Shown piece by piece: positions 1 through 63,996 of a stretch of DNA of 63,996 bases. The notes below the pieces were generated by a model that saw only the letters and a list, made by a program, of their open reading frames with translations, was not told the DNA's origin and searched no databases. The stretch lies in IMG/VR virus record IMGVR_UViG_3300008216_002988, positions 1 through 63,996 of that record, one strand, 5' to 3'. The number at the start of each line of letters is the position of its first letter. Within the stretch, counting starts at the first letter, position 1. The stretch comes from a virus. A program made the position numbers and the translations under genes.

Positions 1-144
1 AGACCAGAAAATCAAGAAAAAGAAGAAAAAGCTATTGACAATTCTGAAGCAGAAGCTATAATAGAGACTAAGACAGTGCAAAAGCGACCTAAAACTCGCA
101 AAAAGGGAACTAAGACAGTTCGGAGCACTAGAAAAGAGGATTAG
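1..144 (+). CDS. C-terminal end of an upstream gene (partial)
   Basis: Frame 1 is open from the window edge to a TAG at 142-144 and encodes 47 residues. The segment is hydrophilic: first acidic (Glu-rich with Lys), then strongly basic with Lys/Arg/Thr, ending in RKED. It looks like a disordered tail of a protein whose body lies upstream, so no function can be given. Its stop codon shares one base with the GTG start of the next gene, which suggests translational coupling. Confidence 0.6.
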   Translation, partial: RPENQEKEEKAIDNSEAEAIIETKTVQKRPKTRKKGTKTVRSTRKED

Positions 145-920
145 TGTCTGCAAAGAAACATATATCTTTTAGCGAGCTAAAGGATTGGAAATTATGTCCG
201 TTTTATCACAACTTAGCATGGATCAAGAAATTAAGCTCGTTTGAGGGCAATGAATACACCGCTTTTGGTACGGCTATCCACGACACCTGTGAGAAAAAGC
301 TTCTAGAAAAGGGTTTTGACGAGAAGGAGCATTTTCTGACTTCTTTCAAGAAGACCCTGCAAATTCTAGAAAATAAGTCCGTAGTAATCGACACCTCTTT
401 GATAGAAAAGATGGTTGAACAGGGCGTCGGCCTTCTTCCGGAAATCGAACCGGCCGTGAAGGAATATTTTCAAGAATTTGAAGTCGTTTCGACAGAAGAA
501 CAACTCTATGAACCCATTGAAGGTGCTGATGGCCTTTGTTTTAAGGGTTTTATCGATGCCGTGATCAAGACGCCGGATGGAAAATATCATATTATAGATT
601 GGAAGACTTGTTCCTGGGGCTGGGATGCCCGGAAACGCCAAGATCCGATGGTGACATATCAGCTAACTTTATATAAGAAGTTTTTCTGTGAAAAGCACAA
701 TCTTGATCCGAAAGATGTTGAAACCTACTTTGCTCTATTGAAGCGCACGGCTAAGAAAGACAAGGTTGAAGTTTTCAGAGTTACCTCAGGGCCAAGAAAA
801 ACTGAAAATGCTTTTAAACTTTTGATGAAGGCTGTTTATAATATAAAAAACAAGAAGGTCATCAAGAACCGTCTTTCTTGCACGCGGTGTGTGTTTAGGG
901 GGACCGAACACTGCCCTTAA
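144..920 (+). CDS. PD-(D/E)XK nuclease, RecB/Cas4-like with Fe-S cysteines
   Basis: A 258-residue protein with the RecB-family (PDDEXK_1) nuclease layout: His46 in a GxxIH motif, Asp138 in GFIDA, Asp152 and Lys154 in IIDWKT, and Gln173 in TYQ. Cys18 near the N-terminus and Cys246, Cys249 and Cys257 at the C-terminus match the four-cysteine pattern that holds a 4Fe-4S cluster in Cas4 and AddB. In these families the enzyme cuts or degrades DNA ends during recombination or spacer processing. No cas1, cas2 or CRISPR array is visible, so a role in phage DNA processing is more likely than CRISPR adaptation. It starts with GTG, overlapping the previous TAG by one base, with AGGA a few bases upstream. 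Confidence 0.85.
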   Translation: MSAKKHISFSELKDWKLCPFYHNLAWIKKLSSFEGNEYTAFGTAIHDTCEKKLLEKGFDEKEHFLTSFKKTLQILENKSVVIDTSLIEKMVEQGVGLLPEIEPAVKEYFQEFEVVSTEEQLYEPIEGADGLCFKGFIDAVIKTPDGKYHIIDWKTCSWGWDARKRQDPMVTYQLTLYKKFFCEKHNLDPKDVETYFALLKRTAKKDKVEVFRVTSGPRKTENAFKLLMKAVYNIKNKKVIKNRLSCTRCVFRGTEHCP

Positions 921-929
921 AGGAATAAA

Positions 930-2195
930 ATGGCAAAAAAGATTAAAATTTTCACATTAAGCGACCATCCGCTTTCGCCCTCTGGTGTGGGCACACAGAC
1001 AAAGTACATGATAGAGGCTATGCTTAGAACTGGAAATTACCAGTTCGTAAGCTTTGGCGGCGCAATCAAGCATCACGACTACAGGCCAGTTAAAACAGAA
1101 GAGTGGGGTGATGACTGGGTAATATACCCTGTTGATGGCTACGGAGATCAAGAGTCAGTAAGATCAGTAGTGTGGTCTGAAAAGCCAGATGTGCTGTGGT
1201 TTATGACAGATCCTCGCTTCTGGGACTGGCTATGGGCGATTGAAAATGAGATCCGGGCCAATGTTCCTATGGTCTACTATCACGTTTGGGACAACTATCC
1301 TTACCCTAAATTCAACAAAGCTTTTTATGACTCCAACGATCATGTCGCATGCATATCGAAGCTAACGTATGATGTTGTACAGAACGTATCACCAGACGTA
1401 GGTAGCTCCTATGTTCCTCACACGGTTGACACAGGCATATTCAAGAGGCTCGATGAAGCGACAGTTGCGGAGTTTAAAGAAGAGCACTTCAAAAGCGCGA
1501 ATAATCCAGATCGCTTAGTTTTCTTCTGGAACAATAGAAATGCAAGAAGAAAGCAGTCCGGCACTGTATTATGGTGGTTTAAAGATTTCTTAGACGTTGT
1601 TGGCCACAGTAACGCATGTTTGATAATGCACACCGAAACGGATGATGTACATGGCCAGGATCTGGAAGCTATAGCTAGAGAATTAAACCTCACAGATGGC
1701 CAAGTTCGCTTTTCGAAACAAAAAGTCCCACCGGAGTACTTAGCGCTCGCCTATAACATGGCCGATTGTACTATCAATCTCGCCGATGCTGAAGGCTTTG
1801 GTTTGGCAACTCTAGAGTCCTTAGCATGTGAGACTCCCATTATAGTCACAATGACCGGCGGTATGCAGGAGCAAGTTACAGATGGTGAGAACTGGTTTGG
1901 CATAGGCCTGGAACCGGCCTCAAAGGCAATTATCGGATCGCAAGAGGTTCCGTACATCTATGAAGACAGGCTAGCCCGTAAAGACTTTTTAGATGCCATA
2001 TTAAAGATTTATAACATGACTCCAGCCCAACGCCAAGAATTGGGCGCCAATGGTCGTAATCACATCATGACAAACTATTCGTTTGATCAATATAGCAAAA
2101 ACTGGGATGAGCTTTTTATGAGCATTCATGAAGAGTGTGGTTCGTGGTCGACAAGAAAAAATTATGAGTCTTGGACCTTCAAGGAGATAAAATGA
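930..2195 (+). CDS. Glycosyltransferase, GT4-like (GT-B fold)
   Basis: A 421-residue cytoplasmic protein that opens the glycan island. The N-terminal half has a GT-B Rossmann domain with a glycine-rich SPSGVGTQT loop. The C-terminal half carries the GT4 donor-binding motif EGFGLATLE, with Glu288 and Glu296 forming the E-x7-E pair, followed by a typical PIIVTMTGG segment. GT4 enzymes move a sugar from a nucleotide donor to an acceptor; donor and acceptor cannot be read here. The start has a good ribosome binding site (AAAGGA) nine bases after the nuclease stop. Its stop overlaps the next start as ATGA. Confidence 0.85.
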   Translation: MAKKIKIFTLSDHPLSPSGVGTQTKYMIEAMLRTGNYQFVSFGGAIKHHDYRPVKTEEWGDDWVIYPVDGYGDQESVRSVVWSEKPDVLWFMTDPRFWDWLWAIENEIRANVPMVYYHVWDNYPYPKFNKAFYDSNDHVACISKLTYDVVQNVSPDVGSSYVPHTVDTGIFKRLDEATVAEFKEEHFKSANNPDRLVFFWNNRNARRKQSGTVLWWFKDFLDVVGHSNACLIMHTETDDVHGQDLEAIARELNLTDGQVRFSKQKVPPEYLALAYNMADCTINLADAEGFGLATLESLACETPIIVTMTGGMQEQVTDGENWFGIGLEPASKAIIGSQEVPYIYEDRLARKDFLDAILKIYNMTPAQRQELGANGRNHIMTNYSFDQYSKNWDELFMSIHEECGSWSTRKNYESWTFKEIK

Positions 2196-4276
2196 GAAAG
2201 AAGATTTTAGTCAAGGGCCCCGCCCTCTCACGTTCAGGGTATGGAGAACAGACAAGGTTCGCCCTCAGATCCCTCAGATCCCAGGAAGAGAAGTATGACA
2301 TTTATTTACAGAATATCCCATGGGGTGCCACTGGGTGGATCTTTGAGGTCAACGAAGAGCGCGAGTGGATCGATAGTACACTAGCTAAAACTGTCAAGCA
2401 TACAGCCTCTGGTGGCAAGTTTGATATGTCCTTGCAGGTCACAATCCCAAATGAGTGGGAAAAGTTAGCTCCGATAAACATCGGATATACGGCCGGCATT
2501 GAGACAAGCCAAATCTCTCCACATTGGATTGAAAAATCAGAAGTGGTTGATAAGATAATCACAATATCCAAGCACTCCCGGGACGTTTTCTTAAATACAG
2601 TCTATGATGTGCAGAACAAGGAAACCGGTGCTGTCGTTAAGGGCTACAGATGTGAAACACCCATCGAAGTAGTCCACTACCCAGTGAGAAGCGTTGAACC
2701 GGCCGCTTTGAGTTTGGATCTAGAAACAGATTTTAACTTCTTGATGATAGCTCAATGGGGAGTTAGAAAGAACCTAGAGAATACCTTACGATGGTTTGTT
2801 GAGGAATTTATTGATCGTGACGTTGGCTTAGTCCTCAAGACGAATCTAGCGAACGATTCGGTTATGGATCGCGTACATGCAGAAGAGCGCCTAAAAAGTC
2901 TTCTAGATTCGTACAAAGACAGGAAGTGTAAAGTGTACATGATACACGGCACAATGTCTGATAGTGAATTGGCCGGACTCTACACACATCCGAAAATTAA
3001 AGCTCTAATTTCTTTAACTCACGGTGAGGGCTACGGCCTTCCAATTTTTGAAGCCGCTTATAGTGGCCTACCGATTGTCACTGCTGGCTGGAGTGGCCAT
3101 GTAGACTTCCTAAGTGCCCCAGTCAAAGATAAGAAGGGCAAAATGAAAGTCAAGCCACTTTACGCATCGGTCGATTACGAAGTCAAGCGAATTCAGAAAG
3201 AGGCTCGATGGGAAGGCGTCATCGAAAAGAAATCAGAGTGGTGTTATCCCCGCGAAGGCAGTGCAAAAATGCGCATGCGAGAGGTCTTTAAAAACCATAA
3301 ACTAGCCCAAAGTCGCGCCAACAAATTGCAGAGTTGGATCATCGATAACTTTACAGAAGAGTCGAAATATGAACAATTTGCGAATGCAGTTTGTAATGAA
3401 ACGCTTAACTTAGATTGTGAATATGTTTTTGTCAGCGACAGGTTCGCTGATCAAGCGCCCGGCGGAGCAGAATTGAGCCTGCAGGCTGTAATCGACAGCA
3501 CACCAGCCGATTATATTAAACTTAACGCAGCTGACGTTAGTTTGGGTTTGATTGAAAAGTTGCAAGACAAAACTTGGATATTCTCTAACTTCACTTCTTT
3601 GGACAAGACTCTGATTCCTGTAGTAGCAAGAGACTTAAAGTATTACTTTATAGAATCAGATTACAAATACTGCGAACACAGACTACCACAACTTTGCCAG
3701 ATCTTCAATGGCTGCGAAGATTGTGATTGCGTCGAAAAAGAGTCCGGACAATTAATTAAATTGTTCTGTGATAACGCGCAGTTACTGTTCTTCCGTTCTG
3801 AGAAACAGCGCGAACATCATTTATCTGCCCTGGCTCTAAATAAGAAGAAGACGAGAATAATGTCCGCTGTGTTCACATCGGAGATACTAGACTTACTGCA
3901 AGAAATGCGCACCACGTTTGCCGACAAGAAAGTGGATGTTTGGGTTATTAGCTCCTCCCCGTCGTGGGTCAAGGGTCATCAAGCTTCTAAGAAATGGTGT
4001 GAAGAAAATAAGAAGAACGTATTTGAATTGCATGGTCGATCATATAAAGAATCCCTAGCTTGCTTAGCTCAGGCCCGCGGCCTCTGCGCATTGCCTCCGG
4101 GTTATGATACTTGTCCGCGGATGGTGATCGAAGCAAAATTATTAGGCTGTGATCTGGAATTGAATGATAATGTTTTACATGCGAAAGAGCACTGGTTCGA
4201 TACAGATGATTTGGAGGTTGTAGATACACACTTAAGATCTGTCATTCCATCCTTCTGGGAGGCAGTAACTGGTTAA
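2192..4276 (+). CDS. Two-domain glycosyltransferase (tandem GT-B)
   Basis: I place the start at ATG 2192, seven codons into the longest open frame, because AAGGAG lies just upstream and the ATGA overlap with the previous stop matches the island's style. The protein has 694 residues, about twice the usual GT4 length. Residues 1 to about 400 form one GT4-like unit with E279-GYGLPIF-E287. The rest looks like a second GT-B unit, with an N-terminal APGGAE loop and a C-terminal TCPRMVIEAKLLGC segment near residue 645. It may add two sugars in succession, or one half may be inactive. Between the halves is a cysteine-rich patch (CQIFNGCEDCDC) that could bind metal. Confidence 0.8.
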   Translation: MRKKILVKGPALSRSGYGEQTRFALRSLRSQEEKYDIYLQNIPWGATGWIFEVNEEREWIDSTLAKTVKHTASGGKFDMSLQVTIPNEWEKLAPINIGYTAGIETSQISPHWIEKSEVVDKIITISKHSRDVFLNTVYDVQNKETGAVVKGYRCETPIEVVHYPVRSVEPAALSLDLETDFNFLMIAQWGVRKNLENTLRWFVEEFIDRDVGLVLKTNLANDSVMDRVHAEERLKSLLDSYKDRKCKVYMIHGTMSDSELAGLYTHPKIKALISLTHGEGYGLPIFEAAYSGLPIVTAGWSGHVDFLSAPVKDKKGKMKVKPLYASVDYEVKRIQKEARWEGVIEKKSEWCYPREGSAKMRMREVFKNHKLAQSRANKLQSWIIDNFTEESKYEQFANAVCNETLNLDCEYVFVSDRFADQAPGGAELSLQAVIDSTPADYIKLNAADVSLGLIEKLQDKTWIFSNFTSLDKTLIPVVARDLKYYFIESDYKYCEHRLPQLCQIFNGCEDCDCVEKESGQLIKLFCDNAQLLFFRSEKQREHHLSALALNKKKTRIMSAVFTSEILDLLQEMRTTFADKKVDVWVISSSPSWVKGHQASKKWCEENKKNVFELHGRSYKESLACLAQARGLCALPPGYDTCPRMVIEAKLLGCDLELNDNVLHAKEHWFDTDDLEVVDTHLRSVIPSFWEAVTG

Positions 4277-4277
4277 A

Positions 4278-5030
4278 ATGTCAGATACTCATTTTAAAAT
4301 TGTTACTTCGATGTACAACGTTGAAGATTGGATTAAAAGAACAGCGTCGAGCATAAAAAATCAGAACTACACAAATTTTCAATGTGTCTTCATTGATGAT
4401 GCGTCCACTGACAGAACTGTGGAGATCTTAGAAAGCCTCGTAGGCGATGATGAGCGGTTTGCTGTTCTTAAGAATTCAGATAAGAAATATTCGCTAGGCA
4501 GGATCAACCAGGGTATCGAGCATGCTTCTCCTGCCGATGAAGATATTATTCTGAGTGTCGACGGAGATGATTGGCTAGCCACAAAAAACGTATTAACTTA
4601 TCTGGATGAGTTTTATAAGAAGGAACAATGTTGGATGACATACGGAAGCTATATGGAATACCCAACAGGTATGAAGGGTATCGAAGCTTCGGCATATTCT
4701 CCGGAAGTCGTCCAAAATAACACATATAGAACAGATCGATGGCGTGCCTCCCATTTAAGAACATTCAAATACAAACTTTGGAAGAACATCGAAAAAGAAG
4801 ACCTTCTAGACTGGAATGGCAATTTCTTCAAAACGACTATCGATAAAGCTTTCATGTACCCTATGCTGGAGATGGCCGGCCCCCGTGCCAAATATATAGA
4901 CGAAACGCTCTACGTGTACAATCTGACAAATCCGCTTAACGTGCATAAATCCCGTCGAGAGTTACAATTAAAAACAAACGATTACCTGAGAGGCAAAGAA
5001 GCATATGACCGCAAAGACATATTGCATTAA
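4278..5030 (+). CDS. Glycosyltransferase family 2 (GT-A fold)
   Basis: A 250-residue GT2 enzyme. The N-terminal strand and loop IVTSMYNVEDWI, the FIDDAST nucleotide-binding segment at residues 39-45 and the metal-binding DGDDW at 95-99 are the standard marks of an inverting GT-A transferase. Cytoplasmic, with no membrane segment. It starts one base after the previous stop, and its end overlaps the following methyltransferase start by 26 bases. The sugar donor is unknown. Confidence 0.85.
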   Translation: MSDTHFKIVTSMYNVEDWIKRTASSIKNQNYTNFQCVFIDDASTDRTVEILESLVGDDERFAVLKNSDKKYSLGRINQGIEHASPADEDIILSVDGDDWLATKNVLTYLDEFYKKEQCWMTYGSYMEYPTGMKGIEASAYSPEVVQNNTYRTDRWRASHLRTFKYKLWKNIEKEDLLDWNGNFFKTTIDKAFMYPMLEMAGPRAKYIDETLYVYNLTNPLNVHKSRRELQLKTNDYLRGKEAYDRKDILH

Positions 5031-5625
5031 AGAAGAATACATCCACAGAGATGAATATATCCAGAATGTACAAATAGGCTCTGGAGACAAGTTCCAAGAT
5101 CGAGTGTACGCAAAAGCCCACGAGGTTTGCGAGCGTAATAATTGTATGACTGTACTGGATATTGGATGCGGATCTGCCTATAAGCTGATAAAATATTTTG
5201 GTGATAAAATTTTTTTAGGATTAGAACTTGAACCGAATCTGAGTTGGCTTAAAGAAACTTACCCTCATTACCACTTCCGACGTTCTGATTTTGACAACCC
5301 TCCCGGTGGCCACTTTGACTTGGTAATCTGCTCTGATGTTATCGAGCACTTAATAGATCCAGATCAGCTGCTAGAATTTGTACAAAAGCTAAGCTTTGGC
5401 ACATTCGTTGTTTCAACTCCGGAGCGAGACAATATGCAGATTTTACAAAAGGGTCACACTTGGGATGGCCCACCACACAATGTCTATCACGTTAGAGAAT
5501 GGACGGCACCAGAGTTCAAGCAATACATTTCTCAAACATTCAATGTCGAAGAACAGATATTAACGAAAGGTGAAGAAGTTAGTACAGTTGACGAGTGTCA
5601 AATCGTCGTTGCAACTAGAAAATGA
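5005..5625 (+). CDS. Class I SAM-dependent methyltransferase
   Basis: A 206-residue protein with the SAM-binding motif I LDIGCGSAY at residues 51-59, an acidic strand-2 end (GLELEP) and a DLVICSDVIEHL motif typical of Methyltransf_11/UbiG-type enzymes. Small-molecule methyltransferases of this type in sugar clusters often methylate a sugar hydroxyl or amine, which is the likely role here by context. The start lies within the end of the preceding GT2 gene (ATG after AAGAAGCAT). Its stop overlaps the next ATG as ATGA. Confidence 0.8.
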   Translation: MTAKTYCIKEEYIHRDEYIQNVQIGSGDKFQDRVYAKAHEVCERNNCMTVLDIGCGSAYKLIKYFGDKIFLGLELEPNLSWLKETYPHYHFRRSDFDNPPGGHFDLVICSDVIEHLIDPDQLLEFVQKLSFGTFVVSTPERDNMQILQKGHTWDGPPHNVYHVREWTAPEFKQYISQTFNVEEQILTKGEEVSTVDECQIVVATRK

Positions 5626-6530
5626 AAGTTCTTCTAGACAATGTGAATTTAAATTCCACTAGTGGTCCGAATCACTTTGGATCAAAACTAAATAAATACA
5701 TAAGTCGCCTGGGGTCGGAACTAGTATCACACCCTTCAGCTGCAGCTCCTGACATTCAATTGTCTTTTATAGAATCCTTCATCGATACGAATTTACCATT
5801 AGTTCAGCGCCTCGATGGAATCTACTTCGATATTGATAAAGATAACAAGTTGCTAAACTCAAACATACTCAGGACATATGAGAGATCATCAGGAGTGATA
5901 TTCCAATCCGAATATTGCAGAGATCTCTGTTTTAGATATTTGGGAGAACACGACAATCATGCCGTCATTCATAACGGCGCCGATTATGAGCTAATAAGAG
6001 AGATTACTCCCATGGAGGTCCCTATGCTTAACAAATTCGAAACAGTGTGGTCTTGCGCCGGCCGCTGGCGACCATGGAAGCGCCTCCGACAAAACATAGA
6101 ATATTTCATTAACTTTTCTGGACCCAACGACTGCTTGATTGTCGCTGGAGATGGTGGCGCCAGTGAGATGATAAAACACGATAGAGTATTTTATGTTGGT
6201 AGACTTCCGGTTGATATCTTATTTTCTTTATATAAGAGATCTAAGCACTTTATACATTTGGCAAGATATGACGCTTGTCCAAACGTTGTAGTCGATGCCC
6301 GCGCCAGCGGCTGTCAGATCATATGCTCTTCTTTAGCAGGAACAAAAGAAGTCGCTGGCCCAGACGCTACCATTGTCGAAGATATCCCATGGGATTTGGA
6401 GCCGGTAAGCACAACGAGAATTCCAGATATTAAGTTCGATAACATAACAAAGAACACATACGATACGAACATCGACATGTCCTTTGTTGCAAAAAAATAC
6501 TTAAACTTTCTAGAAAAAACTTTACAATAG
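5622..6530 (+). CDS. Glycosyltransferase, GT4-like (GT-B fold)
   Basis: A 302-residue GT-B protein, shorter than usual because its N-terminal domain is small. The C-terminal domain begins near VWSCAGRWRPWKRLR, a form of the GT4 G-R-x-x-x-K-G donor motif. It contains HFIHLARYDACPNVVVDARASGC, where the usual E-x7-E is altered: Asp takes the place of the first and last Glu. Its C-terminal half resembles the second half of the 694-residue protein upstream (DACPN.VV.A versus DTCPR.VI.A), so the two may be related by duplication. It overlaps the preceding gene by four bases. Confidence 0.75.
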   Translation: MKVLLDNVNLNSTSGPNHFGSKLNKYISRLGSELVSHPSAAAPDIQLSFIESFIDTNLPLVQRLDGIYFDIDKDNKLLNSNILRTYERSSGVIFQSEYCRDLCFRYLGEHDNHAVIHNGADYELIREITPMEVPMLNKFETVWSCAGRWRPWKRLRQNIEYFINFSGPNDCLIVAGDGGASEMIKHDRVFYVGRLPVDILFSLYKRSKHFIHLARYDACPNVVVDARASGCQIICSSLAGTKEVAGPDATIVEDIPWDLEPVSTTRIPDIKFDNITKNTYDTNIDMSFVAKKYLNFLEKTLQ

Positions 6531-6537
6531 GATTATT

Positions 6538-7386
6538 ATGTTAGTACAAAAACAAGTTGATAAATTTATGATGAACCTGAACGTTGAGGATGGAGGCATC
6601 TCCAGAGTGCTCTATCACATCGGAGAACGCGAGCTAGCGTTTATGTCTCTTTTGCGAGAGACAGTGCAGGAGGGCATGACATGTGTAGATCTGGGTAGTA
6701 ATATCGGGTACACAACTCTTTTTATGCTCGACAAGGTTGGGCCCCGCGGCCGCGTTTATGCAATTGAGCCCGACCCAAACAACCTAGGTCTCCTTCGAAG
6801 TAATGTTAGCCAGAACCACTTCCTAGAAAACTGTGAGATCACTCAATGTGCAATTTCAGATACAGATGGTCAGTTAGACTTTTGGCAGGCCAGCGCTCCG
6901 AACCTGAGCAGTATCACCAAACACAAAAATAGCACTCACAAAATCACCGTTGATTCTTACTGTCTTAACACTTTCTTGTCTGAGCGTTCCTATCCAAACT
7001 TTATAAAAATGGACGTTGAAGGAGGCGAAGTCAAGATTTTTGAAGGTGGGCTGGAATACTTTACGAAAAATAGAGGCACCACACACTTCTTGGTCGAGGT
7101 GCATCCAGCAACCTACAATGAAGACAACGACTTCGAAGCAGTGCTCAAAGAGTACTTCAAGATAGGATTCAACCCCAAATATGTTGTAACCACACCGGTG
7201 CCACAGCCGGCCTTATTTGCTGATGCTGGTTACACTCCGTCCCGCACTGTTGAAACCGATGGTTTTCATCGAGGCGTCTACGATGATATTTCACAAGAAC
7301 ATCTACTAGAATTTTCTTGTAGAGAACATCCCGAGGGCCGCAGCAAGAAAATCGTAAGAAGCTTCATGCTTTCCAGAGAAGAGTAA
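6538..7386 (+). CDS. FkbM-family methyltransferase
   Basis: A 282-residue protein. The SAM-binding segment VDLGSNIGYT at residues 50-59, the IEPDP acidic loop after it, and FIKMDVEGGE in the middle are diagnostic of the FkbM family (Methyltransf_21). These enzymes O-methylate sugars or polyketides and are common in surface glycan loci. It sits between a glycosyltransferase and a sialyltransferase-like gene. GGATTATT precedes the ATG as a weak binding site. Confidence 0.85.
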   Translation: MLVQKQVDKFMMNLNVEDGGISRVLYHIGERELAFMSLLRETVQEGMTCVDLGSNIGYTTLFMLDKVGPRGRVYAIEPDPNNLGLLRSNVSQNHFLENCEITQCAISDTDGQLDFWQASAPNLSSITKHKNSTHKITVDSYCLNTFLSERSYPNFIKMDVEGGEVKIFEGGLEYFTKNRGTTHFLVEVHPATYNEDNDFEAVLKEYFKIGFNPKYVVTTPVPQPALFADAGYTPSRTVETDGFHRGVYDDISQEHLLEFSCREHPEGRSKKIVRSFMLSREE

Positions 7387-7394
7387 AACATTAA

Positions 7395-8087
7395 ATGTAC
7401 TTTGACAAAGGATTGAATGACTTTGGGATAGTTCTAAAGGGGGCTAGTGTTGCAAGGATTCATAAGATAGTCGACAATTATCAAGACTGCTATATGGTTA
7501 ATAATTTTGACCGTAATGCGAATAATGAAGAGTCTGAGTGGAGTTTAGTAGCTCCATTACTTCATGGAAAGAACATTGTTCATTTTGTCAATCGACTTGA
7601 AACGGCCCCCCTTCTAAGAGAACATTATGAAGAATTGAATATCCAACATATCCAGTTCACGAAAACAGAGCTGGACGCCCGCCTCCGCGACATGAAAAAC
7701 CTTTATGAAAGCTATGACCTAACTTGCCATATGCTTCCAGAGGAACTGTTAGAATATAATAGCTTCTTTACGGACAAATATTATATGCGCCCGGGCGATT
7801 CCAATTACGCTGTGAAGCACCCGAACACAGGTGTTTTATCGATCATTTATGCTGCTCATGTTTTGAAACCCAAGAACTTGTGGATTGCTGGTTTGGACTT
7901 TTATCAAAACGATTACCTGTTCAGAAGGCCGTGGATTGCGCCCCTAAAGAATCAACAGTTGAAAATGAAAAACACTCAGATGGTAGAGCACTTTGTCGAG
8001 ATCATCAAAAAGCATCCGGATATTAATTTTAAGATGATAACTAATGCGAAATTACCAAGTTTAGATAACTTGGAGATCATAGAGTGA
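7395..8087 (+). CDS. Sialyltransferase-like protein, GT42-type
   Basis: A 230-residue protein resembling the Campylobacter Cst-I/Cst-II (GT42) fold. An N-terminal GIVLKGASVARI segment at residues 11-22 sits where GT42 has its CMP-binding GNGPSL loop, followed by YMVNNF (compare FRCNQF). Residues 144-172 hold NTGVLSIIYAA, then WIAGLDFYQND, which closely parallels the SGVYMCA and LSGIDFYQN segments of Cst-II as I recall them. GT42 enzymes transfer sialic acid from CMP-sialic acid. The neighbouring CMP-sugar synthetase and NeuB-type genes support this. The exact sugar (Neu5Ac, legionaminic, pseudaminic or other) is unknown, and a related Kdo-type transfer is possible. Confidence 0.7.
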   Translation: MYFDKGLNDFGIVLKGASVARIHKIVDNYQDCYMVNNFDRNANNEESEWSLVAPLLHGKNIVHFVNRLETAPLLREHYEELNIQHIQFTKTELDARLRDMKNLYESYDLTCHMLPEELLEYNSFFTDKYYMRPGDSNYAVKHPNTGVLSIIYAAHVLKPKNLWIAGLDFYQNDYLFRRPWIAPLKNQQLKMKNTQMVEHFVEIIKKHPDINFKMITNAKLPSLDNLEIIE

Positions 8088-8890
8088 CAGAGTATAAAGA
8101 TCTTTTTGGGCCCGCCGAGTTACGTCTTTTTCTAGAGAAGATCAAACCCGATGAAAAATATAATGATTATCTTAGAGGCAAGCGCGTCGCCATAGTGGGC
8201 CCATCGAAACATATGCTGGCATATGACGCCGGCAGTGTTATTGATGAATATGATGTTGTTATTAGAATGAAGTGGGTTGATATCCTACCACTCTCAGAAC
8301 ACTGCAATGGCAAATATGTAAAACACATCGGCAGTAAGACTGATGTTGTATACGGTAATAGGTTTCTTATTGTTAACAACATGATGCAGGAATATCTAGA
8401 GTATTTTAAAAGATCTGAAATAGATCACTATAGAATCCCCGATAATAAGGTTTCGAACCACTTTTTCTCCAAGGAACTAGCATGCGGCACGACGTATACA
8501 GAATACGCATGCGGAGATTTTGGACTTCAGTATCAATCTATCACACAAACAGATGGTACAAGATATTGGCCGCAAACAGGAACGGTGGCCATCATGGAAG
8601 CAATTGCTAGCGATGCTGCAGAGATTTTCGTTAGTGGCATAACCATGTATCATGGCGGTGGCCACATCTTCCAGAAGAATAAGAACCCCACACACAATCA
8701 GCCTATTGTGGGAAAACATCACGGCGTGTTAGAAACAGCAATGTTAATAGATTGCTATGAATTATCAGAAAATCGTGGTAAAATAAGATTTGATGAGCCC
8801 CTGTATAACATTATGAACATGTACAAACAGGGTTTAGCCACGAAGGAAATTACAAAAACAATAAATGAGTTTGTAAATAAACTGGAATGA
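8084..8890 (+). CDS. Sialyltransferase-like protein, GT29-type
   Basis: A 268-residue protein with features of the GT29 sialylmotifs. A motif L-like block starts at GKRVAIVGPSKHML and runs to DVVIRM (residues 32-62). A motif S-like block, WPQTGTVAIMEA to FVSGITMY, spans 162-189. His212-x4-Glu217 in KHHGVLE fits motif VS. GT29 enzymes transfer sialic acid from CMP-sialic acid and are best known from animals, with some bacterial and viral relatives. It starts at GTG, overlapping the previous TGA, and its stop overlaps the CMP-sugar synthetase start. Assignment rests on motifs only; substrate is unknown. Confidence 0.7.
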   Translation: MTEYKDLFGPAELRLFLEKIKPDEKYNDYLRGKRVAIVGPSKHMLAYDAGSVIDEYDVVIRMKWVDILPLSEHCNGKYVKHIGSKTDVVYGNRFLIVNNMMQEYLEYFKRSEIDHYRIPDNKVSNHFFSKELACGTTYTEYACGDFGLQYQSITQTDGTRYWPQTGTVAIMEAIASDAAEIFVSGITMYHGGGHIFQKNKNPTHNQPIVGKHHGVLETAMLIDCYELSENRGKIRFDEPLYNIMNMYKQGLATKEITKTINEFVNKLE

Positions 8891-9564
8891 TAACAGACAA
8901 GAAAATTTTAGCAGTCACTCTCGCCCGCGGCGGCTCAAAGAAGATTCCGAGAAAAAACATAATCGACATCAATGGTAAGCCGCTGCTAGCCTACACAACA
9001 GAGATCGTCAAGGAGAGTCAGTATGTGGATAAACATATTGTATCGACGGATGATTTGGAAATTGCAATGATCGTAGAAGAATGTGGAGCCGAGTTGCATA
9101 TGAGGCCCCCCCTTTTGGCACAAGATGATACTACCTCTGCAGCTGCGTTGATGGATGTTGTGCAAAGCAACCCCAACTATGACTATGTGGTGGAAGTCAT
9201 GGCCACAAATCCATTAAAAACGACAGAAGACCTTGACAAAGCACTAGAGAAGCTTTATGATACTGGAGCTGACTCTGTTGTATCGGTAGTGAGAATATGG
9301 GATCACCACCCCTCTAGAGTCAAATATATCAAAGAAGACAAGTTAATGGATTTTTACCCAGAGATACCCGAATCCCGCCGGCAAGATTTAACACCGGCAG
9401 CATATGTCAGAAACGGAAGTATATATGCAACGACTGTGGAGTCTTTCCTAGAACATGAGGTTCGCCTAGGCCCAGATACAAGGCCCTATATTATGTCAGA
9501 AGAGAACACGATTAATATCGATGAACCTAGAGATTTAGAGTTAGCAAGAATAATACTTAAATGA
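8887..9564 (+). CDS. neuA: Acylneuraminate cytidylyltransferase (CMP-nonulosonate synthetase)
   Basis: A 225-residue enzyme of the NeuA/PseF/LegF family, which uses CTP to activate a nonulosonic acid as its CMP form. The nucleotide-binding motif LARGGSKKIPRKN at residues 12-24 is nearly canonical. It is followed by KPLLAYT, VSTDD and VEVMATNPLKT, and a C-terminal INIDEPRDLELA segment completes the fold. Length is normal for the single-domain form. It lies directly after two sialyltransferase-like genes that would use its product, and before a dehydrogenase and a synthase. The symbol denotes the family, not a proven substrate. Confidence 0.88.
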   Translation: MITDKKILAVTLARGGSKKIPRKNIIDINGKPLLAYTTEIVKESQYVDKHIVSTDDLEIAMIVEECGAELHMRPPLLAQDDTTSAAALMDVVQSNPNYDYVVEVMATNPLKTTEDLDKALEKLYDTGADSVVSVVRIWDHHPSRVKYIKEDKLMDFYPEIPESRRQDLTPAAYVRNGSIYATTVESFLEHEVRLGPDTRPYIMSEENTINIDEPRDLELARIILK

Positions 9565-10493
9565 AAATTATATGTATAACACCAGTGACTGATACCATGA
9601 TGCAGAACCTTGAGACGAAAGGTGATGTCACATACTGTCCAAATATTAACAAAAATCAGCTGTCAGAGGCTCTTAAGGAAGACTACGACGTTATATTCAC
9701 CAACCCTAACAAACAGGGTTTCGTGCTTGATAAGGGCCTCCTGGGGCCCTCTAGCGTGTCTGTAATCTGTACAGCCTCGACGGGTACTAACCATATTGAC
9801 AAAAAATACTGCCAAGACAACAATATTACTATATTTTCTATAACGACGGATTATCCACTTTTGAGGAAAATCACATCAACAGCAGAGCACTCTTTTGCTC
9901 TAATGATGGCCTTGTTGAGAAATCTACCTAATTCACAGAATTCTGTTATTGCCGGGGCATGGAACTGGGAACCGTTTTTAGGTCGCCAAATCAACTGTTT
10001 GAAAATTGGTATTGTTGGCTATGGCCGCCTAGGCGAGATGATGGCGCGCTATTGTGCCGCTTTCGGAGCAGAGGTTTATATCTGTGATCCATATAAAAGT
10101 ACAGACATGAAATACCCCCAGGTTGATTCTTTAGAGCGACTGTTCGAAATTTGCGATGTGGTTTCTCTCCATGTGCATGTCACAGATGAAACAAAATATT
10201 TTATTAATAAAAAATTGCTTGCAAAAGTAACCAAATCAGTGTATCTTATCAATACGTCTCGTGGTGAGGTTGTTGATGAGAAGGACATCATTTCCATGTT
10301 AGAATCAGGTAAGTTAGCTGGATATGCGACAGATGTCGTTGAGGATGAATTTGGAGACGTATCGAACAGTCCAATAATCCAACACTTAGAAGATTTAAAT
10401 ATTATTGTTACTCCTCACATTGGGGGTATGACAAGTGATGCTAGGGAACTAGCTTATAATGGAGCAATTAACAAATTGGAGAATACAAAATGA
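9561..10493 (+). CDS. D-isomer 2-hydroxyacid dehydrogenase
   Basis: A 310-residue NAD-dependent enzyme of the D-2-hydroxyacid dehydrogenase family (SerA/LdhA type). The Rossmann motif is GIVGYGRLG at residues 150-158. Catalytic Arg234 lies in NTSRGEVVDE, an acidic residue follows in DVVEDEF, and His286 lies in TPHIGG. These enzymes interconvert 2-keto and 2-hydroxy acids. It sits between the CMP-sugar synthetase and the NeuB-type synthase with ATGA overlaps on both sides, which suggests a step in the same pathway, but the substrate is not known. Related enzymes appear in some bacterial surface-sugar clusters. Confidence 0.85.
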   Translation: MKIICITPVTDTMMQNLETKGDVTYCPNINKNQLSEALKEDYDVIFTNPNKQGFVLDKGLLGPSSVSVICTASTGTNHIDKKYCQDNNITIFSITTDYPLLRKITSTAEHSFALMMALLRNLPNSQNSVIAGAWNWEPFLGRQINCLKIGIVGYGRLGEMMARYCAAFGAEVYICDPYKSTDMKYPQVDSLERLFEICDVVSLHVHVTDETKYFINKKLLAKVTKSVYLINTSRGEVVDEKDIISMLESGKLAGYATDVVEDEFGDVSNSPIIQHLEDLNIIVTPHIGGMTSDARELAYNGAINKLENTK

Positions 10494-11293
10494 CAGAAAT
10501 TATTGCTGAAATCGGTTGGAATCATATGGGAGACATCGAGTTGGCTGATCGTATGATCGGTGCTGCAGCCCGAAGTGGCGCCACTTATGCTAAATTTCAA
10601 ACTTGGTCTGTTTCTAGGTTGAAAGACGGAGAGTGGGACAGGGACGGCCGCCGCCAAATCTACGAAAATGCAGAATTAACCGCAGCTGATCATATAGACT
10701 TGATGAACCTGTGTGACAAGCATAGCATTAAATTTCTATCATCAGTGTTTAGTGTTCCAGATGCTCAACTGCTAGCAGACTTGGGCCAGTCATCGGTTGT
10801 TAAGATTCCGAGTTTTGAATGCAGAAATGTAGAATTAATTGATTTCTGTAATGAGCACTTTAAGAAGGTTTATATGTCAACAGGCACATCCAAGTGGTCA
10901 GAATTACAGGAAATCGTACCAAGGTTCGATAAAGCTGAACTCACCCTTCTTCACTGTGTCTCTTCTTATCCATGCTTGCCAACCATGGCAAACATTTCAA
11001 AGCTAGCTGACTTAAAAACTCTTTGCCCTCGTATCGGCTATAGCGACCATATCATGGGAGTGGAGTCCGCGAAAGTGGCGTTAGCCTATGGTCTAGACGT
11101 TGTTGAGAAGCATTTTACGGTAGACCATGACCTTCCGGGCCGCGACAACAAGTTTGCAGTACTACCAGAGGAACTTAAGAGCCTATCGGAATTTATCACA
11201 CTTGTCAAAGAGATGCATCAGTTTCACGGGCTAGACTATCAGGCCGCAGAGGAAGGTGCCCGCAATGAATACGCGGGAAGATTTAATGGCTGA
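10490..11293 (+). CDS. neuB: NeuB-type nonulosonic acid synthase lacking the SAF domain
   Basis: A 267-residue TIM-barrel protein of the NeuB/PseI/LegI family, which condenses phosphoenolpyruvate with a hexosamine-derived sugar. Family marks in order: AEIGWNHMGD at 6-15, YAKFQTW with Lys35, VKIPSFE, MSTGTS, HCVSSYP, IGYSDH, and EKHFT followed by DLPGRDN. Typical members are about 340-350 residues with a C-terminal antifreeze-like (SAF) domain that closes over the active site of the partner subunit. Here the protein stops just after the barrel. The frame is intact, so this is a short form, not an obvious frameshift. It overlaps genes at both ends. Confidence 0.85.
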   Translation: MTEIIAEIGWNHMGDIELADRMIGAAARSGATYAKFQTWSVSRLKDGEWDRDGRRQIYENAELTAADHIDLMNLCDKHSIKFLSSVFSVPDAQLLADLGQSSVVKIPSFECRNVELIDFCNEHFKKVYMSTGTSKWSELQEIVPRFDKAELTLLHCVSSYPCLPTMANISKLADLKTLCPRIGYSDHIMGVESAKVALAYGLDVVEKHFTVDHDLPGRDNKFAVLPEELKSLSEFITLVKEMHQFHGLDYQAAEEGARNEYAGRFNG

Positions 11294-11930
11294 TAATATC
11301 TCTATTATTATTCGAAACAGGAACGAGGAGAGGTGGATAGGTTATGCTATTCAGTCTTCTCTAGACACATTTGAAAATCCGGAGATTATTGTCATTAATA
11401 ACAATTCAGTGGATCAGTCAATGGAGATCGTGAACGAGTTCTGTTTTTCTAATATTAAGATTTCAAACATTGACAATTATACCCCTGGTCGCGCCTTGAA
11501 CACTGCAGTGAGGGAGGCATCAAACGAAACAATTTTGATCCTATCAGCTCACAGTGTTATAACGAAGCCAGTCGATTTGGAAAAAGTCCAAAGACAGCTT
11601 CAGGAACATGTTGCTGTATTCGGAAAACAAACACCAGTATATCGCGGCCGCAAGATCACAAAGCGTTACGTTTGGTCACACTTTACAGACGAATCTGTGG
11701 TTAATATGTGGTCTGAGCCCGAGAGCAGACACTTCCTTCACAATGCTTTCTGCTTTTATAACAAAGGGGCATTGCTGGAAAATAAATTCGATGAACGGCT
11801 TTCTGGTAAAGAGGATCGTTACTGGGCTAATAAGGTTGTATCACGCGGCCTGACGTACCTATATGATGTAGAGTTACAATGTGACCACCATTGGACCCCA
11901 GCCGGCAACACTTGGAAAGGTTTGGGCTAA
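11286..11930 (+). CDS. Glycosyltransferase family 2-like
   Basis: I place the start at ATG 11286, preceded by GGGAAG, because the GT2 core strand SIIIRNRNEERWI follows at once; GTG 11256 would add ten residues inside the previous gene. The 214-residue protein has the GT2 segments IIVINNNSVD and YTPGRALNTAV. At the metal-binding position it shows SAHSV in place of DxD, a variant I believe occurs in some GT2 groups. A C-terminal GKEDRYWANKV segment fits the acceptor-side ED-x-x-W motif. It ends with a TAATG overlap into a cytidylyltransferase. Confidence 0.75.
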   Translation: MADNISIIIRNRNEERWIGYAIQSSLDTFENPEIIVINNNSVDQSMEIVNEFCFSNIKISNIDNYTPGRALNTAVREASNETILILSAHSVITKPVDLEKVQRQLQEHVAVFGKQTPVYRGRKITKRYVWSHFTDESVVNMWSEPESRHFLHNAFCFYNKGALLENKFDERLSGKEDRYWANKVVSRGLTYLYDVELQCDHHWTPAGNTWKGLG

Positions 11931-12493
11931 TGAGAATTGTTGCGTTTATACCAGCCAAGGGGAATTCGAACAGACTTAAGGGGAAAAACATGTTTCCTCT
12001 GAAAGATAAACCTCTAATTTGTTGGACTTTCGACGCGATCAAAGAATCAAAATACTTAGATGAGGTATATATTTCGACAGATAGTGAAGAAATCTCTAAC
12101 ATTTCCTTACTTTACGGCTTTAACGTCATAGAAAGGCCTCCGGAGCTTACGCTACAACATGTTGGAAAACAAGAGGTTTTAGAACATGCGATTGTTGAAA
12201 TAGAAGATGTGGAAAAAGTAGATTATATTTGTATGCTACAGGCAAATTCCCCTCAGATTGAGGCTTCTAAGATAGACGAAGCTGTCGAGAAAGTTGTAAA
12301 TTCGGCCGGCGAGGTGTGGGAGTGCTTATCGATAAACAAAGAAACCTTGTTTACTGATGGTGCTATAAGGGTTTTTCACCGAGATTGCTTAACTCGCAAA
12401 GGCCTAGGCATGTATATAAGTACTGTTTTGACCGATTACGTTGACGTACATACGATTGAAGATATAAGAAATATAGAGGCTACAGGCGCTTAG
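11930..12493 (+). CDS. Second acylneuraminate cytidylyltransferase-like protein
   Basis: Start chosen at ATG 11930, forming TAATG with the previous stop, because the CTP-binding motif IPAKGNSNRLKGKN begins at residue 7. The 187-residue protein keeps KPLICWTFDA, VYISTDSEE, CMLQANSP and a C-terminal VHTIEDIRNIEA, the ends of the NeuA fold, but is about 40 residues shorter than usual and seems to lack part of the dimerisation arm. It may activate a different sugar acid from the first cytidylyltransferase at 8887. Lower-confidence alternative: a related nucleotidyltransferase for another acidic sugar. Confidence 0.78.
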   Translation: MRIVAFIPAKGNSNRLKGKNMFPLKDKPLICWTFDAIKESKYLDEVYISTDSEEISNISLLYGFNVIERPPELTLQHVGKQEVLEHAIVEIEDVEKVDYICMLQANSPQIEASKIDEAVEKVVNSAGEVWECLSINKETLFTDGAIRVFHRDCLTRKGLGMYISTVLTDYVDVHTIEDIRNIEATGA

Positions 12494-13153
12494 ATGTATA
12501 AAGTTACTGTTGGTATATGCTGTTTTAATCAAGACGATTGGGTGTATCGTTGTTTGAGGAGTCTATCATCTCAAAGTATGCACAAAGACGATTTTGAAGT
12601 TGTTATTGTAGACGATAACCACAAACCCAGCCAAACGCTAGAGGATGTATGCGCCGCAATGTCTAACGTATTGAACATACGACTGGTAAGGAACGAAACG
12701 AACATTGGCCTGCCCGCCTCATTGAATAGGATTCTAAAAACGGCCCGCGGCAAATACTTTGTTAGAGTAGACTCTGATGATTATGTGTCCAGGCATTTCC
12801 TCTATATGTTATCGACGTTTTTAGAGATGAATGAGAACTATCAAGCCGTTTATTGCGATTATATGAAAGTCAACCATGTTGGCCAGAAGTTGGGGTATTA
12901 TGATGCACATACTGCCCCTATAGCGTGCGGTGTCATGTTTACATATGAATCACTTTGTTCATTAAATTTTTATAACGAAGAGTATAAAATGAGAGAAGGG
13001 CATGAATTGTTGGAGAGATTCCAGCAGAATTATTCAATGTACCACCTAGAAGCACCACTGTATCGGTACAGGATACATGAAGAGAATAGAACAAACAACA
13101 AAAAGCAAGTAGAATACTACGATTCAAAGCTTAAAGGAGAAGAAAATGGCTAG
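12494..13153 (+). CDS. Glycosyltransferase family 2
   Basis: A 219-residue GT-A enzyme with VGICCFNQDDWV at the N-terminus, VVIVDDN at residues 36-42, NIGLPASLN, and the metal-binding VDSDD at 92-96. A late YRYRIHEEN segment is usual in GT2 enzymes. It starts directly after the previous stop with no gap, and its 3' end overlaps the epimerase start by eight bases while supplying that gene's ribosome binding site (AAAGGAG). Sugar donor is unknown. Confidence 0.85.
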   Translation: MYKVTVGICCFNQDDWVYRCLRSLSSQSMHKDDFEVVIVDDNHKPSQTLEDVCAAMSNVLNIRLVRNETNIGLPASLNRILKTARGKYFVRVDSDDYVSRHFLYMLSTFLEMNENYQAVYCDYMKVNHVGQKLGYYDAHTAPIACGVMFTYESLCSLNFYNEEYKMREGHELLERFQQNYSMYHLEAPLYRYRIHEENRTNNKKQVEYYDSKLKGEENG

Positions 13154-14021
13154 ATGTTTAGTAACAGGGCATAAAGGGTATATTGGTACCAAGCTCGTTG
13201 AGGAATTAGAACGACAGGGGCATGAGGTCGTAGGGATCGATCTGCAAGATGGAAAAGATGTAATATTAGAATTGCAAGAACATACAGATGGAGGGTTTCA
13301 CCCCCACTACGTAAATTTTAAACCAGAATATCTGTTCCACTTAGCTTGTATCCCTCGCGTCGCCTACAGTGTAGAGCAACCTGTTGAAACAATGCAGAAC
13401 AACGTTCTAGCCACTAGCGTTGCCCTTAATTTTGCGCGCAAGAACGGGGTAAAGCGGTTTGTATATTCAAGCTCCTCTTCGGTACGTGGCAATGGGAATG
13501 GTCCTGTTAGTCCATATGCTCTTCAGAAGTACACATCTGAGTTAGAAGTGGGAATGTACAGCGCCCTTTATGGCACGATGGACACTGTGTCTCTTCGTTA
13601 CTTCAATGTTTATTCACACGATCAACAGGCCTCTGGCCCATACGCTACTGCCGTCGCAGCATATATGAGAGCCGTGAGAGAGGGTACCACCCCTCACATC
13701 ACTGGAGATGGAGAGCAGCGCCGCGATATGTCTCACGTACTGGATATTGTTTCTGCAAACATATTCGCCATGGAACACACTAAGGATTTTTCTGGCCAAC
13801 ACTTTGACGTTGGAACTGGAAGTAATATATCTCTTAACCAGATAAAAAATATTGTACAAAAACACCACCCTAGTGTAGAATTTGAATATGTTGAAGACCG
13901 CGCCGGCGATGTACGCAATACAAAAGCAAATATGGTGCCACTAATGGAATTGGGATGGACGCCTAGCTGGAATATTAACGATGGCATTGAGGACTGTTTT
14001 GAGCGAACGAGAGTAGGGTAG
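13146..14021 (+). CDS. NAD-dependent sugar epimerase/dehydratase (extended SDR)
   Basis: A 291-residue short-chain dehydrogenase of the nucleotide-sugar epimerase group (GalE/WbpP/RmlB-like). NAD-binding GHKGYIG at residues 8-14, the SSSSSV strand with the catalytic Ser, Tyr124-x3-Lys128 in YALQK, and LRYFNVY after it are all present. RRDMSHVLDI is the usual late motif of sugar epimerases. It acts on a nucleotide-bound sugar, probably UDP-linked given the adjacent UDP-sugar dehydrogenase-like gene, although neither substrate is proven. Confidence 0.87.
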   Translation: MARCLVTGHKGYIGTKLVEELERQGHEVVGIDLQDGKDVILELQEHTDGGFHPHYVNFKPEYLFHLACIPRVAYSVEQPVETMQNNVLATSVALNFARKNGVKRFVYSSSSSVRGNGNGPVSPYALQKYTSELEVGMYSALYGTMDTVSLRYFNVYSHDQQASGPYATAVAAYMRAVREGTTPHITGDGEQRRDMSHVLDIVSANIFAMEHTKDFSGQHFDVGTGSNISLNQIKNIVQKHHPSVEFEYVEDRAGDVRNTKANMVPLMELGWTPSWNINDGIEDCFERTRVG

Positions 14022-14022
14022 T

Positions 14023-14871
14023 ATGAAAGAGAAGATCGGTATTATAGGAAATGGATTTGTAGGCTCTGCAATTGCGTCCGGCTTCGCGCTGCATGCAGAT
14101 GTGAAGGTCTATGATGTAGATACAACTAGGTCGACCCACAGCATGGGGCATGTCATAAATGAATCTAATGTTATTTTTGTTTCGGTACCGACTCCAATGC
14201 TTCACACCCTAGGCGGAAAGATTGATACAACAATCATGGATGGGGTTTTCGAACAAATTTCCATGTTGAATAATCGAAAAGACAATATCTTTGTGGTGAA
14301 ATCTACAATTGTACCCGGAACAATCGAGAGGTACATAGAAAGATATCCCAAGCTCAACATCGTGTTTAGTCCCGAGTTCTTAACCGAACGTGCTGCGCGC
14401 TTTGATTTTATTAATGCATCTAGGATTATTTTAGGTGGAGAATCCAAGCTAACTGAGCAAGTGGAAAACACTCTAAGAGTAAGGTTCCCCCATGTTAGAA
14501 TCATCCACACAGATGTAGCTACGGCTCAATTTATCAAGTATATGGCAAATTGCTTTTTCGCAACAAAAGTTTCATTCATGAATGAGATGAAACAAGGAGC
14601 AGACAAATTGGGCGTTAATTGGGATGATGCCATATTAGGCTTCATCACAGACGGCCGTATCGGGAATTCGCATATCGATGTCCCAGGTCACGATGGTAGC
14701 CTAGGTTTTGGAGGCAAATGCTTTCCAAAAGACTTGAATGCATTTATTGAACTGTTCCACGAGAATGGTATTGATCCGGCAGTTATGGAATCAGTTTGGA
14801 AGAAGAATTTAGAAGTAAGAAAAAACTTAGATTGGGCCGAGATTGTCGGCGCAGTAACTAACAAAAACTAA
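14023..14871 (+). CDS. UDP-glucose/GDP-mannose dehydrogenase family, short form
   Basis: A 282-residue protein with the NAD-binding GIIGNGFVG at residues 6-14, SVPTPM, VKSTIVPGT, FSPEFLTE, the helix residues Lys172 and Asn176 in IKYMAN, and catalytic Cys233 in GFGGKCFPKD. Family members oxidise a nucleotide-sugar C6 alcohol to a carboxylate. They usually have 390-450 residues with a third domain binding the nucleotide sugar; that domain is missing here. It could work as a short form, complex with another protein, or use a different substrate. Last gene of the glycan island. Confidence 0.83.
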   Translation: MKEKIGIIGNGFVGSAIASGFALHADVKVYDVDTTRSTHSMGHVINESNVIFVSVPTPMLHTLGGKIDTTIMDGVFEQISMLNNRKDNIFVVKSTIVPGTIERYIERYPKLNIVFSPEFLTERAARFDFINASRIILGGESKLTEQVENTLRVRFPHVRIIHTDVATAQFIKYMANCFFATKVSFMNEMKQGADKLGVNWDDAILGFITDGRIGNSHIDVPGHDGSLGFGGKCFPKDLNAFIELFHENGIDPAVMESVWKKNLEVRKNLDWAEIVGAVTNKN

Positions 14872-14884
14872 GAGGAGTTTTAAG

Positions 14885-15115
14885 ATGAAGTTAAGTAAGC
14901 AAGCACTTGGGGCAATCATGATGACCCTACAGAAATCATTAATGGAACAAAGCGATATCGTTCCAGTTTTAGAGGGGTTTAATTTGACTCCAGATGAGGA
15001 CGATGGAAACGTATTGCACGTTGCAAACCCCCCTGTCGTCAGTTTCGAAAACGTTAACCCTGAGGTCGCAACCGCAGAAACCACCGAGACTGATACTACA
15101 GATACAGAAGCATAA
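14885..15115 (+). CDS. Small conserved phage protein, function unknown
   Basis: A 76-residue protein with a helical N-terminal half (LSKQALGAIMMTLQKSL) and an acidic, Thr-rich C-terminal tail. From memory, similar short proteins occur in marine T4-like phages, but I do not know their role. It has a strong ribosome binding site (GAGGAG). It opens a run of small genes leading to the late sigma factor. No membrane segment or metal motif is seen. Confidence 0.7.
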   Translation: MKLSKQALGAIMMTLQKSLMEQSDIVPVLEGFNLTPDEDDGNVLHVANPPVVSFENVNPEVATAETTETDTTDTEA

Positions 15116-15118
15116 AAC

Positions 15119-15367
15119 ATGCCGAGATACACATATCAATGTAGTTCCTGTAATGACATGTTGAATGTGTATCACTCCATTAAGGACGTTTTGGAAGATT
15201 GTACCTTATGCGAGACTACGGGTTCTTTGGGCCGGCTATTGAGTCGACCTTTATACACTACGAAAGTTGCAACAAAAGCAAAAATCGGAGAAGTCACAGA
15301 AAACTTTATCGAGGATGCTAAGAAAGAACTAGCCCAGCAAAAGAAAGGGCTAAAGAAAAAAAGATGA
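15119..15367 (+). CDS. FmdB-like zinc-ribbon protein
   Basis: An 82-residue protein that begins PRYTYQCSSC, close to the start of FmdB/CxxC-CxxC zinc-ribbon proteins. Cys8-x2-Cys11 and Cys28-x2-Cys31 would hold one zinc ion. The C-terminal half is basic and helical, rich in Lys and Gln. FmdB-type domains are assumed to act in regulation, but in phages their role is unknown. Its TGA overlaps the next ATG. Confidence 0.75.
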   Translation: MPRYTYQCSSCNDMLNVYHSIKDVLEDCTLCETTGSLGRLLSRPLYTTKVATKAKIGEVTENFIEDAKKELAQQKKGLKKKR

Positions 15368-15681
15368 TAATAGTTGTTATACTATCTGTATTATTGAATA
15401 TTCTTTTAGTCTGGTATCTGTATAAGGTGCTGGCCAAATTATTGTATACTTCCGACAACTTGGGCGACTTATATCTCATCACTAGAACATACAAAGAAAT
15501 GGTTAGCTCCATGTATGGTATGGATATGTTTTATGGAGAGCCTGTGATACAAGAACTACTCGCGCGATCCAAAGAATTGGTTGAAGAGATTGAGAAGTTT
15601 GAGGAAATATACGAAATTACAACGAATATTGAATTTGAGGATGAACTAGATGCCGCCGAAGAAGAGAAAAAAGAGAACTAA
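15364..15681 (+). CDS. Small protein with N-terminal membrane segment
   Basis: A 105-residue protein. Residues 2-20 (IIVVILSVLLNILLVWYLY) form a clear membrane anchor. The rest is soluble, helical and very acidic, ending EEEKKEN. No family is recognised. It overlaps the zinc-ribbon gene by four bases and the sigma factor gene by 32 bases, so it is likely co-translated with them. Confidence 0.7.
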   Translation: MIIVVILSVLLNILLVWYLYKVLAKLLYTSDNLGDLYLITRTYKEMVSSMYGMDMFYGEPVIQELLARSKELVEEIEKFEEIYEITTNIEFEDELDAAEEEKKEN

Positions 15682-16345
15682 AAATTTATATTTTACCAAA
15701 GATCACGAACTAGCGATCATTGAATATACAAAAACTCCGTCAAGAGCTAAGAGATCAGAGTTGTATATCGAGTGGATTCAGCCGGCCTTTGATCAAATGG
15801 TAGACAAAATTATTTATACTTACCGGTTTGGTAATCTGCCAAACATTGAGTACCTTAAGCAAGATTGCAAGATCTGGTTAACCACCATTTTAGATAAATA
15901 TGATCCAAGCAAAGGATCGAAGGCGTTCTCATACTTTTCAGTTGTTACAAAAAACTGGTTTATTCATAAAGTAAAAAAGAACAACACTCGGGCCCGTAGA
16001 GAAGTCTTTCTAGAAGATATAACTAGCGAAAGAGACGTTGAGAAGATCAGCGAAGAGTTGAGTTATATTAGAGAAAGGCAAATGAAAGAGTTCTGGTTGC
16101 ACTTTTACCATGAAATGAACACGTGGCACAGCGCAAACCTCAAGCCGAATGAACGAAAAGTTTTAGAAGCTATCCGAATTTTGTTTGAAAGTTCGGAAGA
16201 TATTGAAATTTTCAATAAAAAGGCTATTTACTTATACTTACGAGAGCTTACAGGTCTTAACACCAAGCAGGTTGTTAACATACTTAACAAGTTACGAGCG
16301 AAATACAGGAATTTTAGGAACAAATGGGACGCGGGCGAGATTTAG
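15650..16345 (+). CDS. 55: Late-transcription sigma factor, T4 gp55-like
   Basis: A 231-residue basic protein. Residues 70-110 resemble sigma region 2: a helix with WLTTILDKYDPSKG, then KAFSYFSVVTKNWFIHKVKK, similar to the core-binding and -10-reading helices of T4 gp55 and related phage late sigma factors. T4 gp55 has 185 residues, so this one is longer, with a helical C-terminal part (residues 160-225, EIFNKKAIYLYLRELTGL) that may add a DNA-binding region. It would redirect host RNA polymerase to late promoters. The start lies inside the preceding gene. Confidence 0.75.
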   Translation: MPPKKRKKRTKNLYFTKDHELAIIEYTKTPSRAKRSELYIEWIQPAFDQMVDKIIYTYRFGNLPNIEYLKQDCKIWLTTILDKYDPSKGSKAFSYFSVVTKNWFIHKVKKNNTRARREVFLEDITSERDVEKISEELSYIRERQMKEFWLHFYHEMNTWHSANLKPNERKVLEAIRILFESSEDIEIFNKKAIYLYLRELTGLNTKQVVNILNKLRAKYRNFRNKWDAGEI

Positions 16346-16617
16346 AAGAGTACATAGAGGAGATCACGAACAACGTGCGAGAAGATCGCGCAGTTGCTAA
16401 GGTCCTTCTCATTGAAGCAATGCATGAGATGAAAAGCTCCGATGTCGCGCGCAAAGATCTAGGGCCCTTGGCAGCAAAATACGTCGAGAACCTGCAGCGT
16501 TCCAACGAACAACTCGTTAAACTGTCGGCTATAATTCAGAGAAAAGACAACAAAAATACAGGCTTATCCGCGGAAGACAAATCAGACATATATGAGATGA
16601 TCAAGGATAAGGAGTGA
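16324..16617 (+). CDS. Small helical protein overlapping the sigma gene, unknown
   Basis: A 97-residue protein predicted all helical by composition, with AVAKVLLIEAMHEM and AAKYVENLQRSNEQLVKLSA as its main helices. No cysteines and no membrane segment. It overlaps the late sigma gene by 22 bases and the next gene by one (TGATG). A transcription partner such as a gp33-like co-activator is conceivable from position alone, but nothing in the sequence proves it. Confidence 0.65.
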   Translation: MGRGRDLEEYIEEITNNVREDRAVAKVLLIEAMHEMKSSDVARKDLGPLAAKYVENLQRSNEQLVKLSAIIQRKDNKNTGLSAEDKSDIYEMIKDKE

Positions 16618-17843
16618 TGGGCGAGATAGAGCGTTTTGTAAGACTCTGGCCAAAAAACACAAACACTGGAGCAGAAAAAAACGCCATCAACACAAGGCAG
16701 CACGATGTTGCCAGAGCCGCAAGAAATCTTCTTAGTGAAGCCTCAACGTTAAATATCACCAAGGGTGTTGTATTACATGAGGCGCTAGTACTGAAGGTTA
16801 AAGAGTATTCTCCACTTCGCGGCTCAGCACTAGATCCCGATATGGGATTTTTTGAAAATGTGCCACCAAACATAGAACTAAAATGTTTGGTTTTAACCGA
16901 CCTACAGGCAGAAGCCGTCGAATTACCAAAGAACATTCCAGCTGCAGAGAATTCAGCTGATGATTACTTGATCGAAAATTCTTTTCCATCTTTTATCGGC
17001 CGAGCTTTCGGAGAGCATGCCGTCGAGGTCGGCGATATTGTCATAGTTCAGGTAAGGAACCCGAACTCCAAAGACGGATATTACATTAAAAAAACAGGCA
17101 ACAGATATACACCAGATACTGGAGGCCAACATACTAGCCCAGAAGAAGTACACAGGAATTTAACTGCAGGGCCCGGGACCATGGGCAATCTTCTCGGCGC
17201 CGCCCCCCCTGTCGGTCGCCCCGATACCGTTTTAGTCTTTGGCGATAGCCAAATACAGGGCGCTATCGGCCGAAGCTTAGAAAAACAGCTGCCAGAGCAT
17301 GGCTGGACTATAGTCGGTGGCGGGCGCCTAGGGAAGACCGGCTCTCGACCCTCTTTCTGGGTTAAAAACGACGGCCTAAGCGCAGATCTTAGACAGAGAC
17401 TACAAGCTCGCCCGGCGATAATAGTAATCAATCTTGGGGGCAACGGGCTTAGTGGCACTGAGAGTCTATTAAGCTTAATTGCCGAATTGTCCCCCTTATC
17501 GAAAGTTATTTGGCTTGGCCCCCCTCCTGCAGTAAAACCAACCCAAGAACCTTCAATCCATCAGCTAGTTTACGCGACACCGTGTCCGGATGAAACAGAT
17601 GAGCAACGTTGCAATCGCTATTATCTTAAATACGCTGAAAAGAGAGAGGACTTGTCGATGAAACTCTTCGACAAGATCAGCTCCCGCGAATCCCAGCAGA
17701 ATGTAATATCAATTAATGCCATCGCTGCATTCGCGCAATTAGGAATGGCTTCTTCTCCAGATGGTGTACATGTTGTTAATCCATGGGCAACTCGATATAT
17801 TGAGAAGATAATAGAAATGCACATTGGCCCAGCGCCGGTTTAA
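16617..17843 (+). CDS. Baseplate hub-like protein with SGNH/GDSL hydrolase domain
   Basis: Start chosen at ATG 16617, which overlaps the previous TGA; 408 residues. The first 165 or so match the start of the next gene product (EIERF, LDPDMGFFEN, FPSFIGR and GYY..TG are shared), and probably form an OB-like hub domain. After a Gly/Pro linker comes an SGNH hydrolase: block I FGDSQ with Ser211, block III GGNG with Asn276 and block V DGVH with Asp382 and His385. SGNH enzymes deacetylate or hydrolyse esters on sugars. On a tail tip it could strip acetyl groups from peptidoglycan or surface glycan. Confidence 0.78.
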   Translation: MGEIERFVRLWPKNTNTGAEKNAINTRQHDVARAARNLLSEASTLNITKGVVLHEALVLKVKEYSPLRGSALDPDMGFFENVPPNIELKCLVLTDLQAEAVELPKNIPAAENSADDYLIENSFPSFIGRAFGEHAVEVGDIVIVQVRNPNSKDGYYIKKTGNRYTPDTGGQHTSPEEVHRNLTAGPGTMGNLLGAAPPVGRPDTVLVFGDSQIQGAIGRSLEKQLPEHGWTIVGGGRLGKTGSRPSFWVKNDGLSADLRQRLQARPAIIVINLGGNGLSGTESLLSLIAELSPLSKVIWLGPPPAVKPTQEPSIHQLVYATPCPDETDEQRCNRYYLKYAEKREDLSMKLFDKISSRESQQNVISINAIAAFAQLGMASSPDGVHVVNPWATRYIEKIIEMHIGPAPV

Positions 17844-17860
17844 TGAATGCATAAAATATA

Positions 17861-17875
17861 AAATATAGCTAATTA
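17861..17875 (+). promoter_or_regulatory. Divergent copy of a recurring upstream motif
   Basis: The 47-base gap between the two hub paralogues is very AT-rich and contains AAATATAGCTAATTA, a variant of the AAATACTAATTA motif seen upstream of 46760 and 63289, with three extra bases. Its start is about 30 bases before the ATG at 17891, the same distance as at the other sites. It could be a late promoter for the lysozyme-like hub gene. Weak because the match is imperfect and the gap is AT-rich. Confidence 0.3.
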
Positions 17876-17890
17876 TTAACAGGACTTATA

Positions 17891-19213
17891 ATGACAAACG
17901 AAATTGAAAGATTTTATAGAACTTATAAAAAGAATGTTTCTACCGGGAACACTCTGCCTGCTATTGATCAAAGACAGACTCGCGCCACTAGGCACCTTCG
18001 GGAATTAATAGAGAAACGATCTTCGCTCGATATAACAGAAGGCATACACGAGTATGACGCTTGGGTATTGAGAGTCGACCCGTGGTCACCTGACCCTGGA
18101 ACGTCCCTAGACCCTGATATGGGGTTTTTTGAGAACGACGCAACTAACTTTAAAATTTACTGCGCGATACTAGACTCCCCAATAACTGATTGTTATGACC
18201 TGCCCGCCGCCGCCGAGCTTGGCTCTCCACCCGGTACCCCCGGCGGCATGAAAATAGAGAGCTTTCCTGAGTTTATCGGCCGAGTTTTTAATGGCACCGA
18301 AGGCTGGCCCGAGATCGGAGACGTTGTAAGGGTTACATTCAATGGCCAGGGTTTCACTCGGGGGTACTACCTAGGAAGAACTGGCGCCAAATACCTTCCG
18401 GGTGAAGGCGGTTCAATTTCGCCACCTCCGTCCGGACCTTTTGGTGCCCTTGGTTCGCAGGCGGGCATGATTGGCGGAGGTTCTTGTGTCGAAGGTACCG
18501 GCGCCGCCGGTTCTGTGCGCTTCACTTACAATGAGCTTAAGATCCTGCGTCCGCCCTTGCAAGAGCTTTTAGAATATATCGCCGCGCACGAATCTAGGGG
18601 TAACTATAACGCCGTTAATCGCGGCGTCGGCGGAGACACCAGGGGCGGCTCAAAACCTTTAATTGGCAAAGAACTGACTGAATTGACAATTGGAGAATTA
18701 TTAAGTTATATGAAGGGCGGCTCGCGCGCCGCAGAGACTGGTGTCGGCGGAAAGACTGAAAAGCACCCCAATGGGACAGTCGGTTTCCTAGCAACAGGAA
18801 AATATCAAATGATCCCAGTAACGCTTCGAAGTTCAATATCTAGTGCAGGCGTGAGCGAGGGTGAACTCTATAATGTAGAAACTCAGGAGACTTTAGGTGT
18901 TTATTTATTATTAAAGAAACGGCCAAAATTGGGTAAATACCTCCTAGGCATCAGCAATGATGAGTGCGGCGCCGCCCAATCGGCAGCATTAGAATGGGCA
19001 TCTCTACCGCTACAGTATGCTCGTTCGAACGGCTGTCAACGAGGCTATAGCGCATATTGTGTAGGTGGAGCAAATGCAACAGGGAAATTATCCCGCAGCC
19101 CCGAGGAAGTGATTTCAGTACTTCGTTCCGCTCGATCCAAGGTATTACAAAATTCTAGTTCAAGACAATTAATAGCTAGCAAGGGCTATGAGATACAGGA
19201 GGCGGTTGTATAA
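17891..19213 (+). CDS. Baseplate hub/tail lysozyme-like protein (gp5-like role)
   Basis: A 440-residue paralogue of the preceding protein over its first 175 residues, with the same LDPDMGFFEN and FPEFIGR motifs. After a Gly/Pro-rich linker, residues about 220-440 look like a lysozyme-superfamily domain. Glu234 in AAHESRGNYNAVN fits the catalytic acid, and ATGKYQMIPVTL resembles the GRYQI..T segment of phage muramidases and transglycosylases. T4 gp5 also joins an OB domain to a lysozyme, so this is the best candidate for the tail lysozyme that opens peptidoglycan during infection. The exact bond cut cannot be told. Confidence 0.78.
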   Translation: MTNEIERFYRTYKKNVSTGNTLPAIDQRQTRATRHLRELIEKRSSLDITEGIHEYDAWVLRVDPWSPDPGTSLDPDMGFFENDATNFKIYCAILDSPITDCYDLPAAAELGSPPGTPGGMKIESFPEFIGRVFNGTEGWPEIGDVVRVTFNGQGFTRGYYLGRTGAKYLPGEGGSISPPPSGPFGALGSQAGMIGGGSCVEGTGAAGSVRFTYNELKILRPPLQELLEYIAAHESRGNYNAVNRGVGGDTRGGSKPLIGKELTELTIGELLSYMKGGSRAAETGVGGKTEKHPNGTVGFLATGKYQMIPVTLRSSISSAGVSEGELYNVETQETLGVYLLLKKRPKLGKYLLGISNDECGAAQSAALEWASLPLQYARSNGCQRGYSAYCVGGANATGKLSRSPEEVISVLRSARSKVLQNSSSRQLIASKGYEIQEAVV

Positions 19214-19216
19214 ATC

Positions 19217-20197
19217 ATGGGCGAAGAGAGCAAATACACAAAGCCGCGTACAATAAAGCCGGCTAAAGACTTATCCGGGCTATCCCCGGGCGCCATAGCT
19301 GCAACTGAAGCAATGCGCAACGCCCGACTAGCCCACATGAATTCTGGTATTGGCGGCGGCCGGCAGACTGAAGCTATCCCTGAATTCAACAATACTCCAT
19401 CTGAGCACATAATCTCTGCCAGAGATTTAGGACGAAACGCCTCGATAGTATTAGGTTTCGACCGACAAACTACGAAAACCACCGGCTACGGGGGCCGCGG
19501 CCACACTCAAGCAGCTGCAATCGATATTGTCGTCGGCCGCGGCGGAGCGTACGCCACTCAAGTAGACGAACTGGGTAAAAAGGTTAAAGCGAATGTAGGC
19601 TTCGAAGTTGATTCGGCGAGGATATACATAAGTCAAAAATCAGATATTGATGATTATTTTCGTATCAATGAGGGATCCGTAGGTAGCCCAAAGGGCAGAT
19701 CTGCAATTGCTATGAAAGCCGATAGCGTAAGGTTAGTGGCTAGAAAGGGTATTAAACTAGTAACAGGAACGGACACAAGGGATTCAATGGGTTTCAGACA
19801 AATGGAATTTCAAGGGATCGATTTGATGGCTGGCAATCCAGAAGATGAGACAGCCATGCAGCCACTAGTACGAGGCGATAACTTACAAGAAGCCTTAGAT
19901 TCCCTGTGCGATCAGATAGTTAAACTAAGAGGTATCGTGCACGGATTTATAATGTCACAAAGAGAATTCAATGGGCAGATTTTATCGCATACTCACAATT
20001 CTCCATTTTTTGGCATTCCGACCGGGCCTTCTTTTGTTTTGATGCCGGGTGGTGTCAAGACAATCATACAGCAGGTTGCAACCACGGAGAAGGATATGAA
20101 TTTACACGTTACGACTTTGGAAGCATGGAGAACCATGTACTTGAATCCAGTCAAAATGGACACCTACATTAACAGCAACTACAACAGGACCAATTAA
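19217..20197 (+). CDS. Putative tail spike/baseplate hub component
   Basis: A 326-residue protein. The middle has beta-rich repeats such as ADSVRLVARKGIKLVTG, like the intertwined beta-helix of gp5/VgrG-type spikes. Near the end lies a helix followed by LSHTHNSPFFGIPTGPS, similar to the H-T-H…PTGP segment found late in many phage spike and baseplate assembly proteins. Together with its position just after the hub enzymes, this suggests a central spike or hub subunit. AGGAGG lies some 15 bases upstream of the ATG. The role is inferred. Confidence 0.6.
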   Translation: MGEESKYTKPRTIKPAKDLSGLSPGAIAATEAMRNARLAHMNSGIGGGRQTEAIPEFNNTPSEHIISARDLGRNASIVLGFDRQTTKTTGYGGRGHTQAAAIDIVVGRGGAYATQVDELGKKVKANVGFEVDSARIYISQKSDIDDYFRINEGSVGSPKGRSAIAMKADSVRLVARKGIKLVTGTDTRDSMGFRQMEFQGIDLMAGNPEDETAMQPLVRGDNLQEALDSLCDQIVKLRGIVHGFIMSQREFNGQILSHTHNSPFFGIPTGPSFVLMPGGVKTIIQQVATTEKDMNLHVTTLEAWRTMYLNPVKMDTYINSNYNRTN

Positions 20198-20206
20198 AAG
20201 AAGCTC

Positions 20207-23200
20207 ATGACAAAAAGAATGCCAAACAGTAGATGGAGCCTAAAAGAGCTTAATAAACCGTACGAAGAAGACGGTTTGTATAAAATTGTTGTACGTTCTG
20301 ATAACAGAACAAAAGACGGTATGTTGGTCGATTATGCGTCCACCGAGGTTCTTTTAAAAGCAATTGAACTCGCATATGATTACTATGGGAAATTAGATAT
20401 AGGCCCGCGGGCAATATCTCCAATAATAACAACGGAGTCTGCAATTGCGGGACAGTTTTCCCCTCGTCTTACTGTACAGGACTTTTTTGTAGACGGCCGC
20501 CCCAACTCGGCTGCAAAATTGTTGGTTACTTTCGACAAAGGTGCCATGGACGCATATCCGGAGATCCAACCCGCTATATTACCGACAGATGTGCAGCGAC
20601 ATATCTCGACCCTTTCTTTAGGGCAGAACATAAAGAAGCTTAAAGGACTTTTTACTGATTATCACAATACTGCAAAGTTCTTTGATGGGAAGATTAGCCC
20701 TCACGTTAATTTTCTAAAAGAACATCAAAGGCTTGAACTGTGGTACGAAGCTCTAACCGATATGGTAGAGATGAACGGCTATAAAATAAGAGAAGATGAA
20801 GATGACACGATCATATTAACGCTAAGCTCTAATTATGAGCTGGTTTATGCAGAGATGCTGCAGTCCGGAATCGACAGGCCACTGACAAGGGGATTTAAAT
20901 ACTTTAAATCGAAGACTGTTTTAGGAAACCCAAGGACAAACGCCTTAGCGCTAAATGTAAAAGAGATGATGTCAATCCGTAAGAGGCCCCCTTCTTGGAG
21001 CCAGTTCTTACAAGACTATATAATCTCTGGCAAAGAAGACGCAACAATCAAGATTATGCACTCTGGGCGCCCCAGGACTGACAAGATGTCAGAAATTCTA
21101 GCAGATATAGCTAAGAACGAAAACAAACTATTCCAGTCTGCGAAAGCTTCAGAAGAAGAGAAAGCCCGAATCCGCGAAGACATTGCCACTGGAAAGATAA
21201 TGTTTAACGAAGCGGCAAGCGAAAAAGAAGAGAATATTCAACAAAGCTTAAGCGCCCTAGCTGAGAAGATGAGGAAAGTAAACAGCGCGAAAAAACTGGT
21301 TAGCGAGGTCATAATGAAATATGGCATCGACAACTTGATTAGTGCCGGCCTTGAGTGTTTGATGCTTAGAACTGGGATTGATATTCCAGATCTTCCAGAT
21401 ATTCCCGGTATATCTCCGTTCGAAAAACCAACTCCGCCCAAAGAGTTTAAACTTCCAAAATTTCCAACTGAACTACCAACATTCGATCCTACAGTACTCA
21501 TGGCCCGCGGCATAAAGGAGGCTCTTAAAGGCGCCCTCGATGGAGCGATCAAAGCCATGATAAGTGCTGTCGCCGATATCATCACCGATCTATGTGCTGA
21601 CACAAACTACGGAGAGACAGAGCCGATATCTCTTGCCGTAGCTGGAAATTTAAGCCCCATCGAAACAGGTAAAGGCCCGGGCGCCCTGGACTCCTGCTAT
21701 CAAAACTATTCCTTGACGACTGGCGAAGGGACCGTACTCATAGATGCAGTCTCAGATGTCCTATCTCCAATTGAAGTGTGTGATCTGTTGAATATGAGTC
21801 CGTCTTCTAGCGTTCTAGAGACGATAACGGATATTGTTGAGCAACAGAATCTAAAAATGAATTTCATGACAGATGAGGATATTATCGATTTCTTCGGCTG
21901 CTTGGGAGATTTGATTGATCCAAGCTATTGCGATGCAATATATAATCCTCCAATTTTGCCATCTGACGTAGATCCATGCTTGTTCGAAGATCAGCTCGTA
22001 GATGCATTGAATGACACTGACTTATTTAATGATCTAAACGATCTGCTGGACTTAATAAATAACAATGAACAAATATTGGATCCGATTGACATATGCGCCA
22101 CAGGAATAGTTCCACCATTTAGTGGCATGCCCACTCTCGTTCATTCGCTGGGTTCTGCCCTCGATGCATCCCTCATGCCCGCGCAGACTTCATTCATTAA
22201 CGATGTTAGTGGCATAAAGAGTTTATATCTCATAGTTGATCCAAAACAGCCAAATGCAGAATTAATAGAAGAACTTATCGCCGCGGAAGCAATAAAGGAA
22301 CAAGACGACGAAGACGAACGCGAACGCAGAATGGGACATCTAAACAACTTTTTAGCAATAGATGCCTTCGCCGGCCAAGAAGATATAGCAAACGTCACTA
22401 GGCTTATCGAAGCCGGCAACGCGGCCATAATGGCCAGCGCGCAATACAGCGTTGTATCTGATTTCAAGAGGAAATTAGAAAGGATTGAAACAGATATTAT
22501 AACTCCATTTGACGCTTCTGTTTTAAATATAGAAGATTGGACTTTCTCCGTGAATTCTGGATCAAAGAAGATCCACTATGGCGCCCCCGATATGCTTCTT
22601 TTGGAAGACACTATAGACTCAGAGAATTCTCTGCCTGTCAATGCTAGTGCTCTAGACTTCAGCACACAAGCTTCGCCATCTGTGCTTAAGCAGCGCGACG
22701 CTACGTCTAGAGACTTCTCTAATATCATCCACGATGCAATTGCCACCCTCGCTTCGGCGCCGGCTAATAACGCCGATGTCACGGCTGATTTGTCAAATAA
22801 ACAATACTTTAACTTAGTTTTGTCAATGTTGAGGTCTGCAGCCCATGGCATAACAAAATCTCCCTTGTTTGAGTCGGACAACTTCAGAAAGTTCGCACTG
22901 GTCCCAGTTCCGTGTCAAGATGGAACAGAGCTAAACTCCGGAGATCTTCTAGATTTGGAGAACATAAAAAACAGCGCTCTACAAGATTTCTTTCAAGGCA
23001 CTTGTTTAGATGGTGAATTTGAAGTTGGCCCGGTCGAAGATGCAATGCTTTTTGCAACTACAAACGTGTACATCCAAGTTTATGTTATAGAACAGTTAAT
23101 AAAGAACCTGTTCTTATTTAATGTTTATGGAACGGCCGAAATCTTATCTGATCCAATGTTGGTCCAACAGATGGTTCGCGATATCAAAAGTGGGTTCTCT

Positions 23201-25630
23201 ATGGAAGCAGAGAGAATATCCCCGGAAGACCCAGAATCTGTTCAACCATCTTTGCATACCACAATCGAAGAATTGAGCATAATATACGTCAGAAAATTGA
23301 TTGCTGCTCCAATTGAAGGTCAGATTCCGGATCTAATAAATGAGGGTGAGTTCATACAAATGGCCCCCGAAAATGTTACTGCAGACTTCGCCTTAGAGTA
23401 CATTGTACAAAAGAGATTAATCGACGCATCGGAGACTATAGGAACGATATTATCATCGGGCGCCGTTGGTAGTTTCGGTGCTCAATACTTAGCTTATGGC
23501 ATACCAACATGTGATCTGTGGATGCCCGCCACGGAGCCAACAGAGGATCATCCCACCTTGCGCACCACCTCAGGGGGCCAAAACACTGAAGGATTGACTT
23601 ACAAATTTTTGAAGCACGATCCGGTTAACTCCATGGATCCAGAGCAGGCCCCCGACATCTATACAAATATCGGCTTTGACGGTGACATTGCCGACTATAT
23701 ATCGGACAAGGGAGCCCTCGCCAACGAGAGGTATGTTACATTCGATTTCGACAGTGCCGCTTTTGACGCTCTAAGTCCATTCGAACAACTCCTAACCGAG
23801 ACTTTAATTAGCGTGAATATTCCTGCAGAACATATCAAGCAGACTGGGAATATAAAAAGATATACTACCTCTTTTGATGAGTTTACGAACCTACTCAGAA
23901 TGGCGAACTATTTCCACGCAGGGCCCGGCCAAGGTCTAACCGTCAATGATATGTTCGAAAATTTACCTCCAATTACTTTAAAGGCCCCGAACGCTAATGG
24001 CATTTCTACCAAACAAATTAGATTAACACAAGATAACTACGAACAGCTCAGGTTTATGTCAAACCTTATCTCTGATCGATATGACGGCGGAGCCCGCGTC
24101 GGCGGCCTTCGGGTATTAGATCCCGACGAAATCCAATATCAGGCCTTCGATATGGCTGAAGAATTGGGCATACCTGAATCATTCTGGAGTACTCCTCGCA
24201 TCGACTGGGTGGCGCCAAAACTCATCGACTGGCCATGGTGGGGTTCAGACAACCCCGGTCCGGCCCATGACTGGCCTGCCTCATGGAGTAATTATAATTT
24301 AGAAAATGGCGAAGGGGACAACGAAGCCCCGCAAAGAATATATCTAACACCACCGATTGACAGCGCGTATGAATACCCCAGCGGATGGCCAATCTATCCG
24401 AGTAAATTTGTTTATAAATCAGGAGTGAACGATCCAGCCGAAATAGATCCTGACGCTTCACAGCCCGCCGGTTTAAACTCATTTTGGCGGTCTGTTGAAG
24501 ACTTCCCAGATTTCTTAAGGCACATCACGATGTCTCAAATAGAAGATATACTGACCGCCGGCGGAGCTGCTTCGACTACTAATATACTTACTGTAGGTGA
24601 GCCACCGCCTGTGCCATTAGCTTTACTCTCTATCTTTGAGAACATAAAAATTGGTACAAGGTTGGTGTACTACACGGGATATCGAACTTTCGATGATCTA
24701 TATAATAGCGGCTATTTCAATCTATACGCAGCTGCAACTCCAGAAGAGCAGGAAACTAAATGGATCGAAGATAGAATAGGGCTGCCCATCAAAGGCCGCG
24801 GCCCAAACTACGTATTCCCAATTGATCTAGGTGTAAAATCTGAAATTGGGATCCTGTCAAATCTGACATCCACTGTTTCAAGCCCCGGGTCATTCATTCA
24901 CACATCTTTTGAGAATTTGAAAAAAGACTTGTACGAGGGCATGACCGCGACAACTGCGTACAGAAACTTATTCGTTTTACCCGGACTTGAACGCGAAAAT
25001 GCGATCTTACCTGCAAAACAAGTGATTGCTTTTCTGGCCCTGCTGGGTCAGGCCGTCAACAGCGACAAAGCTACTGAAATTAATAAGATTTTTGATGATA
25101 CGAAACTTAGTTTAAGGTTCGTATTAAGGGCTCTGCTAGCCGGAAATGACTTCGCATATGAGGATCCGGAAAACAGGACATCTGCACAGGCAGCTCGCGA
25201 TGCTGTGTTGAACATTACTGGCGCCGGCGCCGCGCCATTCGCACAGATGGGGGCATCTTTTATTATTAAAATGCTGATTGAGGCTCCGAAAATGATCCTC
25301 AAGGGTCTAGCGGAATTGGTAGATCCGCACGTTGTTATAGGAAACATGATAAAGAATATATCAGGCACCGCGTTGACACAAATACCATCTAGCTTACCGT
25401 TCGAAGAATTGTTAGATTTGATACAAGGTCAGATTGACCGACAGGCAGAATCTGACCTTATACCCCCGCCCCTGGTGCCCCAAGTTAGAAAGACTGGAAT
25501 AGATCTTGTTGGCAAACTTCCATTGCTATTTTTGATACCGCCGACGCCGCTTGGGCTAGCATATATTCTATTGAACATGAATCTGGAAGACTTAATACCT
25601 CTACCTGATTGCGAAACCGAGGAAGAATAG
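20207..25630 (+). CDS. Very large structural protein (1807 aa), function unknown
   Basis: An 1807-residue protein without a recognised family. The N-terminal part (1-330) is mixed and globular. Residues about 300-390 are charged and helical (probable coiled coil), followed by a Pro/Phe-rich linker near 391-430 and a helical region with several cysteines. The far C-terminus has two hydrophobic, Pro-rich stretches (VGKLPLLFLIPPTPLGLAYI) before an acidic end. Position between the hub genes and the gp25 gene suggests a baseplate or tail protein. A tape measure is possible by length, but its Pro/Cys content and lack of long uniform helix argue against it. Confidence 0.65.
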   Translation: MTKRMPNSRWSLKELNKPYEEDGLYKIVVRSDNRTKDGMLVDYASTEVLLKAIELAYDYYGKLDIGPRAISPIITTESAIAGQFSPRLTVQDFFVDGRPNSAAKLLVTFDKGAMDAYPEIQPAILPTDVQRHISTLSLGQNIKKLKGLFTDYHNTAKFFDGKISPHVNFLKEHQRLELWYEALTDMVEMNGYKIREDEDDTIILTLSSNYELVYAEMLQSGIDRPLTRGFKYFKSKTVLGNPRTNALALNVKEMMSIRKRPPSWSQFLQDYIISGKEDATIKIMHSGRPRTDKMSEILADIAKNENKLFQSAKASEEEKARIREDIATGKIMFNEAASEKEENIQQSLSALAEKMRKVNSAKKLVSEVIMKYGIDNLISAGLECLMLRTGIDIPDLPDIPGISPFEKPTPPKEFKLPKFPTELPTFDPTVLMARGIKEALKGALDGAIKAMISAVADIITDLCADTNYGETEPISLAVAGNLSPIETGKGPGALDSCYQNYSLTTGEGTVLIDAVSDVLSPIEVCDLLNMSPSSSVLETITDIVEQQNLKMNFMTDEDIIDFFGCLGDLIDPSYCDAIYNPPILPSDVDPCLFEDQLVDALNDTDLFNDLNDLLDLINNNEQILDPIDICATGIVPPFSGMPTLVHSLGSALDASLMPAQTSFINDVSGIKSLYLIVDPKQPNAELIEELIAAEAIKEQDDEDERERRMGHLNNFLAIDAFAGQEDIANVTRLIEAGNAAIMASAQYSVVSDFKRKLERIETDIITPFDASVLNIEDWTFSVNSGSKKIHYGAPDMLLLEDTIDSENSLPVNASALDFSTQASPSVLKQRDATSRDFSNIIHDAIATLASAPANNADVTADLSNKQYFNLVLSMLRSAAHGITKSPLFESDNFRKFALVPVPCQDGTELNSGDLLDLENIKNSALQDFFQGTCLDGEFEVGPVEDAMLFATTNVYIQVYVIEQLIKNLFLFNVYGTAEILSDPMLVQQMVRDIKSGFSMEAERISPEDPESVQPSLHTTIEELSIIYVRKLIAAPIEGQIPDLINEGEFIQMAPENVTADFALEYIVQKRLIDASETIGTILSSGAVGSFGAQYLAYGIPTCDLWMPATEPTEDHPTLRTTSGGQNTEGLTYKFLKHDPVNSMDPEQAPDIYTNIGFDGDIADYISDKGALANERYVTFDFDSAAFDALSPFEQLLTETLISVNIPAEHIKQTGNIKRYTTSFDEFTNLLRMANYFHAGPGQGLTVNDMFENLPPITLKAPNANGISTKQIRLTQDNYEQLRFMSNLISDRYDGGARVGGLRVLDPDEIQYQAFDMAEELGIPESFWSTPRIDWVAPKLIDWPWWGSDNPGPAHDWPASWSNYNLENGEGDNEAPQRIYLTPPIDSAYEYPSGWPIYPSKFVYKSGVNDPAEIDPDASQPAGLNSFWRSVEDFPDFLRHITMSQIEDILTAGGAASTTNILTVGEPPPVPLALLSIFENIKIGTRLVYYTGYRTFDDLYNSGYFNLYAAATPEEQETKWIEDRIGLPIKGRGPNYVFPIDLGVKSEIGILSNLTSTVSSPGSFIHTSFENLKKDLYEGMTATTAYRNLFVLPGLERENAILPAKQVIAFLALLGQAVNSDKATEINKIFDDTKLSLRFVLRALLAGNDFAYEDPENRTSAQAARDAVLNITGAGAAPFAQMGASFIIKMLIEAPKMILKGLAELVDPHVVIGNMIKNISGTALTQIPSSLPFEELLDLIQGQIDRQAESDLIPPPLVPQVRKTGIDLVGKLPLLFLIPPTPLGLAYILLNMNLEDLIPLPDCETEEE

Positions 25631-25671
25631 GAGAATATTTAAACCTTCAACTAAATATAACAGATAAAGAT

Positions 25672-26067
25672 ATGAGCGGACTGTCACCAAAATTTCCATT
25701 AAGTCTTGACACTGGGGATATTAATTATAAACTTAATAAAACCTACAAGGAGCTTATTGCGCAAAATTTAAAAAATTTGTTGCTAACATCTCCTGGCGAA
25801 CGCGTCATGGAACCACGATTTGGCGCCGGCCTCCGGAGGTATTTTTTTGAACCAATGCTTCCGGAAACCTTCATGGAAATAAAAGAAAGTATTTTCGAAC
25901 AAGTGCAGGTGTATATGCCGTTTATAGAAATAATAGAGGTTGGCTTCCATGAATCTGACGATATATCGGTGAATCCAAACTTCCTCTCAGTGACTCTCAA
26001 ATATGCAATAACTCCACTGCAAGAGACGGATGTTATTGTTTTAGAAAACAGCTTTAGTGAATTTTAG
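25672..26067 (+). CDS. 25: Baseplate wedge protein, T4 gp25-like
   Basis: I choose ATG 25672 because it gives 131 residues, matching T4 gp25 (132); the longer frame from 25609 only adds residues inside the previous gene. The core segment LLLTSPGERVMEPRFGAGL is the hallmark of the gp25/GPW family, and LKYAITPLQETDVIVL gives the last strands. gp25 is a central part of the baseplate wedge and contacts gp6 and the sheath initiator. The gp6-like gene follows 11 bases later, as expected. A CTAAATATAA stretch at 25651-25660 precedes the start. Confidence 0.88.
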   Translation: MSGLSPKFPLSLDTGDINYKLNKTYKELIAQNLKNLLLTSPGERVMEPRFGAGLRRYFFEPMLPETFMEIKESIFEQVQVYMPFIEIIEVGFHESDDISVNPNFLSVTLKYAITPLQETDVIVLENSFSEF

Positions 26068-26078
26068 GAATATATTAC

Positions 26079-27875
26079 ATGGCCAAAAAAATTAAATCGA
26101 TTGATTATACGAGCAGAGACTTCGAATCCATTAAACAGGATTTGATGAACTATGTAAAAAAGTACTACCCCGACACGTTTAAAGATTTTAACGAAGCCGG
26201 CTTTGGTTCTTTGATGCTTGACAGTGTGGCCTATGTTGGTGACATGCTTTCTTTCTATTTGGACTATCAAGCAAACGAGAGCTTCCTAACGACCGCCATG
26301 GAATATAACAACGTTGTGAAACATGGCCGCCAATTGGGCTTCAAATATCCCGGCGTCCCCTCCTCTTCTGGAATTGTCTCGATTTATATTACAGTTCCCG
26401 CCAACCCAGATGGAACAGGCCCGGATATGTCCTATGTGCCAACTCTAATAAAGGGGACTAACTTTGCTTCTGCAAACGGCGGCATCTTTACCTTAATGGA
26501 AGATGTTTATTTCGGAAATGAAAACAACGAGATTGTAGTTTCAAGCGTCAATTCTTCTACGGGCGCCCCCGCATATTACGCAATAAAAGCGAAAGGTCTA
26601 GCAATATCCGGCCAGCTCTCTTCTCAGGAAGAGGAAGTTGGCAATTTCGAAAAATTCTTAAGAATAGGAATTAAGAACGTTAACGTCACAGAGATAGTAT
26701 CTTGCGTTGATTCAGAGGGGCATGAATATTTTGAAGTAGATCATCTGTCACAGAACGTTGTGTACAAGGCAGTTAGGAATAACAATTCGTTCAGGAAATC
26801 CACCCCATCAATTCTTAAAGCGGTTCCAGTACCAAGAAGGTTCGTTTTAGAGAAATCTCCATCCCTAGCCTATCTACAATTTGGCTACGGCAGCGACTCT
26901 GAACTAACAAACGCTAGTGTTGTTGATCCGAGCAATATTGTCATGAATATACATGGTAGAGACTATTCAGTTGATGAGGGGTTTGATCCCACCAAGCTCA
27001 CATCGACAGACAAATTTGGAATATCTCCGTCTAATACCACTCTTACAATTCTTTATAGAAGCAATTCTGTTGAAGACGTTAACGCCGGCGTCGGTTCAAT
27101 TAATAAGGCCGTCGCACCCCTCTTCAAATTCACAAACCAGGGCGCCCTTGATGCGGCCAAAAGGAATGTTGTACGTTCTTCATTAGAAGTGTTGAACGAA
27201 GAAGCCTTCGTGGGAGACGTTGAACTCCCAACAGCAGACGAGCTGAAACAAAGGATGTTCAGCCATTTCGCCTCACAAAACAGAGCGGTGACTGCAGAAG
27301 ATTACAAGTCTATGACATATTCAATGCCGGCAAAATTTGGAGCAGTCAGGAGATGTTCGGTTTCTAGAGACTTCGACTCTTTTAAAAGAAACTTGAATTT
27401 GTATATCATATCCGAGGATAATGATAAAAAATTAACCCTAGCCAACGAAACAATTAAAAATAACCTTAAAACTTGGCTAAATCGGTATAAAATGATTAAT
27501 GACACAGTTGACATTTTAGATGCTAGGATCGTTAACTTTGGAATCAAATACATGATAGTCGCAGACTATGAAGAAAACAAGTTTACCGTTTTGAATAGAG
27601 CAACCGCAGCATTAAGAGAATTCTTCCTTAGAAACAACTATGATATCGGGGAGCCCATTTATATTACAGACATTTATAAAGCCTTACAGAAGGTCAAAGG
27701 GGTTGTAGATGTGGTGGATGTTATTATTATGCAGAAGCGCGGCGGAGTTTATTCGAACTCAACATATGATTTCCAATCAGCCGTTTCAAACGACGGAAGG
27801 TCGATTATGGCAGATGAGAACGTTATATTTGAAATGAAATATCGAAATACAGATATCATAGGAAGCGTTTCGTAA
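26079..27875 (+). CDS. 6: Baseplate wedge protein, T4 gp6/J-like
   Basis: A 598-residue protein. IDYTSRDFESIKQDL at the N-terminus, then FGSLMLDSVAYVGDMLSFYLDYQANESFL, is the conserved start of gp6/baseplate J-like proteins. Residues near 400-420 (RAVTAEDYKSM, KFGAVRR) are the typical later motif, and the C-terminal part with YDIGEPIYITDIYKALQKVKGVVDV is the J-like end domain. gp6 dimers form the ring that holds the wedges together. It is preceded by GGAATATATTAC, a leader shared exactly with the gene at 46760. Confidence 0.9.
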   Translation: MAKKIKSIDYTSRDFESIKQDLMNYVKKYYPDTFKDFNEAGFGSLMLDSVAYVGDMLSFYLDYQANESFLTTAMEYNNVVKHGRQLGFKYPGVPSSSGIVSIYITVPANPDGTGPDMSYVPTLIKGTNFASANGGIFTLMEDVYFGNENNEIVVSSVNSSTGAPAYYAIKAKGLAISGQLSSQEEEVGNFEKFLRIGIKNVNVTEIVSCVDSEGHEYFEVDHLSQNVVYKAVRNNNSFRKSTPSILKAVPVPRRFVLEKSPSLAYLQFGYGSDSELTNASVVDPSNIVMNIHGRDYSVDEGFDPTKLTSTDKFGISPSNTTLTILYRSNSVEDVNAGVGSINKAVAPLFKFTNQGALDAAKRNVVRSSLEVLNEEAFVGDVELPTADELKQRMFSHFASQNRAVTAEDYKSMTYSMPAKFGAVRRCSVSRDFDSFKRNLNLYIISEDNDKKLTLANETIKNNLKTWLNRYKMINDTVDILDARIVNFGIKYMIVADYEENKFTVLNRATAALREFFLRNNYDIGEPIYITDIYKALQKVKGVVDVVDVIIMQKRGGVYSNSTYDFQSAVSNDGRSIMADENVIFEMKYRNTDIIGSVS

Positions 27876-29506
27876 TGGCTATCAAAAGATATAAAGCAAA
27901 TAAAGATACGACAATCTCAAATGCGTATGACTTTTCTCTGCTACCCAGGAATAGGGCCACTGGCTCAAACATGGGCGCCGCCGATGTATTAGAAGTATTC
28001 TCAATTTATGGCCAAGTCTCCTCTTCGGGCAAGCAAGAGGCTGTTGGTATTTCCTCAGAGTTATCAAGAGTATTAGTTGGCTTCCCGGTCAGTGGATCCA
28101 CAGAATCTATCGGCGCCGACAGAAATTCTGGCAAGATCCCTGTATCCGGAAACGTGAAATTCTTTTTACGAATGTTCAACGCTAAACACTCATATACAAC
28201 ACCAAGAAACATTAAATTGGTGGTTGCTGCAATCTCTTCAAGTGCAAATTGGGAAGAGGGCACCGGAGTAGACATTGACGAATATAAAGATAAAACACAT
28301 GGAATCGAAGGTGCCAATTGGATAAACTATGCATCCAATCAAGCTTGGGACCGAGCCGGCGGCACGTTCTACATTGACAGAACCTCCTCCTATAATGCTA
28401 CTTTGGAAAAGGGCGACGAGGATCTAGAGGTCGATGTCACCTCTATAGTCGAGTACTGGCTTAAGCCCGAGGGCGACGGACAGCGCCGAGAGGACCGCGG
28501 CTTTGCGGTCTTCCTCACATCAAGCCAAGAGGCTTACCACTCCGCGTCAAAGGGCTATAACCTGAGTCTATTTCAGGGCCAAGGAGCAACGGGTTCGATT
28601 ATCCATAATCCAGCCGGCGCCAAAAGATCGTATTATACAAAGAAGTTTTTTGCAAGAACTTCTGAATTCTTCTTTAAACAGCCCGTGATCGAAGCGCGCT
28701 GGGACAGTACAGTTAAAGACAGAAGGGGTGACTGTCACTATAGTAGCTCCATGGCTACCATGCAGGACAATTTAAACACCATATATCTCTACAACTACGT
28801 TCGTGGAAAACTTCAGAATATCCCCGAAGCGGGCACTGGCCGGATATTCGTGACCCTGTATTCAGGTTCCGCTAACAATAACTCTCCATCAGTCAACACT
28901 ATCAGTTTACCTCAGGGTGGTGGCGTTCCCACGGCAGCAAACACAGTAATCACTGGCGGCTATGTATCGACCGGTGTGTATTCTGCCTCGTTTGCAATCA
29001 CGGCCGGCGTAAATCCCCCAACTAGAGTCTTTGATGTGTGGCACAATGGCGCTCTGGCTCAGCATGAATTTTGGACAGGTAGTATCAATGTTAAGTCCTT
29101 TGGGACATACACACATGCTCCAAGTTTCCAATACGTCACTGCGATGCCGAATCTTAAATCGAAGTATTCAAAAACAGAGACAGCGAGGTTCAGGCTTTAT
29201 GTGCGAGACCAAAACTGGAATCCAACAATTTACACGAAAGCTACCAACCGGCCCGATAATACTATCATTGAAAGTGGATCATACAAGATTATGCGTCTAT
29301 CAGATAACACGAACGTAATTCAATACGGCACGGGCTCGCAAAGACACACACACTTATCCTTCGATGTATCAGGAAACTACTTTGATTTAGATGTCGATCT
29401 TCTACAGGAAGATTATGCATATGGAATCAAGCTAGCGTACTATAACGACTCTATCGGTGGCTGGGTAGAACAACCGGAAATATTTAAGTTTAGAGTCGAG
29501 AGCTAA
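27875..29506 (+). CDS. Baseplate-associated protein with DNRLRE-like domain
   Basis: A 543-residue protein. Its first 230 or so residues follow the DNRLRE/CBM96-like pattern: KDTTISNAY at the start, then SRVLVGFPVS, NWEEGTG with GANWI, W-x2-AGGTF, and finally VDVTSIVEYWL. These beta-sandwich domains bind carbohydrate or mediate adhesion in cell-surface proteins. The rest is beta-rich with no known domain. Placed between gp6 and the 3042-residue protein with overlapping starts, it is likely part of the baseplate rim or a fibre anchor. Carbohydrate binding is inferred from fold resemblance only. Confidence 0.68.
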   Translation: MAIKRYKANKDTTISNAYDFSLLPRNRATGSNMGAADVLEVFSIYGQVSSSGKQEAVGISSELSRVLVGFPVSGSTESIGADRNSGKIPVSGNVKFFLRMFNAKHSYTTPRNIKLVVAAISSSANWEEGTGVDIDEYKDKTHGIEGANWINYASNQAWDRAGGTFYIDRTSSYNATLEKGDEDLEVDVTSIVEYWLKPEGDGQRREDRGFAVFLTSSQEAYHSASKGYNLSLFQGQGATGSIIHNPAGAKRSYYTKKFFARTSEFFFKQPVIEARWDSTVKDRRGDCHYSSSMATMQDNLNTIYLYNYVRGKLQNIPEAGTGRIFVTLYSGSANNNSPSVNTISLPQGGGVPTAANTVITGGYVSTGVYSASFAITAGVNPPTRVFDVWHNGALAQHEFWTGSINVKSFGTYTHAPSFQYVTAMPNLKSKYSKTETARFRLYVRDQNWNPTIYTKATNRPDNTIIESGSYKIMRLSDNTNVIQYGTGSQRHTHLSFDVSGNYFDLDVDLLQEDYAYGIKLAYYNDSIGGWVEQPEIFKFRVES

Positions 29507-32500
29507 TGAGCATTAAGCATCTTTTTGATAAGGTACATATTGATAAGAGTACCGCCGGCACGAACTCGGACCAACTTGGTGGCGAGGTCGAATCTGAGCG
29601 TTTTCATAGTGCCAAGATCGCAAAAGATGATAGAATCATCCCGCAGGTTGATTTCTCAAAACCAGAAAATTTTGTATTTTATGGTTCGGCTGAACGGTAC
29701 TACGATGACGCAATAAAGAACATTTATCAAACTTACCCGTATGATGGCTCGCTATACGAGAAGCTAGACTGGGAGAACAGCGCTTCTTATATTGATCTAT
29801 ATGTTTTTGAGAACCTATACCCCAGAACGAACGGTTACATAAGGTTTGATCGCGACGGCGCCGATAGTTCTACTAGTATCGTATCTGATTACGGTATCTT
29901 CAACAGTGCAGATCAGGAATACATCACAATAAAGGGTGGTCCCGGCATAGGCGGCGGCCCACAGAATGCCGGCGCAAATATATACAACACGGGCTCCTTC
30001 CAAGAATCTAATTTAAAATTAGATCCAGTTGAGGGCACTACAGTTGAATTCTGGTTAAAGAAGAAAGCATTTAACACTTCTAGGACTAAAAAGGAAGTAC
30101 TTTTCGATCTCTGGAACGGAGAACATTCTTCAAGTTCTGGATATGGTCGCCTAACAATCGAACTAACTGGCGCAACATATAGTCAGGCCACTACAACTTC
30201 AGGTAGATCTTTCCGCGTCACTTATCAGTCAGGCAACCTCGCCGACGCCGGCGCACCAACACACGGGTTCCAAAATGAATCGATTGGTACAGTTGACACT
30301 CTAACCTCCTCCGTTGCAGACAACACGTGGCACCACTATGCATTCTCTTTCTTATCTGCATCCAATGGCGTAAAGACCAGACTATACGTCGATGGCGATT
30401 TAAATGAAGAAAAAATTCTAGGTTCGAACGGTGCACGAGAGATAACCGGCTCTTTAATTGCGCGCATCGGCGCCCTGCGAACAGCCCCATCTGGCGCTGT
30501 TGGGGCCCACGGATCAACAGCTTTAGACGGCGCCGGCAAGCTATCAGGCTCCTTGGATGAATTTAGATACTGGAAGACTCAGCGCTCATCGAAAGAGATA
30601 GGTCGCCACTGGTTCACGCAAGTTGGCGGAGGTACCAACACAGATACTGCCAATACAAAGTTGGGCGTCTATTACAAATTCAATGAGGGGATTCTAGGAA
30701 ATAGCACCGACGCCACGGTTTTAGATTATTCTGGTAGGGTGACGAATGGAGCTTGGACGGGTTACATCGCCGGCGCAAGAGAAACTGGTTCCGCTATCAA
30801 CGAGGCTACATCTACAAATCAAGAATTCTTAGATCCGATTCTTTATAGAAATCACTCATCTGTAAATTCTTTAATTTCAAGGATGCGACTTTCCGGCTCT
30901 TCATTCGACCATACAAACACTACATCTCTCTTTAGTTCCCTGCCCAGTTGGATGCAGGAAGAAGATCAGAAATCTGGAGACCTCCTCTTAGATTTGACTC
31001 AGATAATGTCAAGTTACTTTGACTCTGTACAATTACAGATATCAGAACTTCCAAAATTGAAGGACGTTGAATACATCAGCGGTTCTTCGAAACCAAACAA
31101 CTTCAACAGCACCTTATTGAGTTCAATGGGCTTCTTGGCTCCAGAAATATTTATTGATGCGGAGATTATTGAAAACCTAGCTGCACGAAGCGAAGACAGA
31201 AAATACGAAAAGTCCCTAGAGCACACCAAAAATCTTATATATAAGAACATTTACAACAATTTATCTTACATTTATAAATCGAAGGGTACCGAGAAGTCTT
31301 TTAGGAACTTGATTCGCTGCTTTGGCATCGATGATGATATAATCAAGCTCAGTACATACGGAAATAATGTAACTCACAAGTTTAGAAACAACTATAGAGT
31401 TGTATCGACACCTAAGAAGTATGTCAATTTTAATGACAACGGAAACTTCGAAGGCACTGTGTTCCAGATGTCTTCTAGTAAGAATTCTAATAGTTTGCCT
31501 TATATCGACGCGGCAAAACAATTGACTGGCGGCTATGGATTCACACTACAGACTGAAGTAGTCCTTCCAAAGAAAGCAAACACGGGCGACTCTTTCTATT
31601 CAAGACAGAGATACACTGACCTGACTGCTTCTCTGTTTGGCGTACATACTGCCAGAACCTCATCGACAAATACATCAAACACCCAATGGGCCGAACCGGA
31701 CGTTGTAAACTTCCAAGTACATGCTGTACGAGATGAAGCAGAATCAGACAACGTACGTTTTGTTTTGACCGGATCCGGCGACGGGTATTTTCCCGAACTA
31801 TCAAGTAGCTTGTTTGAGGGAGCATATGACAACACTAAATGGAACTTAGCAGTAAGAGTTAAGCCGGCCAAATTTCCACATGTCGACTCTATCCATGGTA
31901 CGACCGGTTCCAACTCCGGTGCAGATATAAATTACAGTAGGTATTACACAGTTGAACTTTATGGCAATCAGACTGATGCAGGATCCATTCAGAACGAATT
32001 TACTGTTACTGGGAACATTGATCTGCAGCAGCTTAGTCCCGGGACATCTGCAGATCAGTTCATATACGGCGCCCGCCGTATATATATGGGCGCCCATAGA
32101 ACAAACTTTACTGGCGCAGTGTTGCAAAGGACTGACGCCAAAATTTCTTCGTGCCGTTTCTGGCTAGATTACTTAGATGATGAAACACTGAGGGCTCATG
32201 CTCGCGATGTGAACAACCATGGTGCCAAGAATCCATACAGAAATGCCTACCTTTTTGAAGGAAAATCAATATATAATGATTCTAGAGAACTAGTCGGCCG
32301 CGGCCGCAACTTCGAAGTGCCGCAGATTGAGACGCTGGCACTTAACTGGGACTTCAATCAAGTCACTGGCTCCAACGCTGCCGGCGAATTCAACGTTGTA
32401 GATTTCTCCTCCGGTTCGGTTGAGAAGAAAAAGAGGTACGGCTGGATAGGCGATATCACAAAGGCCCAATATACAGCCCGGGGCTATGGGTTTGCAACCT

Positions 32501-35500
32501 CTTCAATAAAGGTGATTGACAAAGAGTATATCACATCAGCTCGTCAGAACATGCCAGAAAACATGCAGTCTGAAGATATGATCTCTGTTTTGTCGACGCA
32601 AGATGACATACAGTTCACTAGAGACACGCGACCAATAAATTACTTCTTTGCTTTCGAAAAGAGCATGTATCAGACAATTTCTGAAGAAATGCTCAATATA
32701 TTTGCTAGTATAGTCGATTTTAACAACTTAATTGGTGAACCGGTTAACAAATATCGTCATGAATATAAGCAACTTAACAAGCTTCGATCACTTTTCTTCG
32801 AAAGGGTACAAAACACACCAGATTTAGACAAATACGTTGAATTTTACAAGTGGTTTGACGATGCATTGTCTAAGATGCTGGAACAGATGATACCAGCTTC
32901 TGCCGATTTCTCTGATGAAATAAGAACAGTCGTTGAAAGTCACATCTTGGAGCGAAGCAAGTATCAGCACAAGTTCCCGACGCTGGAGATGAAAACAAAC
33001 GAAATCATCGGATCCGCCGAAAATGTACTTCCGCTGTCTCCAGGCTGGGCCAAAACTCACCACCCGGTGTCTGGAGATGAGGCTGATAATGCCAATTGGT
33101 GGAAAACCCGCGCTGAAAGGCACGATGTCATATCTTCGTCTGCCGGTATTGCGGTCAATTCTGCAAAGAACCAAATCCTTCGTGTGGTTAAGAGTGTTAT
33201 TGATAGAAAGAAGACAACACCGTATAGATTCAGCCAAGTACAGAGAAGAACAATTCATGGCGGTATCAACTACCATCAGAATAAACGACGAGACATAATT
33301 TATAACTCAGTATATCCATTTGGGCCAATACTCTCCGGCACAAACGTTCCGTTGAACATCGCAATCACGTTCCAATCCGATCTAGACGCCTTGCCTCAAA
33401 TTGATCACTTGGATCCAAATCAGAAGCGATATATGTCCAGTCGAATGACGCTTTCTAGAAACCAAGAAGACGGCGCACACTACACCCTCAAGGGGGATAT
33501 GGTAGCATTATATAACTTAGTCAGTTCCTCTCGCGGCACTGCTCCAGAAGCTGGCTATAACAAACATGTAGTTCGTGCCCTCACGGGGGCGAATGTTCCA
33601 GCTGGCCAGATTGAATTGGTAAACTTGCACAGTGATACTGTCGGTGAAAGCAATGAGATTCCAATGCAGGGTCCGTTTACTGAAAAGTATGTTGGTGGTC
33701 GCCAACACAGGCACATTGATATAAACAGGGTCAGTTCAACAAAATCTGGCAAAAACAACTTAGATTCGAAAGCCGACCGCCCCGAAGGCTGGAGGCTGCT
33801 TTTGGATTGTTGCTCAGATGAGGATGAGACCGGCGCTATAGCCTTTGTTGGCCCTCAGTATCCAGATGATGGAGTCGGCGGCCCTCTAGGCTCACCACCT
33901 TACTTGATCGATAGGCCAAAAGCTCATCTTTATAGAGAAGTAGCAGCAAAGCGCCCGATTAACATTCGAAACATACGTCAGACAACCGGATCTCCAACAA
34001 TTATTGGTAACTACTCTCATAACTACGAGGTTGTACATACCGTTGGTAGGACACATAATGATCCGTTCTTTAGGGACCAGTCTGTACAATTTGCACCATC
34101 GGCCGAGATACCATTCCTTCGCCGCGGCTCAAAGAATAAGACCGGTTCTGTTGGATACAGAAATCCATTAGGTTTGGTCGATGTACAAAAGGAGACACCA
34201 CCGAAAGAGCAATTAAACTATCGATTGCCGACAAGGACGACAAACAAAACAGTTATAGTTAACAGATTTAGCTCCCCCGGCGGATTCGAAGTAATGTCAA
34301 GAGGTTACCTCGACCCTGCGCACGAAGAACTCTCTCCTTACAACGCGCTCCCCTATAGAAACCTAGGCATCCGAGGCTCTGGCAGTGGCGAAGCTGGAGA
34401 TCAGCTAAGAGCTAACGATCACACCGGCCGCCGCCGCGGCCTGCAGACACTACTGAAACAGAGGTCCGGACAGTTTGGTCATGATGCCGACTTCGGCAGT
34501 GTCAATGCATTACAGTATGTCACAACGCCGGCCTATCACAAGGTACACAGAAACCGAAGGTTAGTACCAAAATTAGCTAGCCCTACAGACGATCAGAGTT
34601 TTATCACAGGCTCTCGCTACGATAACGCGTATGTTACACACGTAATTCCACAAAGTGATATGCAATATCGCTGGATTACAGCATCTGCTCTGTCGGTCGC
34701 TTCAAATAAGCTGCTAGGCTTTGCTCAGTTGAGTGGCGGTATTGCCCCCTCTACGGACATATTGTTCCTCAGTGCAAGTCAGTTTGTCAGTTATACTAGC
34801 TCCGCCGGCCAAAGATTCTTTGGTTCAGAGGATGACGATCTGGAAGCAACTTCCGGCGCCCAGAGAACCGTATGGACTGATTTTGCAGGAATTAACTTCC
34901 ACATATATGAGCCGCTTACAGCATCAACTGGACATTTGGGCTATATCTCTACAGCTCCGGCAACAACATATGCAAATGTCGACATTCTAGACGCGCATAG
35001 AGACTTAGATACAGCTGTGACTTCCGGTTCCATGCTAAACGCACTATTGTTGCACAGGAATGGTCCGTATCAGTACCCATCTTGGAAGCAGGTTCGCACA
35101 GGTCAACATCCAGTCGCGCGATATCAGAGGCGAAACAACATTCTGACAATTAGAACTCAGCCAGAAACAATTGAAACAACATCAGGTGGTAAGACGAAAA
35201 CCATTCAGGGACTCGGGGGAAACTCTTTCATTACATATGTTGAGCCGGCCGTGTCTAACGAGAGCAAGCCTCTGGTTCATATTTTTAAGAGTAGATTAAC
35301 CGGATCCGATGTCTCCCGATCCCGCCGCCAAACTATCAAAATGGCCCACAGTTATACAAATAACTTGACTTACTTTGCAAACATTGAACTTAACAACAAA
35401 TTGGGGACGATCAAAGACTCAGATACAGACTCAATGTTGAATCGCGTAAACAAGGTTCTTTTCGATCCTAATACTGACTCTCCGCTTGATAGTTCTGAGT

Positions 35501-38500
35501 CTATACGATTCATCTACTCCGAGAGGATCTTCCCTCGCCGAAAGAACTCTCCGGGTTTCAACAAGATTCGTACAAGAGAGAACTTTAGCATTGCCAATTA
35601 TTGGGCAGCTGACAGAACATCTAGGGCAAGAGCAAACCCTCTCCCGATCTTCTCAGGTTCCCTCTCAACAGTAACGGGGGCCCTCCCTCCGAAGGTTGGA
35701 CTCCTATCTCAAAGCATTTGGCCGCTTGACGCAGAACACGATGGCACATCGATGTTATCTAATGCTCGTACTCCCGGCAAAGGTGGCCCGGGCCTTTTGC
35801 AAAACAATTACACAACATATCACACAGCCAGCACGTATGCGCCGCTTAAGCAGTATGGCCCACTATATTGCAGAAGAACTCCTGCATCCATATGGGTCGA
35901 TGCCGTCGAAACTTCGGCCAGTTTCTTCCCCGGCGCGACTGTTTGGGAGGCAGCGACTCAAGCAGGCAAGCAACCATTCCAGGCATATGAAGATTTTTCT
36001 GAACATTTGAGATTAGTCGGCAAAGACTACTCCATAATACCAGAATTCAGAATGAGCGAACATCTAGATTATTATATCAACGAAAAGAGGGGCGACTTCT
36101 TAGCAGATCGAAATAGTGTCCTAGAGATCACCGGCGCAACAATAGCAGATAGCTCTAATGAGGATTTCTACAGTGTGTACGCTCACACTGACTTCATGAA
36201 GTATTTTGAAACTGTCGATGAACAATATCACGAGAAAACACTAACAGACGGTACAGAAATTTCTAGGGACAGGATCGCCCTCAAATGTTCCGCGCTACTT
36301 AAATTCCTACCATACGATGGATTCTACCCAGTGCAGAGAACTGTTGAATTGTCTAAATTATTCTTTAAGGACTTTGTTAGCGGGTCTGATGCAAAAGGTG
36401 AAGGCGCCCGTCTGCTGAGTACCCAGCTGGCGCTTAAGTCGACTGCGCGCAGGAACTCAATAAGCCCCGCAGTTACCTTAAACTCGTCCAGGCCATATGT
36501 TGAACCGTTTTTCGCGCCCGGCATCATGTATAACACCATCAAATCAGGTATCGCTGTAGACTATCCGGTCGCGATCAGTACAATGGTCACAGCTAGCTTG
36601 AGAAGGCACACCCTACACGGCACATCGAACACAGACCAATGGTATGTCTCCGCATCTGTTGGCGTCGGCGTCGATAAGCACTTCCATCGCGTTCCATTTG
36701 AGGCAATCATAAAACCATCATCTTATGTTAACCAAGGTACGATTAGCGGTTCTATCATATTCGATATGGAGCCCCATCCGAGTGGCAACTTGGCCGAAAA
36801 GGGGGCGCCGTTCCCCAATGTAGTAGTCACGAGAGAAGGCGGCGGAAAACTTTACGAATTGGCCGCAGAAAACTTTTTTGCTGAATGCTTAAATTTCTTC
36901 ATGAAAGAAGACGAAGAAAAATCTCTTTTGACCACATTCGCATCGAAGCCTGAAAGTGACTTTGGGACCGTAGTGAGTGGCAACTTATACTCAATGAGAG
37001 TCAACTTGGATCGCGCCCCTATCGCATTGTTTGGCAGAAACTCTGCCGGCGCCGCAGCAAATTCAAACCCGGGATTCTATTCGATAAACGAGAATACCTT
37101 CAATATGTATGACAGGCCGTCTGCTTTTGGACCAGCATTCTGTGCGCACCGCACGGTTACGGGCAGTGCCATCGAAGAGCAGAAGACATTCGCATACCAG
37201 CCGGTCACTCCCTCCTACTATGATGGAAAGTCCTCTGCTCTTATTGTTTATCGCCCCGACACGACCGGTCGACCAACGTTAGATGATATCTTTGCAAAAT
37301 CGAAGATCATATGCCAGAGGTCATTCGCCGAGCGCGCTGATGGCAAATACGTTGCATATAGTGATACAGATGGCACTGTTGTTGAATATGAACACTCTCT
37401 ATCTCAACTATTAGCGATGCAAATAACATCCTCCGTTGACATATTAAAGAGCGAAACAATACCAATCCCAGACTCGGATCAGGTTAGTAAGAGATGGATA
37501 ATCCAGCCAAAGTTTGAAACTCCTATATTAAACTTCGATAATTCAGTTGACGTTAATATTCCATCCGGACTTAATTTGCTAGAGTCTGATTACAGTAACG
37601 ATAGTGCAAATAATAGACACATAAGGCAGTATTCCAAGGGCATGTGGCACCAGTACGGAAAGGTCCCAACTGGATCTGCCGGGGTGTGGTTGTCCCTGAC
37701 AACAGACAGCAAGATATCAGACCCAACTGTTGAGGCACAACTGGCCGGCACATACAGCGACTCAAACTCTCTAGCTGATGTGGTTGGCATGCCTTTGCGC
37801 AGAGACCGAATAGGCGAAGTCAAAACATCTAAGATCATCTCCGAGGCCGTCGTCGCAGTTCCGTTCTTGGAGAAGCGCGGCCAGAAGGTTTTCTTCAATA
37901 TATCCCGATCTGATATTGATGCCGCACTTGAGGGTTTTGATGGCGTCGGCGACACGATACAAAACATGGTTGATATGATGCAAAAATATGTCTTACCTCC
38001 GAAGTTCGACTTTATTAAGAACGCAACAATCCAGCCTTTCGCAATGTACATGTTCGAATTTTCTGCAGAGCTAACACAAAAAGATTTGACTGATATTTGG
38101 CAAAACCTCCCTCCAGATCTCTCAGACAGGTTTGAAAACAAGGAAGCGGTCATTGAGCATGATCTGTTGGCTAATGAGTTTTATGGCCTAGAGGGTCAAG
38201 ATTTAGATGGTTCGCTCAAATGGCTAGTCTTTAAAGCTAAACGTCAAGCGGAGAAGAGCTACTTCAACTTACGTAAGGGCATCACAGCCTATAATGCTGT
38301 CGAAGACGGGAAAGAACTTGGCGACTTGTCAAACCTATTCAAAAATAGAAAAAACAAGCCCAGGCTGGTTAAATTAGGTCAGCGAAATATCAATTTATCT
38401 CGACGGCCAGCGGCCAAGGTATCTAGAACTCGGCTTTCTAAAGTTGGTACCCTCATGTCCGGTAGATCGAAGGTGGACCTAACAGAAGAGAGAGTGCCGA

Positions 38501-38634
38501 AGTACAGCTACAACTGGCCATACGATTATTTTTCATTAGTCGAGCTAATTAAGATTGACGCAGCGGTCCAATACGCAACAGAAGAGAGGGACGAGAATCC
38601 GATGATTCCTATTCCGTCTGAGGGTGAAAGATAG
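29506..38634 (+). CDS. Giant baseplate/tail protein (3042 aa) with LamG-like domains
   Basis: At 9.1 kb this is the largest gene in the window. Residues about 175-360 form a concanavalin-like LamG domain (TVEFWLKKK, WHHYAFSF, LYVDGDL, GSLDEFRYW). Residues about 560-620 contain IYNNLSYIYKSKGTEKSFRNL then FGI, resembling the KGT…L-R-L-FGI stretch of P2 gpI-type tail proteins. A second LamG-like region lies near 670-905 (WNLAVRV, RIYMGAHR, SSCRFWLDYL). The remaining 2100 residues are beta-rich and unassigned. It may combine a gp7-like wedge role with surface-binding modules. The frame is open throughout with no sign of breakage. Confidence 0.75.
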   Translation: MSIKHLFDKVHIDKSTAGTNSDQLGGEVESERFHSAKIAKDDRIIPQVDFSKPENFVFYGSAERYYDDAIKNIYQTYPYDGSLYEKLDWENSASYIDLYVFENLYPRTNGYIRFDRDGADSSTSIVSDYGIFNSADQEYITIKGGPGIGGGPQNAGANIYNTGSFQESNLKLDPVEGTTVEFWLKKKAFNTSRTKKEVLFDLWNGEHSSSSGYGRLTIELTGATYSQATTTSGRSFRVTYQSGNLADAGAPTHGFQNESIGTVDTLTSSVADNTWHHYAFSFLSASNGVKTRLYVDGDLNEEKILGSNGAREITGSLIARIGALRTAPSGAVGAHGSTALDGAGKLSGSLDEFRYWKTQRSSKEIGRHWFTQVGGGTNTDTANTKLGVYYKFNEGILGNSTDATVLDYSGRVTNGAWTGYIAGARETGSAINEATSTNQEFLDPILYRNHSSVNSLISRMRLSGSSFDHTNTTSLFSSLPSWMQEEDQKSGDLLLDLTQIMSSYFDSVQLQISELPKLKDVEYISGSSKPNNFNSTLLSSMGFLAPEIFIDAEIIENLAARSEDRKYEKSLEHTKNLIYKNIYNNLSYIYKSKGTEKSFRNLIRCFGIDDDIIKLSTYGNNVTHKFRNNYRVVSTPKKYVNFNDNGNFEGTVFQMSSSKNSNSLPYIDAAKQLTGGYGFTLQTEVVLPKKANTGDSFYSRQRYTDLTASLFGVHTARTSSTNTSNTQWAEPDVVNFQVHAVRDEAESDNVRFVLTGSGDGYFPELSSSLFEGAYDNTKWNLAVRVKPAKFPHVDSIHGTTGSNSGADINYSRYYTVELYGNQTDAGSIQNEFTVTGNIDLQQLSPGTSADQFIYGARRIYMGAHRTNFTGAVLQRTDAKISSCRFWLDYLDDETLRAHARDVNNHGAKNPYRNAYLFEGKSIYNDSRELVGRGRNFEVPQIETLALNWDFNQVTGSNAAGEFNVVDFSSGSVEKKKRYGWIGDITKAQYTARGYGFATSSIKVIDKEYITSARQNMPENMQSEDMISVLSTQDDIQFTRDTRPINYFFAFEKSMYQTISEEMLNIFASIVDFNNLIGEPVNKYRHEYKQLNKLRSLFFERVQNTPDLDKYVEFYKWFDDALSKMLEQMIPASADFSDEIRTVVESHILERSKYQHKFPTLEMKTNEIIGSAENVLPLSPGWAKTHHPVSGDEADNANWWKTRAERHDVISSSAGIAVNSAKNQILRVVKSVIDRKKTTPYRFSQVQRRTIHGGINYHQNKRRDIIYNSVYPFGPILSGTNVPLNIAITFQSDLDALPQIDHLDPNQKRYMSSRMTLSRNQEDGAHYTLKGDMVALYNLVSSSRGTAPEAGYNKHVVRALTGANVPAGQIELVNLHSDTVGESNEIPMQGPFTEKYVGGRQHRHIDINRVSSTKSGKNNLDSKADRPEGWRLLLDCCSDEDETGAIAFVGPQYPDDGVGGPLGSPPYLIDRPKAHLYREVAAKRPINIRNIRQTTGSPTIIGNYSHNYEVVHTVGRTHNDPFFRDQSVQFAPSAEIPFLRRGSKNKTGSVGYRNPLGLVDVQKETPPKEQLNYRLPTRTTNKTVIVNRFSSPGGFEVMSRGYLDPAHEELSPYNALPYRNLGIRGSGSGEAGDQLRANDHTGRRRGLQTLLKQRSGQFGHDADFGSVNALQYVTTPAYHKVHRNRRLVPKLASPTDDQSFITGSRYDNAYVTHVIPQSDMQYRWITASALSVASNKLLGFAQLSGGIAPSTDILFLSASQFVSYTSSAGQRFFGSEDDDLEATSGAQRTVWTDFAGINFHIYEPLTASTGHLGYISTAPATTYANVDILDAHRDLDTAVTSGSMLNALLLHRNGPYQYPSWKQVRTGQHPVARYQRRNNILTIRTQPETIETTSGGKTKTIQGLGGNSFITYVEPAVSNESKPLVHIFKSRLTGSDVSRSRRQTIKMAHSYTNNLTYFANIELNNKLGTIKDSDTDSMLNRVNKVLFDPNTDSPLDSSESIRFIYSERIFPRRKNSPGFNKIRTRENFSIANYWAADRTSRARANPLPIFSGSLSTVTGALPPKVGLLSQSIWPLDAEHDGTSMLSNARTPGKGGPGLLQNNYTTYHTASTYAPLKQYGPLYCRRTPASIWVDAVETSASFFPGATVWEAATQAGKQPFQAYEDFSEHLRLVGKDYSIIPEFRMSEHLDYYINEKRGDFLADRNSVLEITGATIADSSNEDFYSVYAHTDFMKYFETVDEQYHEKTLTDGTEISRDRIALKCSALLKFLPYDGFYPVQRTVELSKLFFKDFVSGSDAKGEGARLLSTQLALKSTARRNSISPAVTLNSSRPYVEPFFAPGIMYNTIKSGIAVDYPVAISTMVTASLRRHTLHGTSNTDQWYVSASVGVGVDKHFHRVPFEAIIKPSSYVNQGTISGSIIFDMEPHPSGNLAEKGAPFPNVVVTREGGGKLYELAAENFFAECLNFFMKEDEEKSLLTTFASKPESDFGTVVSGNLYSMRVNLDRAPIALFGRNSAGAAANSNPGFYSINENTFNMYDRPSAFGPAFCAHRTVTGSAIEEQKTFAYQPVTPSYYDGKSSALIVYRPDTTGRPTLDDIFAKSKIICQRSFAERADGKYVAYSDTDGTVVEYEHSLSQLLAMQITSSVDILKSETIPIPDSDQVSKRWIIQPKFETPILNFDNSVDVNIPSGLNLLESDYSNDSANNRHIRQYSKGMWHQYGKVPTGSAGVWLSLTTDSKISDPTVEAQLAGTYSDSNSLADVVGMPLRRDRIGEVKTSKIISEAVVAVPFLEKRGQKVFFNISRSDIDAALEGFDGVGDTIQNMVDMMQKYVLPPKFDFIKNATIQPFAMYMFEFSAELTQKDLTDIWQNLPPDLSDRFENKEAVIEHDLLANEFYGLEGQDLDGSLKWLVFKAKRQAEKSYFNLRKGITAYNAVEDGKELGDLSNLFKNRKNKPRLVKLGQRNINLSRRPAAKVSRTRLSKVGTLMSGRSKVDLTEERVPKYSYNWPYDYFSLVELIKIDAAVQYATEERDENPMIPIPSEGER

Positions 38635-39605
38635 TGACAACATTCTTTAATAAGAAAGAAGAAGTTATAGAGGTCAAGCTTACACAATACGGAAAGCACA
38701 AATTGGCCCAAGGGAGACTTAAACCAGCCTATTATTCCTTCTTCGATGAGGGTGTCGTCTATGATTCTGAGTACGCCGGATTCACCGAAGCACAGAACGA
38801 TGCAGACGTTAGAATTCAAAGCACAACCCCTAGCTTGAAGTCGCAGCACGTATATACGGGGATAGAGACTTCTGCTAGTTTCGCTTCGCAGATAGTCCGC
38901 CAAGCGATATCGGATCAATTGGCCAACTCCCCAACTTACGCCACTCAGAATGATCCGTACTTTCTAGAGGATTTACAACCATCCGCGGACAAAAATGGCT
39001 TTTTAAGAAAGCCCTTGGGTACTTCAGCGCTCGTGCAAGACAAGCTCCCTGCCTGGAGAGTTTCACCGCTGATAGGGGAAATGTGCTCCTCCGAACAGAA
39101 CCTCTCAGCCTCCGATGGGATCCAAAACATACCTCAGATCAATATAACCGTCGATTATGAAACCTTCGTTGCGCGCTTAAGTCCAGATGAAGATTTTGTA
39201 AACATAGCAGAGATTGACTCTGAAGTTTACAGTGATGGGACGTACGTCGTCATCCGCGAACATGATATCCTTTTATCCATAGAGGAAGAAAATGTCGATT
39301 TTAATAAAGAGAACTTCGATATAGAAGTGTTTGAACTATCCGGCCCGGAGCCTATGAGACAACTGACCTTTACGGATAGGACTCTGATTAGTGAAACACA
39401 GTTTTCGCAAACAGATTTCACAACAACGAACGTCGAATATTACTTAGAAATAAATGCCGACTCAGAAGTTGAAGCCGCGATGGTGCGAAAGGCAAACATA
39501 AAAGATCTCGTTTCGCCAGTACTTGTTGACAATGAGATTGGCGTAAGTACCAGAAAATATCTCATAAAGGATCTGTATGAGCCAGAGCCGGAGCTGTGCG
39601 ACTAA
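38634..39605 (+). CDS. Structural protein sharing an N-terminal module with 46760 gene
   Basis: A 323-residue protein that starts at GTG overlapping the TAG of the giant gene. Residues 10-50 (VIEVKLTQYGKHKLAQG, SFFDEGVVYD) resemble residues 8-48 of the product at 46760 (ILDAVLTDTGRMRLAKG, FALADDEINYG), so both likely attach to a similar partner. The rest is acidic and has no recognised domain. It ends with a TAATG overlap into the next gene. A baseplate or fibre-linked role is inferred from position. Confidence 0.6.
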   Translation: MTTFFNKKEEVIEVKLTQYGKHKLAQGRLKPAYYSFFDEGVVYDSEYAGFTEAQNDADVRIQSTTPSLKSQHVYTGIETSASFASQIVRQAISDQLANSPTYATQNDPYFLEDLQPSADKNGFLRKPLGTSALVQDKLPAWRVSPLIGEMCSSEQNLSASDGIQNIPQINITVDYETFVARLSPDEDFVNIAEIDSEVYSDGTYVVIREHDILLSIEEENVDFNKENFDIEVFELSGPEPMRQLTFTDRTLISETQFSQTDFTTTNVEYYLEINADSEVEAAMVRKANIKDLVSPVLVDNEIGVSTRKYLIKDLYEPEPELCD

Positions 39606-42600
39606 TGCAAATCAGCCCAGAAGGATTGACGACATCAACCGTCCCCCGCGTTTTTGTAAAAAACGTTTTGCTGGAAACGGATGGGGCCGATGGCATGGCT
39701 GTTACAGCAACTGTTATTGTGAAACAGCAGACTGGCCAAACCTCTCCGTTCAGCTTGTCTAGACTTCGGCTCAAGGGGTTGCTGACATCGGATCGTCTAT
39801 TGGCTAAGGATATAGCTCAAGACACTACCATCTTGGCTAAAGATTTAGCAGATAGCCCAGAGACAGTCTCAAGGAACATATCGGCTATAGATTCCCTGTA
39901 TTCAAGTACCATGTCGACAGAGACATATACTACGACCGGTAATTTAACCACCAAAGATATAGCTTACACAATAAAAATAAACTTTCCTTCCGATAGGCCA
40001 AAAGATTTGGCACTGTTTGTTCTTCCATACGTAATTTCCGAAGAGGAGAGTCAACTGGGCTCAACTAATGCACAATTATCGGAATATGGTTTTGGTACAT
40101 CCGATATTATTATCAAAAATAGTAAGATTAATCAAAGTGGCTTAGTGTTCTTGCTGCCACATGCTCCCGGCGCAACAGGTGGCCAGCTTTGGTTAGGTCC
40201 CGTACATAAGCATGCTGACAACACTTGGATGACGGGAGTATATCACACAGCCTCATCAAAACTTTTAGTAACTAAAGAAGTGCAGAATTCTAAGGTTAAA
40301 GATTTCAGAATCAGAGAAAAGCTGCAGAAGCTTTATATTAATCAGAATTCTCTCAAAGGAGGGGAAACTTTAAATAATACTGTAATACAGCGCCTCAAAA
40401 AATTATCAACTCTCAATAGCCTAAGAGAAAGAAAATCTGATTACATTTCTCCGATACATCTCGCTACGGATTCAAGCAATAATGTCAAATACCACTTCAC
40501 TTTAGACTTTTTGAACATGGTTAAAGAAAATTGTGAATTCGCTTCCCTGTATGCGAATGAGGGTGAAATCCTATCATCGGCAAAAATTCTGTCATTTAAA
40601 ATAATCAGAAGAAGGGTTCATGATGATTTTGTATTCAATCGCCTGACTGGTGGTGGTGTTTCAAACAGACTATTCTCTAAGAATGAAATAGAGGAAACCA
40701 TCTCATCTGGCATAGGAGACTCCCTAGAAAGGGTGGATGTTTCCCCTTCAATTCCCGGCTTGCTTCATTATTTCGGAACAGACGAATCCATGGACGGAAT
40801 AACAACGGGAAAATACCAATATGGGGTCGTTATAGACGTAACTGATTTAACGAAGGTTAAAATATTAGACTTCTTGTTTTCTCCACAATCCGGACTCGCT
40901 TCGAAACTATCAGATCTAAAGAATTACTTGGCCTTGGCCTCTCTGCCAAAAAATTATAATCCTTCAACAAACTCGTTTACCGGTAACTTTATGGGACTTG
41001 GCTCTTCTCCCATATGGCAGGAAGCTACGTCTAAATATATCGATCTTATTTCTATGATATTAGGCCCGAATCACATGATTGACGATATGACTCTAGAAGA
41101 TTATGAGAACATATTACAAAATATATCCAGTCCACATTCTGGAAATCCCTCTGGCATAATGTTGTTGATTAGTTTAATTGAAAAACTAATTCAAGATCTC
41201 TCTTCTTTGTTGAAGGCGACCAACAATCAGAAACCACATACGGATAACTTCGGCGCATCGGCTCGACAGGCCACCGGCGTACCTAAAAACATATTCTCTT
41301 TCAAATCGTTCTTCAAGAAAAGCTATGACAGTGACCATCCCGCACAATATGGGCTGGATTACTTATCGGCCGAAGGATTGACTGCACAGCCTTCGGGCCC
41401 GCTCATGCGAACAGTCAGTTATTCAGCATGGGAAGAGAGAATTAGATTTGAATCAAGTAAGTATTTTGAAGAGGGCTCTGGCGAAGTTAACACTCACGGT
41501 TATCTGGGAGCATCATACATCAAACTTCCAAATCAAGAGGCTGTCAAAATAGTCTCTGAAGGCGAAGGCGCAGAAGATACTGCATCTGCCTTATATAATA
41601 TACTTGCAGCCAATGCACGAAAATCTTCTCCGGTTAATTTAGTAACGCGCAAAGCAAATTTTGAAAAAGCAAATATTAACACAGTTGCGGCCGTGAAAGT
41701 GAGTAACAAAGTGTCAGCCCTGGAAGCTGCCGGAGCATCGATGGAGAATTCTAATCGAACCACCGGAAATATTTTTAAGATAGCCGCGGCCAGCGACCAA
41801 TCTCATTTGAATACAACTGCAATATTGGGCAAGGACTCAAGTTTTGTACAAGAAGCGCCCCCTTCGCAGAGAATCAGCGGTTCTTCTGAAAACGTAACAA
41901 ACAAGAAGGCTTCCTTTGCCGGCTCAAAACTCTTAGAGAAGCTTGAAGCAAACGACAACTCTATCACGAACCAGCTTTTAGAGTCGGACGCGTTTAATGG
42001 ATTCTCATCGGATCGACCAACGACCACAAAGACGGTTGGAAACTCTAAGGCCGCTCCTGCCTCTAAAACTTCAAAGTCTTTGGCCGAAGCCAGCTTCAAA
42101 AGCGCAGTAGGCAATACACAACCGTTGCCGGCAGATGTTGCACTAGTCGCCGCCAAATTTGGATTTACAAAGAAGATAGAATACCTTTCAGGATTTAAGA
42201 AAGACGAGAGCACTGGATATACTTTCATTAAAGAGCCCACGTGGCTAGAATTAGCAGAAAACGTGTACGAGAATGCGAAAACATTAAACAGGGTTATTCT
42301 TTGCAGAATTGTGGACCACGACTTATCACTTCCTTCGTTTAAAGGTTTTGATATGCCAGTGTATAATGAATACTTCTTAATCGGTCCAGCTCGTTCGAAG
42401 AAGACGAACAGCACAAACGTTGGAAGCATCCCGTCCATCCGACGGTCGACTAAGAGAGAGGAGTTCATTTTGCAGGAAGCTGTTTCTTCGTATGCAGATT
42501 TTGGAAAATCATCCAAACTTCCAAGCTCGATAAGGCTAATAGTGGAAAAGGCCAACAAACATCAACAAAAAATAGCAAAAACTCCTGAGGAGCTAGCGCC

Positions 42601-42745
42601 TAGTCGTCCCCCTGCTCCAATTGGGACTCCTAACCTAATTGACACAGCAAACAGTAAGCTAGGCACCTCTACGGCCACCAGGGCAGCATCGGCCGACATT
42701 TCAACTCCAAGCGCCGCGTCAACAAAGGGCAACACTGGATACTAG
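39605..42745 (+). CDS. Large structural protein (1046 aa), function unknown
   Basis: I place the start at ATG 39605, overlapping the previous TAA, rather than the in-frame GTG three codons upstream. The 1046-residue protein has no recognised family. The first third looks beta-rich, with STVPRVFVKNVLL and LALFVLPYVIS. The middle is helical. Residues about 660-860 are rich in Ala, Ser, Lys and Asn and probably disordered, followed by a folded segment near 870-960. Likely virion-associated by its position in the baseplate run. Confidence 0.6.
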   Translation: MQISPEGLTTSTVPRVFVKNVLLETDGADGMAVTATVIVKQQTGQTSPFSLSRLRLKGLLTSDRLLAKDIAQDTTILAKDLADSPETVSRNISAIDSLYSSTMSTETYTTTGNLTTKDIAYTIKINFPSDRPKDLALFVLPYVISEEESQLGSTNAQLSEYGFGTSDIIIKNSKINQSGLVFLLPHAPGATGGQLWLGPVHKHADNTWMTGVYHTASSKLLVTKEVQNSKVKDFRIREKLQKLYINQNSLKGGETLNNTVIQRLKKLSTLNSLRERKSDYISPIHLATDSSNNVKYHFTLDFLNMVKENCEFASLYANEGEILSSAKILSFKIIRRRVHDDFVFNRLTGGGVSNRLFSKNEIEETISSGIGDSLERVDVSPSIPGLLHYFGTDESMDGITTGKYQYGVVIDVTDLTKVKILDFLFSPQSGLASKLSDLKNYLALASLPKNYNPSTNSFTGNFMGLGSSPIWQEATSKYIDLISMILGPNHMIDDMTLEDYENILQNISSPHSGNPSGIMLLISLIEKLIQDLSSLLKATNNQKPHTDNFGASARQATGVPKNIFSFKSFFKKSYDSDHPAQYGLDYLSAEGLTAQPSGPLMRTVSYSAWEERIRFESSKYFEEGSGEVNTHGYLGASYIKLPNQEAVKIVSEGEGAEDTASALYNILAANARKSSPVNLVTRKANFEKANINTVAAVKVSNKVSALEAAGASMENSNRTTGNIFKIAAASDQSHLNTTAILGKDSSFVQEAPPSQRISGSSENVTNKKASFAGSKLLEKLEANDNSITNQLLESDAFNGFSSDRPTTTKTVGNSKAAPASKTSKSLAEASFKSAVGNTQPLPADVALVAAKFGFTKKIEYLSGFKKDESTGYTFIKEPTWLELAENVYENAKTLNRVILCRIVDHDLSLPSFKGFDMPVYNEYFLIGPARSKKTNSTNVGSIPSIRRSTKREEFILQEAVSSYADFGKSSKLPSSIRLIVEKANKHQQKIAKTPEELAPSRPPAPIGTPNLIDTANSKLGTSTATRAASADISTPSAASTKGNTGY

Positions 42746-42761
42746 TAGGGAATTAACGATT

Positions 42762-45700
42762 ATGGGTAAATTACAAATAATATTAGAGCCTTCGCTCCAT
42801 GGTCCGACACTAGCGCAGAGGAACAACCCTCAAGATCCGTCCGTAAGACAGTTTGGAAACACGACACTCGGCGCACACTACAAAACTCACGGAAACAGCC
42901 CCGCGACATTCAATCAGCCAGACATGTTTAGGGCCACATGTGGCCGCTATTGGACAACGGACCTCGCTCCGGGCCATGGTCCGTTGATATACAGGAACAG
43001 GAGTTCGGAAAACCCCACTGGTGATCCCGCGTTTGTCAACGCCATATGGCCGGTGTCACTTCAGGGAATGAACGAGAATAGTGAATTAATCCATGTTCCC
43101 TTTGAAATCACTTCCATGGTGTCCATCGGTCACGCCTCGATGCTGCCCGGTAGTCTTTACACTGCTCTTTTAGCAGATCCAGAGAGTGTTGGTGCCATAT
43201 ATCAGCTAGGCAAACTCTCCAATGGCCCCGGCCCCGGCCCAGTGAGGACAATTAGCATGACAATGAGCTATTCTCATGAACACTTTGCCATGGGATCGTA
43301 CGCGGGATCTGTGCCGGAAACTTTAGCAAACCCAGGTTATACGAATTGGAGAAAGTATATTTTAGGTGGTCCGGTAATCTCGGGTCAATTGGCCCCCATG
43401 AAGGGCTTGTTTAATTTACATTCGCCGACCCTCTTCCCACAGCACATGACAGATCATGTGTTCTATATGAATCGCCCATATGATCGCGGCGAGGCAGCTT
43501 ACATACAAAATAATTCAGTTGCAACACTCATGAGTGCCCGGGCACAAGGGACTTATAATTACTTCCTTTCCAGTCGGTATGAGATGGAACTCGATGAACT
43601 TCTCATGCCAAATTCATATGTGGTCTACAATGGAATGAATACATCAACCGATGTACAGGGTTTCGAAGCGCAGAATCAGACGATCAACAATGATCTTATA
43701 ACCTATGATGGCGCTGTCAATCTACCAACAAATACCCTTCAAATACATGAAGAGGTTGTGCCAACGACGCATCCCGGAGCAAGGCCCCGTCCATATCTAT
43801 CTGAAGTTGCGCGCCGTATCAATCGAGTGATTGAGGATGAACCAGAATTTGTCGATGCAGTTAGAAAAAAGCATGCATATATCGGAATATCGAATAATAT
43901 TACGAGCCGCAATGAACAATCGGTAGATTATCTAAACAACCATGAACTATACCCCATGAGCGTTGTCTTGGACTTTGATTCTAAGGCCGATGGCGTAGAC
44001 TTTTATTCTGTTCTCTCTTCGCCAACATATTCTCCGACATTTAATATGGTCGACCCCGTTATGTATCATATTATGAGAGCAGACATAGCTACAGATGGCG
44101 TATTAATACCGCCCGCGTCCCCCGCGTCGGAGAACTATATAGACTTAAGTGCCCTTTCACAACACCTTGCGGGACAGATAACAACACCTGGGGCATACTA
44201 TCAGACAGCGCGTATGTCCTCTCAGATATCGACTTTAGATGGCTTAGAGAATATTAACCTCACTGGGTATCCGAATGGAGCCTCTACGGGCCCGTACGAT
44301 CTTAGATGTCTGGACCTTTTCGGCGTTATGACAGAACTGCACAAGACCTCTCCAGTTGGTGAATATGCTTCCGAAGAGATCGGCGCCGTGCCCTCTGCGC
44401 TCTTTGGTCCAACAAAAGAACATGGAATTATTAATGGATATGGTACGATTGTTGGTTCGGATGTTTCCACCGCCGGCGAAACCCCCTTATCACACCCAGT
44501 GTCCCACATCAAATTCCAGAAGCTTAAAGATACCTACAAAGCGCTCTGGGATATGGTTATAAAGAATCAAAGAAATTGGTCTCAAATAATGGATGGAGAG
44601 ACTGCATATGTCGAACCTCTATTGTATAAGATCATCAAATATGATGAAAATAACAATAAGTTACAGACATTTTATTTACCCCGATCCGCAGACAAAGATT
44701 CTGCCGGCAACCCAATCCCTAGCACGAGAAACCTAAATTTCGCAGACACGCAAATATCCCATGGGAAAAGATATAAATATGATGTTTACGAGTATAATCT
44801 AGTTGTAGGATCCGAGTATAGGTACCGCGATGCAGAGACCAGCCCAGCCCTACCGACGCCGCCCCAATACCGCCCCGGCATTAGCAAGATTTTAGGATAT
44901 GGGAAAGCTTACGGTAATGCATGGTCGTCCGTAATGGGCCCCGAAGATTCAGAAATAAGTCGATTTCACTTGGCACCACACGAATCCCACTTCAACAACC
45001 CGGCCCATCCCGCGATGGTCGATTTTGATATACCAGTTGATCCGACCACTGCCGTTGCCGGCAACGCCGAAACGCTTCATGCCGAAGTTTTCAACGGAGA
45101 ACCCGCCGATCTGCCATCTGGCCTTAACCACTTTTTCTTAGACCTTATTGAATATGACTCATCCGGCAACCCAATTCAGTCAGAGGCAGTAAGACTAGAT
45201 CTAGGTGAGACCCTGACCCAAGAAGTTCGGACTGAGAAGTACTCATGGAAGCTAAGGGTGGAGTCGATAGAATCTGTGTTGAATAACCATCCGGATTTAA
45301 CATATACGTATCACTGTAAATATGTGTCGGCCCAATATTCCAGCTATGCACCCGATGGTAGCCCGAACGGTTCTCCCAACCTTACAGAATTCCTCCCCGG
45401 GCTTCCGATACATTTTGTAATAGCCACAACATCCGGCATTATAGAGCAAGGTCTAGAATCTCTATTCGGAATCCCGTCTTCGGCGGCAGCTCAAGTTCCA
45501 GCCGCTCTAGCTGCAGCCGCCTCAAATCCCAGCGCTAAATCAAGCACATCGAATACTCAGCTAACTGCAGTTGCCTCAACTTCCGCCTTTGCGCATACTC
45601 AGCTAGCCGCAGCCGCCTCAAATTCCAGCGCTAAATCAAGCACATCAAACACTCAGCTAGCTGCAGCCGCCTCAAATTCCGGCTTTGCATCAAACACTCA

Positions 45701-46706
45701 AGTTGCCGGCGCTGCAGCGTCGACCCCTTCCTTGGCCCCCACGGACCAGTCAGGGTTTAAAATGCTTTGGCGAACGGGCCCGCACGGCTGGGAGCCAGAT
45801 TTTATTCCATCTTCCGAAGACGGTACCGCCACAGTTAACATAGATCATGCACCCTCTGTTAAGATATATGAGTGCCCATACTACACAACCGGTTTGGTCC
45901 AAGCCAGAGATCACGCCCCCAGTTTACCCGAAGTGAATGTGGTACCATACAGGGGAAATAACAGAGATATATTATTTTTACTCAATTCGCCGGCCCTTAG
46001 TTATTCAATGGAGCCCATTGTTATAGAACCATCCGACGATGAAATATTTAACGAACTAAGGAACGCCCACAATCGCCCAACTGGCCCACTAGTCTTTAAA
46101 GCAGATGATAGAAATATCAGATATCAAGTATATAGAACAACCCAGAGGCCAAGCAGTTATAGTGATTTCTCTGGCCGGCTCTTAACGACGGTTAGTTCAG
46201 AATTGGAAGAATCAAAGCTTTCTACGGGTGCTGCTCTCAAGGACCAGTTACAATCAAACACAAAATATTATTACACCTTTAGGGCTGTCGATGGACACCA
46301 TCAGGTTTCAAACCCAACAGCAGTGTACGAGATTGAGCTGGTTGATGAAGATGGTCGTATCTTCCCGATTATAAAAACTATAGAATTTGAGGGTGCCCTG
46401 CCGACTTTGACCAAGCCACTGAAGAAATACTTGAGCATTGCTCCCGCACTGAGTCAGAGGATGTTCAATGCAGAACAGATTCCTACTACGGGGTCGGCAG
46501 GGGATCCAGAATATCAACTAGAGCACAGAGTCTTAGGCGTTGAGTCAGATTCGATTTGGGCCCCATCGAGTCAGTCTGGCCCCGTATGTGATAGAACATC
46601 TACAAAAACTTATAAAATCCGAGTTACTTCAAAATCTACGGGCAAAAAGCTTGATTTAAATATAAAGTTCACAGAATCTTCAATTGTGAACCCCGAGCAT
46701 GAATAA
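42762..46706 (+). CDS. Large structural protein (1314 aa) with FN3-like segments
   Basis: A 1314-residue protein rich in Pro, Tyr, His and Asn in its first 600 residues, without a recognised family. Residues about 615-690 (LYKIIKYDENNNKLQTFYL, YKYDVYEYNLVVG) and about 1120-1200 (IRYQVYRTTQRPSSY, YYYTFRAVDGHHQVSNP) resemble fibronectin type III-like strands. Between them is an Ala/Ser/Thr/Asn-rich repeat linker (residues about 917-980). FN3-like domains are common on phage tails, where they may bind surface sugars loosely. Tail or fibre protein by context. Confidence 0.6.
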   Translation: MGKLQIILEPSLHGPTLAQRNNPQDPSVRQFGNTTLGAHYKTHGNSPATFNQPDMFRATCGRYWTTDLAPGHGPLIYRNRSSENPTGDPAFVNAIWPVSLQGMNENSELIHVPFEITSMVSIGHASMLPGSLYTALLADPESVGAIYQLGKLSNGPGPGPVRTISMTMSYSHEHFAMGSYAGSVPETLANPGYTNWRKYILGGPVISGQLAPMKGLFNLHSPTLFPQHMTDHVFYMNRPYDRGEAAYIQNNSVATLMSARAQGTYNYFLSSRYEMELDELLMPNSYVVYNGMNTSTDVQGFEAQNQTINNDLITYDGAVNLPTNTLQIHEEVVPTTHPGARPRPYLSEVARRINRVIEDEPEFVDAVRKKHAYIGISNNITSRNEQSVDYLNNHELYPMSVVLDFDSKADGVDFYSVLSSPTYSPTFNMVDPVMYHIMRADIATDGVLIPPASPASENYIDLSALSQHLAGQITTPGAYYQTARMSSQISTLDGLENINLTGYPNGASTGPYDLRCLDLFGVMTELHKTSPVGEYASEEIGAVPSALFGPTKEHGIINGYGTIVGSDVSTAGETPLSHPVSHIKFQKLKDTYKALWDMVIKNQRNWSQIMDGETAYVEPLLYKIIKYDENNNKLQTFYLPRSADKDSAGNPIPSTRNLNFADTQISHGKRYKYDVYEYNLVVGSEYRYRDAETSPALPTPPQYRPGISKILGYGKAYGNAWSSVMGPEDSEISRFHLAPHESHFNNPAHPAMVDFDIPVDPTTAVAGNAETLHAEVFNGEPADLPSGLNHFFLDLIEYDSSGNPIQSEAVRLDLGETLTQEVRTEKYSWKLRVESIESVLNNHPDLTYTYHCKYVSAQYSSYAPDGSPNGSPNLTEFLPGLPIHFVIATTSGIIEQGLESLFGIPSSAAAQVPAALAAAASNPSAKSSTSNTQLTAVASTSAFAHTQLAAAASNSSAKSSTSNTQLAAAASNSGFASNTQVAGAAASTPSLAPTDQSGFKMLWRTGPHGWEPDFIPSSEDGTATVNIDHAPSVKIYECPYYTTGLVQARDHAPSLPEVNVVPYRGNNRDILFLLNSPALSYSMEPIVIEPSDDEIFNELRNAHNRPTGPLVFKADDRNIRYQVYRTTQRPSSYSDFSGRLLTTVSSELEESKLSTGAALKDQLQSNTKYYYTFRAVDGHHQVSNPTAVYEIELVDEDGRIFPIIKTIEFEGALPTLTKPLKKYLSIAPALSQRMFNAEQIPTTGSAGDPEYQLEHRVLGVESDSIWAPSSQSGPVCDRTSTKTYKIRVTSKSTGKKLDLNIKFTESSIVNPEHE
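45511..45702 (+). repeat. Two tandem imperfect ~96-base repeats, Ala/Ser/Asn/Thr linker
   Basis: Unit 1 (45511-45606) and unit 2 (45607-45702) differ at a small number of bases and by a 3-base indel. Each encodes about 32 residues with the pattern LAAAASN, SAKSSTSNTQL, AVAS or AAAS, then FA and TQ. Each unit is itself two similar halves that begin with CTGCAG or CCGCAG followed by CCGCCTCAA. The reading frame is kept, so this is a coding repeat that forms a flexible linker inside the 1314-residue protein. It is not a CRISPR array, because there are no spacers. Confidence 0.75.
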
Positions 46707-46725
46707 ATTCGATTTTAAATGATTT

Positions 46726-46737
46726 AAATACTAATTA
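46726..46737 (+). promoter_or_regulatory. Candidate late promoter motif AAATACTAATTA
   Basis: The 53-base gap before the structural gene at 46760 carries AAATACTAATTA, which recurs exactly at 63256-63267. At both sites TACTAA begins 30-31 bases before the ATG. AGAGGA and an AT-rich leader follow. The position and spacing fit a short -10-type element of the kind used by T4-like late sigma factors (T4 consensus TATAAATA), but the sequence differs from T4 and transcription from it is not shown. Confidence 0.5.
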
Positions 46738-46759
46738 ACAAAGAGGAATATATTACAAA

Positions 46760-47695
46760 ATGGCATTTTTAGACAATTCAGGTGACATCATCCTAGACGC
46801 AGTTCTTACCGACACTGGTAGAATGAGACTAGCTAAGGGCGACGGAAGCTTTAAAATAGTTAAGTTCGCGCTAGCTGATGATGAGATCAACTATGGCCTC
46901 TATGACTCAAATCACTCAAGTGGTTCTTCATACTACGATCTTTCAATTTTACAAACGCCCGTCTTGGAAGCGTTCACAAACAACGCATCTTCTATGAAGT
47001 CTAGGCTTCTGACAATTTCTAGGAATGATCTCCTATATCTTCCGGTTTTGAGATTAAACACAATTGCCGGCAACGGATCCGAAAAGCACTCTGCTTCCTC
47101 TGCATTCGTTGTGGTTGTCGATGAAAACACTGTTGGCGTTGACAGTTCGAATGGATTGGGTCAGCAACTGGGCACAGGAATCCTAAACGGCAACATACCG
47201 GGTGATAGCACAAACTCTGTACGAATAGACCAGGGTCTAGACACATCAGAGATCTCTAAGAATCTAGTACTCGATCCGGATTTAGTAGAGACACAGTACA
47301 TTGTTGAGATGGACAACCGGTTGGGTTACCTTGTTACTCCGAATGGTTCCGCTGCAACACCTGCGCAGATTAGTTTTGTCGATGATGACCAGATATCCAG
47401 CTACTACTTGACAGCAAACACTGATGCATCTTTTATTAGTAACCTAGGTCCAACGGCTCAATCTCCAATCAATGGCCCACGCGGCACAATATTGGAATTT
47501 AGAATTGGTGCTAGCATAAACTTGAGAACAAATTCTCATTTGTTTGATAAACTAGGCTCTTCTGGTGCCTCTCTAGCTAACGACGCCGGCCTTGCTTTGG
47601 GAACCCATAAGTTTATTGACTCAATAATTCGTGTCTCTGGGGTGACAACCGGGTACTCTGTGGATATTCCAGTGAGATACGTTAAGAAGTCTTAA
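46760..47695 (+). CDS. Virion structural protein, possibly fibre or baseplate
   Basis: A 311-residue protein. Residues 8-48 (ILDAVLTDTGRMRLAKG then FALADDEINYG) match the N-terminal module of the 38634 product. The remainder is beta-rich, with YIVEMDNRLGYL, SFVDDDQISSYYL and a C-terminal GVTTGYSVDIPVRYV. No named family is recognised. It has its own candidate promoter and a leader containing GGAATATATTAC, so it may be expressed strongly and late. The next two genes follow closely and may form a unit. Confidence 0.65.
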   Translation: MAFLDNSGDIILDAVLTDTGRMRLAKGDGSFKIVKFALADDEINYGLYDSNHSSGSSYYDLSILQTPVLEAFTNNASSMKSRLLTISRNDLLYLPVLRLNTIAGNGSEKHSASSAFVVVVDENTVGVDSSNGLGQQLGTGILNGNIPGDSTNSVRIDQGLDTSEISKNLVLDPDLVETQYIVEMDNRLGYLVTPNGSAATPAQISFVDDDQISSYYLTANTDASFISNLGPTAQSPINGPRGTILEFRIGASINLRTNSHLFDKLGSSGASLANDAGLALGTHKFIDSIIRVSGVTTGYSVDIPVRYVKKS

Positions 47696-47710
47696 TAAAA
47701 GGATACAAAG

Positions 47711-48787
47711 ATGGCAAGCAATACTTCTACATTTAAAACATTTCTAAACAACGACGTTGTTTCGACGCGCACTCTACTTCACGAGGCGCTTCCCATTACG
47801 GGCGCAATTGTTTCTGGCACATACGGCGGCAACAATATTAAAAACTTTTCACATGGTATGTTCCAGAGTGTTTATGATTACCCGTACCTAAGTTCCTCTG
47901 CGAATCATATTTTTGATATTGCAGTTGGATACTCTCCCAACTCTCACATGTCTTCTTCGACTTCTGTACAGAACGCAAAGAAGATTAACATCTACAATCA
48001 GATGGCACAGCTTTTAGTTGGCTACGATTCTGATGGAAAAATCAAAGAGTTCGATTCCGATGGCGATTTAAGTGGCGGACGTAAAATCAAGGAAGCTTTC
48101 TTTATCAACTTTTCCAGGCTTCTCACTAAAGATGAGATTAAGAAGCAAAGCTTCTCCATGACAGTTGTAACCGGTGGCGCATGCACTAACCCAACAAAGA
48201 ACTTAGCAATTGCTGATTTAAACGCAAACACTAACTACAAAATCAACTCGCCGGCCGGCGAATATGCTGTCTTATACACCGGCTCCACATCCGGCGATAC
48301 AGCGCAGGGCGTCGGCCTACTATACTATCAGGCGGGAATCGCCGTTGTTACAGCTAGCGTTTTCCGCGGCCGGCCAAACGACATTGGTGGCTCTGGCGTA
48401 GCAGATTATTTTGGCCCACAGAATGTCCCAACGCTGAGAAAGAACAGCATCACTGGTTCATTAACAGGATCTCAGATTTCTTCTTCCGCAGATGGGTTTA
48501 GAAACAGATTGAAGAACATCTCCTTCAACAACACGACGGAGTTAAACTCAACAATCTACTTCTGCAGAGCAAACAACAATGAATTCAATTACAGTTCCAA
48601 TCCGACCTATGTTTCAGGAAGTAAGATTCAGGTTAAGACAAATGCAGTCGACAACCCAGTCTCTTACATCACTACGGTTGGCTTATATTCTGCAGACAAT
48701 GAACTGCTAGCTGTTGCTAAATTGTCCGAACCTCTTAAGAAAGATCCACAGAACGAATTTACATTGCGCGTGAGACTTGATTACTAG
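47711..48787 (+). CDS. Virion structural protein, paralogue of the next gene
   Basis: A 358-residue, Ser/Asn-rich protein. Its C-terminal 70 residues (NPTYVSGSKI, YITTVGLYSADNELLAVAKLSEPLKK, ending FTLRVRLDY) match the C-terminus of the next product, and both N-termini start with a short F-x-x-ND segment. It includes a collar-like region with INIYNQMAQLLVGYD. The two look like a duplicated structural protein with a diverged middle. AAAGGATACAAAG precedes the ATG. Confidence 0.65.
   Translation: MASNTSTFKTFLNNDVVSTRTLLHEALPITGAIVSGTYGGNNIKNFSHGMFQSVYDYPYLSSSANHIFDIAVGYSPNSHMSSSTSVQNAKKINIYNQMAQLLVGYDSDGKIKEFDSDGDLSGGRKIKEAFFINFSRLLTKDEIKKQSFSMTVVTGGACTNPTKNLAIADLNANTNYKINSPAGEYAVLYTGSTSGDTAQGVGLLYYQAGIAVVTASVFRGRPNDIGGSGVADYFGPQNVPTLRKNSITGSLTGSQISSSADGFRNRLKNISFNNTTELNSTIYFCRANNNEFNYSSNPTYVSGSKIQVKTNAVDNPVSYITTVGLYSADNELLAVAKLSEPLKKDPQNEFTLRVRLDY
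48782..48787 (+). promoter_or_regulatory. Possible copy of the TACTAR upstream motif
   Basis: TACTAG lies 29 bases before the GTG at 48811, the same place as TACTAA or TACTAG before the genes at 46760, 54753 and 63289. It includes the stop codon TAG of the preceding gene, so part of the match is forced by coding sequence. Recorded only as supporting evidence for the recurring motif. Confidence 0.25.
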
Positions 48788-48810
48788 CCTATTTATTGAA
48801 GGGAGTAATC

Positions 48811-50112
48811 GTGTCTTACATATTTAAATTTAATCGCAATGACATTTTTGTTAATACGATAGAGGCTAATCCTCGCGTTGATTTTCAAATCTACAGTGGC
48901 TCCGCTTATTATAATAACAGAACTGCCATCTCTGGGGCCTTTACTTCAAGTGTGGTAGCACCACCGGGCCATTTATCGTTATATGAGATGAATGTTGATA
49001 GATCGGGCTTAGTGGCCGAACTGGAAGGCAACCACGCCCATCTCGCAGGTACTGACGCAACTGCCCATTGGGCCGGAGAAAATCCAAGAATCCACTCATT
49101 CGTAGTCAAAGACGGCACAAGACTATCTTTCAGGACCGCAACGACTGCGCAATTCAACTCTGCCACCCAATTCGGCGCTCATATATACAAGCAATATCCC
49201 CTGGTCTCCTCTTTACACAGAGAATTTTATTACCCAACTACTGCGCGAACCACCCCTTCGCGAACAGCTCCTTCTGAGACCGGCGACTATCCTATATCTT
49301 CCGGAGCAATATCTCACCTATACGCCCTCAAGACAACAATGAACCACTATACGAGGCTCAGTCCCCACTATGCGTATACTTCCTCTAGAGGAGATTTGAG
49401 CTGGGATAAAGAAACACAGTATGTTAACTTGGTCTCCGTACCGTCTATATTCTATGGTTCGGCGATAGAAAAGGGTACTGTAGATTTAAAATTCTATATA
49501 ACTGGTACACTAATTGGGCAACTTCAAGACATAAGAAGGAACGGTGAACTAATTCAAGTTGCTCCCCGCGGCAGTACTCGTTCCGGAAGCATCGCCGGCA
49601 CAGTTCTATACAATGAGGGGTTCCTTATATTAACGGGCTCTTGGCCACTAAGCTCAAGTGCTAAAGAAGAATATTTTAAAACAAACTCGCAAGACTACCC
49701 TAGGTGGGTTCACTTTGCCAGCTGTCTTTCTCAGAGTGCCGAGACTACTCCATCCTCAAGCTATAGTTTAAACTTCAACGGGACAACGCGTACGCCAACA
49801 ATGACGATGATGGCCCATGCCAAAAAGGGCATGCTCAATCATTCGAACAATCCAACATATGTTAAATATGGGGAGTCGGCCATACCCTCTACAGGTTCGA
49901 ACGGCTATATAGAAAACACCGAAAAAGAAATTAAAAATATTGTTAAATCGCCGTATAATGATCCTACAGGGAGTTTTAAGAAGGTTACATATATCACAAA
50001 AATCGGAATATATGATGAGAACAAAAACCTTATTGGGATTGCAAAATTGGCCAATCCTGTAAAGAAGACCGAAGAGCGCGCGTTTACTTTTAAATTAAAA
50101 TTAGATATATAA
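48811..50112 (+). CDS. Virion structural protein, paralogue of the previous gene
   Basis: Start set at GTG 48811, five codons inside the longest frame, because GGGAG lies at the right distance and the protein then begins SYIFKFNRNDIF, like its neighbour. The 433-residue protein shares the C-terminal module with the 47711 product (NPTYVKYG, YITKIGIYDENKNLIGIAKL, ending FTFKLKLDI). The middle is unrelated and rich in Ser, Thr and Tyr. Likely part of the tail or virion surface. Its stop forms TAATG with the RuvC-like gene, linking structural and DNA genes. Confidence 0.65.
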   Translation: MSYIFKFNRNDIFVNTIEANPRVDFQIYSGSAYYNNRTAISGAFTSSVVAPPGHLSLYEMNVDRSGLVAELEGNHAHLAGTDATAHWAGENPRIHSFVVKDGTRLSFRTATTAQFNSATQFGAHIYKQYPLVSSLHREFYYPTTARTTPSRTAPSETGDYPISSGAISHLYALKTTMNHYTRLSPHYAYTSSRGDLSWDKETQYVNLVSVPSIFYGSAIEKGTVDLKFYITGTLIGQLQDIRRNGELIQVAPRGSTRSGSIAGTVLYNEGFLILTGSWPLSSSAKEEYFKTNSQDYPRWVHFASCLSQSAETTPSSSYSLNFNGTTRTPTMTMMAHAKKGMLNHSNNPTYVKYGESAIPSTGSNGYIENTEKEIKNIVKSPYNDPTGSFKKVTYITKIGIYDENKNLIGIAKLANPVKKTEERAFTFKLKLDI

Positions 50113-50639
50113 TGATCCTAGGATTAGACATCAGTACCAGTATAACTGGTTACACTGTATTAGATGAAGATAGTAAAATTGTTTTGTGTGATCATATCGA
50201 TCTACGTAAAAAGAAGAACTTTTTCGAAAAATCTATTTGCGTCGAAGAAGTTCTAGAAAATATTAAAAAAGAATATTCCATAGATCAGGTCTATATTGAA
50301 TCGCCCTTTACTTTCTTTAGGTCCGGTGGTTCTTCAGCAACCACGATGGCCATTTTACAAAGATTTAATGGCGTTATTTCTTGGATGTGTTATAATATCT
50401 TTAATACAGAACCGAACTATCTCGGCGCAACTGCTGCTCGTAAACTCTGCGGCATCACCGTCCCCCGCGGCCAAAAGGCAAAACAAGTTGTTGTGAAGTT
50501 TGTACTTGACAACGTGGATGGCTTTCATGTAGAATATACAAGAAGTCAGAATCCAAAGCCCGGTTATGCCGACAGGGCGGATAGCTATGTGATTGCAAGA
50601 GCCGGTTTTATTGAGTGTACGCAGAAAAATTTAAAATAA
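50112..50639 (+). CDS. RuvC-like nuclease (Holliday junction resolvase fold)
   Basis: A 175-residue RNase H-fold protein. Asp6 in MILGLDIS, Glu63 in YIESPF and Asp154/Asp157 in ADRADSYVIA sit in the order and spacing of RuvC catalytic acids. KKKNFFEK and GITVPRGQKAK supply basic residues for DNA binding. RuvC-type enzymes cut four-way junctions; in phages they resolve branched DNA before packaging. T4 uses the unrelated endonuclease VII (gp49), so this could be a replacement. It overlaps the primase start. Confidence 0.8.
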   Translation: MILGLDISTSITGYTVLDEDSKIVLCDHIDLRKKKNFFEKSICVEEVLENIKKEYSIDQVYIESPFTFFRSGGSSATTMAILQRFNGVISWMCYNIFNTEPNYLGATAARKLCGITVPRGQKAKQVVVKFVLDNVDGFHVEYTRSQNPKPGYADRADSYVIARAGFIECTQKNLK

Positions 50640-51550
50640 TAAAAGAAGTTCTTGGTGTCGGATATAAGTCTAATGACGAATATCTGTTTTTTTGCCCATT
50701 TTGCAAGCATCATAAACGAAAGCTTTCTGTAAACGTCGAGAAAGACGTTTTCAAATGTTGGATTTGTGACACAAGAGGTCGCAACCTTCAGAGGATTGTT
50801 AGAAGGTTTGGTACATTTCATCAAAAGCAAAAATGGAAAGAGCTAACGCAAACCGTCGATATATCCTTGTTCGACGAACTGTTCAGTGGTGTACTAGAGG
50901 AGGAACCAGATGAGCCCGTTTTCCTTCCGCCCAGTTTTGTGTCTCTAGTGAATAGCCATTTACCTTTGACTTCTTTGCCGGCCCGAAAATACCTTAAGAG
51001 CCGAGGGATAACAAAGAAGGAAATAACTAGGTGGAAGATTGGATATTGCGCTTCTGGAGATTATGCCGGCCGAATAATCGTTCCATCCTTTAACGAGGAC
51101 GGGAAGATAAATTACTTTGTCGCAAGAAGTTATGGTAACGAATATCCAAAATATAAAAACCCACCATCCAGCAAGGATATGGTGTTTAACCACCTTTTCA
51201 TCGATTGGTCTTCGGACCTAGTTATCGTTGAGGGTATCTTTGACGCGTTCGTCGCCGGCGCAAACTCAATTCCCCTTCTGGGCTCAACTCTTCGCGATGA
51301 CTCAAGCTTATTTAAGCAGATCGTCACAAACGATACACCGGTCTACATCGCACTGGATCCAGACGCAGAAAAAAAATCTATGAAATTAATAGAAAAGTTG
51401 TTGACATATGATGTTGAGTTATATAAAATAGATATAAGTCCCCACTCAGATGTTGGGGAAATGACAGCAGAGGACTTCCAAAAGAGAAAGGACGAAGCCC
51501 CCCTCATGTCTTTCGATTCTTGTTTGATGAGAAAGGCTATGATGATTTAA
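50615..51550 (+). CDS. 61: DNA primase, T4 gp61/DnaG-like
   Basis: A 311-residue primase. A CHC2-type zinc finger is made by Cys27-x2-Cys30 and Cys48-x2-Cys51, and the toprim core shows Glu206 in IVEGIFDA and Asp248/Asp250 in ALDPDA. A basic RARKYL…RWKIGY middle region matches the primase core. It makes RNA primers for lagging-strand synthesis, working with a replicative helicase not seen here. The GTG start at 50615 lies inside the RuvC-like gene with a weak binding site; it is kept because it places the zinc finger at the family's usual distance from the N-terminus. Confidence 0.85.
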   Translation: MYAEKFKIIKEVLGVGYKSNDEYLFFCPFCKHHKRKLSVNVEKDVFKCWICDTRGRNLQRIVRRFGTFHQKQKWKELTQTVDISLFDELFSGVLEEEPDEPVFLPPSFVSLVNSHLPLTSLPARKYLKSRGITKKEITRWKIGYCASGDYAGRIIVPSFNEDGKINYFVARSYGNEYPKYKNPPSSKDMVFNHLFIDWSSDLVIVEGIFDAFVAGANSIPLLGSTLRDDSSLFKQIVTNDTPVYIALDPDAEKKSMKLIEKLLTYDVELYKIDISPHSDVGEMTAEDFQKRKDEAPLMSFDSCLMRKAMMI

Positions 51551-51552
51551 TT

Positions 51553-54500
51553 ATGATTAAAATTGCACACGCCGCTGATATTCATATCAAAAACCTTAAG
51601 TACCACTGGGAATACAACCAGATCTTCGACAAAATGTACGACCACCTTCGACAAGAAGAGGTCGACTACATTTATATCGGAGGAGATATTGCACACACGA
51701 AAACTCAAATCTCTCCGGAATTTGTTGAGATGTGTTCAAGATTTTTATCTACCCTTGCAGACATCGCACCTACTGTTGTAATCTTGGGAAATCACGATGG
51801 AAACCTGAAGAATTCTTCTCGCCAGGACGCAATCACTCCGATTGTGGAGGCCCTAGAGCATCCAAACTTGCACTTGCTTAAAGATTCTGGAGAATTCACG
51901 TTAGACAACAAAGTCGTTTTCAACGTATTGTCTGTGTTTGATGAAGAGAATTGGATCGACCCTTCGAACAGCGAAGCAATTAACATTGCTCTGTATCACG
52001 GTTCAGTTTCAGGTGTACAGACCGACGCCGGCTGGGTCATGGACTATGGCGATCATGATGTATCTATTTTCGCCGGCCATGATTTCGCGATGCTTGGCGA
52101 TATCCACAAGACAAATCAGATCCTTGACGAAGATGGCCGCGTACGCTACTCTGGATCAATCGTACAGCAGAATCATGGCGAAACAAACGATAAGGGGTTT
52201 CTGATTTGGGAGATCGAGAGCAAAGATGATTTCACTGTACGACATGTTGAGTTAAAGAATCCGAAGCCTTTTATTACAATTGAACTGACCCGCAAAGGGC
52301 GCATGCCACGTGGCGTCAATATCCAATCCGGAGCACGAGTTCGGTTGGTTTCAAACAATAACTTACCCCTGGAAGCCATGCGCCGCGCTGTCGAGGTGGC
52401 CAAACATAGGTTCAGCCCAGAGAGTATTACTTTCTTAAATCGCGCTGCAGGTGAGCGAGGCACCGTCGATGGCGCCTCAAGTAATCTTATTGAGGAGAAT
52501 CTCAGAGACATCTCCGTGCAAGAGAAGTTTATGCGCGAATACTTGAAGGATTATGAGGCCTCGCAAGAGGTGATGGAAAAAGTTTTTGAGCTGAATAGGA
52601 AATATAACAAGGCTGCTGAGTCAGGTGAGGACATCTCCAGAAACGTCAACTGGAAGCTTAAGAGTTTCAAATGGGATAATTTGTTCAACTATTCTGATGG
52701 AAACGTTGTCGATTTTGAAAAGCTTTCTGGTATTGTTGGGATCTTTGGTAAGAACTACTCTGGAAAGTCTAGCGTTATTGATAGCCTTCTTTTCACATTA
52801 TTCAATTCCACTTCGAAGAACGAGAGGAAGAATCTCAATGTTATTAACCAAAACAAGGAGTTTGGCCAAGGCACAATTGAAATTGAAATTGGAGACAACT
52901 GCTATACTGTTGACCGACGCTCCGAGAAGTATATAAAGAAACTCAAGGGTAAGGAGACTCAAGAGGCGAAAACAGATCTAGAGTTTAATTCTAAAAATAA
53001 GATTACTGGAGATAGTACCAGTCAAAATGGACTAACGAGGATGGAAACTGACAAAAACATTCGAAAGGTTTTTGGTTCTCTAGATGATTTTCTTCTTACA
53101 TCTATGGCTTCGCAGTTGGACTCCTTGTCTTTTATTAAGGAAGGTTCAACCCGCCGTAAGGAAATCCTTGCTAAGTTTTTAGATTTAGAAATTTTTGAGA
53201 AAAAGTACAAGCTAGCGAAGGAAGACGCCTCTGACCTACGCGGAGCCCTTAAGCGATTATCCGCCAAGGAATACGACGAGGGCATTGAGAAATCGGAAGA
53301 AGAGCTTCGCCTGAATGAGAAGCATCTTAAGAAGCAGCAATTGCTTTGTGCCGATCTTAAGAAAAAAATAGAAGAAAAAGAAGAATCAATAATCCAACTA
53401 GAAGAGAAGATTGGTTCGATACCTACGGAGATAATTGACCTTCTTGCTGTCTCTACAGAAAGGGAGAATAAGAGCCTTGAGGTGTCTTCTTTAAAAGAGA
53501 GAGTGGAAGAGCAGAGAAAGAAAATAATCGATTGTGATTCTACTCTAGAAAACATCAACGAGTTTATGGACAACTTTGACGTTGAAGAGCTAGGCCAAAA
53601 GGAAGAAGATGTAGAAGCCCAGCGCATAAACTTAGCGAAGATCGTACAGTCCGCGCGCGATACAGAAAAGGATATCAATAACAAGAAGTCCAAGCTAGCT
53701 CTACTAGACGAAGTTCCGTGCGGCACCGAGTACCCCACGTGTAAGTTTATCCGCGACGCCCACCGGGCCCAGAAAGCATTGCCAAACTTGAATTCGATGT
53801 TGTCGAAAACCCTTGTCAGCGCAAAGGAAGCCAAGGAACAGATCGATCAACTGAATCCCGGCAATATCGGTGATATGAGAAATACGTACAACGATGTGCT
53901 ATTTCACAAAAACCAGCTGGAGATCAGAACGAAGGATTATAAGTTAGATCTAGAACAGACTAACGCTTCGATCATCTCTTTACAAAAGGAGGTTGGCGAA
54001 CTGGATGCGAAGATAAAGCAATATGAGGACAACAGGGAGGCCATTGAAAACCTAGAAGCCCTAACAACTCAGAAATCGAATTTCCTAGGAGATCTGGAGA
54101 CACACAGAACTGGTCTAGCTCAGTGTGATGTGGAAGTCATGGAACTCTACAAGCTTCACGGCTCCCTGGAACAACGACTTCAAAATCTAAAAAATCAAAA
54201 GAAGGAATTGCAAGGCCTGCGAGAAGAATATTCAGCTCACGACCTTTATATGAAATGTATGCATTCGAACGGAATTGCTTACGATATTATCAAAAAGCAG
54301 CTTCCGGTGATTAATGAGGAAGTTGCAAAAGTTTTGGCGAATATTGTTAGTTTTGAAGTTTTCTTCGAAGACGACGGACGACGCCTCAATCTCTTTATCA
54401 AACACCCGTCCCATGAAGCGCGCCCCCTAGAGATGGGTTCCGGAGCAGAGAAGACAATTGCTTCCATGGCGATCCGCTTGGCGCTACTATCTGTGTCGAG

Positions 54501-54708
54501 TCTTCCGAAAGGCGATATTTTTATTCTTGATGAGCCCGGTACCGCACTGGATGAAGACAATATGGAAGGATTTGTGAGGCTTCTGGATCTTGTTAAGTCT
54601 TACTTTAAAACAGTTCTCCTCATATCTCACTTAGACAGTCTCAAGGACTGCGTAGATACCCAGATAACTATTGAAAAAGTAGATGGTTACGCAAATGTAA
54701 GGTTGTGA
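51553..54708 (+). CDS. Mre11-Rad50 (SbcD-SbcC, gp47-gp46) single-chain fusion
   Basis: Start set at ATG 51553, where the Mre11 motif KIAHAADIHIKN begins; 1051 residues. The N-terminal part is an Mre11 nuclease: Asp9 and His11, Asp45 in GGDIAHT, Asn80-His81 in LGNHDG, and later histidines in ALYHG and FAGHD. From about residue 385 it becomes Rad50: Walker A FGKNYSGKSS near 397-406, coiled coils on both sides of a Cys723-x6-Cys730 hook, the MGSGAEKT signature near 961, and Walker B IFILDEP near 990. In T4 these are separate proteins, gp47 and gp46, that resect DNA ends for recombination-dependent replication. Confidence 0.9.
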   Translation: MIKIAHAADIHIKNLKYHWEYNQIFDKMYDHLRQEEVDYIYIGGDIAHTKTQISPEFVEMCSRFLSTLADIAPTVVILGNHDGNLKNSSRQDAITPIVEALEHPNLHLLKDSGEFTLDNKVVFNVLSVFDEENWIDPSNSEAINIALYHGSVSGVQTDAGWVMDYGDHDVSIFAGHDFAMLGDIHKTNQILDEDGRVRYSGSIVQQNHGETNDKGFLIWEIESKDDFTVRHVELKNPKPFITIELTRKGRMPRGVNIQSGARVRLVSNNNLPLEAMRRAVEVAKHRFSPESITFLNRAAGERGTVDGASSNLIEENLRDISVQEKFMREYLKDYEASQEVMEKVFELNRKYNKAAESGEDISRNVNWKLKSFKWDNLFNYSDGNVVDFEKLSGIVGIFGKNYSGKSSVIDSLLFTLFNSTSKNERKNLNVINQNKEFGQGTIEIEIGDNCYTVDRRSEKYIKKLKGKETQEAKTDLEFNSKNKITGDSTSQNGLTRMETDKNIRKVFGSLDDFLLTSMASQLDSLSFIKEGSTRRKEILAKFLDLEIFEKKYKLAKEDASDLRGALKRLSAKEYDEGIEKSEEELRLNEKHLKKQQLLCADLKKKIEEKEESIIQLEEKIGSIPTEIIDLLAVSTERENKSLEVSSLKERVEEQRKKIIDCDSTLENINEFMDNFDVEELGQKEEDVEAQRINLAKIVQSARDTEKDINNKKSKLALLDEVPCGTEYPTCKFIRDAHRAQKALPNLNSMLSKTLVSAKEAKEQIDQLNPGNIGDMRNTYNDVLFHKNQLEIRTKDYKLDLEQTNASIISLQKEVGELDAKIKQYEDNREAIENLEALTTQKSNFLGDLETHRTGLAQCDVEVMELYKLHGSLEQRLQNLKNQKKELQGLREEYSAHDLYMKCMHSNGIAYDIIKKQLPVINEEVAKVLANIVSFEVFFEDDGRRLNLFIKHPSHEARPLEMGSGAEKTIASMAIRLALLSVSSLPKGDIFILDEPGTALDEDNMEGFVRLLDLVKSYFKTVLLISHLDSLKDCVDTQITIEKVDGYANVRL

Positions 54709-54720
54709 TTCCTTAAAGAG

Positions 54721-54731
54721 AATACTAGTTA
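54721..54731 (+). promoter_or_regulatory. Candidate late promoter motif AATACTAGTTA
   Basis: The 44-base gap between the Mre11-Rad50 fusion and the small membrane gene contains AATACTAGTTA, one mismatch from AATACTAATTA at 46727 and 63257. TACTAG begins 30 bases before the ATG at 54753. A GGAGCATATTACA leader follows. The position ahead of possible lysis genes fits late expression. Inference from repeated motif and spacing. Confidence 0.45.
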
Positions 54732-54752
54732 TGTTGTAAGGAGCATATTACA

Positions 54753-54935
54753 ATGCAGAACATTATAGACAAACTAGTAGAAAAATTAATATCTAGAAAA
54801 TTATTAGCATGGCTTACAGCAACGGCTCTCTTAGCATTTTCGGATTTGCAATCGGGTGATTGGGTTACGATCACGACAGTCTATATCGGTGGCCAGACAG
54901 TCATCGATGCAGTGGCCAAGCTCAAGGGTCATTAA
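54753..54935 (+). CDS. Small hydrophobic protein, holin-like
   Basis: A 60-residue protein with one clear hydrophobic stretch (LAWLTATALLAF) and a second weaker one (VTITTVYIGGQTVIDAV), and charged ends. Size, composition and place ahead of two more membrane proteins fit a holin or holin-like protein, but many phage membrane proteins look alike, so the name is tentative. It is the first gene after a candidate promoter. Its TAA overlaps the next ATG. Confidence 0.55.
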   Translation: MQNIIDKLVEKLISRKLLAWLTATALLAFSDLQSGDWVTITTVYIGGQTVIDAVAKLKGH

Positions 54936-55333
54936 TGACAAAATTAAAAAAGGCCTGGGTGTGGTTTAAAAATCACTGGTACATACCTTTTGTAGCCCTG
55001 TTGATGCTTTGTGCTTTTTTAATATTCTTAATCACGAAGAATTCAATGTACGTGGGTTCTCTCTTGGGACTCTTAGATTCCTCTAAGGCAAATTATGACA
55101 GAGAGCGACAGGCGCTAGAGGATATCGGAAGAAAAGAAAGAGAAGCCAAAGATAGAATATTAAAAGAATACGATTCTCGTCTTAAAGAGTTGGAGAAAGA
55201 ATACTCCGACCGCGGCATCGAACTTGATGAATCAAAAAAGAAAGAACTTAAAAGAATCGTAGAAGAGGGCTATACTGATCCCGAGAGTCTTTCAAGAGAG
55301 TTAGCTCGACTTTTTGGATTAGAACATGGTTAA
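54935..55333 (+). CDS. N-terminal membrane anchor plus coiled coil (spanin-like?)
   Basis: Start set at ATG 54935 (TAATG overlap); upstream in-frame codons lie inside the previous gene and read as non-homologous sequence. The 132-residue protein has a membrane segment near residues 17-35 (WYIPFVALLMLCAFLIFLI) and a long charged coiled coil afterwards (residues 55-120). This layout resembles Rz-type inner-membrane spanins, which span the periplasm in lysis, but no lipoprotein partner is visible. Function is inferred from topology only. Confidence 0.55.
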   Translation: MTKLKKAWVWFKNHWYIPFVALLMLCAFLIFLITKNSMYVGSLLGLLDSSKANYDRERQALEDIGRKEREAKDRILKEYDSRLKELEKEYSDRGIELDESKKKELKRIVEEGYTDPESLSRELARLFGLEHG

Positions 55334-55769
55334 AAAAATAATAGCAAATATTTTAATATTGACGTTTCTATTTTCCACATCTGCTTCTGCTGCAGATGTT
55401 GTTAATTTGGACGCCGGCGACCCTGCACCGTTTGCGGGCGTACTGCTCTCTCCAGCTGCAGCTGCAAAAATTATAGTCGACAAAAAGTTTGAAGATACAG
55501 AGTGCGATCTCCGAGTTGAATATGAGCTATCATTACAACAAGCCAGATTCGAACTGATGTTAGAAAACAAAAGCATATCTTTAGAGGCTGCGAATGATCG
55601 ATACGAACAGATGATGATTCTTAAGACGGCCGAGATCGAGAACCTAAGAGAATTAGCCCTCAAGCCAAAGCCAGTAAATGGCCAACTCTTAATTGCGCTG
55701 GGGTTTGGAATAGGGACTTTAACATCCTTAGGGATATTCGCCCTATCGACAGAAATAATATCCCAGTGA
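55326..55769 (+). CDS. Exported protein with signal peptide and C-terminal membrane segment
   Basis: A 147-residue protein. Residues 1-22 form a signal peptide (basic start, ILILTFLF, cut near ASA-AD). A conserved-looking PAPFAGVLLSPAAAAKI block follows at 32-48, then a coiled coil (55-110), and a hydrophobic C-terminal segment (QLLIALGFGIGTLTSLGIFAL). From memory, similar PAPFxGVLL proteins lie near lysis genes in many phages, without known function. It overlaps the previous gene by eight bases. Confidence 0.6.
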   Translation: MVKKIIANILILTFLFSTSASAADVVNLDAGDPAPFAGVLLSPAAAAKIIVDKKFEDTECDLRVEYELSLQQARFELMLENKSISLEAANDRYEQMMILKTAEIENLRELALKPKPVNGQLLIALGFGIGTLTSLGIFALSTEIISQ

Positions 55770-56152
55770 AAAAAGATCAAGATTACGTTGCGAAGGTAGA
55801 GCAAGCTATAGCTCAAAAATATGGCGTTGCTACAGTGCAGAGTCCTAAGGCTACGTGGAGCGAAAAAAAGGAAAAAGAATACCTAGCTCAGTTAAAAGAA
55901 GAGGCAAAGAAAAGCAGCGAATTTGCAGATAAAAATGAGAAAGCCGAAACTGACGGCTTTTTTATAAATAAAAAACTACTTATTAAAGATCATAATAGGT
56001 CTTGTCCTGTTTGTAGTGTTTACTCATTTAACAAATTAGACGACGCCTATATGGTTAAGTTTGAATGCTGTTTCGACTGTTACGTACAATGGGTTGAGGA
56101 CAGGGAAGAGCGCTGGTTAACGGGCTGGAGGCCCAATAAAGAGGAAAAATAA
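55766..56152 (+). CDS. Small zinc-binding protein, unknown
   Basis: A 128-residue protein that starts at GTG overlapping the previous TGA. The first 65 residues are Lys/Glu-rich and probably helical. Cys80-x2-Cys83 and Cys101/Cys102 with Cys105 (ECCFDC) would bind one zinc ion. The end, WVEDREERWLTGWRP, is distinctive, and I recall similar endings in marine T4-like phages. Function is unknown. A terminator-like hairpin and TATAAATA lie inside the gene. Confidence 0.65.
   Translation: MKKDQDYVAKVEQAIAQKYGVATVQSPKATWSEKKEKEYLAQLKEEAKKSSEFADKNEKAETDGFFINKKLLIKDHNRSCPVCSVYSFNKLDDAYMVKFECCFDCYVQWVEDREERWLTGWRPNKEEK
55940..55963 (+). terminator. Terminator-like hairpin within a coding region
   Basis: A perfect 7-base stem (AAAGCCG pairing with CGGCTTT) with a 7-base loop (AAACTGA) is followed by a run so that six T bases end the structure. 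This is the form of a rho-independent terminator. It lies inside the zinc-binding gene and is followed at once by TATAAATA (55963-55970), the T4 late promoter consensus. It may separate the membrane-protein unit from the packaging genes. It could also be chance in coding sequence. Confidence 0.4.
55963..55970 (+). promoter_or_regulatory. TATAAATA, T4-type late promoter consensus (tentative)
   Basis: An exact match to the T4 late promoter octamer lies directly after the terminator-like hairpin and about 190 bases before the gene at 56154, which leads into terminase and portal. An octamer of this composition is expected a few times by chance in a window of this size, and another copy at 56783 lies inside the terminase gene. 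Only the combination with the hairpin makes it notable. Confidence 0.25.
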
Positions 56153-56153
56153 C

Positions 56154-56699
56154 ATGGCATCAACACTAGAGATTATACAGGGCATCGCCCAAGCCGCCGC
56201 AAATGCATATGATGGCGCCCACGACGAATCTATCACGGCCGATGGCCGCGCCAGAAAAGTTGGTTTAAAGAGAGAAGACGGAGACTTCTTAAAAGATCGC
56301 CGTGTTATGGACGGCTTCGGAGTTCAATTCCGCGGCCCATTCTTAAGAATCACATACCAATCAGAATTGCAACTTAAGGAAGTTCACGGCAACGACTTTG
56401 AGAACGATGTATCTGCAATGATACAGAGTATCGCACAGTTCCTCAAAAAAGAATACAAAACAATAAGAAAAGAAAACCTCACTCTAACAAAGCAGGGTGA
56501 GATTGATATTATTGTACAGAAAATATCCAACGTTAGAAGTGACGTTCAAGCTTATTGCGACTATAAGATCGGCGGCCTGGGAGACGTACTTGGCGATTCC
56601 GAAGAAAGCAGTGCCGACAGATTAGACGACACAATAAAGAAGTTCCTCTCCGAAGGACGTAGAGGCATTAGGAATTCACAGAACGTCATCGAGGGCTAG
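56154..56699 (+). CDS. Conserved phage protein upstream of terminase, unknown
   Basis: A 181-residue protein with a helical start (LEIIQGIAQAAANAYDGA), a beta-rich middle (GFGVQFRGPFLRITYQSEL) and a helical region with FLKKEYKTI. I recall similar proteins beside the terminase in marine T4-like phages, but do not know the function. A small-terminase role is possible from position, but no DNA-binding helix-turn-helix is visible. It follows the zinc-binding gene by one base. Confidence 0.65.
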   Translation: MASTLEIIQGIAQAAANAYDGAHDESITADGRARKVGLKREDGDFLKDRRVMDGFGVQFRGPFLRITYQSELQLKEVHGNDFENDVSAMIQSIAQFLKKEYKTIRKENLTLTKQGEIDIIVQKISNVRSDVQAYCDYKIGGLGDVLGDSEESSADRLDDTIKKFLSEGRRGIRNSQNVIEG

Positions 56700-56711
56700 C
56701 CGCTAGCTGCA

Positions 56712-58298
56712 ATGTCTTATAATCTTTCCAAGAAACAGATTGTAAAAGAGATAGTAAAATCCGGAAAAGATTCGGTTTATTTTATAAATAGTTATTGCAG
56801 AATCTCTCACCCCTTAGAGGGGCTAGTCCCCTTTAGTACTTATGACTATCAGGACGAACTCCTAAGAGACTTCCAAGACCACCGCTTCAATGTGGTGCTC
56901 AAAGCTAGGCAGCTTGGTATATCGACTATCACTGCCGGATACGTTGTCTGGTTAATGCTTTTCCATAGAGACAAGAATATTCTTGTCATGGCAACAAAGT
57001 TCAACACCGCAGCCAACTTGGTAAAAAAAGTAAAAGCCATCATGAGGACGCTCCCAGAGTGGATGCAGATATCAAAAATCTCAGTCGACAACCGTACCTC
57101 CTTTGAATTAAGTAACGGCTCTCAGATTAAAGCGTCATCAACTTCTTCGGATGCCGGCCGCTCCGAAGCTCTTTCTTTGTTAGTAATCGATGAGGCCGCG
57201 CACGTTGAAGGTTTAGATGAACTGTGGACCGGCTTGTATCCGACCCTATCAACTGGTGGTACCTGTATTGCACTGTCTACCCCAAACGGTGTCGGCAACT
57301 GGTTCCATAAGACTTGTATTGATTCTGCGAATGATTCGAATGATTTTCATTTGACAACTTTATCATGGGACGCACATCCGGACCGCGACCGAGAGTGGTT
57401 TGAAAAAGAAACCAAAAACATGTCCCGCCGGCAGATCGCTCAAGAGCTTGAATGTAACTTCAACATGTCCGGTGAAACGGTTATTCACTCCGAAGATATG
57501 GAGCGCTTAGTCATGGCCGCAAGTGAGCCGAAGCATAGAACCGGCTATGATAGAAACTACTGGATATGGCAAGAATATCAAAGTGAGGGGAGTTACTTAC
57601 TGACAGCCGACATCGCCCGCGGCGACGGTAAAGACTTTTCAGCTTTCCACGTATTAAGGATCGACACTATGGAAGTGGTTGCCGAATATCAAGGCAAGCC
57701 CACCCCGGACGCGTACGCTGATATACTATGCTCTGTTGGGAATGAATATGGTTCCTGTATGATTATTGGTGAAAACAATAATATTGGCTTTGCAGTGCTT
57801 AACAAGTTGATTGAAAAGGGTTATTCTAATATATATTATTCAAGGAAGGGCAATCATGAGTATGTCGACAGCTATTCCGCAGAATTTCAATCAGGGGTTG
57901 TTCCAGGGTTCACAACGTCTGCAAAGACACGCCCTTTAGTAATAGCAAAGATGGAAGAGTTTATTAGAAACAAACTAATTAAGATAAATTCCAATCGTTT
58001 ATTAGGTGAATTGAAGACCTTTATTTGGCAAAATGGCCGACCACAGGCTATGAGAGGCTATAATGATGACTTAGTTATGTCTTTGGCTATTGGTTGCTGG
58101 GTGAGGGATACAGTGTTGATCGAGAATCAAAGAGATATACAATACAATAAAGCTATTCTAAACACTATTTCTAAAAGCAATAGCACGATAAACACTTCAA
58201 TTCCCGGTATGATGGCACACAAGCCAGTGAAGAAGGAACAACAAAAAGCAGAGGCTGCAAAGATAAATAAAGAATTTATCTGGCTACTTAAAGGTTAA
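56712..58298 (+). CDS. 17: Terminase large subunit, T4 gp17-like
   Basis: A 528-residue DNA packaging motor and nuclease. The N-terminal ATPase has a Walker A-like KARQLGIST at residues 64-72 and Walker B LLVIDEAAH near 156-164 with the catalytic Glu, then the coupling motif ALSTPNG. The RNase H-fold nuclease has Asp300 in LTADIARGDGKDFSAF, an acidic IIGENNN, and a late NDDLVMSLA. It pumps DNA into the prohead and cuts it at the end. The portal gene follows five bases later. Confidence 0.93.
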   Translation: MSYNLSKKQIVKEIVKSGKDSVYFINSYCRISHPLEGLVPFSTYDYQDELLRDFQDHRFNVVLKARQLGISTITAGYVVWLMLFHRDKNILVMATKFNTAANLVKKVKAIMRTLPEWMQISKISVDNRTSFELSNGSQIKASSTSSDAGRSEALSLLVIDEAAHVEGLDELWTGLYPTLSTGGTCIALSTPNGVGNWFHKTCIDSANDSNDFHLTTLSWDAHPDRDREWFEKETKNMSRRQIAQELECNFNMSGETVIHSEDMERLVMAASEPKHRTGYDRNYWIWQEYQSEGSYLLTADIARGDGKDFSAFHVLRIDTMEVVAEYQGKPTPDAYADILCSVGNEYGSCMIIGENNNIGFAVLNKLIEKGYSNIYYSRKGNHEYVDSYSAEFQSGVVPGFTTSAKTRPLVIAKMEEFIRNKLIKINSNRLLGELKTFIWQNGRPQAMRGYNDDLVMSLAIGCWVRDTVLIENQRDIQYNKAILNTISKSNSTINTSIPGMMAHKPVKKEQQKAEAAKINKEFIWLLKG

Positions 58299-58303
58299 AA
58301 ACA

Positions 58304-60265
58304 ATGGCACCAAGAGATAAAAATCCAAGAAATTCCAACTCCGCTCTTTTCAAGAGGCTGACCAGACTATTTTCTGGCCCTCTCGTAAACTACCGCGCGC
58401 AATTTACAAGAGAAGAAAGAAGAACAGATTTAGATAAATACCGGTCCCGTCTTAAGACAAGTAGTGGCCAACAGTTCAAGAGATCCCACGACAATTACGG
58501 TCATAATTTAAATATGGCCAGCGACATGATGCGCAACCAGAACCGCGCTGACCGATATATCGATTTCGATCAAATGGAATACACGCCCGAGATCGCATCC
58601 GCCTTAGATATTTACGCAGATGAGATGACGACTTCAAATACATTTAATAAAATTCTAGATATTAATTGTCCAAACGAAGAAATAAAATCCGTACTAGACT
58701 CTCTGTTTTTTGACATCCTGAATGTCGAGTTCAATCTTTTTGGTTGGGCCCGAACCATGTGTAAATATGGAGACTTTTTCTTGTATTTGGACATTGATGA
58801 CAAAATGGGCGTTCAGTCTGTTATCGGCCTGCCCGGAAACGAGATGGAGCGCCTAGAGGGTCAAGACAAAACAAACGCGAACTATGTCCAATTCCAGTGG
58901 AACTCTGCTGGCATGACGTTAGAGAATTGGCAGGTTGGTCACTTTAGAGTCTTAGGTAACGACAAGCATGCCCCATACGGGACATCGGTCCTAGAGCCAG
59001 CCAGAAGAATCTGGCGCCAGTTAAATTTAATTGAAGATGCTATGCTAGCTTATCGCATTGTTCGCGCCCCCGCCCGCCGAGTATTTAAGATCGATGTTGG
59101 AAATATCGCACCACAGGATGTTGAACAGTACATGGAAAAGGTCAAAACTTCCATGAAAAGAAATCAAATTATTGATGATTCGACCGGCCGCGTCGATCTT
59201 AGATACAACCCTCTATCGTTGGAAGAAGACTACTTCATTCCCATGCGAGGTGGCCAAGGATCCGACATAATCACCCTCCCAGGTTCTGCAGCTCTAAATG
59301 ATATTGATGATGTGAAGTACATGAGGGATAAGCTGTTCGCAGCCCTTAAGATTCCCCAGTCTTACCTGACTATGGGCGAGGGCGCTGAAGATAAGGCAAC
59401 ATTATCACAGAAAGATATTAGGTTTGCCCGGACCATCGAGAGGCTTCAGAGGATTATGATATCCGAACTAGAAAAGATCGGTGTAGTTCACTTATATACG
59501 ATGGGATATCGCAGTCAAGACTTAATCTCATTTAAGCTATCCTTAAACAATCCGTCTAAGATTGCAGAATTACAAGAACTAGAACACCTTAAAACAAGAT
59601 TTGACATTGCAGCATCGGTAACAGAGGGTATATTTAGCAAGCAGTGGATTGCTAGAAACATATTTAATATGTCTGATGACGAATTCCTAAGAAACCAGCG
59701 CGAGTCTTTCTACGATAGGAAGATCGCTGCAGCCCTTGAAGCCGTGACAGAGGAAGCTCTTGGTGGCGGCGAAGGTGGAGGGAGCCTAGGAGATCTGGGC
59801 GGTGATTTGGATCTGGATGCTGGAATGGAAGACCTCGACCTCGATTCCCCTGAGGCCGACATCGGTGACATCGAAGTTGCTGCCGCGGCCGAAGAGATCC
59901 CCGGCGCTGAAGCCACTGGGGACGAGAGCCCATTATTGGTCGCCCCGGGCCGAAGAGACACCGAGAACTCAGCGCAGTATTCTTTTAAAGATGATGGCTC
60001 TTACTTAACAAAAGGTTCAAAGGGGAAAAGATATACTCCCACTAACGGTGATGGTCGCCGATATTCTAAAAAGAGATCGACTTTAGCCCAGACTGGCAGA
60101 GAAAAGGGACTTAATAACACAAGAAATGTTTTCCCCGGGGCCTACCAACTACAGGAAATGTTTGAGCTAAATGGACAGAAAGATGTCGAACAGGACATTT
60201 TTCAGTTAAATAACGATATTAAGAAACTAATTAATGAGTTAGAAAGCAAAGATACGGAGAAATAG
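58304..60265 (+). CDS. 20: Portal protein, T4 gp20-like
   Basis: A 653-residue portal, which forms the dodecameric ring at the capsid vertex through which DNA passes. MEYTPEIASALDIYADE near residue 90, the FGWARTMCKYGDFFLYL block and RAPARRVFKIDVG are typical of gp20-family portals, as is the RDKLFAALKIPQSYL segment. After the core comes a Gly/Asp/Glu-rich acidic stretch (about 485-545) and a basic tail with KGSKGKRYTP, ending in a helix. This makes it longer than T4 gp20 (524 residues). It lies directly between terminase and prohead genes. Confidence 0.92.
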   Translation: MAPRDKNPRNSNSALFKRLTRLFSGPLVNYRAQFTREERRTDLDKYRSRLKTSSGQQFKRSHDNYGHNLNMASDMMRNQNRADRYIDFDQMEYTPEIASALDIYADEMTTSNTFNKILDINCPNEEIKSVLDSLFFDILNVEFNLFGWARTMCKYGDFFLYLDIDDKMGVQSVIGLPGNEMERLEGQDKTNANYVQFQWNSAGMTLENWQVGHFRVLGNDKHAPYGTSVLEPARRIWRQLNLIEDAMLAYRIVRAPARRVFKIDVGNIAPQDVEQYMEKVKTSMKRNQIIDDSTGRVDLRYNPLSLEEDYFIPMRGGQGSDIITLPGSAALNDIDDVKYMRDKLFAALKIPQSYLTMGEGAEDKATLSQKDIRFARTIERLQRIMISELEKIGVVHLYTMGYRSQDLISFKLSLNNPSKIAELQELEHLKTRFDIAASVTEGIFSKQWIARNIFNMSDDEFLRNQRESFYDRKIAAALEAVTEEALGGGEGGGSLGDLGGDLDLDAGMEDLDLDSPEADIGDIEVAAAAEEIPGAEATGDESPLLVAPGRRDTENSAQYSFKDDGSYLTKGSKGKRYTPTNGDGRRYSKKRSTLAQTGREKGLNNTRNVFPGAYQLQEMFELNGQKDVEQDIFQLNNDIKKLINELESKDTEK

Positions 60266-60266
60266 G

Positions 60267-61100
60267 GTGCCACGCGCAAAACACAACAAAAAAAGAAATA
60301 CAGCCTTTCTGTATGAAATGTTAGTGCGACAACTAACAAAATCAATAATGGAGAAGGACGATCAGAAAAGAGTACAGATCACCTCTTTAATTAAAGAAAG
60401 CTTTCACAAAACAGAAGTATTGGGCCAGGAGCTTAAACACTATGATACCCTCTTAGAGACTTCTGACTTAAAACCACACATTGCAGAAAAACTTCTGCAA
60501 GAGGTAAAGTACGAGCACTCTAGATTAGATCAAGAAGAAATCTTCGAAAAGCAGTCTCGCCTGATAGGGATGATAAACAAACATCTGTCCAAAGAGGTTT
60601 GGACGACCTTTGTACCGAACTATAAGTCAATTGCTACAATATCTGCAATCTTCAACACCGATACTTCAACGAAACAAAGGGTTTTGTTTGAAGAAGTCGT
60701 AGTTGACCAGTTGAGCGACCGGCCGGCCAACGCGCCACAAGAAGATTTGAAACCCATTGACAACATCGTTTATCACTCCTTTGTTAAAAACTTCAACGAA
60801 ACATACAGCGAGTTGCACGAAGAGCAGAGAGACCTGCTGAACAGGTACATCGTATCGTTTGCCGACAACGGCCTAGAGTTGAAAATTTTCTTAAACGAAG
60901 AGCTTGGCCGGCTTAAGGGGGAGTTGAATGAAGCACTCTCCAATGCAGAGTTCGAAGCCGATAGAGAAATGTCTACTAAAGCTAAAGATGTTATCTCATT
61001 ACTTGATGGGTATAAGAAATCTCCAATTAGCGAAACACTGGTTAATAAAATTCTGAAGGTGCAAGAGTTGGTTCGGGAGATTAACCTCAATGACAATTAA
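60267..61100 (+). CDS. Conserved prohead-region protein, unknown
   Basis: A 277-residue, charged and mostly helical protein. Starts MPRAKHNKKRNTAFLYEML from GTG two bases after the portal stop, with GGAGA upstream. It has no recognised family. Between portal and prohead protease, T4 has the core proteins gp67 and gp68, so a scaffold or head-assembly role is plausible by position only. It overlaps the next gene by 11 bases. Confidence 0.6.
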   Translation: MPRAKHNKKRNTAFLYEMLVRQLTKSIMEKDDQKRVQITSLIKESFHKTEVLGQELKHYDTLLETSDLKPHIAEKLLQEVKYEHSRLDQEEIFEKQSRLIGMINKHLSKEVWTTFVPNYKSIATISAIFNTDTSTKQRVLFEEVVVDQLSDRPANAPQEDLKPIDNIVYHSFVKNFNETYSELHEEQRDLLNRYIVSFADNGLELKIFLNEELGRLKGELNEALSNAEFEADREMSTKAKDVISLLDGYKKSPISETLVNKILKVQELVREINLNDN

Positions 61101-61599
61101 AGTCACCGTCGAAGGTCCCGACGCCACAGTCACCTTAAACGCAAGAAAAAGCCTAGACGGGAATCTTATGATTTTCGATCATGATCAGATTGATATTGTT
61201 GTCATGACTGAAAAGAAGAAAGTCGTCGTCTTTCCCAAGCAGAACGTAACAGAAGACATGTATACGACCCAGGATAGACTTTTTAGCCTACTGACTAGAA
61301 GAGGCATCATCTCGCAGGAAACTGTACAGGGCGGAAATATATTCAATTCTCTAGAGGGAGAAATTCTAGAATCTAGTTTTGCAGATCCGGTACAGGCCGC
61401 GATCTACGTTATATCAGAATTTATAACGACCGAAAGAGAAACAGTCGATATGGCACAGCAGTACCAAGATGAGATCGAAAAGCACTTGGCGGATCCAAGC
61501 GACGAGCACTCCACGGAACTCGGCGAGGTTCCTCAGGAACCTGAGAAGGGCTCAATTCGACCGGGTTACTACTATACTCCACTTAGATATCGCTACTAA
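61090..61599 (+). CDS. Conserved prohead-region protein, unknown
   Basis: A 169-residue protein with a beta-rich start (VTVEGPDATVTLNA, LMIFDHDQIDIVV, KVVVFPKQ), then DRLFSLLTRRGIISQETVQGG and a disordered acidic tail ending in PGYYYTPLRYRY. I recall similar proteins at this spot in marine T4-like phages. Function is unknown. The motifs are not enzymatic; a structural or head-assembly role is likely. Confidence 0.6.
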   Translation: MTIKVTVEGPDATVTLNARKSLDGNLMIFDHDQIDIVVMTEKKKVVVFPKQNVTEDMYTTQDRLFSLLTRRGIISQETVQGGNIFNSLEGEILESSFADPVQAAIYVISEFITTERETVDMAQQYQDEIEKHLADPSDEHSTELGEVPQEPEKGSIRPGYYYTPLRYRY

Positions 61600-61600
61600 A

Positions 61601-61936
61601 ATGGCTCTTGTCTATTTTATATTAGCGGCCTATGGCCTCACTCAGACGTTATGTTTCGCGAAAATATTCGACAGTCTCCGACCCAAGCATTATTTTTTTT
61701 CATGCCCGATGTGTATGGGTTTCTGGGTGGGCGTTTTTCTTTGGGCGATTAACCCCTTAACGGAACTATTTACTTTTGGACACAACCCCGTGGATGCATT
61801 TCTACTCGGCTGTCTAAGTTCGGGCACTTCGTATGCCCTTAACATGATTATCTGTGACGATGGAATACAGATAGGAAAAGGAGAAAGTCATGAGCAAGTG
61901 GATGCTTCAACCAGTACGACGCTGCTGCAAGGGTAG
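61601..61936 (+). CDS. DUF1360-like small membrane protein
   Basis: Start set at ATG 61601, one base after the previous stop; the longer frame is a shadow of the preceding gene. The 111-residue protein has three hydrophobic stretches (residues 2-20, 38-52 and 64-84) and Cys35-x2-Cys38 in SCPMCMGFWVG, the mark of DUF1360-type proteins (CxxC followed by GFW). Those are small membrane proteins of unknown function found in phages and bacteria. Confidence 0.68.
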   Translation: MALVYFILAAYGLTQTLCFAKIFDSLRPKHYFFSCPMCMGFWVGVFLWAINPLTELFTFGHNPVDAFLLGCLSSGTSYALNMIICDDGIQIGKGESHEQVDASTSTTLLQG

Positions 61937-61961
61937 TTGACTGCCTTAAAGGAATAAAAAA

Positions 61962-62567
61962 ATGTCTAAAGTATTATTAAGAGAATATTATGAACTTTGC
62001 GATGGAGGGGTTTGCCAGGATCTCCTCACCGAATCAGAGAAACGCTTTGTTGCCGAAGGCGGGTGTATCCTGTCTGGTGTTATGCAGCGCGCCGCTCGCC
62101 CAAATGGAAATGGCCGAGTTTACAGCGAAAATATATTAAGAAGAGAAGTTGAGTCTTATCAGAAGATTGTAAAGGAAAACAGAGCACTAGGTGAACTAGA
62201 TCATCCAGATAACTCTGTTGTTTCGTTGGAGCGCGTGTCTCACAAAGTCACTTCAATCTGGATGGAAGACAATGATGTATTTGGAAAGATACAAGTTTTA
62301 GATACCGCCGCCGGAAAGACTCTTCGCGCTCTTGTTGAGGGCGGATGCTCCGTTGGCATATCTTCTCGCGGAGTCGGCTCAGTTAGAGAACAAGGCGGCC
62401 AAACAATTGTTGAAGATGACTTCCAGCTAATTTGCTTTGATATGGTTTCTGAACCATCTACCCCAGGTGCATTTATGGTGCGGGAAAACAAGCAACTGAA
62501 CGAGGCCGTTGCCTCTACAAAAGCTGATCGCATCAATCGAACTCTGACAGAAATATTAATGGATTAA
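61962..62567 (+). CDS. 21: Prohead core protease, T4 gp21-like
   Basis: A 201-residue serine protease that cuts the scaffold and capsid proteins as the prohead matures. His81 in GELDHPD and the Ser of VGISSRGVGS (Ser134 or Ser135) match the gp21/U9 family pattern, and GRVYSENILRREV and FDMVSEPSTPGA are also typical. AAAGGAATAAAAAA precedes the ATG. Place before a small core-like protein follows the T4 order. Confidence 0.9.
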   Translation: MSKVLLREYYELCDGGVCQDLLTESEKRFVAEGGCILSGVMQRAARPNGNGRVYSENILRREVESYQKIVKENRALGELDHPDNSVVSLERVSHKVTSIWMEDNDVFGKIQVLDTAAGKTLRALVEGGCSVGISSRGVGSVREQGGQTIVEDDFQLICFDMVSEPSTPGAFMVRENKQLNEAVASTKADRINRTLTEILMD

Positions 62568-62569
62568 AG

Positions 62570-63022
62570 ATGAAAAAATCAGAATTTCAAAAGCTTGTAA
62601 AGCCAATCGTGAAAGAGTGCATTCGGGAGGTGATGTTTGAAGAGGGCATTCTTTCAAAGGTTGTTTCTGAGGTTGCGCAGGGCATGAGGCTAGCCCAGCC
62701 TGCCCAGCCTCAACCTTCCTCCGCACCCCCACCGCCCGTTGAGATACAAGACATGCAGAAGGTTGCATTAACGGAAAGAAAGCAAAAGCAAGCCACCGCT
62801 CAGCGCAAGAAGTTGTTAGATGCAATCGGCCGCGACGCTTACAATGGCGTAGATCTGTTCGAAGGTACGACGGCTTTAAGTGGCCGCGTCCCAACTCCAG
62901 GCGCCTCCCCCGGAGCGCAAGGGCCCCTATCGGGCACCGAGCCTTCTGATCCTGGGGTTGACATAAGTAGTTTAATAGGAACAGTTGGTGGCCACTGGAA
63001 AGCCCACCTAGGGGGAAAATAG
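62570..63022 (+). CDS. Conserved protein after the protease, possible scaffold-related
   Basis: A 150-residue protein. It begins MKKSEFQKLVKPIVKECIRE, a start I recall in small proteins near capsid genes of marine T4-like phages. The middle is rich in Pro, Gln and Ala (AQPAQPQPSSAPPPP) and the end is Gly/Pro-rich. In T4 the scaffold gp22 follows the protease, but this protein is much smaller and lacks a long coiled coil, so scaffold identity is doubtful. Confidence 0.58.
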   Translation: MKKSEFQKLVKPIVKECIREVMFEEGILSKVVSEVAQGMRLAQPAQPQPSSAPPPPVEIQDMQKVALTERKQKQATAQRKKLLDAIGRDAYNGVDLFEGTTALSGRVPTPGASPGAQGPLSGTEPSDPGVDISSLIGTVGGHWKAHLGGK

Positions 63023-63024
63023 AG

Positions 63025-63234
63025 ATGGCTACAAACGTCAAAGTGCGACCTCGCCGCAATGAGTCGACAGAAAGACTGATTAGAAGGTTTGTTAAGAAAG
63101 TAAAAAAAGAGCGAGTACTAGAGATTTACAAAGAAAAAACTGCTTACTATGTCAAACCTTCTATCAAGAAAAAGATGAAGCAGGAAAAGGCTAGGAAAGA
63201 GTTAAAACGTCGCGAAAGGAAAATGCGTAAATAA
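63025..63234 (+). CDS. rpsU: Ribosomal protein bS21 homologue
   Basis: A 69-residue, very basic protein that matches bS21 in length (71 in E. coli) and layout. NVKVRPRRNESTERLIRRF parallels the V-x-V…E…A-L-RRF start, KKVKKERVLEIYKEKT the central helix, and YYVKPSIKKKMK the YEKP(T/S)-x2-RK motif, followed by a Lys/Arg tail. bS21 binds the 30S subunit near the anti-Shine-Dalgarno region. Phage copies may replace the host protein and favour phage mRNAs. It sits two bases after the previous gene, with GGGGGAAAA upstream. Confidence 0.78.
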   Translation: MATNVKVRPRRNESTERLIRRFVKKVKKERVLEIYKEKTAYYVKPSIKKKMKQEKARKELKRRERKMRK

Positions 63235-63255
63235 TCTTTGTAGGTTTTAGCAACC

Positions 63256-63267
63256 AAATACTAATTA
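63256..63267 (+). promoter_or_regulatory. Candidate late promoter motif AAATACTAATTA
   Basis: Exact copy of the 12-base motif found at 46726-46737, in the 54-base gap after the bS21 gene. TACTAA begins 30 bases before the ATG at 63289, and a GGAGTGTATT leader follows. Same structure and spacing as the other sites, before another likely structural gene. Confidence 0.5.
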
Positions 63268-63288
63268 TTTAGAGCATCGGAGTGTATT

Positions 63289-63723
63289 ATGAATAAACTT
63301 GGAAATGGACGATTCGCGCATTATGCAGTGGGTGTCAACAACGTTGGGTCTTATCAGGTGGCAGGGGTACCCTTTATTACAGGGTCAAACGGCTTAAGAA
63401 CTGGCCAAGAAAAGAAAATCAGTTTCCCAATGGTTACAAAAAGAGTGTCAGTGATGAGGCACACTAGCGCATCTGCAGGAAAGATGCGTGTGCATTTCAA
63501 TTCTACCGGTTCCGGAGCAGTCGTTGCCGGATATCACTTTATTGAGCTAGACAGCGATGAGGACTCTTTTGACTTTGGAATTAAATGCAAAGAGATTTAC
63601 GTTTCCAACGCCGGCTCAGCCACACAAGAATTTAGAATTTACGCAGAACTAACTCAGATTCCAACAGGTTCGATGTTCACTTTAACTGGCTCTGGTTTAA
63701 CAGAAGAACCAACAGCGCGGTAG
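63289..63723 (+). CDS. Virion structural protein, unknown (possible decoration or fibre)
   Basis: A 144-residue, beta-rich protein (GSYQVAGVPFITGS, KKISFPMVTKRVSVM, GKMRVHFNSTGSG, KEIYVSNAGS), consistent with a single beta-sandwich domain. I recall similar proteins in marine phages among structural genes. No enzymatic motif is seen. Its own candidate promoter suggests separate, late expression. It could be a capsid decoration or fibre-tip protein; that is speculation. Confidence 0.6.
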   Translation: MNKLGNGRFAHYAVGVNNVGSYQVAGVPFITGSNGLRTGQEKKISFPMVTKRVSVMRHTSASAGKMRVHFNSTGSGAVVAGYHFIELDSDEDSFDFGIKCKEIYVSNAGSATQEFRIYAELTQIPTGSMFTLTGSGLTEEPTAR

Positions 63724-63735
63724 GGAGAGCTTACA

Positions 63736-63996
63736 ATGGGCTTTAATTCAGGCGGAGGCAGCGGCGGAGGTTTCAGTTCCGGTACCGGAGACCTCGACGG
63801 CGATCAGACAATCAATGGCAATGTTACCGTTAACAATGGCGACTTGAAAGTAACGGCTGGTATTATCTCCGGCTCCGCATGTATTTCCGGATCAACTCTT
63901 CAACTAGAGGCATTTAAGACAAATCGCCTATTTGCGCAGGTCTCTTCAAGTCTAGCGATGGGCGGCGGCACCACAGTAGAAGGTGGCCAGTATTGG
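63736..63996 (+). CDS. Fibre-like protein, N-terminal part (cut by window end)
   Basis: ATG at 63736 follows GGGAGAGCTTACA and opens 87 codons to the window edge. The start is Gly/Ser-rich (MGFNSGGGSGGGFSSG), followed by DQTINGNVTVNNGDLKV and AGIISGSACISGSTLQL, short beta-repeat segments typical of phage fibre shafts. Length and function of the rest are unknown. Confidence 0.6.
   Translation, partial: MGFNSGGGSGGGFSSGTGDLDGDQTINGNVTVNNGDLKVTAGIISGSACISGSTLQLEAFKTNRLFAQVSSSLAMGGGTTVEGGQYW

Follow-up and report, generated by a model that had tools for sequence, protein, structure and literature searches.

The gene at positions 51553-54708 of the window (the whole 63,996-nucleotide stretch analysed, IMG/VR record IMGVR_UViG_3300008216_002988) encodes, in a marine tailed phage, an Mre11(SbcD)-Rad50(SbcC) fusion as a single polypeptide. 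One open frame runs on the + strand from the ATG at 51553, which sits 2 bases past the primase stop, to the stop at 54708 (1051 aa). With Pfam, the Metallophos domain was matched at residues 2-176 (calcineurin-like phosphoesterase, PF00149; 39.7 bits against a cut-off of 21.5) and SMC_N/AAA_23 at residues 372-1041; with PHROGs, SbcD (phrog_100, 4.8e-29) was matched at residues 1-271 and SbcC (phrog_77, 6.5e-55) at residues 313-1046. The proposal of an earlier sequence-only reading, that Mre11 and Rad50 are joined in one frame, is borne out by 1051 open codons with Pfam and PHROGs matches to both halves. The parts of the gene are as follows.

51553..54708, + strand: Mre11/SbcD-Rad50/SbcC fusion gene, 1051 aa (single open frame; Pfam and PHROGs for both halves; 132 distinct fused sequences aligned)
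51553..52440, + strand: Mre11-like phosphoesterase and capping region, ~residues 1-296 (Pfam, PHROGs, residue invariance in 132/132)
52510..52623, + strand: helix-loop-helix, helices 320-334 and 338-357 (AlphaFold2 secondary structure; conserved block)
52648..53187, + strand: Rad50 N-terminal ATPase half, ~366-545, with Walker A GKNYSGKSS (399-407) and Q521 (Pfam, alignment, AlphaFold2)
53188..54261, + strand: predicted antiparallel coiled coil, ~546-720 and 731-903 (AlphaFold2 model)
53713..53742, + strand: hook loop 721-730 at the coil apex, with C723-x6-C730 (alignment, AlphaFold2 model)
54436..54633, + strand: motifs of the Rad50 C-terminal half, namely the signature-like GSGAEK (962-967), FILDEP as Walker B (D993/E994) and H-loop H1026 (alignment)

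Conserved residues and predicted structure of the two halves

The nuclease ligands in the window protein are D9, H11, D45, N80, H149, D183 (usually His) and H185, with H48 and H81 conserved besides; all nine residues are invariant in 132/132 aligned sequences. Six of the seven canonical Mre11/SbcD metal ligands (D,H,D,N,H,H,H) are kept, and the sixth, at the position of P. furiosus His206, is Asp183 in 132/132, such that the last motif reads GDIH (residues 182-185) in place of the canonical GHxH. The sequence-only reading had counted all nuclease motifs as present, which holds for the other ligands and fails at this last motif, where Asp183 replaces the His ligand. GHxH is found in the unfused T4 gp47, S-SM2 gp47 and Moorella phage SbcD and in the fused protein of Listeria phage LMTA-57; GDIH is found in Microcystis phage Mel-JY01, Tenacibaculum phage pT24 and the uncultured phage LR756501. 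Asp183 is a variant inside the Mre11/SbcD family and no failure of homology, and its chemistry or metal preference may differ.

A change from His to Asp at residue 183 might instead inactivate the nuclease half and leave the protein only a structural DNA tether, as the presence of Asp in 132/132 fusions and of GHxH in T4 gp47, S-SM2 gp47 and Moorella phage SbcD could suggest, but the remaining ligands are all invariant, which is unexpected for a dead enzyme, and Asp is able to ligate Mn or Fe in metallophosphoesterases. The same His-to-Asp change has also been reported for Mimivirus R555 (PMC3175470), and we consider a pure tether very unlikely.

In the ATPase half, the Rad50/SbcC motif set is present (G404-K405-S406, Q521 of the Q-loop, S963-G964-A-E966, D993-E994 and a conserved H1026), and K405, Q521, S963, G964, E966, D993 and E994 are invariant in 132/132 sequences. 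The ATPase and signature motifs named earlier were thus all recovered as conserved, from Walker A and the Q-loop through the signature and Walker B to the H-loop.

The AlphaFold2 model was computed for the monomer from 30 sequences (mean pLDDT 75.3; pTM 0.48) and is read here within domains, as relative domain placement is not established by it. In the prediction, the phosphoesterase and capping strands reach ~296 and a helix-loop-helix follows at 320-357; after a linker of ~8 residues, Rad50 begins with its N-terminal half at 366. Coil helices span ~546-720 and 731-903, the hook loop (721-730) forms their tip, and the C-terminal ATPase half comes last; within the hook loop, residues 722-728 have pLDDT below 50 and the fold is not predicted. 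In known complexes, the Mre11 helix-loop-helix is the Rad50-binding site. Foldseek searches matched Mre11, Rad50 and SbcCD entries in the PDB; against BFVD, the best matches were full-length fused repair proteins of Tupanvirus, Harvfovirus, Yasminevirus, Terrestrivirus and Catovirus, followed by those of Tenacibaculum phages pT24 and PTm1 and Listeria phage LMTA-57.

Gene neighbourhood and proposed role

Two replication genes lie upstream of the fusion.

50112..50639, + strand: RuvC-like Holliday junction resolvase (upstream in 69/76 relatives)
50615..51550, + strand: DnaG-type primase, directly upstream of the fusion (upstream in 74/76 relatives with enough flank)

Downstream are small genes, then the terminase large subunit and a T4-type portal. 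The order resolvase-primase-fusion-terminase-portal is conserved, with terminase found in 75 of the 94 relatives that have downstream sequence. Each of five relatives of 186-204 kb has one Metallophos match and one SbcC match, both being the fusion, and one RecA-family gene. The window, a 64 kb fragment of a phage genome, has one phosphoesterase match and no RecA-family gene was seen within it.

Several other frames of the window were recorded. Two genes without Pfam or PHROG match (47711-48787 and 48796-50112) precede the resolvase and are conserved there in 66-67 of 76 relatives; in loci L129 and L130 the two are partly similar to each other. A 1314 aa frame without Pfam or PHROG match (42762-46706) and a very long frame of 3042 aa (29506-38634) are both probably structural.

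The fusion very probably corresponds to T4 gp47/gp46 and acts, as one protein, in processing DNA ends for the phage. Its most likely role is end resection in the manner of T4 gp46/gp47, serving recombination-dependent replication; this is supported by the single-copy fusion and RecA-family gene in the five large relatives together with the replication-gene neighbourhood. We infer the oligomer, the contact in cis, zinc binding and the role as follows. Two copies would pair through their Mre11 parts and ATP-bound Rad50 heads into an M2R2-like particle. Each Mre11 part would contact its own Rad50 at the base of the coil through its C-terminal helix-loop-helix, and the fusion would thereby replace a non-covalent joint. 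The two-cysteine hook at the coil end and a second such hook would bind zinc together. Endo- and exonucleolytic trimming of DNA ends would be controlled by opening and closing driven by ATP and would leave 3' tails, which a phage RecA/UvsX-type recombinase would use for recombination-dependent replication. In T. maritima, ~28 Å separates the ends of Mre11 and Rad50, a distance that 9-12 residues could bridge (PMC3175470). Fusion may plausibly fix the ratio and geometry of the complex.

The main task could alternatively be host DNA degradation or the countering of host defence rather than phage recombination, given that T4 gp46/gp47 are also required for host DNA degradation (database annotation); we give this only a slim chance, as the fusion sits in a resolvase-primase replication block and its large relatives encode a RecA-family gene, although the roles are not exclusive. 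Being short and naturally fused, such an Mre11-Rad50 protein lends itself to use as a single-chain model of end-processing machines; the clade supplies more than 100 intact fused examples.

Relatives of the fusion and spacing of the hook cysteines

In a first scan of IMG/VR, the same protein was found at 40 loci, 41-100% identical and full length wherever the contig permits, and a profile scan gave at least 593 confirmed relatives. Two IMG/VR scans together with Microcystis phage Mel-JY01 supplied 112 family loci; 105 sequences, that of the window among them, align as full-length fusions, and the shorter copies all end at contig edges. Two further scans brought the set to 132 distinct sequences; because a fused query seeded the searches and some members are near-identical, the set is no measure of fusion frequency among phages. 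The search for the fusion in other phages that had been suggested earlier thus returned 131 further distinct viral sequences, each on a separate contig and with the same uninterrupted fusion.

The linker is free of stops and frameshifts in ~130 full-length relatives, and the fusion therefore withstands the suspicion, raised with the original proposal, of a stop codon lost between the two parts. Third codon positions hold most differences between the window and L002 (82% identical) in every domain, linker included; at residues 272-372, the differences fall at 59 third, 11 first and 5 second positions. This codon-position pattern is that of purifying selection across the fusion junction. Mre11 and Rad50 genes are usually adjacent, and on a Vibrio campbellii replicon their spacing is so tight that a tblastn match reads through both, but the 131 independent uninterrupted fusions and the codon-position signature in the linker rule out a lost stop codon as the source of the fusion and leave the chance of an assembly or sequencing artefact practically negligible.

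A GTDB scan gave three loci, two with clear phage neighbourhoods. The third, L130 (CP070664.1, 900211-914091), lies in a candidate division WOR-3 "chromosome" bin with a phage-type resolvase, a primase and a truncated, partly masked fusion of 698 codons, and is likely a prophage or a binning error. Cellular homologues were accordingly rejected, given the phage neighbourhoods of two loci and the phage-type primase and resolvase beside L130. Among the plasmid matches listed, only separate SbcD and SbcC were found, including the in-frame read-through look-alike of Vibrio campbellii, and Moorella phage SbcC as query found no relatives. In Listeria phage LMTA-57 (L044, 4908-7937), a fused SbcD-SbcC CDS encodes 1009 aa, with GHYH and a CPTC hook; it is alone among Listeria phages in the matches listed, so either an independent fusion event or an error in sequencing may explain it. 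In L017 (1984-5133), the N-terminal third is of the GDTFH type seen in L027, L029 and L030 and the rest resembles the L007 group, and the gene looks recombinant.

The C-x6-C hook noticed at the outset is read in the window protein as C723-x6-C730, with the two cysteines at the predicted coil apex (AlphaFold2). At least two hook cysteines are present in 132/132 sequences, with varied spacing (n=132: x6 in 83, x2 in 27, x7 in 11, x1 in 7, x3 in 2, and a three-cysteine form in 2); the variation was noted across the window, L003, L004, L029, L036, L097, L109, L141 and others. Trees were quick, with SH-aLRT support only, and the hook alignment of row L124 is uncertain; on the head tree (nuclease and ATPase heads, hook and coil excluded), the hook label needs 17 changes, where six states would take at least 5, and the starred branches by themselves require 13 changes for the x6 group. 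On separate trees, the label changes 16 times for the nuclease, 14 for the ATPase heads and 15 for the coil. A swap of the hook together with the whole coil is unsupported (coil trees 13-17 steps, head trees 14-17); since step counts are similar on coil and head trees, exchange of the hook would be local, or the changes convergent. A YDP.C..C sequence is common to C-x2-C loops of different lineages, which may reflect local exchange rather than independent invention.

We tentatively read the hook as an evolutionarily labile dimerization tip in which two cysteines are kept while the spacing switches among x1, x2, x3, x6 and x7 by local exchange or convergence; on this reading, which falls somewhat short of probable, the spacings would amount to new zinc-hook geometries, and these may determine which enzymes pair. 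The zinc hook has been described as a highly conserved CXXC motif (PMC5093744, PMC9569753). A small comparison of cellular SbcC gave only three readable hooks, all C-x2-C, a number too small to serve as a control. We found no account of hook-spacing plasticity in the open-access literature searched. The changeable tip is the only feature that looks unreported, the fusion itself being already known, and the cysteine spacings found across the clade make up a natural series that could test how much hook geometry matters.

Comparison with known systems

Viral Mre11/Rad50 fusion was described in 2011, and the present gene is ordinary in its class. Yoshida, Claverie and Ogata listed thirteen such fusions, including Mimivirus R555 and one in Bacillus phage 0305phi8-36, with others in plasmids and eukaryotes, and reported that R555 homologues are abundant in marine and aquatic viral metagenomes on scaffolds with SPO1/Twort-type phage primase genes, that R555 has a GDxxH motif with Asp in place of P. 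furiosus Mre11 His206, and that fusions arose more than once (PMC3175470). The window fusion resembles R555 in its single-frame N-Mre11-Rad50-C order, Asp at the Pf His206 position and GDxxH (D183 and H48 invariant), and shares with the metagenomic R555 homologues a phage primase neighbour and abundance in aquatic viruses; it differs in being ~300 residues shorter (1051 versus 1351 aa), probably mainly through a shorter coil, and in belonging to tailed phages. Its R555-type membership rests on these shared features and on structural similarity to proteins of mimivirus relatives rather than on tree placement.

The fusions of Mel-JY01, pT24 and LMTA-57 share the single frame and domain order but are 21-30% identical to the window fusion and have C-x2-C hooks. 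LMTA-57 (GHYH) looks like a separate fusion, and its GHYH, set against GDIH in Mel-JY01, pT24 and LR756501, fits the repeated origin of fusions (PMC3175470). T4 and cyanophage gp47/gp46 have the same nuclease and ATPase modules, a hooked coiled coil and a place in phage recombination and replication, whereas they are encoded by two genes with small genes between and carry a CPTC hook and GHxH. E. coli SbcCD and archaeal and eukaryotic Mre11-Rad50 share the domain architecture and fold, and differ in having two polypeptides, long coils and a C-x2-C hook.
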